Of a stretch of DNA of 64,000 bases, positions 1 to 64,000 are shown piece by piece; position 1 is the first letter of the stretch; each line of letters opens with the position of its first letter. The DNA comes from Polytrichum commune (Eukaryota; Streptophyta; Polytrichopsida; Polytrichales; Polytrichaceae), in the NCBI GenBank assembly GCA_950295325.1, contig OX485803.1, positions 11,656,001 through 11,720,000 on the forward strand, in the 5' to 3' direction. The position numbers and the translations under genes were made by a program. Below the pieces are notes generated by a model, which was not told where the DNA came from, did not search any database, and saw nothing but the letters and a program-made list of their open reading frames with translations.

Positions 1-398
1 GTGACTTACCACTTGAAAGGGTCTTTTGTCATTCTAATATGAAACTTATACTTGGTTTGTTTATTTATAATAGTTTAATTACTGCCTTCTACTTTCACAA
101 GTATTCATGCATATTCAAACTAATTCGACATGATTGAAGTAATATATCATAATTAATTATGGTATAAGCATTTGATATATAATTAGGCTTAATTGCCTTG
201 GTAAGCATTTGTTCCTGATTTTATTATATTTAATCAGGCTTGATACACTTAAATTCATTAACTCAGCTTAATTAGTTCAAATATGTATGAATAATTGTGA
301 AAGTAGAATGCATAATATAATATATTAAAAACTAAACATATAACAATAATATAAGTTTTTTTAAGAATGAAAAAAGACCCTTTCAAATGGTAAGTCAC
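1..398. mobile_element. Fold-back MITE with long terminal inverted repeats
   Basis: The first bases, GTGACTTACCACTTGAAAGG, recur as the reverse complement ending at 398. The match can be followed with mismatches for about 130 bp on each side, so the whole element is nearly one hairpin with an AT-rich centre. It has no coding capacity. Because the left end lies on the window edge, no target-site duplication can be checked and the element may start slightly earlier. The superfamily is not assigned. Confidence 0.8.
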
Positions 399-801
399 AT
401 ACATTATAATCTCAATGCTAATGAGAACTTTGTAATATTTAGTTTTTATTTCCAAATTCATTACATGCTTTATTAACATCCATTTACATGCTTTTGGTTT
501 CACTCCGATGAAACCCCAATCAATTGTTTATTTCCTAAGGGGAAGTGAACATATATATTGAATCTTGGGCTTTTTTTGCAAGGGCGTTTTTTTTTTAAAA
601 AATTGGGCGTAGCAGGCAAAAGTTGGTTGAGACGGAAAAAAAAGATGGAAAAAATTATACAAAAAAACTAAAAAAAAAACTGATGGGATTGCGTCGGGTG
701 CCGGATTGCAAGTTCCAGCCTTGAGACCTCCTTCCCCCCATGACGGGGTCATGACTCAGCTGGATGGGGCTCGTCCAAATGGCATGAACTCTAGCCCCGA
801 G
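399..801. other. No gene; possible SINE-like segment on the minus strand
   Basis: This stretch has A-rich runs near 585-600 and 640-680 followed by a GC-richer block (690-800). Read on the minus strand, the block ends in a T-rich tail and contains a segment loosely like a tRNA-derived B box (GGCTGGAACTTGCAATCC). That is suggestive of a SINE but not decisive, because no A box or target-site duplication was found. The short ORFs here are not supported. Confidence 0.25.
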
Positions 802-890
802 TTGGGTGAACCAACCCATACACTTGTTCCTTGTTGGATGCCTAAACCCTTGCCTCCAAGAAACTGTAGTGTACGGGTTGATTCGCCCCA
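802..890. repeat. Compact hairpin repeat, copy A
   Basis: The two arms (802-833 and about 859-890) are imperfect reverse complements, sharing words such as ACCAACCCATACACTTGTTC. A second copy lies inverted at 16492-16577 with nearly the same stem and loop. The unit is about 85-90 bp with a stem of roughly 30 bp and a loop of about 24 nt. It could be a very small fold-back element or a small-RNA-type hairpin. Nothing here shows expression. Confidence 0.65.
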
Positions 891-1896
891 GCCCTCTAGC
901 CCCACCCCAAATTGGCAACACAAATTGCAATAAATTAGTAAATGATGTACTGTAACAAAGCCTCGAAATATCCAGTGCCAAATGAACTGTGTTCAATAAT
1001 GGTGAGACCTGGAAATACTGTACAGTTCGAAGGTGAACTATGAGGTTAGTTTCCCCAAATGGAAATATTATTTTTAGGAAAAACTCATGTCAAGTTGTAG
1101 CTTGCCCTTATAGGGAATAATATTTAGTTGGTGAAGAATGGAATCTCGATGGGCTGCTTGTCCATAATAGTTTTTTACTGAAGCCCAGTTGATGGAAGTT
1201 AATGATGAACATACTACCAAATTAAATGAAACAAGTTGATCTCAGAAACCAAAAGAAGTAAAAGATTTGTAGAATGAAGAGAAACACATGAGATTATAGA
1301 ATAGGAAGAGAGAACATATTTTGAATAAGAAAATAATGCACACATGATAGGTATAAGAAGGGAATTTTAAGGATTAAGAAAGCAAAGTGATTTCAAAGAA
1401 GTAATTTTCTCTCCAAAAAAATGAAGGTCTAGATAATGAGAAATAAAACATATAATGGAGATGAAGGAGAAGAAGAAGAGGAATTTTTTAAGGTCAAAAT
1501 AAAATTGAGAAGCAAAATACTCTCAAAGATGTTGAATATCAAAAGAATAAGTACAAATGAAGATCTCATAAGAAAAGAAAAACAATGAAGAAGTGGAGCA
1601 AAGCTTGGGCATGGCGATTACAAAAAGGAAGAGTAGCAATACAATACCCTATTAGTAATTGATGTGGCATGTGAAGGGGCAAGGATGAGGAGGGTTCCCA
1701 CGTGACCGCAAGTTGGCATATAATTGCAAAGTCAACATCCTAGTACTAGCTTAGGGTTTTTTAGGATTCTCCAACATGCATGTATTATTATCCCACACAA
1801 GACATGAAACCATCTTGTTGTTTATTGCCTAAATTGATTGTAATAAAATTGGCATTATCATTGATGAGATGAAAGAATTCAAAATGAAAATTACAC
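891..1896. other. No recognisable gene
   Basis: This is AT-rich, purine-rich sequence (for example 1240-1620) with stops in all frames. No terminal repeats, RNA gene or coding similarity was recognised. Confidence 0.6.
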
Positions 1897-1898
1897 TA

Positions 1899-3445
1899 CA
1901 GTGAAGAACAACATTGAGTACTCACTTGAGAACTTCAATTTCGGCAAGCAATCTCTGGCGATTGAAATTTGATATCATTGAAGTAATTAAGCAAAGTATG
2001 TGTACAAAATAGTCTTCTTCATGTATGTAAAAAGAAAAAATTAAAATTTTTATTAGGGATTATGAGAATAGCCATGTCAAAGCGGCTAGGGTTCATAGAC
2101 TCAATTTTGTTTGGAGCCACCAACTGAACTTCAATTTTCATTTGCATACTAATTTGTGGTCAATTTCGTTAGATCATTAGTGCATTGTGACACTTTGTAG
2201 TTGGAGATTGTGTAGTAATGAGCATTTGTGCAATTGCTTATGTATGCCTTGTTTATCTGCGTCGCGAAAGCTCCAAGCAATTGAGCAATTTCGGAATGGC
2301 AATTCAACACAAAAAGTTGCGGATGCAATTGGGATGAGTCAATCTTGGGTAGTTAGGCTTAGAAAGGAGATCGCAGGGGAGCTTGAGAGGCAAAAAAGAG
2401 GGCACCCAAGACACCTTTAGTTATTGTGAGAGAGAGGCGGAGATGTTTCACCTTGCTTATGGAAGGGCGTTTGGGAGTTGCATCAAAGGTGGCAACAAAG
2501 ATTTGAAATGAATTAGGTAAAAATGTGTCTGATGTAGTTGTGAGACGTGCTTTGCGATGGGAAGGTTTCGCTGCACATGTGCAACAGAAGAAGCCGTTGT
2601 TGACAAGAAGACATGTTCAGGCACGGGTGAGGTTTGCTTGTAGGTATGCAAATTGGACCGTTCATGATTGGAAACGCGTTATTTTCAGTGATGAGACAAA
2701 GATAAACAACTTTAATTCTGATGGTAGGTCCTGGTGTTAGATAATAGATGGAGAGCATGTACAACCACAACATGTACAACCACAACATGTCCAACATATC
2801 ATGATTTGGGGTTGCATGACAGTTTTTGGACCTGGAGCTTGGCATAGGATTGAAGGTATAATAGATCAACACATGTACAAATGTATTTTGGAAAACTAAG
2901 TTATTGTGTTTCAATAGGATAATGATCCAAAACACACAAGTAAGAGGTAAAATGGTTGAAATTGCAGCCATTCCAACTTCTCCAGTGGCCTGTTCAATCA
3001 CCACATGTGAATCCCATGGAGCATTTTTGGGCTCTTCTCAAACATCATTTGAATAAATTTTCTACACCTCCACGAGGAATTGAAGAATTGTGGGAGTGTG
3101 TGTGCATTGTTTATTCTAATTTTAATGAAGAGGATTGTATGGCACTATATGAGAGTATGCCGCGAAGGATTGTTGTTGTATTGGCTGCTAAAGGCTATTG
3201 GACAAATTATTGAAGTTCAAAAAAATAGATTAAACAATATTGAGTACTTGTATATGGTTGGTGATTGTAAATTGTAGAAGATTATCTAGTTTTCAATTTG
3301 ATGTATAAATTTGCATATATATATATACATACCTCTATTTGTTTTTTAACTCACTTTTTAGCTTTGCAAAAAAATATCTACATTGTCTATAATGGCTTGT
3401 CGAAGTTGGCTTCTTCAACAAAGTACTCAATTTTGTTCATCACTG
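1899..3445 (+). mobile_element. Tc1/mariner-superfamily element, complete ends
   Basis: The element starts CAGTGAAGAACAACATTGAG (1899) and ends with the near reverse complement of that sequence at 3445. The terminal inverted repeats can be followed for about 50 bp (1899-1953 and 3391-3445). Both ends are flanked by TA (1897-1898 and 3446-3447), the target site expected for Tc1/mariner. CAGTG is a typical terminal word for the superfamily. The 1547-bp length fits a single-gene Tc1 element. The internal transposase gene is broken, so the copy is not autonomous. Confidence 0.9.
2244..3213 (+). pseudogene. Tc1-type (DD34E-like) transposase, degenerate
   Basis: The likely start is the ATG at 2244. 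A helix-turn-helix region follows (KLQAIEQFRNGNSTQKVADA, then SQSWVVRLRKE). The catalytic core then shows VIFSDETKIN with the first Asp at 2690-2692, NDPKHTS with the second Asp at 2924-2926, and WPVQSPHVNPMEHFW with the Glu at 3019-3021. The order and spacing are those of Tc1 DD34E transposases rather than the usual plant DD39D mariners. Breaks visible are a stop at 2418, further stops before 2525, TAG at about 2738, TAG at 2915, and a frameshift between the second Asp and the Glu. The usual SPD is SPH here, although the catalytic Glu remains. The protein would have bound the element's own terminal repeats and cut at TA. It is flanked only by its terminal repeats. Confidence 0.88.
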
Positions 3446-4632
3446 TAGCTATGAAAATATTTGAGTGCCACAAATCCCCAACCCCCATCCTCCCTCAGCA
3501 CAATAATACGACAGAACCCCTCCACACCACCACTGGGCACCCTAATCTCATACATCTCCTCCTTCAAATTCAACCATTGGAAAGACAAATGGGGAGCCCA
3601 AAAACACACATATACCTTCAACTGCCATTGGCAATCTATACCACACCACTACTCAAAATAGGTTGCACAAACAACCCTACTAAACCGGACAACATCCTCT
3701 ACAATCACAACTTATCCCTTATAACTCACAAAACACACAAGCCATCAAAAAGTGACGAAGTTGCGGAGTGTCATAGTAAAGAACACCATGGATTTGCGGA
3801 GCAAGAAGTAGAAGAATGTTTGTTTATGAATGGCACATCAAGGTGAATTTTGGTAATGAATTATTGAATTGTCCATAGAATTTCTTATCATTTGTTCGCT
3901 TGAATTCACATCATTGAGCTTGTGAAAAATATTTTTAAATTTAATTTTAAAAGAAATTCAATCAAAAAATAAAATAAAAAAGAGAGAAGAGGAGAGGCGG
4001 AGGAGCCCCTTCAAGAGCTCCTGTTTCGGGCAGCTAAGCTGCTGCAGCTGGTTGGCCCCCCCTGCTTCCTCCTTCCCTCCCTTGTACTTCCCTCCCCCCC
4101 TAATTAGGCCCCACCCCTCCAGCTACCTACCCCTCAACTCCCCCCCACCAGGCAACAATTGTGGGGGTGGGAAAACTTTTATTTATTTATTTATTTTTAA
4201 TTTTTTTGGATAACCAAATATTTGAGTTGGTAACAAAAAAATTATTTAAAATAAAATACAATAGATTCACATATTGAAGGGAGGTATTCCAAAATCTTAT
4301 TGGTTGGAGGTACTACTCTTGGGTTAATGAAAGACACATTTTTGCAAGAGCACTTTTGCCAAGGTTTTTTTCATTAATCAAGAAAAAAATTGGGGGCTCG
4401 AAGACAATCCGATACTGGTGTTTACAAATTGAAATGCCTTATAGAAAATTAAGATTTTTGGGGTTCGGAAGATGTGGAGCATCGCAAAAGAAGTTCACAA
4501 GAACATCCGGGAACATGCGAAAGGCGTGGGATTGCAGCGAATTTAGGATTGGCTTATTTTTTACGCACACACCTCAGATGACAGGGGCTGGACCACATCT
4601 TATAACTCACCAAATCCGCAGGAACAACTTAT
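3446..4632. other. No supported gene; C-rich patch at 4040-4160
   Basis: An open stretch at 3298-3846 is Pro/Thr/His-rich and looks like chance reading of AC-rich sequence. I do not recognise it. At 4040-4160 there is a C-rich, low-complexity block (CCCTCCC-type runs), followed by AT-rich sequence. A short reading frame at 4356-4632 lies just upstream of the gypsy protease and could be decayed gag-side sequence, but nothing diagnostic is visible. Confidence 0.4.
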
Positions 4633-7600
4633 TTGTCTGATGTAGCTGGTAGGCTGGCTCGCGAGTGCCGCGGCATTCGACCTGGTGTCATGCGTATGGT
4701 GAATGATATCAACACTTTGGTGGTCAGTCGGGTTGGAGGCAATCCCATTCGGGTTGCGCCCCAATGTGTGATGATGGATTCGGGGGCACAATTAGTTATG
4801 ATCAGCAAAAGACTTGCCTATGAACTACGGTTTACGGCCGACGACTTGGCTCCTTGCCCATTTACCATCGTCACCTTTATTGGCCACGTGGAGCGGGCCA
4901 CTCATTACATTCGGGAGCCACTGCAGCTTAGCTTTCACGTGAAGCGTGGAGATCCACCCGCATTTCTTCTTCTCAGATGTAAGGTGACAGATGCAACCAT
5001 CTACGATATTTTAGTTGGTCAGCAAGCACTCTACTCCCTCAGTTTTGGTTTGGACAACTGGACTAAGGAGGCTTGGATCCGACTAGGTTGGTTGGCTGGA
5101 GATGGCTACGTGGAACTTATTCCTGTGGCATTTTCGGCGGCCACGACCATAGCACCATTATCCAAGGTTTTTGGATATGATGTTATTGTGGATACATTGC
5201 CACATGCTTCCGCATTATTAGAGGATTTATTGGTATTCATAGAGAGTGCTGAGGATCAACGGGAGATGATACCTAAGGGTGCATTGGTGCGCCGTTCCAA
5301 GGATCCTCTTCCTCCCTAGCGCGATTCCGCCAAGCTATTTCGGAGGTGTGAGAACACTATCCTCTCTCTTAGTTCTACAACACTACCCACCCGTGACACC
5401 CCATCGGCGTTGGCACATCCTATTTCATGGCATCCGCCAGATGAGGGGATCACTTTGGTAGAACTGTTTGGGGACATTGGGACATGATTCGCAGCTATGT
5501 TGGAGGATGGTCTCACAGTTCAACAGTATGTCTATGTGGATGACAATCATGTGTCCACCATTTCCACAAGTTGATGGTGTTGTATCCGCAATAGTTGGAT
5601 CCAACTGCCATTCGTGAGTATTTTGCACGTTTCCCTCGTGATGTTACACTTGTCAGTGTAACAAACTTACGCAGATTGGATCCCGTGGATCAAGTCATCG
5701 TAGGATGCCCATGCCAAGGCCACTCACGTGTTGGAACCGACTGAGGATCCGTCCAATCCTACACGTGGTCCTGATCTAGTTTTTTTGGGGACCTCATCCG
5801 GTTCATGCAGTGGCGGTATGTCCACCAACCTTCCCCTTTAGGATACATATTCAAGAATGTATCTTTGTTGGGAGATTTTCGAGACAAGGTGTTGGAAGCC
5901 AAACATTATGTTTGTCAGCACATAATGGGATCCCATTTTTGTGGATGCCGCGAGCTTTGGTTCTTATTCCCACCGGCCTCAGTGACTTGGTGCAACCTCG
6001 CACCACTATCCACTTTAGCTACATCATTTTTTGCAGTGCCTCCACTTTCTGATCAAAAGGTGGATGACATCTTGGATCCACACCGGATTACTTTGTTGGT
6101 TGTTCGAGATGATCTACCCCCGTTGGCATTGGTCAACAAAGTAGGAGCACCACGGAGGACCTTCCCCACCAAGTTTATGACTTTTCCACAGTCATTTGTA
6201 TTCCGCAATCGAGGGTCTGACATGGTGTTGGATGATCACACCAAACCCATACCAAGCCATTAGCTGACGAATGGGAGCGTGTCATGGAATTTTGTACAAG
6301 CATCACATGAGCTTCTAGCCTTTTTGAGGGCCAACGGCGCTTCATGTTGGGCCAAATCATGAATCTTAATATTATGGTGTGGACTGTCGGTTTATGCCTT
6401 GCATTGCAATGGCATCATAGTGACCAGTTGTTGTTTCTCGGGGCAGAGAACCCTAGTCAGGGGGCACAACGGTCCACATCCATGGAGGAGGAAATTGAAG
6501 CCATGGTTGGAAGAGCCGAACAAATCTCTCGATTTGAGCAGCAGGTGATGGAAGAGCTTTAAGTTCAACGGATTTTAACTTCTTCAGCTTCTTCGCCTCT
6601 GGTGGTGGCTTCATCATCACATATTGGTGGTGATGAAGAGAGATCAGATTCTATTGTTGGCACTGGGGTTAGGGGCATGGTGCATGCCCCCTCCTCTCAG
6701 TAGGAGTTAGAGTATGTGCCAGCATCAGGTGGTTTCACTTTGGTGGAGAGGGAAACCACAGAGTTTGACGATTGACCATTGGAATTAGGCCCTCATCTCA
6801 CCGGTACTGAGGTATGGAAGGTACGAGCGTTCATTCGCTCGTACCATAGATGTTTTGCTTTCAGCCTTCAATATCTTGAAGGCTATAAAAGAAAACCCAT
6901 CCACATTCAGTTGGAGGATGACCATCCTATTTTTCGGAGACCTTCCAGGCTTAGTGTTTCCGTGAGGATTGGTGTCCAAGCTCGTTGCCAAAAGATATTG
7001 GCAGCAAGGTTGATCAAACTCTCTAACAAGGAATATGTTTGTACTACAGTTATGCCATCAAAGAAGAATATCTTTGGCAATTGGACGGAGAAGCGGATGT
7101 ACGGGGATTACTGTCTAGTTAACCGGAAGACCAAGTCGGATCGGTATCCCATACCAATTCCGGAGGAGTTGTTTGATGCCATCGGATTTTCTTGAGTCTT
7201 TAGCACCCTAGACTTGAGATTCGGCTATCACCAGCTCTTATTATTTTTGAGAGATCAAGTGAAAACCGCATTCTAGGGAGTTGATCAAGATGGGAAGGAT
7301 CAACTGTACCATTGGAAATTTCTTCCATTTGGCCTCAAGAATGTACTTGTTGAATTTTAGAGAGTAATGGACCATGTCCACTTTGGCTTGCCCTTTGCTG
7401 AGTGTTATATTGATGACTTGATCACCTTCAACAAGACACCACATGACCATGTAAGACATATGCAAGCCATTTTTAAACGGTTGCGGCAGTGGGGATTGCG
7501 CTTGCACCATGGCAAGTGCAAGTTTTCCTATGACCGACTAGCATATCTAGGTCATATGATTATTCCATGAGGTTTTGGGATGCAGCAAGCTAAGGTGGAC

Positions 7601-8262
7601 GTTTTGTAAAAGATCCCGGCACCGGTCGATGTGCCGAGACTTCGTGCTTTCTTGGGCTTGGCGAATTACTACTGTCGATTTGTTAAAAACTTTAGTTTGA
7701 TCGCCAAGCCTCTCACCATTCTCACGAGCAAGGACCAACCTTGGACTTGGGTTGTGAGCAGCAACATGCATTTGAGACATTGAAGCAGAGACTGGGTGCG
7801 GCTCCAGTGCTTCGACGTCCGAATGTCTCCAAATTCTTCCAGTTTCATACAGGCTGGAGTTCATTGGGTTTGGAAGCAATTCTCACTCAAAAAGAAGACC
7901 ATGGTCGGGAGTATGTTGTTACTTATGCTTCGCAAAACATCAACACTGTGAAGGCCAATTATTCGTCTTACGAGGAAGAAACGTTGGCGGCGGTGTGGGC
8001 TATTGCCCATTTCCAGCCATATTTCTATGGTTAGCGCTTTACTTTGGTGACTAACCATCAGCCTTTACGGTGGCTCATGGAGTTGGATAAGCTTACTAGC
8101 AAGCTCGCCAGGTGGGCTTTATTGCTCCAGGAGTATAACTTTGAGGTGATACACCGTGCCAAAATTACCAATTTGAATGCAGATGGACTCTCATGCAATC
8201 CAAATCCTTTAGATGAGGACTTGACTGGGGCGAGGTGGCATGGGGATTGTGTAATTGAGAGG
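4633..8262 (+). pseudogene. Ty3/gypsy retrotransposon pol remnant (protease-RT-RNase H)
   Basis: Several open segments read in order as a gypsy polyprotein. The aspartic protease shows MMDSGAQLVMISKRLA (DSG near 4777) and a downstream DILVGQQAL. RT follows with NIFGNWTEKRMYGDYC and SDRYPIPIPEELFDAIG near 7060-7190, the active-site segment ECYIDDLITF (YIDD 7406-7417), then CKFSYDRLAYLGHMI. The RT-linked RNase H shows ASQNINTVKANYSSYEEETL near 7930-7980 and TNHQPLRWLMELDKLTSKLA, ending in NADGLS near 8180. Many stops and frameshifts separate these pieces, and the usual Asp in the RNase H segment reads Gly (HTGWSS). No integrase, primer-binding site or matching LTR pair was recognised, so the copy is 3'-truncated or eroded. 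It is a dead remnant. Confidence 0.9.
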
Positions 8263-8629
8263 CGGTTCCAGGTTGACATGCAACTACTTACCTCACTTTG
8301 TTTTCTAGCGTTGCTGTTGATGTGTTGTTTATGTGTGTTTTTGCCATGTTTTAGTTGTATTTGTTAATGGTGGTTTGTACTCAAGCTGCAGTGACATACG
8401 ATCGTTGTTTACACGACAAATGTTTACATTTTAAAAAACTAATATAAACTTTGAAGTAAATGCAGATTTTTAAAAAAATGCTCTATTGTTCAGAGGAAAA
8501 TTTGATAATAGATGTGTTAGTTTCATTCAATTTACATTTCCATCCATTGTTGTCATATTATGATAGTTCCCAATGACTTATATATGCAAAAGAAGCCTAT
8601 TTATTTCATGATTTATATATTTGTGTATG
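8263..8629. other. No gene
   Basis: AT-rich sequence between the gypsy remnant and the hAT element. No LTR partner or coding signal was recognised. Confidence 0.55.
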
Positions 8630-8637
8630 TAATGGAG

Positions 8638-9722
8638 TAGGGTTGTCTATTGTGTCGTGACGGAGGGTAATCCCGACATAATGTCGTGCCGTCACGACAC
8701 GTATCCGTCACGACATTATGCCGGATGATGTCTTTATTCTGCCGGACTTGAATTTTACCGAATTTTTTGTGTATTTACATTACCCCATTGCGGACACGTA
8801 GGAGTTACGATGTCCACGTGTGATGACATGTCAGCAAAGTAGAGGTAAAGTGGGGAATAAAATTACTAGCGCCCATCCGCCCTCCCGTCCGCCCCCGTTC
8901 CCCCCCGTTCCCCGTACCCTAACCCCGCTCCCTTAGCCCATTAACATGTTCCCTAACCCGTTCCCTACGTTCCCTCCCGTCCGACCCCCCCGTCCGACCT
9001 TTTCCCATCCTGCCTTTTCCCGTCCGACCCTCCCGTCCGACCCTCCCCCCCGTCCGACCCCCCGTCCTCCCTCTCGTTCCCCTCCCCCGTTCCCCTAATC
9101 CTGTTCCCATCCATCCCGTCCTATCCAAACCTCCTAAACCCGCTCCCATCCCCCGCTCCCCCCGCTCCCCCCGCTCCCCACGTTCCCACACGCTCCCCGC
9201 GTTCCCCCCCCGTCCGCCCCCCCCCCCCGTTCCCACTTACCTTCCCCCCGTTCCCCGTACCCTAACCCCGTACCTTCCCGTCCTCCCTCCCCGTCCGACC
9301 TTCCCTCCCCGACCCTACCCCGACCCTACCCTACCTTCCCTCCCTACCTTCCCACCCCACCCGATCCTCCCCCCCCCCCCCCCCCCCGTCCGCCCGCGCT
9401 CCCCACCTGTTCCCCCCGTCCGACCCTCTCCCCCGTCCGACCTACACCCTCCTTAGTAATATTTTATTACTTTGATTTTAACAAAATGGTAAACACAGTG
9501 GCAAAATGGTTTACATGCCAAGGGAAATATGCACATCCACGTCGGCATTTTTTGCCACATAGGACGCCACCTTGGCAAGAAGGTAAGTATTTTACCCACC
9601 CTACTAGGTTGACCCTAGTTTGACCCTACGAGGAGCCTATTGTGTCGTGACAGAGGGGTCCGACCCGACACGACGCGTCATGACGGCACGACCCCGTCAT
9701 GACGTCGCGATAGACAACCCTG
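8638..9722. mobile_element. Non-autonomous hAT-type element with 8-bp target-site duplication
   Basis: The left end reads TAGGGTTGTCTATTG and the right end, reverse-complemented, reads CAGGGTTGTCTATCG. The element is flanked on both sides by TAATGGAG (8630-8637 and 9723-9730), an 8-bp duplication as made by hAT transposases. Both subterminal regions also contain short internal palindromes built from CGTCACGAC/GTCGTGACG words. No transposase is encoded. The interior is mostly an extreme C-rich tract. Confidence 0.88.
8866..9445. repeat. C-rich/G-rich degenerate minisatellite inside the hAT element
   Basis: About 580 bp is made of short overlapping C-rich words such as CCGTTCCCC, CCCGTCCGACC and GTACCCTAACCCC. 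The plus strand is almost free of G outside the CG of these words, and the minus strand is rich in GGG runs. Telomere-like CCCTAA appears several times but not as a perfect array. The unit is not constant, so this is a degenerate simple-sequence expansion. The minus-strand Gly/Arg-rich reading frame is a by-product. Confidence 0.85.
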
Positions 9723-9899
9723 TAATGGAGGCATATACCACATTGAATTGAAAATCTTAGTGCAAATACATGAGTCCATTTTCTAGCCTAACTATGAGTA
9801 CGTATACATTTGGTTTTCTCTATAAACAATTTTGTGCGTAGGGGTTTTATTTCATATTTACCCATGCACGTCATTCAAGTTTCCAATGAGAGCCCAACC

Positions 9900-12660
9900 C
9901 CCTCCCCCCCCCCCCCCCCGCGGGTGCATTTCCAGGTATCAAATGATTCCTTCTTCATAGTTAGAGGGGACAAAAGGTACGTAGACAAGTTGGTGAGGCT
10001 ATTGAAGGTCTTTAGCGATGCCTTGGGATGGAGATCAACTTGGAAAAGTCATGCACCTATTGGTTTGATAAATTTACTCATAAAGCCAAGGCCATATGGC
10101 TAACATGGTATGACTGGAAGTGGGCAGAAGACTAGGCTTGTCAAAACTTCTTGGCACACCATTCAAACTTAATTTGCACACCCTGGACGTCGATCAATTT
10201 CTTTAACAAAATATCGAGGAAGCTAGACTATTGGAGCACGGTGAAACTTTCTCTAGCATGTTAGGTAGTAATTTGCAACTAGGTCTTGCTCTCCACCCTC
10301 TGGTCTTTCATCACCATTTGGGGGGCTTTAAGAAAATCGTAAGGAAAAATCTGGGTGGCAACCATGAACTACTTAATATGATAAGAGCATCCTCAGTCGG
10401 TCTAGGTAAAGCTCACTGCAAACCAAGACCTATCTTGCTTAAAATTGCTCAAAATTTAGAGGGAGTGCACCAAATCTTGCTTAAAATGGACAGATCCTCC
10501 CACACTCCCTCTAAATGTCAAAAATTTGGAGGGAGTGTGGGAGGATCTTTCCATTTTTAAGCAAGATTTGGTGCACTCCCTCTAAATTTTGAAAATGTGG
10601 TGTTTTCAATGAGGGATTTCACCTACGTCAAATTTTTACAATTCTTTTTTCTTGAGAAATATCTCACATTTATTTAGGTGTGCTTCTAATGATGGTAATT
10701 TCAGTTTCTAATTTTAGGTCAGTCAGAAGATAGGTTTTGGTTTGCAGTGAGCTTTACCTAGACCGACTGAGGATGCTCTAAGGGAATGAGCAACACACTT
10801 GCACCATGGTTAGTTGGAAAGCATGAAAAAAATGGAGGCCTCGGATTAGTTGACCTAGAGGCGGCTAAGACTAGTTTATTCTAAAAGTGGACAACTAGCG
10901 TAATAGAACCTAGGGAATCTAACCTCCAGCTCATGCCTAGGCACAGACTAGCTAAATTCAACCCACAAAGATGTAGAAGTTGGGGAGTTAGTCCTGATTG
11001 GCTTAGTAAACAACACCAAGGGTACTTAGGCTCCAAGGTTTGGGGCCACATTGATAAGACTTGTAAAATTATGGCTAAAGGCACTTACCAACTTCCTTCT
11101 TGCACCCTTATGGAACTGCTACACTTTAATGTAGGATGGTTATATGGCCTTGACCTCATCAATAATGGATTTACCTATATTAGGGCCCACAAACTTTACC
11201 GCAAATGAATCCCATGTGTGTATGACAATTGGGATAGTGAGCACCGCAACCTTCTCTCATGGGATGATGAGGCTATGCAAAGTTTTAACTCACCACAGTG
11301 GGTAATGCATTAGTCTCACTTCCAAGATGATTGATAAATGGAGGAGCCTTCTAGAACGAGAAGCAGAGGCTACTTACCTGGCCAATGGGTATGTTTTTAT
11401 TGTAACTGTGTGGAGGACCCAACTTTTATGTTACAATGTGCGGAGGACTTCATCCCCTCCTGTAGGGACCAATGCCATCTCACCTTGTATAACATGGTCA
11501 AATGCTTCACGGTTGGTACCCACTCGAGATGCCTTAGTGAGTGGTGGCAACCCATTGGGGATTTCACGGGTTTCATTCACCATGTTAAAATTATCCAAAG
11601 GAGGGCAACGAGGAGATCACTTTCTTCTACGACAAACTGGCCCTGCTTGGTTGAGATCCGGATTGATGGAGGTGGATCAAAGGGCACTGCTTCCTTAACT
11701 ATACCACATAATTTGGCAAAGACTTGGTCATCAATAGGATCCTCGAAATAACTAGAGCGGCAGACAAATGGCAAGGTTACCTTCCACGGAATTATAAGAT
11801 TTATTGGCCTCAGGTATGGGATCCAGCACACTCCAGCAAAGAAGTTGCATTCATGTGGTTTATTTGCAATGGCACAAGGTTGTCGCAGTTAATGAGTGGG
11901 GGGCACGCATTGCGCTAGCCTCCATCTCTAAGCAATGTGTTTTTTGCCTTCCTAACACAAGCGAATCGGTTAAACACAAGTTTTGGGATTGCATTCAAGC
12001 CCATAGCTTCGCAATGGGCCACCTTCATCATGCATGAATTATGCGGGGTCCAAAGTGGTAATTATGATAGTTTCCATTGGAAACAAATGTTCTTGGGTAG
12101 AGAATTCCTAAGAAGTTCGCCAAGGAAATGAAGGTTTGTCACCTCCATGGCATTACTCTTTGGACTATTTGGATTGAACGTACTGACCGGGTGTTTAACC
12201 AAGAACAATGGCATGAGTCTAAGGTCAAACACCTCATCTAGAATGACCTCATTTTGTACACCAAGGGTGGTTTAGTTTGCTAAGATTAGTGCCTATTCTG
12301 CCAAAACTATTTTTAAAGGCTTCGACCAAACTTGGGAGGCTAGGAATGTCCTTTGTAGACACGGCAATTTGAGAATTACTTGGAATTGAAAATGTCAAAG
12401 TTTGTAGGTAGTTTGGCACTTAGGTTGTTACTTGGTGGCCTAGGGGTTGTCCTTGGCTAGTGGGGTGGGGGTGGTCCTTGGTTATATGGCTCGGTGGGTT
12501 GTCCTTGGTGGGGTCCTTGTTACTCTTGGCCTCTTTGTTACTCTTTACATGGTTGTGTGGTGCATCTAAGGACTCTGCCTCCCCTTGAAGTGGGTGTGTC
12601 TTCCTTGGTTCTTTATGCATTTCGTTGGCTTGTTGGCCTTTTGTCTCACAAAACAAACAA
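9900..12660 (+). pseudogene. LINE (L1-type) remnant: RT tail, linker and zf-RVT region
   Basis: A decayed non-LTR retrotransposon reads left to right. RT residues downstream of the catalytic box appear first (NDSFFIVRGDKRYVDKLVRL, then VFSDALGW near 9940-10040). A thumb or connection-like part follows after the inserted MITE (GGLGLVDLEAAKTSL near 10830-10880). The C-terminal zinc-binding region CVFCLPNTSESVKHKFWDC lies near 11935-11995, the pattern usual after the RT of plant LINEs. Stops and frameshifts break it throughout, and the 5' half is missing. It ends at a 3' terminus TTGGCCTTTTGTCTCACAAA followed by A-rich sequence near 12630-12695. A Tourist-like MITE interrupts it at 10385-10778. 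Confidence 0.82.
10385..10778. mobile_element. Tourist-like (PIF/Harbinger) MITE with nested hairpin
   Basis: The element begins GAGCATCCTCAGTCGGTCTA and ends with its reverse complement, with inverted repeats of about 50 bp that are almost perfect. The flanks are TAA on both sides (10382-10384 and 10779-10781), the 3-bp target duplication typical of PIF/Harbinger. Inside, 10445-10598 forms a second long hairpin of about 70 bp per arm, including TTTAGAGGGAGTGCACCAAA. The insertion splits the LINE reading frame. Confidence 0.88.
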
Positions 12661-12700
12661 AGGAAAAAACTAAAAACTAAAAACTAAAAAATCTTAGTCT
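12628..12700 (+). repeat. LINE 3' terminus and A-rich tail
   Basis: TTGGCCTTTTGTCTCA followed by A-rich sequence with ACTAAAA repeats marks the 3' end of the LINE remnant. The same terminal word (TTGGCCTTYTGTCTCA) marks short insertions at 27281-27348, 35152-35220 and 35413-35457, and a diverged form sits at 20743-20770. Confidence 0.75.
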
Positions 12701-12789
12701 AGGGTGGCCAGGGACATTAAGCACATGCCTTATCCCTCACCTCTCCCCATTACTTGTCCTTTAATGTACGTATACCCAAAACCACCATT

Positions 12790-13280
12790 GGACCTTAAAC
12801 CATCACTGGGTGCAAGCATGGTAAAGTGGACCAAAAAAGTGCTCTGGTATACGAAAACCATAATTTTTTTGGTCAAAGGCCTAAAAGTAGTAGCAAAGAG
12901 TTATTTAAATTGGAATTTTTTTTATGATGACCTCTATTGTTGTGTTAAATACTCAAATGTAGAATATCAAGTTGAGATCTTCAATACTTAGCATCAAAAG
13001 TGATGCTAAAAAACAAATGGTTGAGTCTGGTTTTGGATGTAGATTTCATGACCTTAACTATTTTGAAGTTAGATTTTTTTTTATATTATTCCTTGAATTC
13101 ATTATCTACTTGAGGGCATCACCACAAAACTTTGTAAAAAACCATCAATTTAATGTAATTTTATCATATTTTAAACAAATTTTAGACAGTCACTTATTCA
13201 ATATCACCTACTTGCACGCCACTTGCACCGTCTTCTAAAATAGGTAGACTTTTCTTGGAATTCTTTTTGTCATCATAAAT
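12790..13280 (+). repeat. Dispersed repeat R1, copy A
   Basis: This block matches 53790-54250 in inverted orientation over roughly 450-500 bp. Shared landmarks include the start near GGGTGCAAGCATGG, a TTATGATGACCTC segment and AATGTAATTTTATCATAT. No coding signal or clear ends were seen, so the element class is unknown. Confidence 0.7.
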
Positions 13281-13424
13281 TGCTTGGCTTTGTAGATCAA
13301 GATGTTTTTAAAATGTCTATGGTTTATTTCTTCACAAAATACAAAGTTAGTACATAAAATTGAATCATTTTCACTTAACACTAGGCAAGGATCAGGAGTT
13401 GTCCATTTTACCGTGCTTGCAGTG

Positions 13425-13479
13425 CTATGTACCACATGCATACATTTGGAAGCAATAAATGCATGCATGTGGTACATAG
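13425..13479. repeat. Short inverted repeat (hairpin)
   Basis: CTATGTACCACATGCATAC and its near-perfect reverse complement GCATGCATGTGGTACATAG flank a short spacer. The pair would form a stem of about 23 bp. Function unknown. Confidence 0.7.
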
Positions 13480-13547
13480 TGTTGGTTTTAGATTTGGTGG
13501 TGGTTTTAGAGCATTCAACCTCCCCACTCCCCTCCCCACCTGACTTT

Positions 13548-13735
13548 AGCTAAGCCTAAAAGTTGGTTCTAAAAACACGGCCTTCACACCATCGACATTA
13601 TCTAGTGCCGGCCCTAGTTGGCAAATGGTGTGGCATGGTTTAAAAGTGGAATTTTTAAGCCTCAAGCACCGACCCTCCCATCGGTACCTAGACATGAGGC
13701 AAGAATATTGGACTTTTTAAAGTGTCGTCTCTTGC
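13548..13735 (+). repeat. Diverged dispersed repeat related to the outer ends of the Stig1 palindrome
   Basis: Starting AAGCCTAAAAGTTGGTTC, this ~185-bp block follows the same order of words as the outer parts of both palindrome arms (27530-27715 on the minus strand and 37165-37440 on the plus strand). Shared words include GCATGGTTTAAAA, ACCGACCCT/CCGACCCTGCC and GACATGAGGCAAGAAT. It is clearly more diverged than the two arms are from each other. Confidence 0.72.
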
Positions 13736-13741
13736 CCTTAT

Positions 13742-13994
13742 CACTATATTCGTTAATTTGAGACTTTCTCTTGTCTCAAATTAATATATGGACCACAACA
13801 ACATGGTCTAATGTTTGGGTCGTCCTACCTAAACCATCTTGATATGAGTTCTTAATTGGGTTCTTGATATGAACACCCGCTTCAAAGTATTTGCATCTTA
13901 CAACATTCTCCAATATTCGTGTGATTTTATCCATGTTCTTATATTTGTAACTGTCTCAAAATGCCGAAAAAGTCTCAAATTAACGAATATAGTG
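13742..13994. mobile_element. Small MITE with CACTA...TAGTG ends
   Basis: The ends are perfect 26-bp inverted repeats beginning CACTATATTCGTTAATTTGA. The termini spell CACTA and TAGTG, as in CACTA (En/Spm) elements, but a clear 3-bp target duplication is not visible (AT flanks both ends). No coding capacity was seen. The class is therefore only suggested. Confidence 0.7.
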
Positions 13995-16491
13995 ATCCTT
14001 GTGATTGGTTGCTTTTTAGTCTTAGTTATAAGGGCACGAGGAGCTTCATTAACAAAAACTGATGGTAAGATAGATGAGTAGTAAGGGATTTGGGGATGGG
14101 ACAAAAACTATCCAACATTTATTGCTTGGTAGATAAAACCATGAACATGTGTGAAAGCTACTTAACTAAAACCTACTCAAAAATCTCTGGAGCAAGTTCT
14201 TGTAGGTGCATTGGGATAGGTAGATGCCTCCCCTATAACCGAGGGAGCTTTACCTGGTTTTTAGGAATGACTTTGGTTATTTGGTAAAGACAGGTGGGGA
14301 GGGGCATCAATAAGTTAAAGCGTGTGATGAGGAGAGGAATATACACTCATAATGTTAGTTCTCTGCAGACATTTTCACCACATTAATATTAATCCGTAAA
14401 TCCTCTCGTCACCACATAATGAATGTTTGCTAAATCTTAATGGTAGCAGTGTTAGCCTGCTGGCTTTGGTGTTTATGGACAAAGTCCAGTGACCAAGATA
14501 GTCAATCGCCAAGTGATTGCAGACTTGTAGACTTGCAAGCAAGCTTAATTGTTGTCGGTTTCAAGCAAATCTGCACCAATTTCGAGCAAAGAACCCAAGA
14601 TGGGTTGCATGATTCTCATGTGTTTGCTGACACAGGGTTGGTTGTGCATCACAATGCCTAGAGTGTGCACCCAGTCTGGACATACAGATTCATGCCGAAC
14701 ATGGGCGATGTGAAAGATTGTGAAGCTCAATGTTGTGGACACTCTTCCCTCGACACTTGGACACTGCGTGGTTCGTATGGAGCAATTTCGTTGTGCAGCG
14801 TTCGCATTAGGACTGCTGCGGATTTCACATGAGTACCATTAAAAACCAGGCTGGAGCTTGTGAAATCAGTTGAACCCTCCGGATCACCACATTGCTGCTA
14901 ACGTAAACAACACTGAAAACACCAAGGCTCAACCTTGTGCACAGGCCAAAATTGTTGCCCAAACTACTTCATTATAAGGGTGCAGAGTTACTCATGAGAT
15001 GCCTTCCTCTTCGTTTCAAGGTGCTTCTTGAGCAGGCCTTTCAATCCCGAATTGCCTCTCCACTAAATTTAGAGAATGTCCAAGTTTGGAATCTGATCAG
15101 AAAAAGGCTGCAAGGGTAGTCCATCTCTCATGTAGTCATGTCACGTCTATCAGGTCCTATTATATGATCGTAATGTCCTAGAGCACTCCTTGTTTTTACT
15201 TCGGTAGACTGTAAATGTATTTGATTATGAGCAATTTAACCACAAGGTTACGATAATTACCAACTTGTCCTGGCCCATCCTTCAATGGCCACGTTCTACT
15301 TATAGCTGGATTGTCCTGGCTCATCCTTCAATGGCCAACTTTTAGCTCTAGACACGGCACAGTAGTAGGGCTGTGCTGCCGGAGCCTCCTCATGGTGTCT
15401 ACTGTTATAGAAGTTGGTAGGGCTGGAGCTTCAAAGATTTGTTCACTTGTGATTTGTTCACCTTCCCAATGGATGGATTTCCGTACGTAGGTACCACAAA
15501 GCTCTGCCAAAAGCTCCAGCCTAGAACTAGAGTGGATGACCATTTGATTTGATTTAAGTTCAGAGACATTGGATGGATGGATTTATGTCTGTAGAGTTTC
15601 CGTAGAAAAACAAAGCTCTAGCCTAGGACTAGGATGGATGACCACCGGATTTCTGTACATGACCTCTGACCTCGGTGGTACACTAAGTACTCCTATTAGT
15701 GTGGGTGGAAAATTAGCGTGCAAATAATCAGTGTGGGTCATACTAATTTCTAGTCGAGATAGAAATAACACAGGTCCAAGACCTATGGCCTTCCCCTAAG
15801 TTTGTGGTGAAATTTTTAACCAACACATTGAATATTAATTATAAAACATAAGTAGCACATAATAAAATAATCACGCACATTAATTTTCTAGAAAACAAGT
15901 AACATAGCCCATGCTAATTTTCTAGTAAGAATTTACCGTGATCGAGAATGACTCTGGGCCATATAAATTCTCACTATGAGAATTAGAGTGGGTTCTAGAG
16001 AACCACTGTGGGCCACAGTAATAGGACTATATAGTGTAGTTGTGGTTGGGTAATTCTCTTGAGATGGCACTCGACGGTAGACTTTTTCCATGCAAGTTAG
16101 TAAGTCCAAGTAACAAGTCTAAGAACTTCATCAGAATTTTATTGTATGAATTATGGCATTACAATGTAACTCTCTTCTGCATAAAAAGTTAAACTTTGTT
16201 CCCTTGGGTACTAAAACTACATTTTGCTCTTGCAGAGAGATGTAGTTACATGACTCCACCGACCTTCTCCACGAAAGCAGAAGATTCTGATTATCGCTGC
16301 AGCAGAATGCGGCAGTACTGGAGCACGCTAACTTATTATCTTATTAATCTGAACCTGAAATCAAACTTCCTCGATCAACACCAGCCAACAAGTTACAGCT
16401 CCACAAGTGGGGCACAAGTCCTACAGATAGTAATGAAGCAGGTTGTCGACAGATGTGCGTTAATCACCTGCAGTTAGATTAAAATTATGGC
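13995..16491. other. No recognisable gene; short tandem duplication at 15265-15350
   Basis: This stretch is more balanced in composition than its neighbours, with several short open segments (14440-14661, 14937-15119, 16196-16477). None shows a domain I recognise or splice-linked continuity. At 15265-15350 a ~46-bp unit carrying TGTCCTGGCCCATCCTTCAA is repeated twice. Old host-gene fragments cannot be excluded. Confidence 0.45.
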
Positions 16492-16577
16492 TGGGACGAA
16501 CCAACCCGTACACTTGTTCCTTGGAGGCAAGGGTTTACGCATCCAACAAGGAACAAGTGTATGGGTGTGTTCGCCCA
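16492..16577. repeat. Compact hairpin repeat, copy B (inverted relative to copy A)
   Basis: The two arms of this 86-bp unit pair over about 30 bp, with GAACCAACCCGTACACTTG on one side and CAAGTGTATGGGTGTGTTC on the other. Its reverse complement matches copy A at 802-890, including the loop. In this copy the stem is the more perfect one. Confidence 0.75.
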
Positions 16578-19547
16578 AATCCCAAATTATCTCCCTAGAG
16601 TTGTGCTTCCCTGGCTTGCTGCATTCAGTATGTACTCTAGCCCATTTTAGAAACCCACCTTTTCAGGCTAATCACAAAAGACTTAGCACCATGATCATGG
16701 GTGTGAAGCTCGATGTCTGCAGCTTAGTAATGACGATATTATCACTCATGGAGGCTTTGAACTTCGAGCAAGCTGAGGTCGTCATGGAGGGCCAGCCACA
16801 CATAAGTTTGCACTTTGAACTTTTACAATCTGCTGGGATGTTCTAAAGTGCACACATAGCGATGGGGCGAACTGTAGCAGCAGCATCTTCGGGTTTCGGA
16901 GCACCGCCGAGCGGCCCGATGGTAGTTAAAGTGCCAGCTGGCACCTATACAAATGGCAAGTGGGTAAAGGGGCCCTGCAAAGTCTCTCATTTTAGAGGGC
17001 ACAACGTGATAAAACAGAATGCTCATTATTGTTTGAGGTGTATATGTGTGTGTATATGTATATATATCTGTGTGTGTGTGAGGTCTAGTATGTGTCCAAG
17101 ATGGCTATAAGTAACCATTATCTTGAATTTATACGTAAAATTGGACATATTTGGACATATTCCAGCATTCATGATCCACATATTTCGCAGTTTTAAGAGT
17201 TCAGAGCGACATAATCTCAAATTCTAATACAATTTGGAAAGAAAATGGAGAAAAGTGGAGGGTTATTTCCGGTTAAGATTTGAGATAAGGATTTTGCAAA
17301 GATTCCCCAGGTAGTCTACAAATCGAGGATGTACGTCGAGGATGTACTACAGTACAGGAATGCTGAACGTCCTAAACAGAGGTGTCGACGAGCTTCAAGA
17401 CAGGGGTTCTTCTTGGAGGGTCAATTAATTACATCTTGCTCTTCCAATGTGGCAATGTTGATGCAATCAACACATCTGGTGTCGGCAATGCGGGCCCCTC
17501 TCTTTCAAGTTTAGATCCTCTTCCACTGCAAAAGTGATAAGAAATCAACATACAATCCACATTTCCATCTCACTGCCATCAAATTGCTACTGTGGTGCCA
17601 TTCTCCACATATTAGAAGTCCAACCTTCAACATGGATCATTTAAATTACATTGCAACTAGTAAATTGGTAGAACCATTGCATCCAAAGGTCTAGAATTGG
17701 ACTCACTTGTAGAAATGCGGCAGTGTGGTATTGTTCAATTACCGGATACCGAGCTCCTTTCTTGCTTAAAGCTAACTTTTAATTACAGATATTAACGCAA
17801 TTCATGCAAGAAGTCTTGTATTTTATTCTAGTTCAAGAAAGTCATGTTGTCTTTGGAAAGAGGAATGTATAGGAATACAATAATGTCTTTTACACTAAAA
17901 TTTGAAGGAAATTTTAACACGGGGTGGGGGGAGGGTGAGGGCAAGCCACCAAGTTTTTGAAGGTGTATATTTGAATTATTATCACCATTTGTTTGAATAT
18001 TCGAGATTTTTTTTGTCTTAATTGGTTGGCATGGTCTTTTCTTGGGGGTTGGGGGTTTAAGGTTACACACAAGGAGGGGTTCAATGACTTTAGCAAAAAT
18101 TCAAGTTCTCAATTCACTTTAGGACCCCACTATTTTATTTGATAAGTTACGATCCAAAATGTTCTTTCTTTTTCTCAAGATATAAATGCACAAAGAAAGC
18201 CCCTAGGTGGTTTGAAATTAATGGAATTGCCCCTAATAACTTGAATTTAGGTATTTCTATACTTATAATAAGTTCAAACTCAATAGACATGCAATTTTTG
18301 GACATGTGAACACTTGTGCCATTGTGTAGGTGATTGTAAACTAGAGGGTTGTGAGCATGATGTATGCAAACATTTGGTACCATAGTAGAAATATTAAACC
18401 AAGCGTGCAACAATAATTTAATCCAGAATTGGCCAAATACTAGTTTTGTCTATGATATGGGACTTGTGTACCCGGAGTTTGGTTGGATGGGTAATAATAA
18501 TGGGGCATTCTGAAATTCAAAAAGAGTTTTAATACCCATGTACAGTGAATAGATCAAATTATGAGCAACTCTTGAAAATTTTCGAAGCCAACTCCTAGAT
18601 TGTTAGACCATGGACTCATTGTGCTTTGTCCTTACTAATCTGGAAGACAAAGTTCTTGAAAAATGTTATATTGATAATAGTGTCCCTATACAACCCCTCA
18701 ACACAACATGAGAGTGCCAGCTTTGAAAAAGAAAGCATTGTGTATGCAAATCTCAAACCTGACACCATTAGAAACACCCCCTGAAAAAAATCAAAAGATA
18801 ATCCTAGTAGTGATAGCATGTTGGATACACATACCTACTCCTAGCTTGAAAATTGCAAATGGGGTCCAAAACCATTTGCATTATTATTGCAATCGCCATT
18901 ATAAGGAATTGTGTCGTTTCCCAACAACTACCACGGGAAGTGTGGTAAACATATGCCCTTTATAAGTTTGTTGTTCATTCATCCTTATTTAACCTCAAGA
19001 AGCTATTCTGGGGTCTTTGACCCGCTCCCTTGGCATGTGCTACAAATTGCTAACATTAGTCACATCCTTATATTGAAATATCTTATATATTCTCCAAGGT
19101 TGCAGGCTATGGCACTCTTCTAACCTGGCAAGCTCCAAGTACGACTGCTTGATATGAATTCTAGAACTATTTTAACATTTTAGTGTCTTCACAGGAAGCC
19201 GTAAAGAAGCGCTGAAGTGACCACCTTCCGTGGTGGGTAAAAAACCCTACCCATGTCATCCGTTATTCACATCAATTCTTTGCTACTTTTATCTATTTCC
19301 CCTCATCTTTAAACTTTTGATTTTAAGAAAGACACATTCACTTGGCACCATTTATCCACTTCTACAGCCATGCAACTGTATTTCAGCTTTTGGAGGAAGA
19401 GAATGCCCAGCCAATGTTCAAAAATGAAGTGCTCACATGCATTTCAAATTGAAGGGCACCAAAATAAACACATTTCACATTAATATTTTCTATTTGTCAA
19501 TGCCCTTAACAAAAAATAATTATATTATTATCTTAACTTGTCGACAT
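16578..19547. other. No supported gene; TG/TA microsatellite near 17035-17085
   Basis: Short open segments at 16487-16846 and 16862-17014 are not recognised. The second has a GC-richer start (MGRTVAAASSGFGAPPSG) and could be a decayed exon. A GTGTGTATATGT-type microsatellite lies at 17035-17085. The remaining sequence to 19547 is AT-rich with scattered stops, and no element ends were identified. Confidence 0.4.
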
Positions 19548-20159
19548 CTCGGGGAGTCACTCTCTCTTACATTAATGCATACACGTGTGCTCATGACCTA
19601 TTTATCGGGGGGTTATTTATCTTGCAGAAAAGATTACAAGGTATGGTATTTTCAAAATAAAGGTAAATGCATGTATTTTAATACACACTATTAGTATTTA
19701 TAAATTTTTGGGGGAATCATTTTAAAATATCCTATTTTACTTAATATACTGCCAAAGAAAATTGAAAAAAGATTGCAATTCAAACAAAGCGTTGAAATTT
19801 CCCCTCCTGGCACATAGATAAAGAACATTAACTCCACATTGGATATGTTGGTTTGTAACGTTCAAGCTAACCAACTTGTGCTTTTCCAACATAAAATTAC
19901 CTCTTTTCATCCACTAGCATAGACCCTACTCTAGACCCGCTACCCCTAGTAATTGTTTCCACGTTATTTTACATGTACTGAATAGATAAAAGAGGCCATT
20001 ATATGTGATGGTATTTACATGTAACATGTTTCATTATTTTTAAACCCCCTATATTATATGTACATATTTTGCAAAATTTATCTACAATGAATATATTAGA
20101 CCTTATTTTTTATCGCACGTTGTGTCTACGATTTTCACCAATGACCCCCCCCCCGCGAG
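19548..20159. mobile_element. Non-autonomous element (hAT-like by 8-bp TSD), long form
   Basis: The left end CTCGGGGAGTCACTCTCTCT and the right end ...ATGACCCCCCCCCGCGAG form imperfect terminal inverted repeats. The flanks GTCGACAT (19540-19547) and GTCAACAT (20160-20167) match at 7 of 8 positions. Internal blocks 19560-19680 and 19990-20145 match the 286-bp element at 54641-54926 in the same order, with about 300 bp of extra central sequence here. No protein is encoded. Confidence 0.78.
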
Positions 20160-20167
20160 GTCAACAT

Positions 20168-20838
20168 GGTACAGTGACTTTAAAAACAACAATTTATATG
20201 CCAAATATGACATAATTTGATTACGTAACTATGAGACATTGTTAATATGAAACTACTTACAAGAGTCCACTTTTAGAGATTAAAGCCTACAATTCTTTAT
20301 TGTTTTTCATATGACACCTCATGAAGCTTGCCATTTTCTATAATACAACACCCAACAATATATTGTGATGAGGAGAGGAATTATTGTTTACAAGCATACC
20401 TCTCATCCATCCAAATACAACAAAACTCTAAAATAATTTGCATCCCAAAGATTTTCCTTTTTTAGAGTTATTTGACCCCAAATTAATCTACTCAAGGTCA
20501 TATGAGTTGAATAAGCAACAAAGCTATACTAGGTTAAGGTTTTATGTTGAATGGACAAGAGGTACACTCATATACGATAATTTCCTCTCTCCTATTCCGA
20601 GGGCTGCCATGGAGCCCAATAGCTTCACCTTACTTACAAATGTAGCAACATGCATATGATTATCGTTCCTAAGAAGTGTAGCATACCATACTTGTTTTTT
20701 ACTATCCTTCCTAAGGGTCAAGCCACCCCTAGCCTACCCTCCCCTTTGGCATTGTGTCTCAAACAAAAACACATGAAAAACAAAGATGAAAAAAAAATAT
20801 TAAAAAAACTCCAAGCTTAGGCCACCTATTGCTGATAG
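20168..20838. other. No gene; diverged LINE tail near 20743-20815
   Basis: The stretch is AT-rich. Near 20743 the word TTGGCATTGTGTCTCA is followed by A-rich sequence, a diverged form of the LINE terminus found at 12628. The open segment at 20438-20659 is not recognised. Confidence 0.4.
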
Positions 20839-20989
20839 GGCTTAGATGGGTGACTGTATGTGTATAGTGCCTCGGATTCCTGCTGAGCAAGTGATGGGTG
20901 GTAGTGTTTCCCAACCTTGTTGAGATAAGAGTGGGAGAAGGACCACATATTTGTTTGGTTTGCAAACGGTGGCCTCTATTGGGAACCTT

Positions 20990-22620
20990 TCATTATAATA
21001 TGTAGATTCAAATATTTGTATTTTGAGGTTGGGGGTTTGGTGTAAAAGGGGGATGGACAAAGGGAGGTGCACCTATGACGCACAACATGCCCAACCTTAG
21101 TTTGGCATGGCATTGGGACCAGGGAAGGTAGCATGTGCATGGTAGGAGCCATGAGGGAATGGTGTTATCCGGTGTTTTATTGTTGATTTTCCCCGTCATT
21201 AATGAGTGTAAAATATCTTCATGTACAACTTTGTTATGTAGGTTGGTATGTAGGTTATTTATATGTTTGTTTTTACAACATGCTAAGAGGTGTAAACATT
21301 TATTGTTTTGGCGGGATGGGCATAGATTGCAGAGTAGGGATGTTTTGTTGGAGGATGTGTTTCCTACGGTAGTTACCTAAGTAGTGACCAAATCTAAATT
21401 TAAGGGTTTGTAGGATTTGCGTAGCGGTGATGCAAGGGGTGTCCCACTTTAGGTGGATGTCGGTGTTGGAGAGCCATTCATTGACATTTGGTATTGTGTT
21501 CTTACTCTGTGTAATATGTGTGCTTAGGTATTCATGTTCAATGTACCTTTTGAGGTTCTAGATCAAACAATCGTGTTGTGTTCACGTTAGGGGAATGGAG
21601 GGCAAGTATGGAATTTGGTGTCCGACGAGATGGTAGGCATACACATACACATTTGCAGATAGCCTACATACACTAATATACATTAGTTATTAGTGTGTTC
21701 CACAACTAGTAGCAATGCATATAATTCCACGCAAGGATGTTTTGGTATCTAGGTAGGTGCATGAAGATATTGGTTTGAAGTGGGCCATTGAAAACCCCAA
21801 CATTTGCGATGTTTCCATTACCTTCACCATCCAAAGGTGTGAACGAGCCATCCTTATAGTACGATTGTATATGGGGATATCTTAAGGGTAGAATATTTGT
21901 TGTGGAGTAGAGGAGGGGGGGGGTATAGGAGGTGAGGAATGTGTTGGGAGTTGTTGTAGACATGTGGTTATTTGCGAGGTATGAAGGTTATGGGATATGG
22001 AGGTGAAGAGAGATTCTTTGTTGTTGTAGTATGATGGGAGGGATGAAGACGTAGGGTCTTGCATGGTGAGGGGAGGAATGGTTAGTATAAGGGTAACATT
22101 GGTTTGTTTGAGTGAGTTGATATGGTGGTTGGACCAATTATCATGGATAATGATTATGACTATAGTGGAATTAAGTATGTTGTGGTCTACAAGTTTTGCC
22201 CATTTAAAGCTTTTGGGAAGGAGGTCTATGTTCATTATGTGGGCTAGTTTACCTGCCCATTGGATAGAGAAGGTGGGGCCCAATGAACTGAATATTATGT
22301 GTTGTTCGTGTGGGGAGTGGTATTGTGTGAGGTTTGTAAGGTATGTGAGGGGGCTCAAGAAGTAGCAACCTATGAGTTGGAAGGTTTGTATGAGTTTGTT
22401 GAGTATATGTGTTCATAAACCTATGAGTTGGAAGGTTTGTATGGTGGTTGCGTAGTGGCGTGATGCTAGGGGGTGTTTTTCTTGGTAGTGGAATTATATA
22501 GCAATTTATAAGAAGTAACATTTTGTGGTGAAGTCTTGGATAGGTGAGGGGGTGATATAGTTGGGGTTGGAAGGTATGATGAGTACCTTTCCCATAGCTA
22601 ACATAGTCTTTCAAGGGTAA
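20990..22620 (-). pseudogene. LINE C-terminal remnant with RNase H and Cys/His segment
   Basis: On the minus strand an RNase H-like start is visible as YKDGSFTPLDGEGNGN near 21835-21885, with an Asp-Gly-Ser core as in RNase H domains of some non-LTR retroelements. It is followed by LPRYQNILAWNYMH. Upstream (21960-22350) is Thr/Ile/Pro-rich linker sequence. Downstream, near 21190-21330, a CNLC...HLLACC pattern precedes NKVVHE and NTIPSWLLPCTCYLP, like the Cys/His region after RNase H in such elements. The frame changes several times and stops are present, so it is dead. A ~54-bp direct repeat occurs at about 22365-22445. The assignment rests on motif order only. Confidence 0.5.
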
Positions 22621-23262
22621 TGGAGGTCACAAAATTGTTGTCAATGTCATGTATTTGGGTTGATGTTGCGGTGATGTCTTTATATGGGTTGAATTCGCGA
22701 ATATGTAGGGTGAAGTCTATAGAAACTAGGGCAAACCAACCATCTATCCTCACACCCTCCCTTGCGTGTCATACCTCAAGAATGAAGAAGTAAAGAAGAA
22801 AAATAAAGGATTCTTGCCAAGTAAGAAGAAATATAGTCAAACCCTTGTAAGAGCTCTAATTTTCTTTTCAAATGCGCATAATGAGTTAAGTTATCTCTCA
22901 CTCCATTATAGAAGGATCCAAAAGTATAAGTAGGGAGAGAAGAACACAAAATTTATTACAAATACATGCAATCTTCATTTTACACAAGCTCTCTCTACAC
23001 ACTCATTCATAAGGCTTAACTTGGCAAGAATGCCAAGCTAAGGAGGAGGCTCTTCACTTAGGAGCATCTCTCCAACTTCTAAGATTCATCCATCCAAATC
23101 TAAATGAATGAAATCCCACGGATAAGGTGCAGCCGCCGACATACTAAAGAGAAAAATAATCTCTCCTTTATGTATATTATATACGGTAATACCTCAAATT
23201 AAAACCTCTTCCTACACTCACGTTAGTTTGTATGTGGTATGAAGAGTCCATCCCCTAGGGAA
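22621..23262. other. No gene; possible LTR- or promoter-like fragment
   Basis: At about 22925 AAAGTATAAGTAGGG could act as a TATA-type element and is followed by CT-rich sequence. This resembles the promoter and R region of a plant LTR, but no partner LTR or primer-binding site was found. Confidence 0.25.
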
Positions 23263-23270
23263 ATGCATTG

Positions 23271-24360
23271 CTATCCCCTGTCCCCTCCTGGCATGACGAT
23301 CCCTCTAAGTCTATCATTGGCCACCGTTTTTTTAATAATGTAGGTGAGCATTTCCCCAACAATCAGAAAAAAGCAAGGGGCCAATGGACACCCTTGCTTA
23401 GCTCCCCTCTTAATCTTAAAGTGCTTTAATGGACTACCATTGAGATGGACCACGGCCGATGCATTGTGGAAAAGAAGTTTAACCCATCCAATAATTTCCT
23501 CACTAATTCCATTGTCCATAGCATTAAAAAAAACCTACATGAAACTTTGTCATAGGCTTTAGAGAAGTCTAGTTTAAGGAAAAATTGATTGTTGCTTAGA
23601 GATCTTTGCCCAATGGAGGATTTCTTGAGTTAACACAATATTGTTGGGAATAAATCTCAAGGGTAAGAATGTTGTTTGTTCAAGGCTAACTACATCACTC
23701 AACATGGGGTTGGAGTTGGAGTTGCAAGGTTTTGGCCAAAGTATTGTGCATAATAGTGAGGAGGGTGGTTGGCCGCCAATGGTTAAGACTCTTGGTGTCC
23801 CCCTCCTTAGGTATTAGGTTAACCTATCTCATATGAGGATAACATTCATTGCCTCAGTAATTGTGATAGGGAAGCCTTCAAGAACCTCCTCCAATGTTGT
23901 GTCCAAGATGTCCATGTGTTTGTATAGGTCCTAGTAGCTAGAAGTCGAAGCAAACTCTTTGTAGATCTTCATTTTTTGTGGACCTCCAACCTAGGTCATC
24001 CCTAAGCTCAATGATAAATGCTTTGGAATTATTTTGTCTTGCAAACTTATAGAATTCCATTGAGCATCTATTTCCAAATTTTTTTCCCCAAATTTGATAG
24101 TTACTCTAAGCCTTTTTAGTTTCAGTTTCCTCTAATTCTCTTTTAAGTTTACCAGCCTCCCCTTGCTTATCCACGTTGTAGACATCATCGTGTAAGATGG
24201 TGGTTGCTACCTCTAGGTGGGCTCTAGTGTCTAGCTTTTTTTCTTGTACTCATTTGCCATATGTTTACTAGATTGTCTGAAATACTTAGAGACTTGCCTA
24301 AGTTTTTAAAAAGGAGGATATGTCTTTTGGTAGGCTAGCCTAGAGTTCCAGAAGCTTGTT
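23271..24360 (-). pseudogene. LINE reverse transcriptase remnant (L1-type)
   Basis: Read on the minus strand, the order of RT blocks is clear. WRPTTLLTIMHNTLAKTL lies near 23720-23790, and the finger-palm region LKLDFSKAYDKVS, with the first catalytic Asp, lies near 23545-23585. The frame then shifts to GISEEIIGWVKLLFHNASAV and the diagnostic KRGAKQGCPLAPCFFLIVGE at 23345-23410. The segment containing the catalytic Asp pair is not visible before the remnant ends. Several frameshifts occur. In an intact element this enzyme would prime reverse transcription at the nicked genomic target. It is a different copy from the LINE pieces at 21-22.6 kb and 9.9-12.7 kb. Confidence 0.85.
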
Positions 24361-24756
24361 TATGACTTCTCCCATTAAGTGAGCTGCATTCCATTTAAAT
24401 GGCTGCCATATTGGAGTCATGCCTTAGGGCCTCCCTTAAAATCCACCCCTCTTCCTCTTCTAACATTGGGTCAAAACATGTTCTTCCTTTGTTCCTTTTT
24501 TTTTGGCGTAGGTCTCCATCTCAACGCTCCATTTCAACCACTCAGATTTGTGGTGGCCTTTCGCAGAACTATGAGATCCTCCTATCACAACCCTTGTAGA
24601 TCAAGATCTGGCTCACATTATGCGCCTCAAACACACTAGTTAGATTTGTTAAATGTGTATTCCTTTAGGTAGATCTCTCAATCCATTGCTACACTATGCA
24701 TTGCTTCGCAAGATCTGAATTTCAAACTATGCTAAGGCACACATCAATGTGCATAG
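24361..24756. other. No supported gene
   Basis: Open segments at 24379-24639 overlap in two frames with no recognisable domain. They may be the 5' part of the minus-strand LINE remnant, but nothing diagnostic is visible. Confidence 0.35.
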
Positions 24757-25215
24757 GGCCTACTGCAAAGGCTCTGCCTCTTTCACCAACGAGTCATGAC
24801 CTTTATTTCCCCTCAAGCAAGTTCACTTGACCCCATATACCCTCACTCTCATGTTAGCAGGGACATCATGTATCCCCTAAATTGAGCTTGGAATGTGGAA
24901 ACAATTTATACCACAGTGCACATGGAACTCGTGAGGGACTTGGGGGTCCTTTAACCCCCTCAATCAAGTTCATTTGATCCCATATACCCTCCCTCTCATG
25001 TCAACATGACATCACAGCCTCCAGCAAAGGCACTGCCACTTCCTCCGGCGAGCCATGACCTTTATCCCCCCTCAAGCAAGTTCATTTGTCCCCATATACC
25101 CTTGCTCTCATGTCAACATGGACATCATGTATTCCATGAACTGAGTTTGGAATGTGGAAACCACTCACATCATAATGGACATGGAACTCGTGAGGGACTT
25201 GGGGGTTCTCTTGGG
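24757..25215. repeat. Large tandem duplication, about 2.3 imperfect units
   Basis: A unit running from GGCTCTGCC...GAGTCATGACCTTTAT through CATGGAACTCGTGAGGGACT occurs at 24757-25011 and again at about 25012-25213. Part of it (TCAAGTTCATTTGATCCC...CATGTCAACATG) is also repeated at 24960-25012. The copies differ at many sites, so the duplication is old. Confidence 0.8.
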
Positions 25216-25244
25216 ATAAAGGAGATGTGCCTAAATCCGACATA

Positions 25245-25560
25245 TAAAAAAAATTAGACACTTATATTTTAGTAGTATGTGATTAGGTGGGGATCTAAGA
25301 ATGGACACCAAAAAGACACATGTTTAAATGAGATTGAACTACGTGTTTGAATATACTAATCATTCTAGACTCAGTAGTCAACATAATTGGGGTGGGGGTT
25401 TGTATGACCACTTAAAGTGTTTGAGAATCTCCACTTTGAAAATGAACTAGATTCTCATATGAGTTCCAAACTTATGAGGCAAATGACTAAATCCATGATC
25501 ATTTGGATGTGCTAACCATTTAGTTCTAATCGCATGTTTTATAAATTCATATTAGGAGAA
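25245..25560 (+). repeat. Dispersed repeat R2, copy A
   Basis: This matches 42225-42550 in the same orientation with similar words in order, for example TAGTATGTGATTAGG / TGGTATGTGGTTGGG, and CATATGAGTTCCAAA / CATATGAGCTCCAAA. Identity is moderate. It has no coding signal and unknown element type. Confidence 0.65.
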
Positions 25561-27270
25561 GTGGTCTAGTTGGGAAAAGTAACCATTTGAAACCCATCTA
25601 CTTTAATAACTGGCCGCTCAAGGAAATCTCTTGGTTTTCCTTTATTTCTCAAAATGACATAGTGAAAATCACCTTTATAAAAAATGAAGTAAATGACCTT
25701 TAAACACATGCAGGCAGTGTCTAACTTTCCAAATACCTTCAGGGTGGCGGTGACAATTGCTGCCACAATCTCCAACTCGTTATGAATTTCAAGCTTTTAG
25801 AGTGGCATTTAACACTACATGCACACTTAATGCTCCACAAACTTGTAGTATCTACCACTGTCCAAAGCTGTATACATGATAAGTTTTTGGTTTTGCAATT
25901 TGGAACATTCAATAAAAGACATTATTTCTGTTTATATTTGGGAGGGGAGGGATTCAATCTGGCAGGTTTTTCCCTTTTTTGGCAATGCCAATTTTGGTCG
26001 TGATTTATTTCGGTTGGTAACTTGGTTGAAGGACATGTTGGTGGAAATTGAGCCCTTGGTTAGATCTTGGTTGAATAAATAAAAAAACCACACTCTTATA
26101 ACCAATGTAAGTGACCCTCTTCTCGAGAAAGAGATTATAACAATTTGTGTAGCACACAACTTTTTGCATATTTTAATGTAATTTTTATAAGCCAAGTAAA
26201 ATAATTTCTATTCATGCAGTGTGTCTTCAAATTTCTAAAGGAACTAAGGTGGTTGCACTAATTTTATTTGTGGTCTATTACGGACACCTAAGTTTAAAGG
26301 TGTAGTGGACACAAAGGATATGTTAGTGCAATGTCACAAAGATTGAAAATCAAGTGAAGGTATGGCATGCCCTTTGTTCACACATGAAAAATTCACCTTG
26401 TAGCATGTCTTGGCATAAAAAAGTGAGTGAAGGTTTCAACATACTAGGTAAGGTCATGGATTTGTCAAAAAATAATTACACTTGATTAAACTATACATAG
26501 GACATTTGAAGCAAATGTAAGCTGTAGCATGTCACTTCTGGTCTCACATTCTCACAATCATGAGGTGTTGGACAAGATTGTAGTCAGTTTCTCAAGAAGC
26601 TGCACTTTAGGGTCAAAGCAAGATACCATGAATGATCCACCTATGAATTGGAAAGTGATTAATTGAGCAGTAAAAGAACATTTCGTTTGGAAAAATTTTT
26701 ATTACAATAGAAAAGATATTGTATTTGATATCTTTCAATCTGAAATAACTAATTTACCATTTTGTCATTTTAGTTTTAAGTTGAATAAGATGTGTGTGGC
26801 ATAAAAATGATGCACGGTACTTTGTCAAAAAATGAAAGTAGGTGGATAGTGGGGTGAAGGTACATAAAAATGTATCATTTCCACATGAAAACTCATGTGC
26901 CCTCAATAACATTATGAACTTCAAAATGATAAAAATTAAAAAAAGTTATGCATTGGAGGTACTTCTAGTATGGAAAAGTACATTCATATGTTAACACATC
27001 AATTACATATCGTTGAAACAACAACATCAATAGCAACAACACAATAACTATAAGCTTGGATGTTTATAAGTTTGATATTCTCCAACCATCATATTTGTGT
27101 AATGCGATCTAATGTACCAATGTTGATGGTTGGAATTGTAATACATGATTAAATCTACCTATACTTATATCCTAGTTTTCTTATACAAAGGAGATATTCC
27201 TGGCACACCTAATTTAATATTATTAAAATCCTTGACCAGTCCACATGTCACGTGAAAAGGATCAGTTTTC
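25561..27270. other. No recognisable gene
   Basis: AT-rich sequence with short open segments (25566-25775, 25782-26082) that show no known domain. No terminal repeats or RNA genes were seen. Confidence 0.5.
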
Positions 27271-27280
27271 AACATTCCAC

Positions 27281-27348
27281 AGCAACCTTTTAAGGTCATC
27301 ACAAAGAGTTCACATGTGTTGGCCTTCTGTCCCAAAAAAAAACAAACA
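27281..27348 (+). mobile_element. 68-bp 5'-truncated LINE insertion with 10-bp TSD
   Basis: The insert ends GTTGGCCTTCTGTCCCAAAA plus A-rich tail. It is flanked by AACATTCCAC at 27271-27280 and again at 27349-27358. This is a textbook target-site duplication for a very short retro-insertion made by LINE machinery. Confidence 0.8.
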
Positions 27349-28010
27349 AACATTCCACGTGAAATACTTAAGGCGGCGTCATCAATTCATCTTAACGTGA
27401 ATAAAAAGCTCCAATTTCCAGATCACAAGACTGAAGTAAACAACTTCGAATGAGCTTTCCGGCTAAGAAAAGGCTGCTTGCTTCAAATTCTCAAAACTGC
27501 CCCTCAAACTAACAAAGGTTGACAGTTATAGAAATCCTCCATTCTTGCCTCATGTCGAGGAACAGATGGCAGAGTCGGAGCTCCAGGAATAAAACCTCCA
27601 TTTTTAAACCATGCTCCCTCCTTTGCAAACAAGGCTCATGACTACATAGCTAGATAGCGTCAGCGTCCATGGTCTGAAGTCCGTGTTTTCGGAACCAACT
27701 TTTAGGCTAAGCTGAAGTCAAGCGGGAGGGAGCAATAACGTTCTTAAACGAGAACAGCAGTGGAATCATCTCTCCTTCTCAGCCGTTACAACATTTGTTA
27801 TCTTCACTCCGACCATGTCATGCATCAAACCAAACTACGTCGCATCTTACAACACCACCACGTTACTCAAGTGGTACAAATATGTTATCGTGCACTCATC
27901 GAGCTCTCAGACATCATATTTCGACAGAACAGACCGAATCTATTTCTGTGAGCCAAGCGATTGCTGACGAAGATAAGCCAGGCCCAGAGACAACCAGGAA
28001 AGGCTTTCGC

Positions 28011-28016
28011 TTTATT
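28011..28016 (-). terminator. Candidate poly(A) signal of Stig1-like copy 1
   Basis: AATAAA on the minus strand, about 345 bp past the stop codon. The same signal is kept in the right-arm copy at 36867-36872. Confidence 0.5.
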
Positions 28017-28358
28017 GAAGGAACAAGGGTGATGCACTTATAAATCACCATTGCACCAAAGAATGATTATTCCGAACAGTCCGAGCACTGAGTTGACCTC
28101 ACAAGGAGTGTTCAGACTCTGCATATTCAATTCACAGTCGCCAGGTGCATTGTTGCACACTATCAACGTCCTAACCATAATTCAATCTTGATTACATACC
28201 ATACACGCGAGCGCCTCGATAATGCGTGAGCTTCGAAATTCACTCGACCTCGATCCTGCTGCGGTCGGCACCACATTCCGTTGCACGCAATTCCCAGAGA
28301 ATAAATCACCCAATCTTAGACACAGTGAAACAGTTTTGGCTTCAGACGTATAGTCCAT

Positions 28359-29138
28359 CTAGTGGCCGTATCCGCACATGCCCATGTTGCACTTCACGCC
28401 CTTAGGACATTTCTTCCCGCAAGCTCCGCAGTTCTCCCTGTCGCTCTTGTGGACAAACTTGCATTCTCCCTTGCAACACACGGATCCGAAGTGGCACCTC
28501 TTTCCCCACTTACCGCAGTTCTGGTTGGTGCTGCTCCTGCACTTGCCCTTGCAGCAGAAGCTGCCACTGCCGCACTTCTTTCCGCATTGCCCGCAGTTGT
28601 GGCTGTCGTTCTTCAAGTCGGAGCACCTTCCGTGGCAGCACGTCTGCCCCCCCTTGCCGCAGGACTTCTTGGACCCGCATTGGGGCTTGTGCACTGGGGG
28701 CTTGTGTACTGGAGGCTTGTGCACAGGGGGCTTGTGGCTCTTCACTTTCTTGCACTTGCCGCTCTTGCAGACGCTGTTCTTGGGGCAGCACTTGCCACAC
28801 CTGCCGCAGTGCTTGTTGTTGCTGCTCAGGTTCACGCACCAATGGTTGCAGCAACCGCCATTCTTGAACCACCGGTGGCACTTGCTGGCCGACTTGCAGG
28901 TCTTGGAGCTGCTCTTCGTCTCCGTCAACATGCGAGCGGAGCCGATCGTAGTCTCATCTCCAGTAACGTCGGGGACATCTGCAACCTCCGTCTCCTCCGC
29001 AGCTGCCTCGCTTGCGTAGAGCGATTCCGATCTCTCGTCAGCAAATGCCACAGGTACTGTCTCCTCGACTGCCAATGCAACCTGCAAGAAGAGCAGGGCA
29101 CTCAACAATGCCAGCACCAACACACCAGATTTCGCCAT
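28359..29138 (-). CDS. Stig1-like secreted cysteine-rich protein, copy 1
   Basis: An uninterrupted 259-residue frame. Residues 1-23 form a signal peptide (hydrophobic VLVLALLSALLFLQVALA, likely cut after ALA). Residues 24-80 are acidic and Ser/Ala-rich, a possible propeptide. From residue 81 the protein is Cys-dense with repeated NCGxCGxxC and CCxGxC patterns: HCGRCGKCC (110-118), NCGQCGKKC (181-189), NCGACGKKC (237-244). A basic linker of KPPVH repeats (about 136-152) separates the first module from the next two. The pattern fits Stig1/GRI-type plant apoplastic proteins, where processed Cys-rich peptides act in reproductive or stress signalling; three modules is more than the usual one. The product is identical to the copy at 35745-36524. 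The gene is intronless and faces away from the palindrome spacer. A Cys-rich defence-type protein outside the Stig1 family is an alternative. Confidence 0.88.
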   Translation of the reverse strand: MAKSGVLVLALLSALLFLQVALAVEETVPVAFADERSESLYASEAAAEETEVADVPDVTGDETTIGSARMLTETKSSSKTCKSASKCHRWFKNGGCCNHWCVNLSSNNKHCGRCGKCCPKNSVCKSGKCKKVKSHKPPVHKPPVHKPPVHKPQCGSKKSCGKGGQTCCHGRCSDLKNDSHNCGQCGKKCGSGSFCCKGKCRSSTNQNCGKWGKRCHFGSVCCKGECKFVHKSDRENCGACGKKCPKGVKCNMGMCGYGH

Positions 29139-29271
29139 AGTGTCCGACGAGGTGTCTGGACTGATGAACGCTGCAAGGAGTCTCAGTCTCTCAGCCGCTA
29201 CTGCATACGGCTGGATAAGCCTACCTGAGCGCCTGTTACACTGAGTGCTAAAGTTTGTGCAGTCGGGAGGG

Positions 29272-29279
29272 ATTATATG
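29272..29279 (-). promoter_or_regulatory. Candidate TATA box, Stig1-like copy 1
   Basis: CATATAAT-type sequence read on the minus strand, 134 bp upstream of the ATG. The same box at the same distance precedes copy 2. Confidence 0.5.
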
Positions 29280-29724
29280 GCCTGGACCTGGGTCATCAGA
29301 TTTCGCTTGAAAGATGGAGGCTCTACCCTACGTCATTATTAATTTAGCCTCCCTTCGTGCATTGGCGCCTAGTCATTCCGCGCAGGCAGCTATAGGCAGC
29401 GTCCTTATAATCCCCCGCCTGTGACAATTGATATCATCCGCAACTTTGAGAGCTAGAAAGTAGGAACCCACGCCTAAATCTGGCCTTTGGGAATCGCTGT
29501 AAGGCCTGACCCTCGGCCTTTCTTTGCAAAACTCACCTACCCTCCCGAGCAGATTTACCTCGTGCGCAATGGCGAGTTCTTGCTGTCCGTCGAGGTCGGT
29601 ACCTGCTTTCGTCTGCTGAAGAATCAGACTGCGGCAACTTCGACCAAGATTAGTATTTCCATGATCGGTAGTGTATCATCTTCATTCAAATAGCGAGTGA
29701 TTCCATCGAATAAGTACACTACAC

Positions 29725-30080
29725 ATGATATTTAGTGTCACCAATTCTAATTGTCTTGCTCGATACTAATTCTAAACCGCAGGGTAGTGTCGCCAACACT
29801 AAATGTTAATCCAACCTTATTTGTCATTCCTTGTAATTTTTGGGGGATTAGAGATTTTACAGTGTTGCAATTACAGTCACATACCAAATTATTTTTCATC
29901 CAAATTTCAATCATCCATGATAATATGTCATCACAAGTTTTGGACAAGAGAAAGTAGGGTTTTGGCCAATGGAGGAGCTCATCCATCATCCACAAGAATA
30001 TTTGTTCACTCATTCATAAGAAGTCTCATCCGCAAAAGTTACCATAGTGACATAAAATACCACATGACACTAAATATCAT
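29725..30080. mobile_element. MITE in left palindrome arm
   Basis: The left end ATGATATTTAGTGTCA (29725-29740) and right end TGACACTAAATATCAT (30065-30080) are perfect 16-bp inverted repeats around a non-coding centre. The mirror copy is in the right arm, and fragments of the same family occur at 49745-49945, about 51770-51835 and about 53595-53680. The transposon superfamily is not determined. Confidence 0.75.
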
Positions 30081-30211
30081 ATTTAGCGCAGCAATACGCC
30101 CCAACGGCACCCGGATCCCATTCAACCCCAACCGGGCAAGCGAGGAGAAGAACAAGTAAGTAAGGACCGGACGTCAATTACAAACTCAACAATCACACTG
30201 TAAAGAAGTGA

Positions 30212-30364
30212 TTGGATGCAGCTTACCTATTTGACTTCTCTGGACCATCCCCAGTCGACGTAGACCAAGGAGTCTTTGAAGAAATGGCAGAAATAATACT
30301 GCGAGTAACAAATCGAGTAACAAAAACTAAATTCTACCTCACACAAGCATCGGAGGAAGGTCTA
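30212..30364 (+). other. Short conserved reading frame at inner edge of left arm
   Basis: A frame beginning MDAAYLFDFSGPSPVDVD runs to the arm boundary and is mirrored at 34434-34586 with one silent difference seen. Beyond the boundary the two continue into unrelated sequence (stops at 30427 on this side and 34374 on the other). It may be an old exon or retroelement piece caught at the breakpoint. The function is unknown. Confidence 0.35.
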
Positions 30365-30534
30365 TGTCTCTGCTGCCAAAAATTTGCAGGTTGCCTATGC
30401 ACAGCCGTACAGGTCGCCCTAGGTTGAACGTAATTACCTTACACTTGACTGTCTCTACTTCACTGAGATTTAACTGTCTCTACTCTACTTCACGGATTGA
30501 CCAATGTAATGAAATTGATTTTAGAGGCCAGCCT

Positions 30535-30780
30535 GAAGCCAAAAGGATCATGGGGCTGAAAGTACATCAAGATGGTTTCAAACTAGCTAATTTCCTAGAG
30601 CAGTGGAATGCGATAGCTTGCATTGGACAAAGACTAATGTCAACTACATGATCTGATTGAAAGTAAGACTTGAGGCTCTAAAATACTACATTCTCAAATA
30701 GCGATAGAAACTTGTCTCTAATGGGGTTATATAGGGGACACTCCAACACAAAGTGCACCTCGCTTTCAAAGCATTATGGG
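30535..30780 (-). pseudogene. LINE C-terminal fragment
   Basis: On the minus strand it reads EVHFVLECPLYNPIRDKF followed by similar diverged sequence, the His/Cys region found near the C-terminus of LINE proteins. A related fragment with YFVLECPCYNSIRDRL lies at 41770-42055 on the same strand. Both are broken by stops. Confidence 0.65.
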
Positions 30781-32729
30781 AGCAAAAGTGGCATAATTTA
30801 TTATCTCTACAAGTAGGGACAGTCCACTACCGTCTAGATTCAATTTCAAGATCAAGTCTATGGTTTCAGGTCATCTAGTTTCTTCCCCAAGAGATGGAAA
30901 GAATTCCACTCTTTAGCAAGAAAAACATCCTTCATAAAATTTGGTCCATTTGTATACTAGTTATGCATGTGATTGTATGAATTTTCTACACAAACTTGTT
31001 TTAAATTCAATTTTGCACTCAACAAATGTTTGTCCATTTATATACTAGTTATGTGTAATGTTTAAGAAAGATTCTACTCTATACTTGGTGCATATAGTAC
31101 TTGATAACCTTGCCTAAAACGCTAGGTAATGGATGTCCTCAATTTAAATCTCGCTCCTTGTTGTCACATTTCCCTCCCATCTATACAAGTTTAGCCCTAC
31201 TTGTTGCCGGATCATGTGGAGGAAAATTAGTAGAATTACCTCGGCACATTTATTTTTATTACATGTTACTCTTTTCTCTCGGCAAGTTAACCTCATGATT
31301 GAGGCGTCGGTTAGGATTTAGGAAGAAGAAGTGCAAAGACTTTGAGTAGGCTTGTAGAACCTAGGGAACTGAAGTTGAGTTGGTGTGCGAAGAAAATCAC
31401 CATGCATTGCAATAGAAAATCACATGTAGGTCAAGCAATGTAGCATGTTGGAGATGTGAGGTGTGTGCCAAACTTCATTTTGATATTGTTTCTCCTCCTT
31501 TCCTACATAATCATGGGCTTGAATTGTTTCAACTTTGTGAAATAAGAGGTTGGGAATTTCACTTAGGTGGGTTATTGAGAGTGGACAAACTTCAAGTATA
31601 AGAAGGCGTGGGGTGGTGGGAGCCTAGATATTGGTGTAGAGGCCACTTGTTGTTACATCTCTCTGAAAGTTGAGGTGGTTGTCGTTCTTTGTGTCTATCT
31701 TCATGGTCTCATGGTCATGTTTTGGTGCAATTTGATGTCAAGATGCTTCAGGTTGTGCACATAATGCCATGAAGCTTTAACAACTTCCATTTGGTTTTGA
31801 AACTATTGAAATGGTTGCCTTCAAATTATAGTGATTGTAGTGATGCATCTTGATGCCACCGCATGGGTTTATGAAAGCATCCAATCATTATGTTTGACAT
31901 TTTGTGTTGCACTTGCGAATATATACTTTGTTGCCAAAAGGGTAAGTGAAGTTGGGCGCCGTAACTCAACTCAAAGTCTTGGGATGTGAATTGTGTGTCA
32001 TAAACTTTGTCTTCATGCTCTTGAATTCATAAAAACATCTATCAACTTTTGTGGATGAAATGGTTCATCAAGCATGCATGCGACAATTGATAACCCAAAG
32101 CCTTGAATGGTGCGAACTGGGCCATTGATCCGAGGGCATTCAAATATTTCCGTTGGGAGACTGCACTATGGTGGAACGCATGTTGAGAATTGTGTAATCT
32201 TGATTTGAAGATAAAGAATCTACTAGAATTCGTTGAAAAATCTCCAAGACTTTGAAATAAATCATGCCACATTGTTTAGATGGCTTTCGACCGGGAATAC
32301 AGCTCCGCCTCATAACAATTGAAATACTGGTCGGATCATCAAGCCTGAAGAAGATTCTAGCTCAATTATGATCTAAACATGGTGTCAATGCTGTTTAAAT
32401 CGGCACTAGCAGCTACCACAGCGTTCAAGGGATTGCAAACTAAACGAATTTCCAGATTCAGCTGAAGGCTATGCCTAAAAAGTCTGAGGACAAGGCCAGT
32501 GTCCAGTCTTATCGAAAACTACGAAAATACAGCACTGATTCTCGACATCGGGGACTAAAAGATAATTTCGCCACTGGCATTATTGAGTCGGCAGCTCCAA
32601 CCCTGGTTGCTTAGAGATTCAAGCAAAGTGTTTACCCCGTTCTTCCAGATCCGTACCTCGCCACCCACATTGCTGCACTAATATGTGAAACTGCAGTTGT
32701 TCCGCATGATTTAGAAGCAATTATTCATG
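30781..32729. other. Palindrome spacer, no recognisable gene
   Basis: The sequence from 30781 to 32270 is AT-rich with no recognised content. From 32270 to 32730 it is more GC-balanced, with open segments broken by stops that I could not assign. Confidence 0.45.
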
Positions 32730-32769
32730 CTACACGCGATCCCACCCACAACGTTCCATATGTTCCTGT

Positions 32770-33470
32770 TGAGCTATGAGTCGCGTATATATTCCTGAGA
32801 GTGGCCCAGAGAGACCGTACTTACACTTCACGCCAAGATGACAATTCTCCCCCCACGCGCCACAGTTCTCCCTGTCGCTCTCGTGGACGAATTTGCATTC
32901 TCCCTTGCAGCACAAGGTACCGAACTTGCACTGCTTTCCTGAAGTACCGCAGTTGTGCTTGTTGTTGGGCTTGCACTTGTCAAAGCACCAGTAGCTGTCG
33001 TAGTCGCACTTCTTCCCACATTGCCAACAGTTGAGGCTGTCATTCTTCAAGTTGGGAGCACCTTGAGTGGCAGCACTTCTGGCCCTTTTGCCGCAGAGGA
33101 CTTCTTGGAGCCGCATTGGGGCTTGTGCACTGGGGTCTTGTGGCTGCTCACGTTCTTGAACTTGCCAGTCTTGCAGACGGTGTTCTTGGGGCAGCACTTG
33201 CCACACCTGCCGCAATTCTTGTTGTTGCTGCTCAGGTTCACGCACCAATGGTTGCAGCAACCAGGCGTCTTTCACCACCGGTGGAACTTGTCGGCCGACT
33301 AGCAGGTCTTGGAACTGCTCGTCTGCCAACAACATGCGGCTGATTGACCCGGTAGTTGCCTCGTCGTCCCCGACGGTCACTCCTGTGTCGTCACCAGCTG
33401 CCTCGCTGGGGTAAAGTTGGGCATCATTCTCCTCGACTGCCACTCCAAGGTGCCAGGGGTAACACAAAAG
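32770..33470 (-). pseudogene. Degenerate Stig1-like gene, copy 3 (in the spacer)
   Basis: The minus strand contains all the landmarks of the intact copies. The acidic region survives as VAVEENDAQLYPSEAA. The first Cys module survives as LSSNNKNCGRCGKCCPKN in another frame (33047-33241). A single shortened KTPVHKPQ linker follows. The last two modules appear as FGTLCCKGECKFVHESDREN near 32850-32920. At least two frameshifts separate these parts. The signal peptide is lost, and several cysteines are replaced (NCWQCGKKCDYDSYW, NCGAWGENC). It is far more diverged from copies 1 and 2 than they are from each other, so it is an older paralogue. It is transcribed toward the left arm, the same direction as copy 1. 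Confidence 0.85.
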
Positions 33471-33548
33471 ACCTCCCGCTCCGATCCATGGCCTCTGATT
33501 GACGCCGGTCTGATCAGAAGTGCGACTGCGAGGAGACAAGAAATTCAA

Positions 33549-34433
33549 TTCCTTGCACCTACAGGTTCCAAAGTACCAAGAGAATTATGATGATCACGAG
33601 CACTCATATGCATGACTTGGGAGATGTTTATTGAGAAACCTGTGCATGCTTAATCATCTATTCGGAATAGGTTTCACCGTTACAGATCTCAAGGTTGTAT
33701 ATTGTTACATTTCCGTCCCCATATAAGTCAACCTCTACCAGGCTGGCAATTAACGCCTTCACCGAATGTGCACACTTCAGTAGTACTATAAAAACATTCG
33801 ATTGATCAGGTGCCACACACCTGCACTTGAATGCTTTCCGATAGTTTAGTGTCCCCTATTCAAATTCCTACGTGTGATCTGACTTGCAGAGAACACACAA
33901 CTACTTTAAGGGGAGGTAGAACCCCTTGGTCAGACCACATAAAAAGTACCAAAGAATCAAGTAATTAAAACCCCGTTGAAGAAAATCCACTAAGGAAAAC
34001 CCACTAACCCATCAAGTGACAAAGTAGCCAACTACCTACATACATTGTAGTTTTCAATTCCATGTGATTTTCATTCTAACATTCCTAAACCCCACAGGTA
34101 TTTCATGTCCATGTCTGTCACATCCTCTGACATACGCTATCTATCCATTATGATTTGTCAATTTTTCGTTGTTCCTTACATAATAACAGTGTCCTAGTTA
34201 AATGTCAATCCCATGCTCCATCGGAGATAGCTCTTGACCTAGTCATAAACATGAGCCTAGTCATAAACCGTTTGTAGTGTTTGAACTCAATGAGGGGTTG
34301 TATCATGCCAAACATATCCCTAAAATCCCCATGACTTCCAACCAAAGTCCATATGAGATGGACTATGACGGGGTTAGACACTCTCATTAACCGAAAGGTT
34401 GTCCACGGGGTTGTTCAAGCCCGTCCAGGCTTG
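33549..34433. other. Palindrome spacer, right part; no gene
   Basis: No domain or element end was recognised. A short direct repeat (CCTAGTCATAAAC) lies at about 34235-34270. Confidence 0.5.
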
Positions 34434-34717
34434 TAGACCTTCCTCCGATGCTTGTGTGAGGTAGAATTTAGTTTTTGTTACTCGATTTGTTACTCGCAGT
34501 ATTATTTCTGCCATTTCTTCGAAGACTCCTTGGTCTACGTCGACTGGGGATGGTCCAGAGAAGTCAAATAGGTAAGCTGCATCCAATCACTTCTTTACAG
34601 TGCGATTGTTGAGTTTGTAATTGACGTCCGGTCCTTACTTACTTGTTCTTCTCCTCGCTTGCCCGGTTTGGGGTGAATGGGATCTGGGTGCCGTTGGGGC
34701 GTATTGCTGCGCTAAAT

Positions 34718-35044
34718 ATGATATTCAGTGTCATGTGGTATTTTATGTCGCTATGGTAACTTTTGCGGATGAGACTTCTTATGAATGAGTGAACAAATAT
34801 TATCGTGGATGATGGATGAGCTATAGTCATGAAACTTGTGATGAAATATAGTCATGAATGATTGAAATTTGGATGAAAAATCACTTGGTATTTAACTGTA
34901 ATTGCAACACTGTAAAATCTCTAATCCCCCAAAAATTACAAGGAATGACAAATAAGGTTGGATTATCATTTAGTGTTGGCGACACTATGCGGTTTAGAAT
35001 TAGTATCGAGCAAGACAATTAGAATTGGTGACACTAAATATCAT
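34718..35044. mobile_element. MITE in right palindrome arm (mirror copy)
   Basis: The ends ATGATATTCAGTGTCA (one mismatch) and TGACACTAAATATCAT mirror the left-arm MITE. It is about 29 bp shorter, mainly because a short segment near 29940-29975 of the left copy is missing or replaced here. Confidence 0.72.
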
Positions 35045-35151
35045 GTGTAGTGTACTTATTCGATGGAATCACTCGCTATTTGAACGAAGAAGATACACTA
35101 CCGATCATGGAAATACTAATCTTGGTCGAAGTTGCGGAAGTCTGATTCTTC

Positions 35152-35220
35152 TTCTTTTTTTTGAGACAGAAGGCCAACCGCCAACGCCAAGATCAAAAGG
35201 AACCAAAAAGGAAAACGCGC
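35152..35220 (-). mobile_element. 69-bp 5'-truncated LINE insertion with 13-bp TSD
   Basis: AGTCTGATTCTTC occurs at 35139-35151 and again at 35221-35233, flanking a 69-bp insert whose minus strand ends GGTTGGCCTTCTGTCTCAAA plus A-rich tail. The left arm has a single AGTCTGATTCTTC equivalent and no insert, so the empty site is visible within this window. The insert resembles the last ~50 bp of the LINE at 12.6 kb. Confidence 0.92.
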
Positions 35221-35412
35221 AGTCTGATTCTTCAGCACACGAAAGCAGGTACCGACCTTGACGGACAGCAAGAATTCGGCATTGTACACGAGGTAAATCT
35301 GCCGCCGGAGGGTAGGTGAGTTTTGCAAAGAAAGGCCGAGGGTCAGGCCTTACAGCGATTCCCAAAGGCCAGATTTAGGCCCGGTTTGGTAATCTGGCCT
35401 TTGATATCAATT

Positions 35413-35457
35413 GGCCCGGTTGGCCTTCTGTCTCAAAAAAAACAAAAAAAAACAAAT
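35413..35457 (+). mobile_element. Second tiny LINE-tail insertion in the right arm
   Basis: GGTTGGCCTTCTGTCTCAAA plus A-rich tail interrupts a sequence continuous in the left arm (ATCAATT|GTCACAGG). A short AATT-type duplication may flank it. The adjacent 35380-35400 also differs between arms, so the exact 5' limit is uncertain. Confidence 0.7.
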
Positions 35458-35603
35458 TGTCACAGGCGGGGGATTATAAGGACGCTGCCTATAGCTGCCT
35501 GCGCGGAATGACTAGGCGCCAATGCACGAAGGGAGGCTAAATTAATAATGACGTAGGGTAGAGCCTCCATCTTTCAAGCGAAATCTGATGACCCAGGTCC
35601 GGC

Positions 35604-35611
35604 CATATAAT
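35604..35611 (+). promoter_or_regulatory. Candidate TATA box, Stig1-like copy 2
   Basis: CATATAAT lies 134 bp upstream of the ATG at 35745, the same spacing as in copy 1. Confidence 0.5.
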
Positions 35612-35744
35612 CCCTCCCGACTGCGCAAACTTTAGAACTCGGTATCGTAGGCGCCCAGGTAGGCCTACCCAGCCATATGCAGTAGCGGCTGAGAGACTGA
35701 GACTCCTTGCAGCGTTCATCAGTCCAGACACCTCGTCGGACACT

Positions 35745-36524
35745 ATGGCGAAATCTGGTGTGTTGGTGCTGGCATTGTTGAGTGCCCTGCTCTTCTTGCA
35801 GGTTGCATTGGCAGTCGAGGAGACAGTACCTGTGGCATTTGCTGACGAGAGATCGGAATCGCTCTACGCAAGCGAGGCAGCTGCGGAGGAGACGGAGGTT
35901 GCAGATGTCCCCGACGTTACTGGAGATGAGACTACGATCGGCTCCGCTCGCATGTTGACGGAGACGAAGAGCAGCTCCAAGACCTGCAAGTCGGCCAGCA
36001 AGTGCCACCGGTGGTTCAAGAATGGCGGTTGCTGCAACCATTGGTGCGTGAACCTGAGCAGCAACAACAAGCACTGCGGCAGGTGTGGCAAGTGCTGCCC
36101 CAAGAACAGCGTCTGCAAGAGCGGCAAGTGCAAGAAAGTGAAGAGCCACAAGCCCCCTGTGCACAAGCCTCCAGTACACAAGCCCCCAGTGCACAAGCCC
36201 CAATGCGGGTCCAAGAAGTCCTGCGGCAAGGGGGGGCAGACGTGCTGCCACGGAAGGTGCTCCGACTTGAAGAACGACAGCCACAACTGCGGGCAATGCG
36301 GAAAGAAGTGCGGCAGTGGCAGCTTCTGCTGCAAGGGCAAGTGCAGGAGCAGCACCAACCAGAACTGCGGTAAGTGGGGAAAGAGGTGCCACTTCGGATC
36401 CGTGTGTTGCAAGGGAGAATGCAAGTTTGTCCACAAGAGCGACAGGGAGAACTGCGGAGCTTGCGGGAAGAAATGTCCTAAGGGCGTGAAGTGCAACATG
36501 GGCATGTGCGGATACGGCCACTAG
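35745..36524 (+). CDS. Stig1-like secreted cysteine-rich protein, copy 2
   Basis: Encodes the same 259 residues as copy 1, with no amino-acid difference: an N-terminal signal peptide, an acidic stretch, a first Cys module (81-130), a KPPVH-repeat linker, and two further Cys modules with NCGxCGKKC cores. By family it should act outside the cell, in the apoplast or wall. The start is the first ATG after the conserved TATA-like box and is preceded by CGTCGGACACT. The coding and 3' flanking sequence matches copy 1 exactly where compared, while the 5' flank differs by many substitutions and two LINE insertions. The two copies may therefore be expressed differently. Long open frames on the opposite strand overlap the gene but are composition artefacts. 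Confidence 0.88.
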   Translation: MAKSGVLVLALLSALLFLQVALAVEETVPVAFADERSESLYASEAAAEETEVADVPDVTGDETTIGSARMLTETKSSSKTCKSASKCHRWFKNGGCCNHWCVNLSSNNKHCGRCGKCCPKNSVCKSGKCKKVKSHKPPVHKPPVHKPPVHKPQCGSKKSCGKGGQTCCHGRCSDLKNDSHNCGQCGKKCGSGSFCCKGKCRSSTNQNCGKWGKRCHFGSVCCKGECKFVHKSDRENCGACGKKCPKGVKCNMGMCGYGH

Positions 36525-36866
36525 ATGGACTATACGTCTGAAGCCAAAACTGTTTCACTGTGTCTAAGATTGGGTGATTTATTCTCTGGGAATTGCGTGC
36601 AACGGAATGTGGTGCCGACCGCAGCAGGATCGAGGTCGAGTGAATTTCGAAGCTCACGCATTATCGAGGCGCTCGCGTGTATGGTATGTAATCAAGATTG
36701 AATTATGGTTAGGACGTTGATAGTGTGCAACAATGCACCTGGCGACTGTGAATTGAATATGCAGAGTCTGAACACTCCTTGTGAGGTCAACTCAGTGCTC
36801 GGACTGTTCGGAATAATCATTCTTTGGTGCAATGGTGATTTATAAGTGCATCACCCTTGTTCCTTC

Positions 36867-36872
36867 AATAAA
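36867..36872 (+). terminator. Candidate poly(A) signal of Stig1-like copy 2
   Basis: AATAAA about 345 bp beyond the stop, mirrored in copy 1. Confidence 0.5.
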
Positions 36873-37234
36873 GCGAAAGCCTTTCCTGGTTGTCTCTGGG
36901 CCTGGCTTATCTTCGTCAGCAATCGCTTGGCTCACAGAAATAGATTCGGTCTGTTCTGTCGAAATATGATGTCTGAGAGCTCGATGAGTGCACGATAACA
37001 TATTTGTACCACTTGAGTAACGTGGTGGTGTTGTAAGATGCGACGTAGTTTGGTTTGATGCATGACATGGTCGGAGTGAAGATAACAAATGTTGTAACGG
37101 CTGAGAAGGAGAGATGATTCCACTGCTGTTCTCGTTTAAGAACGTTATTGCTCCCTCCCGCTTGACTTCAGCTTAGCCTAAAAGTTGGTTCCGAAAACAC
37201 GGACTTCAGACCATGGACGCTGACGCTATCTAGC

Positions 37235-37404
37235 TATGTAGTGACGGGCCTACTTTGCAAACGAGGGTGCATGGTTTAAAAATGGAGGTCTTAATCCTGG
37301 AGCACTGACTCTGCCATCCTATGTAGTCATGAGCCTTGTTTGCAAAGGAGGGAGCATGGTTTAAAGATGGAGGTTTTAATCCTGGAGCTCCGACCCTGCC
37401 ATCC
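37235..37404 (+). repeat. 85-bp tandem duplication private to the right arm
   Basis: Two units begin TATGTAGTGACGGGCC and TATGTAGTCATGAGCC, and both end in CTGCCATCC. The left arm has a single unit. The two units differ at about ten or more positions, so the extra unit may be older than the arm duplication and lost on the left. Confidence 0.75.
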
Positions 37405-37462
37405 GTTCCTCGACATGAACTAAGAATGGGGGACTTCTATAACTGTCGCCTCCGGGCTTTGA

Positions 37463-40386
37463 AAGGCTGTTCTGAGGGGTAGCCTTTGACGAATGATTTG
37501 AATGCCTATTTAGCATTTGCATGCACATTATGTAAGTACTGGGTAGTTCAATAATTCACCTTTTGGATGAACTTAGCGGTCACCTCTTTTCCTTTTGCTC
37601 ACTACGCCAACAACATTTGGTGATAACAATAGATTTGGGATAATGAGCATGAAAGGTTAATTCTCATCACTGCACTCTCTCCTTGAGAATATTGGGACCT
37701 ATACTGACTTCTCATAGCTTCACTCGTGAGAAGGTGGCAGACCCGAAATAAGTTCATAAAGTTGGGCCGGATTAGAGCTTAATGCAGGTGAATTGGGCCG
37801 GTGCTTTGGCCGTCCCCAACCCGTGTGTGAAGTGTGTGAAATGTAGGATTCTGCCCACCCTACATTACAGTGAGGGGTATTAGTGATGAAAAATCTTATT
37901 AGTAACATAACATTACTTAGGACCCACTGTATGTTCAGTGGGCTCTCGTAATATAACATTCGGATGTTCACAGTGGGTGCCCAGTAATGTTATAGAACCG
38001 GCGTTCTTACCTGCGATGTTTTAGTGCCGAACCTACATGGCACGTGACCTGTCTCACTTATTACTGTGGTATAAATCCACATAATGCGGGGCCTGATATT
38101 TACTGACCAGCTTTTGCGTAGGTAATAGTCCGCAAATTTCTAGTGATCTTATTGGCCCACCGTCGCTGCTAGCCAGTTTTAGCTAATGTTGCCATTTCAA
38201 GGCCCCGTTAAATCACAACGTGACTCCCCTAACATCCTGCAAATGTCTCCGGCCACCGACCTCCCTGCTTTGCGGTGGGGTCCTCGTTGAGTTTGTGACG
38301 TCTTCGGTGGCTCCGCTAGAAATCAAGCCTGTTCATAACTCTTCCAGGTAATTTTTGTCATATTAGAAAATGTCTGCAATGTAGACACTTCTTTTCATGA
38401 TGCATTAAGTAGGATCTCATCAGGTCGTACGTCACACACGATCTGCCTTTTGTTGGAGCCTTCGTTCAGAAATTGAAGTCTTCCGCACTTCAAGTTGGGC
38501 GTCTCTGGATTCATCATTAGGTGCTCCAAATGCTCCAGACACAAAAGAACATGAGTGCAAGTGGTGGCGTTAAGAATTGCTTTCTCACATAGTTGCTGTG
38601 TAGCGAAATCCTGTGGGTGAGTGGAACTGTGGAGAATTTTGACCTCTTGACGTTTTTGAGATTTGGTTGTAAGTATAGTGCAAGCTTAGCATAAAAAAAT
38701 TGGTAACGAAAGAAAGTTGAGTTTAAGCGTTCGATGTGTACAAGCATTGGTTCTTGTGAACTTCGTTGTGTAGCGAAATCTAGTTAACGACAAGTGAGGG
38801 TGAGAACTTTCGATGTCTACCTAATAGTTCAAGCTATATCTAAAACTGTGGAACCACCATCGTGTCAACCGCACCTACCGTGTAGGTGCTGGATTTTGAG
38901 CAAGAAAAGCTGTCAAGGAAAATTGGAGGAAACTTTCAAGGCCTCCCCAATACCAGTTTTGGAGTTCATTCTGATTCGTATTGCCTTGATGGGAGCAGAG
39001 CAGATGTAAGATTCCCGTAAGGTTTCTGGTCCGCCTGCTGCGTGAGATTCAAGTCTCCTGATATTCAGCACCACCAGGACAGGACATAAATTTATATCAC
39101 CCATTCAGCTCATTCATTACAGAAATATCACCAGTAGTGTAAGCAATTCATTTTTACCAGGTTGCGCTGCAACGGTTTTCCAAATTGTGGATCCTCGTGT
39201 ATTGTTCTTCTTGTAATCATTCTCATCTTCTCCTCAGAACCTGCAACACAGGCCTCATTTATCCACTGCATCCTCAAGAACTTCACCACAACCTTCAGGA
39301 AGTGAGTATCAGTCACAATTTATATAAGTTGTGCAATTTGTGTGCTTATTAACTCCCGATGCTACGGCTTCAAAGCATGTCGTAATTTGTCAGTGGCTTT
39401 CATGTATTAGTGTACACACGAGCAGGCATATGGAAGGCTCCAAGAGCATAAAAAGGATAGAAATGAACAGGAGATTAAGCAGAATAAAGCTTGACAGAGA
39501 GTGAATTCACGATGTGAGCATGTAAACTTTTGATTGTTCGGGAGCATTTGGTGGTATTTGTGGCACAAGCAGGCATCGATCTCTGAAGGTTGATGATATG
39601 GAATTCTCAGCCAAGCTCACACCGCCGTCATCTTCAACTCCCCTTCAACTGCGCTCGAGTTGCTGAGCTATGGGGAGTCCAGTGTCCTTGTCTCCACCCA
39701 ATTCAGACCCAACATTTCTAAAATGCCTCCTAAAAGTTGCAAGCCTCATCACCAGGCTATTCCATGCACTTCAAAACCATGAGTCACAAAACGGGTCGAG
39801 TCCCACGGATCGATATGGCCCGATAGCTAGTTTGCAATGTTGACAGTTCCCACATGGGCAATGATCTATGTAGGCAAAACTGGCACGGAGATTAAGACCG
39901 TGGAAATGAGGTTCACATTCATAATTTGGGCTTTGACAGAATTGGAAGGGCAAGACTGTTGCCAAGCGCACAGGGGGCGATAGCGGCTTCCACAAAAAAC
40001 TTATCCAAAGTACTAGCGGAATCTTATGGATCCACGTTTCTACTTTCAAATGGCTTCAGAGTAGAAAAAGGAACGGTGAAATCCTTGGGCTATATGTTTG
40101 TGTGCAGCTCCCATGTGTGTGCATCTCTCACGGCATCAGCAGCATCTACGACTACAGTGACGAACTTTATCCCCGCCACGGCGATATCCCACCGGCCGTA
40201 TCAGGCCGGGGATTCGTGGCACTCAAGTAAAATCATCCGGTAACAAAAATTGGATGAATCCATCAAGAAGCTTGGATGGAGCTTACTTTAGTGAAACACC
40301 TATGAGTTGGCACGTAAGACCCCCTTGTTCTCTCATAGCTATTATGAACTACTAGCTATTTTGTAAATATCAATTAGTTAGCAAAG
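37463..40386. other. No recognisable gene
   Basis: Composition is more balanced than in the AT-rich neighbours, with short open segments (38794-39009, 39926-40243), none with a known domain. Near 40199-40243 a ~40-bp segment with GGCCGGGGATTCGTGGCACT is shared, inverted, with 51712-51757. Confidence 0.4.
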
Positions 40387-40545
40387 GGCCATGATGTGGC
40401 TTTGGATGCTCTAAGCCTAATTTCTAACCCCTCATGAGTTGTCACCAAGGCCATGATGTGGCTTTGGATGCTCTAATCCTATTTTCTATAACCCCTCATG
40501 AGTTGTCACCAAGGCCATGATGTGGCTTGGATTCCACGTGGTTAT
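40387..40545. repeat. ~64-bp tandem repeat, about 2.4 copies
   Basis: The unit GGCCATGATGTGGCTTTGGA ... CCCCTCATGAGTTGTCACCAA is present twice with a partial third copy. The copies are nearly identical, so this is recent. Confidence 0.9.
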
Positions 40546-41769
40546 ATTGATAAATATTGCAAGTTGTCAATGTGTGCAATATTTGGTAAGTGGTTATGAC
40601 GTGTTGTCATAGTCATTTTTTTAATTTCTTTCACAACTCTTTTATTTTGCACGGGTGTAATTGCTTACACATTTGCAAAATTCAAAACTAAGACATATCA
40701 TTTTATGATAAATTGGTTAACTATAAAAATCAGTTCAAAATAATAACTATTGTCATTTCTCTATTATCTAAGTATATATATGTTGAGATAAATATAATAT
40801 AATTTATTTGAAGAGATATAATATACATCATATTATTTTAGAGATAATATCATATGTGATGATGATAAAGCATTACAGTACATCGGATAGACTATAATCA
40901 GAACTTAGGATTTTCTGAGTATACCCCATCTATAATGTTATCCCACAAGTCTAATTCCAATTAAAATAATATTTATTTGCACATTATATTATATTATCTT
41001 AAAGATCATATTTATCTTTATATATATCATTTTTTGGGATATATTATATACTTTATCTTCATCATTTCACTTTGGTCGTTTTATGAACATTACACTCATT
41101 TATGATTTTTGTATTTTATACCTTATCTTAATTTTATTACAAAAATCATCATCTCAACTCCTTTTAGTTATAATAGATCATGCAATATATTTTTGGATGT
41201 CTTTAGATACCTTATCTTGTAATTTGTATCTTTATGATTAATTTTATATATTGTGTAACTTATTTTTTAAAATATTTTGCGACCACCACAAATAGATTAA
41301 TAATAAATATATTACAAATTGACCCACAATAATCATATTTTGTTAATTTTTATATGATTTTTTATTCATTTATTATATATTCCCTATCTTACAACCCATC
41401 AAACATATCCAATTAAAATTTACTTAAATAATATAGTACAAGGTTATTTATTTCTAGACTATAGTTTATCTTGAGCAATTGATGAGCACAAGAATTTGCA
41501 CCTGTAATCATGAATATTATATTTGTGTGTGCTTCAAACTTTACGAAGAAAGTCGTTATAGGCTTGATTTGGATTTGCTAGCAACCTTGAACTGGTCGCG
41601 TGTTTTATACCATAGGAGAGGTGGGCTAGCAGAAAAATTAAACAATTAAGACCAATGTACATTAGTGCCAGTAATAGATCAAGTTGCAATAGGTACCCTA
41701 CAAACTAATCATCCCAAGAGTATTTTTTGTTTATATAAATAACCTTTGTGAAAATGAAATGATGTTGTT

Positions 41770-42055
41770 TTTAAAATCCAAGAAGCGAATGGCTTATGGC
41801 ATTAGGTGTACATCAAGATGGTGTCAAAAAAACTAATTTCCTAGAGTAATAAAGTGTAGCGGCATTTGTTAGATCTAATAATGTATCATGGAAGAGGCAC
41901 CATGTTGTATCAATTCAATGGTCTGATTGGAATTGACACTTGAGACAACTTAGTCTAACATTATGAAATAGGAAAATTAATCTATCTCTAATGGAGTTGT
42001 AGCAGGGACACTCCAACACAAAATATGTTTCATTGTCAACTGCATTTGGGAGACA
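41770..42055 (-). pseudogene. LINE C-terminal fragment, second copy
   Basis: On the minus strand YFVLECPCYNSIRDRL matches the fragment at 30535-30780, and the flanking nucleotides align in order (CATCAAGATGGT, AATTTCCTAGAG, GGGACACTCCAACACAAA). It is broken by stops. Confidence 0.65.
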
Positions 42056-42224
42056 TAATTAACATATTCATGTTGTAACCTTAGAAATTGTAATAGAGAA
42101 CAATATTATCAAGCATCGTTCACATCAACAATTCACATTCACAAAATATCACAATTTATGAACGAGATGATTATGATGATGACAACACACAAAAACCTCT
42201 AAAGTATATGTGTCTAATTCTAAC

Positions 42225-42550
42225 ATGACAATAATTTGGACACCTATATTTGAGTGGTATGTGGTTGGGCATGGATGAAAAAATTAACTCCAAAAATACT
42301 TGTCTTTAAAAAGGATCGTGACTATGTGCTTTAATAAATAATGTTATCATTTCTTGTGTCAATACTCAACAAATTGGTGGGGAGGATGACTATATTTGAC
42401 CATTTAAGGAGAACAATAATCTTCACTTTGAAGTTGAACAAGATATTCATATGAGCTCCAAAGAATCACGAGAAGATAGACTTCAACCTCGATTTAGATT
42501 TGCTAACCATCTCGTACTAATTATGTGTTTCATATCCTAAAATACACATG
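42225..42550 (+). repeat. Dispersed repeat R2, copy B
   Basis: Moderately diverged match to 25245-25560 in the same orientation. A homopolymer of C (42911-42922) lies some 350 bp downstream. Confidence 0.6.
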
Positions 42551-43139
42551 CTTGTTGGAAAACCAAGCCATCTACGTTAGGGCCGTTTCACATATGGTCC
42601 CAAGTCCCATTCATATTAGCAAACCCCAACACGGATGCAAACTCCCAACTTGTGAGCCTTAAGTGTTGTCTTAAATATGGTTGAATATCATTGTAGTCAA
42701 ATCTTGATTATTTCATGTAAATATATTCACGGGATTTGGATGGAGAGTTGGGTCTAGTTTTTGGCTTGACCCAACTCGCAACACAAGTCCCAAGCCGTAC
42801 GTTGGTGTGAAGCCCAACGTTTCTGATCTCTTCCTCCAAGTGTAATTGAAGAGTGTTATGAGTCCTTACCTTTCGATTAACTTGTGTAAGGGCTGGAGTT
42901 CGGCTACTCCCCCCCCCCCCCGAATAATTCTTCTTTTGATTGCTCAATCTCATGTTTTAGTGTATGAAAACTTATTTATGTGAAGAAGATTTCTTGGAGG
43001 AAGCCGACCCTCACGTTGTTGACAAGCGTGTAGCAATCACACCGTGGTTGTTGGGCGGAGAAGAGTGGTAGTCTAGGAAAATATGGAATGAACCTACCAG
43101 ACATGAAGCATTAATGTGGATCGAATTGGATTTAATCTT

Positions 43140-44000
43140 ACCACGAGAATCAGAGCAATTCTTGTTTGAGAGATTCTAATCAGGATTAATTCTCCCGTGA
43201 GTAAGTAGATATTCTAAAAATCATTCGCCATGGCCATCATCTCTCGAGAATGTGAAGAGGCAGAGGAGGTGGAGCGTCGAAGTGAGAAAGGTGAGTCATG
43301 GAGAGGACGAGGCGAGTGCACCTTATCCCATATCGTTTGGGGGAAGGCTCAAGGGCAAGCATATAAGGAGGAGTGGCTAGCACCTCATTCGAGAACATGA
43401 CATTGACTTGGAACTGGTTATTTGGTTACTTCTTACTAAGACTATGGCCCACTCTGGTAAGAGAGGTTACTTGAGACTATGGCTGGACATTGAGACTATG
43501 GTCATGCCTAACTAGACTATGGTCCTAGGGAGTAGACTCTACGCTTAGGCCAGTTCGCTTAGCTCGGTTCCCGTTACTTGTAACTAGACTTTTGCAAGTT
43601 GTAATAATTAATTTTAATACACTCAATTCAATTTGATGGCGTTAAGTCTAAAAGGACTAAAGAAGCAATTCATGTTTGTGATATTGAGTTTAATTCATTA
43701 ATCTATTTGCATAAAGGTAAGAGTGTCATGTGTGTTTGACCTATCTCCTAACCTGTGGTATGGCCTATGGTCCCTGGATATTTAATTGAAGAGACTATGG
43801 ATCCAACCAAGGTGCCTTGACCTTGGAGTTTGTTGTCCTAAATTCACCTTAATTCCCTTGTGATCTATCAATTAACTTCATGGTGATCTCTAGATGTAAC
43901 ACATAACCCTGTGCGGTTTTCTTAATTGGAACCCAATCTAAAATCCTATCTACACATCTCATGTGACTTTGGGACTTAGGACTTGGAACCTGTCCGAACC
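43140..44000 (+). other. Possible LTR-retrotransposon leader remnant
   Basis: GAATCAGAGCAATTCTTG at 43146-43163 is close to the TATCAGAGC word of the initiator-Met tRNA primer-binding site used by many plant Copia elements. Downstream sequence has a TATAAGGAGGAG segment (43356) and repeated GACTATGG words (43440-43530). No gag or pol and no LTR pair were identified, so this is tentative. Confidence 0.25.
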
Positions 44001-45141
44001 GGCCCTTAGATAGAAAATAGTTTTCCAAACAAGGAGGAAAAACAACAATTAAACTTTAAACAACTACATGATATTTAATTATATAATGATATACTAATGT
44101 TCAACTTTAAGCATTATATTATAATTATTATCATTTTAGAACCTTACTAATTTGGGATTTATGTTTTTTTCCAACGTATAACCTTAATGTTTTTTATGGT
44201 CTAGGGTTTAGGTTTGGATTTAAGTTGGGTCAAACTTAAAATTTGAAGGACCTACATGACCATTTGATGAACCACCATATTGGACTAACAATAGATACAT
44301 GATTTGCGAACATTACATTTCATAAAACAATATTATATTCTAAAGTTATTTATTGTGGATTCCCTATCTTATAACTCATTATGTATATCCGATCAAAACT
44401 TAGATAAATGATCTAGTAGAAGATGATATAACTTGGCAAGATAGTCTATCTTGTGATAGTTTATTTTGTGTTCATTATCATGTATATCTTATATCATATA
44501 TATAATATTTATGAATTTCTATTAAAAATTATATATTTATATATTAAACATTAAACATTTTCATTAATTTACGATGATATTGTATTATTTAAAGGTTTTA
44601 TCATAGGTTTGTAGAATGATAAACATGGTACGTTTAAGTCCGTATAATTAATATCATGTGATGTCATCTCATAATATAATTTATATGCATGGTGCATAGA
44701 TATAAGATCTAGGGTTCAAAGTAATGAAGATTATATTTCTACATTTCATTTGCCAATCGTTTTCTCATTCATCCAATATGTCCACTATATAAACTTCATT
44801 TTAGGGATTTCAAGGTGTTTTTCTCTTGTACCACTTCCAAGGTATGTTTTCTCTCTATATTTTGCTTTTGTATTGGGATATGATGTCATTGCATAAGGTA
44901 TATTTATAAAAAAAATTAGTCACATCGATATTGGATTTAAAGACTATTTGTATTTTGTTAAAGATAAATTGCATATAAGCTAAATATTTAATATATATTC
45001 AGTATATATATAAATCTTTTATCTATTTGAAGTTATTTTTGTTAAGTTTGAATATGGATAACTCATTAGATAAGGTATTGTAATTTATAGAATCTTTGGA
45101 TAACATGTGTGATTTGTTCAGGATAGGTTATCGTCGAAATT

Positions 45142-47244
45142 ATGGCTAACTCTATGGTCATCCAATCGCCCTATGTGGGAACTTTCAACCACCGCCATTT
45201 GCAATGGGCAAAATCTATTCGCGGAATGCGACCTTGTAGGATAGCTCGCATTCTATTAGATCGTTTAGATGATTTCCAAAAATGAGAAAAAATTGGTGAA
45301 GGAGGCATGGAAATTTTTTGGACAATTCACAAGATTCGGAAGGTTCCTCCACACCTCCAAAAGCAAGTTCGATCCACAACAAGTCTTGGACACATCACGT
45401 AAGATACCTAACTTGGATATGTATTTGGATATGGTATAGTCAGATATATGTATTTTTTTATAATATTGCTATATATTAACATTTATATATGTTATTTCAG
45501 ATATCATTGTTCATATGGCCCTGAAGACTATAGAAACAAGAAGGAGTTGAGACAAAATCATAAACGAGGATGTCTTGCACGATATTCTATCAAAATTTTG
45601 GCTAAACCCGCGGATACGGTAGAGATAGCCTATTTCCATGAAGAACATATCCGAATTGATGGAACATCGACGCATGGCGTGTACGATCCGGATTCGTCGG
45701 CACGTCCTTCCGCTCTTGCTACACGATGGTCGGATTCATTGAAGACGTATATTGACAATAGGTTGAAGAGTGGCCTTAATGGTCGTCAAATTTATGATGA
45801 GCATCATCAAGTGTTTGCAGATCGATCACGGATGGGTTATTCAATACGTAAAGATGATACTCTTCTTTTGAAGATCCGAAACATTGAGCGTACATTTTTA
45901 CGATGTAAGTGGAAACGACACACTAACGAGGCAAAAACGTTGATTCGTGAATTACGGAAAATAAAGATGATGTGTTTATTTTGCAAGAGTCAAATTATAT
46001 AGATGGCAAAAATACGGCATTTGTGTTGGGTTTGCAATCACCCGAACAATTCAATGTCATAATAGAGTATGGTGACAAATCCGCTATATCTATGGATGCT
46101 ACATTTGAAACTAGCGCTTGCAATTATTTTCTCTATACACTTATGGTGTTCGATGCTTGTGGCAATGGGTTTCCCGGTGCATGAATTATAACAAATAAGC
46201 AAGATTCCGAGAGTCTCATTGTCTTTTTAAAGCCTTTGGCGGATAAATTACGAGCGGCGCATTCGGAATGGTGTCCTAATGTTTTCATTGTTGATAATGA
46301 TGAAGCTGAACACAACGCTTTGAGGTGGGTGTATCATATTCTTTTACTTTCATATCAATATACTCTATCCCAATTTACTAATTTATTTTTTTACAACTTA
46401 CATAATCAAAATCAAATTCAATTTTATTTTTGTCTGAAAATATAGTCTATCCGAATATGTTATCCAAGCATTTTTTTTACATATAGTCTATCCTCATTTT
46501 GTTATCCTTATATGTTTATTCATTTATTTTGCGTGTAGACGCGTATTTGGAGAGGACGTTCCCATATATTTGTGTCAATGGCATATTTTGGAGTGTTGGA
46601 AAACAAATGCTTTGGCGAAAATGAGATTGGACGAGGAATCTCGGGATTGGATTTATTACGGCTTGCGGAACGTGATGTATATAGACATTATATGGAAAGA
46701 AACCAAAAATGATTTCATTGAGCGAGCAAAGGCAAATGCAAATTTTGTATTTGATACGGCAAAAGACTGTCGGAGAGCTCGGATTGTATCAACGATAGAT
46801 GTTCGCGGAACACAACAAATAACTTACTAATTGGAAAGAGACCTCTTCAAGGCGGAGAGAGGATTTTGTGACGAAGATGGATTGGATGAAGATATCATCA
46901 TTGATTCAACCGACACGAATCACGATACAACACCTAATCTAGATGATTTGGAAATTGGGGTGGAATCTTTACAAAAGAATGACGTGATTGAAGTGGATGA
47001 AGATGTTCTTCATGCAAGAGTTATAAAAGAGCACGCAAAGGATTATAAGAAATTTCAAAGATTGATTGAAGGGCACGGACTACGAATGGCCGAGCATGCT
47101 ACTTCCGAATTTCGTGTGTTGTTGAATCGAATGTCGGAGTTGTGTCTCGCGGATTTCCAAGGTACTCTTTATCCGGACACTCAATTCGCGAATATGGATA
47201 GGGGTATGGGTAATTCAATTCGTAGAAAAACAAGGGTGGTATGA
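45142..47244 (+). pseudogene. MULE-type transposase gene, three exons, broken
   Basis: Exon 1 runs 45142-45398 (GT at 45399), exon 2 runs 45501-46324 after ATTTCAG, and exon 3 starts at 46539 after GCGTGTAG. The reading frame is kept across both junctions (HIT|YHCSYG and NALR|RVFGEDVP). The transposase core shows SMDATFETSACNYFLYTLMV with the first Asp at 46095, then FDACGNGFPGA, the second acidic box FIVDNDEAEHNA, and LCQWHILECWK at about 46571-46600. This follows MULE (Mutator-like) DDE transposases, including the C-x-WH box. Breaks are TGA at 45283 and 46182, a 1-nt frameshift near 45965, and TAA at 46828. After that the frame continues to 47244 with an acidic linker and no obvious SWIM zinc finger. 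The gene faces the second gene at 48320-49658. The copy is dead as read. Confidence 0.82.
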
Positions 47245-47445
47245 AAGAATGTTTTCGAAAATACCTCGTTCATGTAACCCTTAGTGAAAATAATTAGTTT
47301 TATATTTATAATATTTATGATTATTATGACAATCGTATATATGATTTTGATGTTTATTACAATTGGTGAAGATATTTGGCATCATATATAATAAAATTTT
47401 ATATTGATTTTATTTTGTTAGTTTTCATATGTTCATCACTGTTTT

Positions 47446-48253
47446 TGTATACAATACCTTATCCCTCCTCTTATCTTTAAAATGTTAAATGATGATAATT
47501 ATGGATAGACTATCTTAGTTTTGTATATTAGAGATAATATGTAAAATAAAAGGATAAGGTATACTCAGGAAATGAATAGTTTCTGACTATATTCTATCTT
47601 ATAAACTTCAATTATATGATATTTGTGATCGATACCTTATCTATATACTTATCTTCAAAAAAAAATTATCATAAATATGGATAAGGTATCGTTATGTGAC
47701 ATTTTGAAGATAATATAAAAATCAATGATAAGATATATTCAAAAATTGAATAGTTACTGACTATATCCTATCTCACAAACTAAAACTATATGATATTTGT
47801 GATCGATACCTTATCCATATACTTATCTTCAAAAGTGCAAAATGATCATAATTATGGATAAGGTATCGTTATGTTACATTTTAAAGATAATATGAAAAAC
47901 AATGATAGAGTATTCTCAGAAATTGAATGGTTACTGACTATAACCTATCTTAGAAACCTCAACCATATGATATTTATAACATAACGATACCTCATCCATA
48001 TACTTATCTTCAAAAATGCAAAATGATCATAATTATGGATAAGGTATCGTTATGTTACATTTTAAAGATAATATGAAAAACAAGGATAGGGTATACTTAG
48101 AAATTGAATAGTTGCTGACTATACCCTATCTTAGAAACTTCAACCATACGATATTTGTTATCGATACCTTATCCATATGTTTATCTTCAGAAATGCAAAA
48201 TGATAATAATGATGGATAAGGTATTCTTATGTTATATTTTATAAATTATATGG
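47446..48253. repeat. ~178-bp tandem array with inverted GATAAGGTA motifs
   Basis: Between the convergent 3' ends of the two genes lie about 4.5 units starting near 47450, 47628, 47801, 47985 and 48161. Each unit carries TACCTTATCC and, about 45-50 bp later, its reverse complement GGATAAGGTA, followed by a GAAATTGAATAGTTACTGAC-like segment and CCCTATCTTA. Units 3 and 4 are the most alike. The motif pairs make each unit a potential cruciform or a dimer-binding site. Confidence 0.9.
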
Positions 48254-48319
48254 AAAACAATTTAAAAAAATTATTTATATTATAAAACAATACATATATG
48301 CTCGAAAATACCACAAATC

Positions 48320-49658
48320 CTAGTTTCCTGATGTTACTTCTTCTTCTTCTTCTTTGTCGTCCACCGAGTTAACTTCGTCACTATTTTCGGGACTTGGCGC
48401 TCTCCAGTCAATGTCATCGTCGCTTGCTCGGGATTGCGTTTCACGAGCCAATGCCGCGGCCCGTTCCGCTTTGAGGGCGCGAATGCTCGAAGAAGATGCG
48501 CAAAGATGGGCTCTTAATTTAACATAATGCTCAAGAAATGCCTCAAAATTTCCAAAAAACTCCATTTTTTATGGACATGCGCTACGGTGTTATATTCCGC
48601 GAGCTCACAAAAAGTGAGTTCACGAATGTTTGCGGATTCCTTCAATTCATATCGTTCCCGGGAAAACGCGGGTGCAAGCGTAGACATGTATGGCAATCTT
48701 GATCTCACAATCCGGTTCCGAATGGATTTGCTTCGCTTGAAGGCCGTCCATGTGGTAGGATAAAAAAGAGCATTACCCCACATGGCAAAGTAAAAATTAG
48801 TTTTGACTGACCGGATGAAAAACATGGCGAGGGGGGGCAATTCATCTGGCAACGGATTCTCAGCTGCATCTCGAAGCATATTCTCCCATTGTCGTTCGGC
48901 AGCGATGGCCCATCTAGATTTGGCCTTCGCGTCTTGACGTTTTACCCGGGCAACCGGATTGGATAAAGCCCGATGATTATTCATGCAATTCTCCTCCACC
49001 ATGGTTGAACGCGTCCTCGTGGGCCCCGACATTCGTGGTCTTCCTCCTTTACCACCTCCTTCAACATTAAGAAAACAATTATCATTAATTAAATGTTTTT
49101 TTAGTTTTTGTTTACTTACATAATTTCTTTTGCATTCCACCCAAAAACAATGAAACTTCTTCCGAACGCCTTCTCCTCGAATAGCCCAATGTACATCCAA
49201 TTGAGCAACCCCGTCGATAGGGAGCTCACTTTCCCGTAGATGCGGTAAACCTTTGGAAACTTCATCTTCATCCATTGGGATGTAATTTGTTTGTTCTTCA
49301 TCATCCATTGCATTATTCTCTTCCGTTGCCTCAAGAAGAGATGATGGTGAAGCCAATCCCAAATGGATGGGTGGAACATCTACAAAAATCAAATAAGATA
49401 AGGTATTGTTAGTTTTCAATTTCATGGATTATTACAAACAATTAACGGGATAGGGTATTGTAAAAGAAAAAATGCAAAAAAAACCATCTTTGCTACTCAA
49501 AGAGTAGCAAAGATGGTTAAAACATTACCTTGTGAATGGGTTACAATGGTACATTCCGAAAGGGCAATGTCCACTATTGTTGGGGGAAGCGGTTCAATGT
49601 TAAGAGCCATCCGAATTTCTGTGGTTAGTGGAGTGACAATAGTTGGAATATTTGCCAT
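48320..49658 (-). CDS. Unrecognised second gene of the MULE-like element (spliced)
   Basis: Exon 1 is 49529-49658 (MANIPTIVTPLTTEIRMALN ...) with donor GTAATG. The intron is 49380-49528 and exon 2 resumes DVPPIHLGLA at 49379. The frame runs to about 48566, where one base seems missing in a run of six A. It then continues as MEFFGNFEAFLEHYVKL to a stop at 48320, giving about 396 residues in total. Visible features are an acidic N-terminal region, a C-X4-C-X12-H-X5-C finger-like pattern (HCFWVECKRNYVSKQKLKKH), a GGKGGRPRM segment like an AT-hook, a basic central region, a coiled-coil-like Ala/Arg stretch (IRALKAERAAALARETQS) and an acidic tail. These suggest a nuclear DNA-binding protein. It converges on the transposase as mudrB does on mudrA in maize MuDR, but I see no similarity to a named family. 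A host gene lying next to the element is the main alternative. Confidence 0.62.
49482..49518. repeat. Perfect 17-bp hairpin with 3-nt loop in intron 1 of the second gene
   Basis: AACCATCTTTGCTACTC, AAA, then the exact reverse complement. It lies 10 bp inside the donor site (minus strand), so a transcript would form it next to the 5' splice site. Confidence 0.9.
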
Positions 49659-49744
49659 AATTCTGTACCAAAATCCCCAAAAAATCACATCGAGTCAATA
49701 AATGAATAAACTAACCGCTAGTGAGCCCAACATTTGTTGTTGCT

Positions 49745-49945
49745 TGTTGTAAACTGTATTTTATCAAATGACTTTTCATCCAAATTTCAGTCATCCATAA
49801 CACTATTTCATCACAAGTTATGAGAAGATATGATTTCATCCATCATCCATGATAACATTTGTTTACTTATTCATAAAGTGATATCATCCAAAATATTGCT
49901 ATAGTAACATAAATACCATGACACTAAATATCATACTTAGTTGAT
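49745..49945. mobile_element. Fragment of the palindrome-arm MITE family
   Basis: Follows the right half of the MITE at 29725-30080 in order (CATCCAAATTTCAGTCATCC, CATCCATCATCC) and ends with TGACACTAAATATCAT. The left half is missing. Confidence 0.75.
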
Positions 49946-49948
49946 ATT

Positions 49949-51000
<1,052 letters not shown>

Positions 51001-52833
51001 GATAGATAGCATGAGAAATTACTACATCCATTTAGCACTACAACAATTCCAAGGCCAAGGTCTAATACATTGAGCACCTAGTCTAAGCAAATGCACAACA
51101 TTATATATACAAGAAGAAAAATGATTTCATAGATCAAAATACAAGTTGCAAGATTTCAAAAAAGTTGAGTGCTAACATTTTCTCCCTACATTTCAACTTT
51201 GCAATTGCTAAGCTATGATACACTAAACAATACATTGCCAAAATGAATGCAAGGTGAGTGATGTGAGAGAGAATGTGAGAGTATGACAAAAGTGAGTGTA
51301 AGAGAAATAATGAAGAGGGGGGAGAAGAACCCGGGAGGTTGGGGGAAGAGCCGCTCACACAAAGATGAGAGGATGAGGGGGCAAGGAGCCTTAAATGGCT
51401 TAATAAAATGACATGCTAATCTCTTAAAAATAACCGCATGAGTAGTGATGGGTTGGCAACCCATGATGCACCCACTTGCTCTTAAAAATATCCCAACTAA
51501 TAGTGATGGGTTGCCAACCCATGATTCATCCACTTGCTCTACACTAGGCACTCAATTTTAGGTGCACAAAACTTTGTATTTATCAACACCCTTTTAATTA
51601 GGTTGAGATGGTTTTAGACACAAAAGTTTAGTCACCTTGAGACAAGGAGCTGACACCATAAGGGTCATTCTAAAGTGGTTGATCTCATTCAATAAGATGA
51701 ATGAGCTTCTACGGATGATTTTACTTGAGTGCCACGAATCCCCGGCCGCCGTATCACACATTTTACACCATACACTACACTGAATATTGTATACAGTGTC
51801 ATATGGGCTTTTATGTCCTGTAATGTAATGTTAGAGCAAGACTAGTGGTTCCCGGATCTGCATCTGCATCCAGAACAAAAAGTCGCTTCCGGCCTGGATG
51901 TGGATGCAGATGCAGGGCACCAGTTCCCTCGCTGCCTGCATTTAGGCTAAATTCATACATGATGCCATTATTTACTGAAATAGTACACTGATTTTTATTT
52001 AGTTCATGGTAAATAAGTTAGTTTCAAATCAAATCAATTAATTTCATGATTGATTATTTAGTTTATTTTTAACTATATTATTTAATTTTTCTAATTAATT
52101 ATTTATATTTATATTTACTGATTTACTAATATCATTTATTGCTTCCTTCCATAATTTGTGAGTTAATATCATAATTACATAGTAGATTTTACAATTAGAT
52201 AATCATAGATGTAAAAATTAAAAATATAAAAAGTTGATAAATTTTATAATTAGATGATTTGACAATAGCATTAATAAGATAATTCATGCTGAAGTTGATA
52301 AATGATAATCAATTGTCTCTCTACAAATAAATAAATGATCATATCCTTATATATAAATGCTCATAAAATCTTATATTTTTTACAAATAATATATACAATT
52401 GTTAAAAATGCGAACAACAAACTTAATTAACATTTGCTTATCATTTGTCATGAATGCGTGTTTGATATCATAGGGGAAGTGGGTTACATAGACAATGTTT
52501 TTTGAAAACCCCCACTTTACTAAGACCCAATGGCTATAATTATGCTCACTTACTAAGTGATTTTTTATGTAGATTTTAAATACGTATTTTCATCATTGAC
52601 TACGATAAAAAAAATTACGTGATTCTAAAAACAAATTAGTGCATTTTATTTGGGCCATTATGAATGTCGGCTATGATAGGCTGCCTCATTTACGTGTCTC
52701 TACTTTTCATTTGAATGTAAGAAATGCAAGCACTTTATAATCCGACATTAAATGATGATTAATACCTTTTAATATGAAACTAAATATAACATATTAATAA
52801 TGTACAAATTCTTAGCATACTAGTCTAATCACC
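51001..52833. other. No gene; short tandem duplication (51420-51540) and MITE fragment (51770-51835)
   Basis: A ~66-bp unit with ATGGGTTGSCAACCCATGAT (itself palindromic) is repeated at 51420-51540. At about 51770-51835 CACTACACTGAATATTG ... CAGTGTCATATGG matches an end of the palindrome-arm MITE. The rest is AT-rich. Confidence 0.5.
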
Positions 52834-53064
52834 CTAAAGAAGCCTAAAAGCCATAAATTCCCCCTCAAATTCCATCAATGTTCTATGAGGTCGTTCCTTA
52901 ATTAAAACTTTAGGTATGTTTTGGATTTCAATTTGTCCTTGGAGATACTCTTCAAAGATAAGATTTCGAACACGCATAGGCTCAAGAAGAGATGATATAT
53001 TATAATCTCTTTCATCCTCAATGATCATATTATGCATGATGCACAATATTGCAATTACTATCAC
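52834..53064 (-). pseudogene. PIF/Harbinger-type transposase, C-terminal fragment
   Basis: The frame contains IVIAILCIMHNMIIEDERDY, matching the conserved C-terminal LHNMIIEDER-type box of plant PIF/Harbinger-derived transposases and nucleases (Plant_tran family). It continues to PHRTLMEFEGEFMAFRLL. The catalytic DDE part is missing upstream and no terminal repeats were found, so this is an orphan fragment. Confidence 0.72.
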
Positions 53065-53594
53065 TTAATAAGTGAATTGTCATCCAAATTTTAATAAATC
53101 TTAAATTTTAAAAATTATTTATTTATCCATATACTATTTTGTAATTTTGTAATTTTATATAATATTTATATAATAATACTACAAACATAGTTATATAAAT
53201 ACATAGATAACTACAAATAATTATGTACATATTGATTAGGTTGTTAAATAATGAGACCATATGAATAATGAGTAATTAGATTATTAATAATTAGCAAATC
53301 ATATAATTTCATCATACTAGCAAAGTACAAAAAATTATTTACCTATCATTCACTAGGTAGGTTAACTTTTGACTTGACTCTGCAAAAAGCTACAATAAAT
53401 TACATGTCCTATAGGGTATTAGGCTTCTTGCATATCTCGACCATATACATGGAGTTTGCAAGTTCCTCTAAACAATCTCATCCAAGAATATATTATGTAG
53501 CATTGAATGGGCTACTTCCCTTCATTCACATCTGCATTGTGGATGTAAAAGTGCATTTGCAGGGTGAGTGGCTACTCTCTTAGGTCTACATTTA

Positions 53595-53680
53595 GTGTCA
53601 GTAGCATTATTGAACAAGACAAATAGAAAATTTTGATGACACTAAAAACAATACGGCAAGCACAGTGTAGTGGACCTAAG
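53595..53680. mobile_element. Small fragment of the palindrome-arm MITE family
   Basis: Shows TTGAACAAGACAAATAG ... TGACACTAAA ... AGTGTAGTGGA, in the order of one MITE end. Confidence 0.55.
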
Positions 53681-53789
53681 ATCCATGCATATGTTGAAGT
53701 GAAAGTAATTCAAAAATAATCTAACTTTGAATTTTTTGAAAATTAAGATCATGAATGTTTTAGAAACATATTGATTTTCAAAGCCAAGC

Positions 53790-54250
53790 CATTGATGTTG
53801 ACAAAAAAATCTCAAAAAAAATCTATAGATTTTAGAATGTGGTGCAAGTCAAGTAACTGTCAAAAAAATGTTAACATATGATAAAATTACATTGAATTGA
53901 TGATTTCGATAAACAAAATATTTTATGATGACCTCAATTGTATAATGATTCAAGTAATGTAAAGAAAAAAAATCAAATTTCAATTAGTTAAGGTCATGAA
54001 ATTTACATCCAAAACCAGATCTAGCTATTTGCTTTTGAGCATTACTTTTCATGATAAGTTTCTAAGATCTCATCTTGGTATTCTACATTTATGAACTTAA
54101 CACAATAATAGAGGTCAACATCAAAAAATGTTTAATTTAAACAACATTTTGCTACTAGGTTTAGGCATTTGACCACAAAAACTATGGTTTTCATATACCT
54201 GAGCATTTTCTTGGTCGACTTTGCCATGCTTGCACCCAATACTTAGTATA
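53790..54250 (-). repeat. Dispersed repeat R1, copy B
   Basis: Inverted match to 12790-13280. Shared words include CCATGCTTGCACCCA, GAGGTCATCATAAAA (reverse strand) and ATGATAAAATTACATTGAAT. Confidence 0.7.
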
Positions 54251-54640
54251 ACAAAAGAGGGTGCTAAATCAGGTTATAAAATTACTTTAGAGAGGAGTAA
54301 TTCTATTCTATGTCCCACACATACACTCTATATGAGCTTTATAAGTTGCAGGTCCGATGACTTTACAATATAAAATGTACATGGCTTTACATAGTTGAAC
54401 CTAAGTATCTATTTGGTCAAAGATTATGAGGTATTGATAGTTGATATTCTCTTAAAAACCTTGAAACCCACCTTTCTAAAGTTGCATATTTGAAGGGGCA
54501 TAAGGCTTTAGAGGGCATATTTCTAAATTGGTGATAATGAGAACCCATGGGAGCCTATATTGTTGCAATTCAAATCCCCTTTAGATTGATAGTGTGGGTT
54601 TAGAGGTGTACATTGTATTGATAATGTGTGAACATGCTTT

Positions 54641-54926
54641 CTTGGGGGGTTCACTCCCTCTTATATTTTGCATACACGTGCGTTCGGGACCTATTTATTG
54701 GGGGGCTATTTACCTTGCAAAAAAGATTTCAAGCTATGGTATTTTTCAAAATAAAGGTGTGATGGTATTTTACATGTGATGGTATTTTACATGTAATCCT
54801 TTTTCATTATTTTAAAACCCCCTATATTATATGTAAGTTTTTTACAAAATTTATCTACAATGAATATATTAGACCTTATTTTTTATCGCACGTTGTTCTA
54901 CAATTTTTGCCAGTGAACCCCCCGAG
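54641..54926. mobile_element. 286-bp MITE with 8-bp TSD, short form of the 19.5-kb element
   Basis: The ends CTTGGGGGGTTCACT and, reverse-complemented, CTCGGGGGGTTCACTGG are inverted repeats. The flanks are CATGCTTT on both sides (54633-54640 and 54927-54934), a perfect 8-bp duplication. Its two halves match 19560-19680 and 19990-20145, without the central ~300 bp of that element. Confidence 0.9.
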
Positions 54927-54934
54927 CATGCTTT

Positions 54935-55694
54935 CATTCCTATACTCCCAAAAGAACTTTAGAATGACAAATCCATTTGATTTAACAATATTTAATCCAC
55001 AACTAAGAAGACGAAGGAGAGGACTAGCATGTTGGAGCAAGAGCAGAACACATGTAGAATGGGAAGAGGCCGAAGTGGGAACCGGCCACGAAAATATATA
55101 CTCATCCATGGAATTACAAGGAAGACACGTGATAATAGGGGGTTGGAATTATGAAAATAGATACCCGGCCACATAAATACAAGAAAAAGACACGTGGTTA
55201 TAGGAGAGCTAACCCATGGAGATAAATTAGGCAATGGTTTTGATGAAAAATATCAAAAAAATATTATAAATATTAGTATCATCGATTGGAAGAACAACTT
55301 ATGAGGATAATATTGGTCATAGAAGAAGGAAAATATATGTGATTAGTATATAAATGAGTATACAAATGAGGATTTTTTGCCAAATCAATCAATTTTGAAG
55401 CCACCTCACTTATACGTTATAATTGATGACTACAGTACCAATTATAATTAATCAATTGTATTGGTAAAATTTTACTTGCCAAGTGATCATCTCTTTGGGG
55501 TCATGATATCATTTAGACTGCCGTGTTACATTCTAGCCCGCCTAATCTAGGCTTGGATGCTAGCAAAGCGGCGGCTACTTCCGCCAAGAAGAGCATTCTA
55601 GGTTTTAGCATTTAAAATCAAAACACCCTAATGTTAGGTGTGGTTGGGCCTTAGGTTGAGCCGATTGAGCTACCTGACCTATCTTTAGCTAGCT
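54935..55694. other. No supported gene
   Basis: Overlapping short open segments at 54876-55234 share no known domain. A direct repeat (GGAATTACAAGGAAGACACGTG / ...ATACAAGAAAAAGACACGTG) lies at 55110-55200. Confidence 0.45.
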
Positions 55695-55850
55695 AATAAC
55701 TAGCTAGGCTAGCCCATATTATTCAAGCCTCGATCTAGCTTTAGCTGGGCTAGCCCATATTTTTCAAGCCTCGATCCAACTATAACTGGGCTAGCCAAAT
55801 TTTTTCAAACCTCGATCTAGCTATAGCTAGGCTAGCCCATTTTTTTCAGG
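55695..55850. repeat. ~54-bp tandem repeat, about 3 copies
   Basis: The unit CTAGCTATAGCTAGGCTAGC ... TTTTTCAAGCCTCGAT is repeated. It is itself rich in CTAG/AGCT palindromes. Confidence 0.85.
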
Positions 55851-57477
55851 TACTGTTTTTAGCTATTGGGTTAACCGCTAGCCCAGAAAATCCGTGGGCT
55901 AGCGGTTGTACAAGGTCTGGAGTCTTCTGTCAAAGTACCTCATATACCTCTCCCTTAAGTAGTTATAATCACCAAGGACACAACCCTCAAACTGCACACA
56001 ACTGCTTTGGCAGTTTGTACGTAGATATCGTACTCTTAACATATATAAGCTAGTTACCAATCAGGTTATGTCAAGTCTCTCCATCAAATAGAATGTTCTT
56101 GTAACACCACATAGAAATGCATTCACTTCATACATTCTTTCATTATTACAAAAGTCAACAGAAACCAATTTCTCCTCACCATGTGATGGCAGAGAGAATT
56201 GTTCTAAAAAATGATTTCAGGCATCCTTACCTCCTCATACTTTTAGCACTAACTTAAAGGCCATGAATAATTTGAGGACCGCATGATTACCTGATGATTT
56301 TGCCTTGTAAGAATTCCCTGATTGTTGGAACAACTCATCAAGGATACACTATACACACATTACCTCTGTTAGGGAACGATAAAAATTGGAATGACTTTGC
56401 TCCAGTTGATAATATCTCATTCACCCAACGCAACCGCACAATCAAGTCAAATTGGGCATGGCATGAACATCTAGAACATCATGATCACGAAAATCATACA
56501 TGCCTGCAATCTCTTGGAATCCACAATGTAATATTTATTTGATGTTCACAGGGAGTTTTTGACGTTGGTCAATGATTAAAAAGAATAGTACATCTTCCAG
56601 ATCACTTAATATTTCAGGAAACAAAAGTTTAACTGAAGAGGCGTAAGTAACATGATGACAGAACATTTCATGCAGGGTTGAAATTTTGGTATTTGATAAG
56701 GTTAATTATGAAAACAGCTACTACAGTCTGCATACCACTCTCTGAAGTAAACCAGGATAGATTACATGTTCACATGTTCTAAATAAAATTGTAAGCACTT
56801 CAAACATTCTTCCACAGTACCTAGTGGCTAAAAAACGACAATGCATTCCAACCAATGACAAGACCTCAGGAAACCTCAGAGAAAAGCTTGAGCTCACTCA
56901 CAATGTGGCTGCTGCATACAGGAATGTTCAGTCAAACAGGCTTGTCCTAAAGTGCACGATTTAAATGATCTGGCTAACTTTGTTCCTGCTTAAACCAAAC
57001 CAGAATTTGACCCACAATAATATCATTGCACTGTCTACTAGGGTCTACTAAACCCCATTGATCCACAATCTGTAGTAACAAGCACTCTAGTTCTCAGCAT
57101 GAACATTCAGGTACAGTGTTGGATAATCTGTACAAGTGACTAGAGAACTCTGCAATGAACATTTGTGGGAGCAACAATGTTGATGAACATGGTGGAGCAG
57201 GTCTGCCCCACAATTCAGGGGCAATAACCAAAAATTCTATAAAAATCCTCTCCTGCAAAAATGTTGCACAATCATGTGCGTCAATATGCGAGTGGAAGAA
57301 TTCCTGCAAATTCTGTACTCTACCTGTTTGGTACTTGGTACCATAAACAGATCCAACCAAATCATAGCAGTACAAGTGCCTAATTTAGCAGAAAGGGTTT
57401 GAGGAGGATCCCAACCATGGAATTGATTTGAGTCTCCTGCAATGAAACTGATCAACCTCTCTTGAGCGTTTGCCATC
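55851..57477. other. No separate gene; includes 3' flank of the PRELI-like gene
   Basis: No domain-bearing frame was seen. The part next to 57477 is probably 3' UTR of the minus-strand gene, but its end could not be set. Confidence 0.4.
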
Positions 57478-58757
57478 TTATAGTGTGGCACCCACAGTTT
57501 CTGCCCTTTCCAAAAATTTGCATACCTGCTCCACAACGTCCCTACCTCGTGCACTGTTCTGCTGAAACTTCTCCACACACTTCTGCTCAATTTTCCCAGC
57601 CATGGATTTGAGAGCTGGCATTGTTGCACACGTAATGTTGGTCTCTTGTCTAAATAATGTCCACTCAGGATTTTCCGGGTGTGGCAAATAAGAGCATTTT
57701 TCCTCCACTTCCACAAAGTCTTTCAAAGTCACATTGCGGGTTACCATCTCCATAGTGCGCTTGCCTGAAGTTTCCAACAAACCATTCACATATGCAAGTA
57801 TCATAAGCAAGCATACCAAATGACTGTGTCTGCAAATCTTGAATACATATTTGATTTACAATAAGCATCGTCCAAAATCAACGAAGGGTCCAGAAGTCAC
57901 AATCTTAACATCAAGCTAGCAGTTTTACATCATACATTGTTCTCCCCCAACACCTGCATTTGATGCATTTTTAGATTTAGAACAATTATTTGGGTTCAGT
58001 GCCTGGTGGCAACAAGTTTAACAAGCCCATAAAGTACTGAGAAATCTGAGTGCAACTAGAGTCAAAAGACACCATCACCTGTACAGGTGGTCAGTTCTGT
58101 TTCAACTTACAAGCAGCTTTCTAAGTATCTACTTTCTACACTTCATTGCGTCAGACGGGGTGGGGAAAAGAAGCTCCTACCGTTGACTATAACCTCTGCG
58201 GTTTGTCTACTGATTTAAGGAGAAAAAAAAACACTATTGTGTCATTTCTTACAGTGGAAATCAGAACTTCGTGAAAAGATAGCAAGTTGAGATTACATGA
58301 ATACAAATACCAATTTCTTGGCCAAATGAAACAATGAAGAACTGCAATATATTAGAGCCTCCAGACAGCATACACACACAAAACTAGGAAATATAAGGTA
58401 GGTGCCAAATGGTGCTTGGTATATACACTTCATGTCATGCTCTCATAGGATAGCAAAGGGCTGTTTGAAGGTTTTGTATTCCTCACCTGCATCAACAGTG
58501 GATTTCTCCAGACAGTGGCACACTGTCTCTCCCATGAGCCGTTGGAGCCACCAGGGGCCAGGGGCATTTACAGTAATGGCTCGAGTAGTGTGTAGCTGAC
58601 CAGCCTCTTTGTCTAAGGTTCTATCAACAATGTCAACCTCTAGAACATGCGAAAGGAGCATCTTGTGTTCCTTGTCCGAGTATTTTCTCCAATTTGCTGC
58701 AGTTACTCGCTCCCATGGATGCCTGTAGATATGTTCTTGCACATATCCTCTCACCAT
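57478..58757 (-). CDS. PRELI/MSF1 domain protein (mitochondrial lipid-transfer family), two coding exons
   Basis: Exon 1 is 58487-58757, starting MVRGYVQEHIYRHPWERVTA and ending STVDAG before donor GTGAGG. Exon 2 is 57478-57764, after acceptor ACTTCAG. The phase joins cleanly at a Gly codon and the product is 185 residues. Family landmarks in order are HPWERVT (13-19), LSHVLEVDIVDR, LHTTRAITVNAPGPWWLQR, the exon-2 start KRTMEMVTRNVTLKDFVEVE, then YLPHPENPEWTLFRQETNIT and the C-terminal helix KIEQKCVEKFQQNSARGRDV. The length and the end of the domain near the C-terminus fit plant MSF1-like proteins. Relatives (yeast Ups1-3, animal PRELI/SLMO) carry phospholipids across the mitochondrial intermembrane space. 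No stop or frameshift is seen. It is the clearest housekeeping gene in the window. The intron is 722 bp, and further 5' UTR exons may lie upstream. Confidence 0.93.
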
Positions 58758-59670
58758 TGCGCAAAGGTTCCTAGGCTTTTATAGCTTGGGTCTGGATAAA
58801 GTCCAATACCAACTGCTGCTGCCCAATCTGTACAGGGACATTTGAGAAGTAAGATACTTATGCTGTACATGGGATAATATCCGATCAGTATCTTTACAGA
58901 GAGAAACCCAAACAACAAATCCCCATCCCCCCACCCAAAGCGAGTAGATAATACCACTTTAACAGATTAACATGTGGTGACAAGCTCCCTACCCAAGCAA
59001 GGCCCAGATGATCATATGCAAACTCGGACCAGTTCGCGCAAATTGTCTTCCGAAATGATTCCTCATCTAGATATCCAAAGTACAATGTCAACCTGGATGA
59101 CTAGATGCTCCATTGAATAGGAATTCTGCTTGTACTACAAAAAAATCCTGTAATGAGTGTGAAAGGTAACCTGCAAGTATCTACAATTGCATTCTAGAGA
59201 GCTACTTAGATCATAGGGATGCTTCCTACAACAATCTTCATCACAGATACCTTACCAAGTTTCAAGAACGGATATCACATCAAAAGTGCAGAACGAGATT
59301 ATTCAAACCCCACTGAACCATACTGCTACCTCAGAAATCGAAGAAAACTGAAAGAAGAAAAGAGGAATCTAACTCCACTCTTGCAACCAAGCCAAAATCC
59401 ACATCCCAATCACATACCGTAGCTACTGTGGACAGAAAAACCTCGCAACAAGTCTCAATACTAAAACAGTCCTCCTAATCACAAGAAACTCGCTGCCCAA
59501 GAAATCGACCAAATGCTCTCCTCAAGATACCACACGGCTCAGCGTAGCTCATATAGTCAAAGGAAGACTCGCGATACGTAATCTGTAGCAAAGCTATTTC
59601 GATAAGGACCTTGTAAGAAACTTGGGAAAAAGGAAAGAAAACAGGAACCTACTCGTGAGTTCTCGGTCAA
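58758..59670. other. 5' flank of the PRELI-like gene; no other gene
   Basis: Probably promoter and 5' UTR sequence of the minus-strand gene. No convincing TATA box or separate coding frame was identified. Confidence 0.4.
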
Positions 59671-59675
59671 AACAG

Positions 59676-60101
59676 GGGACTAGGGCTACAGCTTCTTAAA
59701 ACGTCCAAACGCGGCGAAATTTCACTATCATCTTATTCCTCTGCCAATTAAGCCACCGACTTGCAACGACTCTTCAGGATCGTCGCAGGCCATTTGCACG
59801 AAAGAAACCTACGAGTACGTCCTCTTGGTCAGAGATGCTCTGGAACAGGGGACCAAAAATGGCTCCAAACGCGGCGACGACTCAACCATCATCTTACTCC
59901 TCAGCGAATTAGGCTACCGACTTGCGACGAGTCTTGAGGGATCGTCGCAGGTCAGTGGCCCGAAAGACACCTACCAGTATGTTGTTCTCTCGGTCAGAGA
60001 TGCTTTAAAACAGAGACCCAGAAAAGGGCACAAACGGGTCGAGATCTCACCAAATTGCTTGCTGAAAGTCTTGGTACCGACTTGTGACGAGTGTGGCAAG
60101 C
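59676..60101. repeat. ~166-bp tandem repeat, about 2.5 copies, upstream of the PRELI-like gene
   Basis: Units begin near 59676, 59845 and 60010 with CAGGGGACTAGGG / CAGGGGACCAAAAATGG / CAGAGACCCAGAAAAGG. They share CCAAACGCGGCGA, ACCGACTTGCRACGA, GGATCGTCGCAGG and GGTCAGAGATGCT. The third unit is partial and more diverged. The open frame across it (59825-60268) is a by-product of the repeats and of a GGT/GGC run at 60149-60172. Confidence 0.85.
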
Positions 60102-60460
60102 AGCAGAAGGTCGTTGGTGATTGTTTGGCGACGAGTATCGTACCTTATTGGTGGTGGTGGTGGCGGCGGCCGTGGAAGCAGCACGAGGGCTGCACAGAAA
60201 GGAGCAACAAGTCCGCAGGAAACAGAGGTGGCGAGGAAGCAGAGCTCCCAACGCGCTGGTGGGCCTGAAAATGCCTCAATGTGGGCCCACCGCGATATAC
60301 AGTAGTGGGCCCGCGTCTTCAGGGGAATGGTTGGCCATCCTTGAGGCAAAATGAAGACACGTGGACGGGTTCCATGGAACGTGGCGGAAAGGGCAGAAAG
60401 AAATTTGTGTGTGGGCCCGGGGGCTTACACTGACAGAAGCTAGAATCTGAGCATGAGGAT

Positions 60461-62029
60461 CAGGGGTGTTTTTTCACAAAGTTTTTACCCGTCCACGTCC
60501 AAAAACCTCGAATTGAAAGGCAAAAAAAATTGCAACCCGTCCCAAAACCGGTAATATCAAAACCAACCCGTCCATGGAAAGGTTAAAGAAAAAACAACCC
60601 ATCCCAAAACCGGTAATTTCTAAACCAACCCGTCCATGAAAAGGTTAAAGAAAAAAACAAATTGATAAAGATAACCCGAAAGATGTCGGCATGTGATTGG
60701 TTGCACTTGGAAACAATAGTATCTTCCTTCAATTATGCTATATCTATTTTAGCTACCACCTGCCCCATTTCATCCACATAGACTAGTTCAGAGAAACAAA
60801 CTCAGATCCTTCACAACAGCTTGTTGTCTCCTTCATCCTTTTCTCTCGGGACTTTATTTGCTTCCGAAGATACTGATCATATCTTCCAATTCTTCTTTCC
60901 ATGTCGCGGTTTGAACCGATTGCGGTGATGAGTGCCGTTTCCTTTCCTCTATTTTTTCCTAAGTTGGACTTTCTGACCTAGTCTTTAAGTTCATCTTTTC
61001 CCTTGGCTGTTTCACCTTCAATAAACAAATGGCACTCCGGTGACTCAAGCAACACACTGATCAATGATGAGGATTCATGAACTTGAAGCAACTCCAATAG
61101 GACTCATCAACCATGCCAGCTAAGTAAGTTAAGTGAGTTGAGATCCTAATGTTTGCAATTTAAAAATCCAAGTGAATGCATTCGGCCTTGGTGGGGTGTC
61201 CTCAGAAGAGTCCAATCCTGTGATGTGGATGTGGGAGAGTTTGTAGCTGCTCATTGGCAAAATTATTAGATTAAAGTTGTAGCTCGCGGTACTGCTATGT
61301 CTGTCGAATACAACATAGTGTTTTCTGGACGAAATCAAGTACCCACTCCATGAAGTTGTGAATGTGGTAGGGAAATTGACAACAGACTTGGAACATCAAT
61401 AAGTGAGCACTGCAATATGTGAGAGAGGTTTTTCTAAACAAAACCTTATCAAAAGTCATCTACGTACTAGGTTGAAGTTAGAAACTTTAGATGCTTTGAT
61501 GCGCATTTCATGTGCAAATATTCCAATTGAAAACATCAATTGGAATGCAATGATGCTTGTTTGGAGAAACATGGAGGATAGGAGAATTCATCCACTTCTT
61601 TGAAGGGTAAGTAGCTCTTTGTTTTTAAAATTTTGAACATGTTTATATATACTAATTCATATTCAATTACTAAGTGTACCTTCAATTATAATCTTTGACA
61701 TTATGTTAAAAAGGTTCTAAATTTTGTGGTTGATGAATTAATGTATGCATGTGAATCAAGCACTTCAAGATTGATATTTTGATTGGGTATTAGTGGTTTG
61801 ATTGCATTATGCTTATATTCACATGTCATATATGACATAATGTAATTGATATTTGTACCATTTATTTTTTTGGACTTTCTTATTTTAAAATGTTATTTTT
61901 AGAACCCGTCCAAAGTGAATTTGACACGTCCCAAAACCGGTTCATTTTCTAAGAACCCGTCCACTATAAATGTTTTTTTCTACGAACATGTCCCTAGACA
62001 TGTTAGGGACCTTGTGAAAAATCACCACT
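60461..62029 (+). mobile_element. Internally deleted hAT element keeping the dimerisation domain
   Basis: The left end CAGGGGTGTTTTTTCACAAA and the right end, reverse-complemented, CAAGTGGTGATTTTTCACAA form imperfect terminal inverted repeats. Subterminal regions on both sides are rich in AACCCGTCC and CCCAAAACCGGT words, including a ~68-bp unit repeated twice at 60532-60660. Flanks TGAGGATC and TGAGGAGT may be a decayed 8-bp target duplication. Inside is only the C-terminal part of a hAT transposase. Confidence 0.7.
61403..61603 (+). pseudogene. hAT transposase C-terminal (hATC) dimerisation fragment
   Basis: The frame reads AICERGFSKQNLIKSHLRTR then LKLETLDALMRISCANIPIE, the conserved hATC box of hAT transposases (SxxERxFSxxxxIKxxxRxxL). 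The catalytic domain and BED finger are absent. It ends at a natural-looking stop (61601-61603) inside an element with hAT-like ends. Confidence 0.85.
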
Positions 62030-62204
62030 TGAGGAGTAGGCGGCCCTATTACCAATTGATTGGGACTTGTACGTAATTCATTGATTTTTTTTAAGTGATT
62101 CTTAGTCCCCTATAACCAAGATTTCATGAGGGCTGCCCATTGTAATCGTTATGTTACCCATTCACGTCATGGTGGGGTGTGACAAAATGGGGTTGAATTG
62201 CTTT

Positions 62205-62750
62205 AAGGGGCTCACAAAGAATGTAGATGAAAGAATTTCATGATTATTGACAAATAAAAAACAAAAACAAAAACAAAAAAAAATTGGAGTTTGTTTGCAC
62301 CTCATGTGAAACTTGGAAGGTTGAGGGCAATGGCAAAGCTCATATACATGTGTAGATGAGTGACTTTCATGAATATTGAAAAGAAGAACAACAAATTATA
62401 ATCAGCATTTGTTTGCACTTTCTATGAGATTCTAAAGGTTGAAGGCTTCAGCTCGGCCCTTATAATGCACAGTACTAGTCTTGAAGGGCAAAGCTCATAT
62501 ACATGTAGATGAGATAATTTCATGAACATTGAAAAGAAAAATTAATGTTGGAATTCATTTGCACATTATGTGAATTTTTAAGGGATGAGGGCTTGAGGGT
62601 GGCCCTAGTACTACACATTCCTAGTCTTGAGGGGCATAGCTCATATACATGTAGAATATTAAATTCCATGAATATTAAACTAAATTAAAATAATTATTTA
62701 TTTGCACAATTTATGATTTTTTAAAGGTTGAGGGCTTGAGCTTGGTCAGG

Positions 62751-62825
<75 letters not shown>

Positions 62826-63335
62826 GTGAATTGTATGTATACGTAAAAAAAATTGAAATTGGATTTTGTTGCATTTTCTATGAAATCTTAAGGGTTGAGG
62901 GCTTAAGCTCGGCCCTAGTATGGCACAATATTAATCCCAAAGGGCAAAGCTCGTATACATGTGAATGAGAGAATTTCACGAATATTGGGGATTTTTCCAA
63001 CTAAAATAAAATCATTTGCATTTTTGTGAAATTTTGAAGATTGAGGGCTTGACCTCGGCCCTAGTACTACAAAATACTAAGTCTTGAGGGGCAAAGCTCA
63101 TATACATGTTGATGAGAGAATTTCATGAATATTGAAGAAGAAGAAAAATCAAATTCTAGTGAAATATTAAAGGTCGAGGGCTTGAGCTCGGCCCTCATAT
63201 AGTACCAATCTCGAAGGACAAAACTCATATATATATGTAGATGAGAGAATTTCATGAATATTGAAAAGAAAAATAAATTGAAATTGAAATTCATTTGGAC
63301 CTTCTATGGTACTTAGAAGGTTGAAACGTGGCAAT
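62205..63335. repeat. ~150-bp minisatellite, about 7 units
   Basis: The words GGGCAAAGCTCATATACATG, GATGAGAGAATTTCATGAAT, GAGGGCTTGAGCTCGGCCCT recur near 62322, 62474, 62630, 62938, 63085 and 63210, with spacing close to 150 bp or twice that. Units differ substantially. A (CA)n(GATA)n microsatellite is embedded. Confidence 0.85.
62756..62824. repeat. (AC)n(GATA)n microsatellite
   Basis: About 18 AC units followed by about 8 GATA units with no interruption beyond the junction. Confidence 0.95.
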
Positions 63336-64000
63336 GTTGTTGGACATGACTTTGATAGATCAACTCATACTATGTTGCCCAATTAAAAAATAAATCAACC
63401 GATCATCATAAGTGCACAATTAGGTGTCACAAGGAAGCAAGTTCCCAAGAATATGAACTTTGCATGCAACTAATTGAAAATGGTTACTAGTAGCCAAATG
63501 TTGGTTGTTGGAATCCTTTTGTAACAATTTGCTTTTAATTATTTTAATTTTTAAAAACATACCAATGAATTTTTCTAAATAATGTTTCCAATTCCTTTTG
63601 TAAGATGCTCCAGTTGGATGTCTTGCCACAATTTCTTTTTTTTTTGGGCAACCTTGCCCAATACACTTCCACGCCCTATATTTATGTGTCGAAGACTTAT
63701 AAAACATATGTCCATGTACTCTAAGATGAGCATGCTCATGTCAAGGTGCACATGAATACGCAACCCCCATAAAACACTCATAGGGTGGTGGTGGGCCCTT
63801 CATTCTTCATGTTCTAAAGTGCCATCTCGTAAGGGTCCACCCACACTAGGCCCTACTGAAGTTGATATGTAGTAGTTCCAATCAATGTTCCTTGGCAATA
63901 GGAGGAGTCCCTTTTGATAGAAAAATTCACCTCTTTTTGAATTTTACTACTACCAATAAGAATCTTCGTTCTACTCATAAGAACCTCACTAATATAGTGT
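63336..64000. other. No recognisable gene
   Basis: AT-rich sequence. Short minus-strand open segments (63420-63781) have no known domain. Confidence 0.5.

Follow-up and report, generated by a model that had tools for sequence, protein, structure and literature searches.

The locus analysed here raises the question of what a second gene does in a Mutator-like element (MULE) when it faces the transposase gene across an array of short motifs. The window is a stretch of 64,000 nucleotides from Polytrichum commune. An initial annotation had described a MULE transposase gene and a spliced gene for an acidic, zinc-finger-like, AT-hook-like protein, and had proposed the latter (the partner gene) as a new accessory factor. 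The features of the locus are given in Table 1.

Table 1. Features of the element in the window, sorted according to their position
Feature	Position	Strand	Remarks
Left 9-bp target-site duplication	40195..40203	.	GCCGTATCA; identical to 51748-51756
Complete MULE insertion, 11,544 bp	40204..51747	+	Basis: TIR and TSD
Left TIR, 36 bp, perfect	40204..40239	+	
Left noncoding motif cluster	40886..41470	.	GATARRSTAT at 40886, 41048, 41118, 41207, 41461
Motif copy upstream of transposase ATG	45069..45078	+	
Transposase exon 1	45142..45398	+	In-frame TGA at 45283
Transposase exon 2	45501..46324	+	MULE domain begins here; frameshift near 45945, TGA at 46182
Transposase exon 3	46539..47244	+	TAA at 46828; lacks about 0.7 kb, SWIM-type finger included, near 46845
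Array of 4.6 units of 177 bp, separating the two genes at their 3′ ends	47454..48261	.	Up to 4 motif sites per unit, orientation -,+,+,-
Partner exon 2	48320..49379	-	Frameshift near 48568
Acidic tail coding region	48323..48436	-	In other frame
GGRPRM AT-hook-like core	49030..49047	-	
C2H2-like finger	49078..49155	-	C-x4-C-x12-H-x4-H, last H replaced by N in window copy
Partner intron	49380..49528	-	Motif copies at 49397 and 49449
Partner exon 1	49529..49658	-	Starts MANIPT; splice sites GT..AG; matched in 18/20 fetched copies, one partial
Right TIR, 36 bp, perfect	51712..51747	-	
Right 9-bp target-site duplication	51748..51756	.	

TSD, target-site duplication. Strand:., not assigned.

Limits of the element and transposase gene

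The window contains one decayed member of a family of Mutator-like elements with two genes. A single element had been proposed at 40700-49700; a single element is present there, and its true limits are larger. They are defined by the TIRs and by a TSD that is exact over 9 bp, within the 8-11 bp characteristic of MULEs. The window contains 34 maximal exact inverted repeats that are 20 nt or longer, and a 9-bp direct repeat flanks none of them but the 36-bp TIR pair. These ends recur in other copies of the genome. Six carry both TIRs (12,702, 11,916, 11,883, 9,883, 9,768 and 5,450 bp), of which three have a TSD exact over 9 bp, one has a TSD with 8/9 bases matching, and two have none. No locus carrying the TIR was found in IMG/VR.

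The assignment of the first gene to MULE transposases is confirmed; the transposase of this family has an RNase-H-like domain. Its three exons are separated by GT..AG introns, and the spliced read-through of the window copy (X at stops and at the frameshift) matches PF10551 (MULE) with an E-value of 3.8e-13. Other transposases match the same profile (P0012, 2.2e-9; L040, 3.2e-13; L041, 9.4e-8). The gap in exon 3 of the window copy is defined relative to 9 of the 20 fetched copies. The missing stretch encodes, in longer copies, the SWIM-type zinc finger found in MULE transposases. Seven longer near-lineage copies were translated: L015 and L026 retain a legible CxCx8CxH pattern, L028 has a stop within it, and it is degraded in the other four. 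It is also found in the transposases of L040 and L041. Scores of transposases against PF04434 (SWIM) were below the cut-off (E 0.0032, 0.011 and 0.11). In the window copy both the transposase gene and the partner gene are broken.

Partner gene and its product

The partner gene is spliced and convergent, as had been claimed: its two exons lie on the - strand, opposed to the transposase gene on the + strand. An intact homologue, P0001, matches exon 2 (tblastn) with 90% identity over amino acids 1-298 and, in another frame, with 92% over amino acids 287-369. The intron reading NNTLSYL, which is compatible with AATACCTTATC, recurs in P0001, P0003 and P0025.

The zinc-finger-like and AT-hook-like features were measured on P0001, in which a C2H2-like finger and a GGRPRM hook-like motif are found; in the window partner the second zinc-ligand His is changed to Asn. 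The description of the protein as acidic applies to the N-terminus and the tail of P0001 (pI 4.1 each) but not to its middle, which is basic (pI 10.3-10.4); the whole protein is only slightly acidic (pI 6.4). Between P0001 and P0002, conservation is highest in the segment of finger and hook (53/58 against 130/173, p=0.008). Five aligned partners having 18-75% identity to P0001 all share the Cys, Cys and His of the finger and the G.P of the hook. Across the diverging partners the hook is of the form GRPR or GRPK, and the acidic ends apply to the lineage of the window copy.

No Pfam match of the partner was above the cut-off; the best C2H2 E-values are 0.001-0.009, with none for P0027 and P0028. 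At E<=1, neither DUF1985 nor DUF287 was matched by the window ORF, P0001, P0002, P0004, P0019, P0020, P0023, P0026, P0027, P0028, the L044 partner or pieces of L042 and L045. The statement that the partner looks like neither known type of accessory protein stands in this respect for VANC. No convincing match was found among solved structures (best E 0.12), no loci in IMG/VR for P0001 or P0010, and no matches in GTDB contigs for alignment A2. Public protein searches, which need shared 5-residue words and one of which scored the best 7995 candidates only, gave close relatives only (at least 66% identity). The AlphaFold2 model of P0001, made with alignment A3 (9 sequences), has a mean pLDDT of 33.8 and is useless.

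Copies, linkage and selection

Genome counts are lower bounds. The genome from which the window is taken (408 Mb) contains at least 25 near partner loci (26 before split matches were merged by hand), of which 13 have a match to transposase exon 2 within 15 kb, always convergent, and 12 have no matched transposase within this distance. When any transposase exon is considered, one is present in 15 of the 20 fetched copies and none in 5. There are 30 more partner loci that are divergent (42 matches before merging, two near-lineage partners being left out). A related transposase adjoins 17 of these, again always in convergent orientation; 13 are without one. Thus, all 30 linked pairs are convergent. 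Chance linkage, estimated from 132 transposase loci (142 matches, with second fragments dropped and three separately found loci added), would account for 0.28 of the 30, an estimate that ignores orientation and assumes a size of 50 Mb for contig C5. The initial annotation had named two findings that would count against it, a transposase never linked to the second gene in other copies and a second gene that is a single-copy host gene; these counts speak against both and thus in favour of the initial annotation.

The transposases found beside homologous partner genes of the same orientation are only about 40% identical. The match of alignment A3 to P0028 (hhalign) is weak (E 0.023). The homology of the P0028 lineage rests on P0027 (E 9e-14) and on L044, which matches P0001 at 2e-8, P0027 at 8e-9 and P0028 at 1e-9. 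In the short flanks of L040, L041 and L042, no exact 10-mer inverted pair with a TSD of at least 8 bp was found.

Both genes are under purifying selection between subfamilies. The dN/dS of the partner is 0.29 (below 1 in 60/60 pairs; wrong frames 0.85 and 1.12) and that of the transposase is 0.26 (below 1 in 24/24 pairs; wrong frames 1.06 and 1.41), the pairs being non-independent since they share copies. The sample consists of copies in which the exon is covered to at least 85% (17 partner and 10 transposase copies, counting the window copy), without the pairs that have fewer than 100 codons or a dS not above 0.01. The ratio is not informative within the near subfamily, where it is 0.59 in frame and 0.35 in a wrong frame. 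Among the 13 copies having enough of both genes, partner and transposase diverge together (Mantel r 0.91, reached in 0/2000 permutations). The partner gene genuinely belongs to a MULE clade, as an accessory gene that is diverging. Selection and co-divergence support the proposal of an accessory factor, which may act in transposition or in anti-silencing.

Motif array and lineage-specific words

The convergence of both genes on a motif array is as originally described. A short word abounds in the noncoding parts of the element, namely its introns, flanks and tandem array. The window has 19 copies of GATARRGTAT, all of them inside the element and none in its exons or in the remaining 52 kb; dinucleotide-shuffled versions of the element (n = 200) contain 0.2 on average and 2 at most. 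When copies are pooled, the motif is the commonest 9-mer with at least three G/C in both subfamilies. When 13 diverged copies are taken one by one, it is outside the six commonest 9-mers in L017, L021, L026, L027 and the C7 19.04 copy.

The word differs between the lineages that were read. L040 contains GATGGGTATTG ten times and L041 and L042 contain TATACGTGA four times each, and GATARRGTAT is absent from all three. In L041 and L042 the array is 5′ of the partner gene, not between the genes.

Comparison with known elements

The architecture resembles that of MuDR and Abermu, and the word arrays resemble those of VANDAL elements with VANC. As the initial annotation pointed out, convergence mirrors mudrA/mudrB of maize MuDR, which also consists of a transposase gene and an oppositely transcribed second gene between TIRs with a 9-bp TSD. 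Unlike MuDR, the present element has a TIR of 36 bp only, a size of 11.5 kb and a motif array between its genes; this comparison is one of layout. In Abermu type II elements of grasses, according to the parts of PMC9168764 that describe them, ORFR opposes the transposase gene and is located between this gene and the 3′ TIR, the TSD is 9 bp, the element is large, and ORFR has a Ka/Ks below 1 and a lower conservation than the transposase. The TIRs of Hvu_Abermu are longer (138-145 bp), and the same parts, compared by description, mention neither a motif array nor an ORFR finger.

VANDALs are MULEs with an extra gene less conserved than the transposase and with family-specific short words, noncoding and in tandem, that differ between related families, according to excerpts of PMC5735166 and PMC10398659. 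Such words arrayed in noncoding regions are also found here. The differences are the partner, which has a C2H2-like finger and a hook instead of DUF1985 and DUF287, and the TIRs, degenerate or absent in VANDALs and perfect over 36 bp here. A further trait of the VANDAL/VANC system is that methylation is lost in a sequence-specific manner on expression of the extra gene. Mutyl of Yarrowia also has a second MULE gene, mutB, with a DNA-binding role (section on Mutyl in PMC6446971), whereas here the partner converges on the transposase.

Possible functions of the partner

A conserved second gene facing an array of element-specific words suggests that the element has its own system of control or anti-silencing. 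The partner would bind the word through its finger and hook and coat the noncoding regions of the element; a single zinc finger seldom confers 10-bp specificity. It would then keep the element expressed, either by counteracting silencing or by activating transcription, and the transposase so produced could work on the 36-bp TIRs. With words that differ between lineages, the effect would stay within the family itself, as for VANC in Arabidopsis VANDALs, through an unrelated protein. A two-gene MULE whose partner reads the word and keeps the element expressed is the best explanation as a whole, at a probability a little short of even.

VANC relieves silencing by way of words specific to its family and is a precedent for a less conserved transposon protein combined with noncoding motif arrays (as outlined in PMC5735166 and PMC10398659). 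The broader proposal is more tentative: it is possible, rather than probable, that sequence-specific anti-silencing evolved in plant transposons a second time and independently. The C2H2/hook proteins of this second system, unrelated to VANC, would each read a lineage-specific word across the noncoding DNA of their own element, protein and word co-evolving (GATAAGGTAT, GATGGGTATTG, GCAGGTATTGCAG, TATACGTGA). If true, protein/word co-evolution would be a repeated strategy of plant transposons, employed also by a second clade of MULEs whose accessory protein is unrelated to VANC. One genome would then offer four candidate protein/word pairs for specificity testing. For MuDR and Abermu, whose second genes are a puzzle, there would be a concrete hypothesis, to search for words.

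Alternatively, the transposase or some host factor may bind the array, or the array may be no more than an expanding repeat, with the partner acting elsewhere. This is unlikely, though a serious contender. Tandem arrays expand on their own, a motif copy is found inside the transposase intron (46360), and contact between partner and motif is so far a proposal. However, at least one motif is found in 20/20 fetched loci, diverged partners are accompanied by other words, and self-expansion leaves unexplained the seven copies of GATARRGTAT dispersed outside the array (shuffle maximum 2). Motif positions are also more conserved than other array positions in 14/14 comparisons made, some of them unremarkable against shifts (191, 141 and 115 of 807). 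These comparisons cover 14 of the 20 fetched copies (omitted: L013, L017, L027, C2 40.37, C7 19.04, C3 50.18). The test within the array is weak (11 of 182 shifts reach the observed value), and the conservation could partly reflect the choice of reference and array homogenisation.

It is rather unlikely that the partner is a MURB-like helper of transposition (strand transfer, insertion or synapsis) unrelated to chromatin, the array being incidental. The opposed layout is that of mudrA/mudrB, finger and hook look DNA-binding, and MURB is required for insertion in maize (as reported in parts of PMC9168764 and PMC6446971). The motif is away from the termini: the first GATARRSTAT is 0.7 kb from the left end and the last GATARRGTAT is 2.3 kb from the right end. 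Binding there would therefore not assemble the ends.

A partner that represses its own element, keeping its copies few by occupying the array that separates the two genes, has the same DNA-binding anatomy as the proposed activator or anti-silencer, and the acidic ends could recruit activators or repressors alike. The copy number is modest (at least 25 near loci). The evidence bears equally on repression and activation. Plant transposable elements are usually silenced by the host anyway, and self-repression is judged very improbable.

Passive carriage of a captured host gene fragment (Pack-MULE) is scarcely credible and disfavoured: capture by MULEs is documented (in parts of PMC6446971 and PMC9168764) and the searches based on 5-residue words gave close relatives only, but partner and transposase are under comparable purifying selection between subfamilies, homologous genes accompany the transposases of divergent lineages without a change of orientation, and the motif of the element is present inside the partner intron.

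Limits and class of the element

The element is 11,544 bp long from TIR to TIR. The interval proposed in the initial annotation (40700-49700) lies inside it; the true unit is larger, 40204-51747, as delimited by TIR and TSD. Among the maximal exact inverted repeats of at least 20 nt in the window, one of 34, the 36-bp pair, is flanked by a 9-bp direct repeat. Given this duplication and the MULE transposase, the element is a Mutator-like element (MULE) by the features tested. The element is not a VANDAL/VANC member: DUF1985 and DUF287 were not hit in the partner, and the TIRs are perfect.

Ends were sought in nine extended copies, six of which have both TIRs. An exact 9-bp TSD was found in three of the six (11,883, 12,702 and 9,883 bp), a TSD with 8 of 9 bases in one (11,916 bp) and none in two (9,768 and 5,450 bp). 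The terminal repeats and target duplications suggested for search by the initial annotation are thus present in the window and recur elsewhere; a two-gene, TIR-bounded, TSD-making MULE family is established from the window and further copies. An AT-rich second array near the right end (50130-51008) is built on TAATCTGTAA, found 15 times in the element and 0 times in the remaining window.

Features of the element and partner-like genes of divergent loci
Feature	Sequence	Position	Remark
Left TIR	window	40204-40239	perfect inverted repeat, 36 bp
Right TIR	window	51712-51747	perfect inverted repeat, 36 bp
9-bp direct repeat GCCGTATCA	window	40195-40203 and 51748-51756	same 9 bases outside both TIRs
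Hairpin AACCATCTTTGCTACTC/GAGTAGCAAAGATGGTT	window	49482-49518	perfect, 17 bp, inside partner intron
P0027, partner-like gene	L041	4636-5298	convergent with transposase
P0028, partner-like gene	L040		convergent with transposase
Broken kin of P0027	L042		convergent with transposase

The two genes

The transposase gene has three exons, with GT..AG introns, and its read-through matches PF10551 (E=3.8e-13). The window gene is dead (three stops, one frameshift, a gap of about 0.7 kb in exon 3). The stretch missing from exon 3 is retained between the exon-3 halves in nine of 20 copies fetched from the same genome (L010, L014, L015, L016, L018, L019, L020, L026, L028). Seven of these were translated for a SWIM-type finger (CxCx8CxH): L015 and L026 show a readable one, L028 one with an internal stop, and the other four a degraded one; PF04434 matches L026 at E=0.0032, under the cut-off. 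No intact transposase exon 2 was found among 10 copies examined (longest open stretch, 185 aa), unlike public data, which hold longer open relatives (P0001 for the partner, P0010 for the transposase).

The partner gene, on the opposite strand, has two exons. An intact homologue, P0001 (369 aa), has 19 member sequences; the window gene is 90% identical to it, with a frameshift near 48568 and one altered zinc ligand. P0001 (pI 6.4 overall) is acidic at both the N-terminus and the tail (pI 4.1 each) and basic in between (pI 10.3), where it has C-x4-C-x12-H-x4-H and GGRPRM. All four zinc ligands are retained in six of the seven homologues spanning the finger. Pfam gave C2H2 matches only, all sub-threshold. 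Public protein searches returned 9 and 19 entries, every one at least 66% identical; remote kin could be missed, because these searches depend on shared 5-residue words. The partner-intron hairpin may be functional, since 11 of the 13 diverged copies share its 9-mer CAAAGATGG and 12 share its 9-mer AACCATCTT.

Linkage and selection

In the 407.8-Mb assembly that contains the window, partner exon 2 has at least 26 matching places (25 loci) and transposase exon 2 at least 29 matches. A transposase exon-2 match lies within 15 kb of the partner at 13 of the 25 loci, convergent by coordinates in all 13. The possibilities that the two genes are never linked, or that the partner is a single-copy host gene, are thereby refuted. 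With any transposase exon counted, 15 of the 20 fetched copies carry both genes, always convergent; no transposase exon was found in the other five (L011, L017, L022, L023, L027). L016, L024 and L025 are 95-98% identical to the window at the left end, dropping to 77-81% at the partner gene, and look as if left ends had been swapped between subfamilies.

In comparisons between subfamilies, the partner has a dN/dS of 0.29 (<1 in 60/60 pairs; wrong frames, 0.85 and 1.12) and the transposase one of 0.26 (<1 in 24/24 pairs; wrong frames, 1.06 and 1.41). Within the near subfamily the partner ratio is uninformative (0.59 in frame; one wrong frame gives 0.35). Across 13 copies, partner and transposase divergences are correlated pair by pair (r=0.91, 0/2000 permutations). 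Selection has thus maintained the partner alongside the transposase, which supports its proposed status as an accessory gene.

Divergent lineages

Searching with the P0010 protein gave 142 matches, among them long open frames of only about 40% identity. Four loci (L040, L041, L042, L043) were picked from them on the transposase alone, and three have a convergent partner-like gene (table). The alignment of P0027 with P0028 spans 215 columns (E 9e-14); the nine-sequence partner alignment matches P0027 at E 4.5e-5 and P0028 at only 0.023 (hhalign). L044, of a further lineage, matches P0001 (2e-8), P0027 (8e-9) and P0028 (1e-9). Invariant in five aligned partners are Cys, Cys and His of the finger, G.P of the hook and two Trp, among others. 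A whole-genome search with P0027 extends to the window's lineage (E 9.5e-5 and 7.7e-4).

A related transposase lies within 15 kb of 17 of 30 divergent partner loci, all convergent (chance expectation, 0.28), 16 at 2.5-3.4 kb and one at 11.5 kb; none was found within 15 kb of the other 13. The partner was found beside 12/22 transposases at least 55% identical to P0010, 17/29 at 35-55% and 1/81 below 35%. From these frequencies it seems to mark one MULE clade, with the reservation that very diverged partners would escape detection. L043 (5.5 kb), the single member read of the lowest class, has no partner-like frame. That class is a large related MULE set (81 loci tallied, many open frames), mostly without detected partner. 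In L040 and L041 both frames are long and open; these relatives may include recently active copies.

Element-specific words and possible role

All 19 GATARRGTAT sites of the window belong to the element and lie outside the 2,970 bp assigned to exons; the remaining 52 kb have none (shuffles: mean 0.2, max 2). Between the 3′ ends of the genes, a 177-bp array holds twelve of them. Of the other seven, three are in the left flank, one precedes the transposase ATG, and three are intronic (one in intron 2 of the transposase gene, two in the intron of the partner gene). The first site is 0.8 kb inside the left end (0.7 kb with GATARRSTAT) and the last 2.3 kb inside the right end, which rules out a subterminal binding array. 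All 20 fetched loci have at least one site (L017 one, L027 two). GATAAGGTA is the top 9-mer with three or more G/C in both subfamilies when pooled (80 in 5 copies, 63 in 13); taken singly, five of the 13 diverged copies have it outside their six commonest 9-mers (L017, L021, L026, L027, C7 19.04).

All 14 pairwise array comparisons made show higher conservation at motif positions than at the remainder (0.82-0.96 vs 0.66-0.76 in nine diverged copies). When the mask is slid, between 0 and 191 of 807 shifts reach the observed value, at most 27 for seven of the nine. Within the array of the window itself, this excess is weak (0.885 vs 0.80; 11/182 shifts).

The noncoding DNA of the elements carries element-specific words that change from lineage to lineage. 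L040 has no GATARRGTAT. Of its 10 copies of GATGGGTATTG, two precede the transposase; the other eight lie within or next to an intergenic 94-bp array. GATGGGTAT averages 0.09 (max 1) in L040 block shuffles, and occurs 4 and 2 times in L045 and L046, kin of L040. In L044, CTGCAATACCTGCCG is carried by a 61-bp x 3 array that likewise lies between the two genes. TATACGTGA occurs four times each in L041 and L042 (shuffle max 2 and 1), whose arrays are 5′ of the partner, and once more in L040. GGTAT[TC]G, common to three of the four words, may be a conserved half-site, though this is suggestive at most. The finger/hook protein would read its element's word and would then act, within its own family, on chromatin or transcription.

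Among the systems compared, VANC is the closest functional precedent (PMC5735166, PMC10398659); MuDR and Abermu type II are the closest in architecture, likened by layout (PMC6446971, PMC9168764). No description of this MULE family was found in the literature covered, subscription papers and Repbase being outside its scope. Occurrences of GATAAGGTAT in the literature covered include no transposon paper, judged by title.

Other features of the window

A large inverted repeat (27565-37318) has two arms, each about 2.8 kb long, that share 93-96% identity. One arm has a Stig1-domain frame (28362-29327, minus; E 3.7e-23), mirrored by a near-identical frame (35592-36521, plus); a third Stig1-like frame is at 32733-33584, minus. 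Remains at 4606-8364 resemble a Ty3/gypsy-type retrotransposon, judged from frames, with a weak aspartyl-protease match (E 0.0046). Pieces of a PRELI-domain host gene lie at 57481-58778, minus strand. A 257-bp unit (13740-13996) ends in perfect 28-bp inverted repeats and is flanked by a 4-bp direct repeat.
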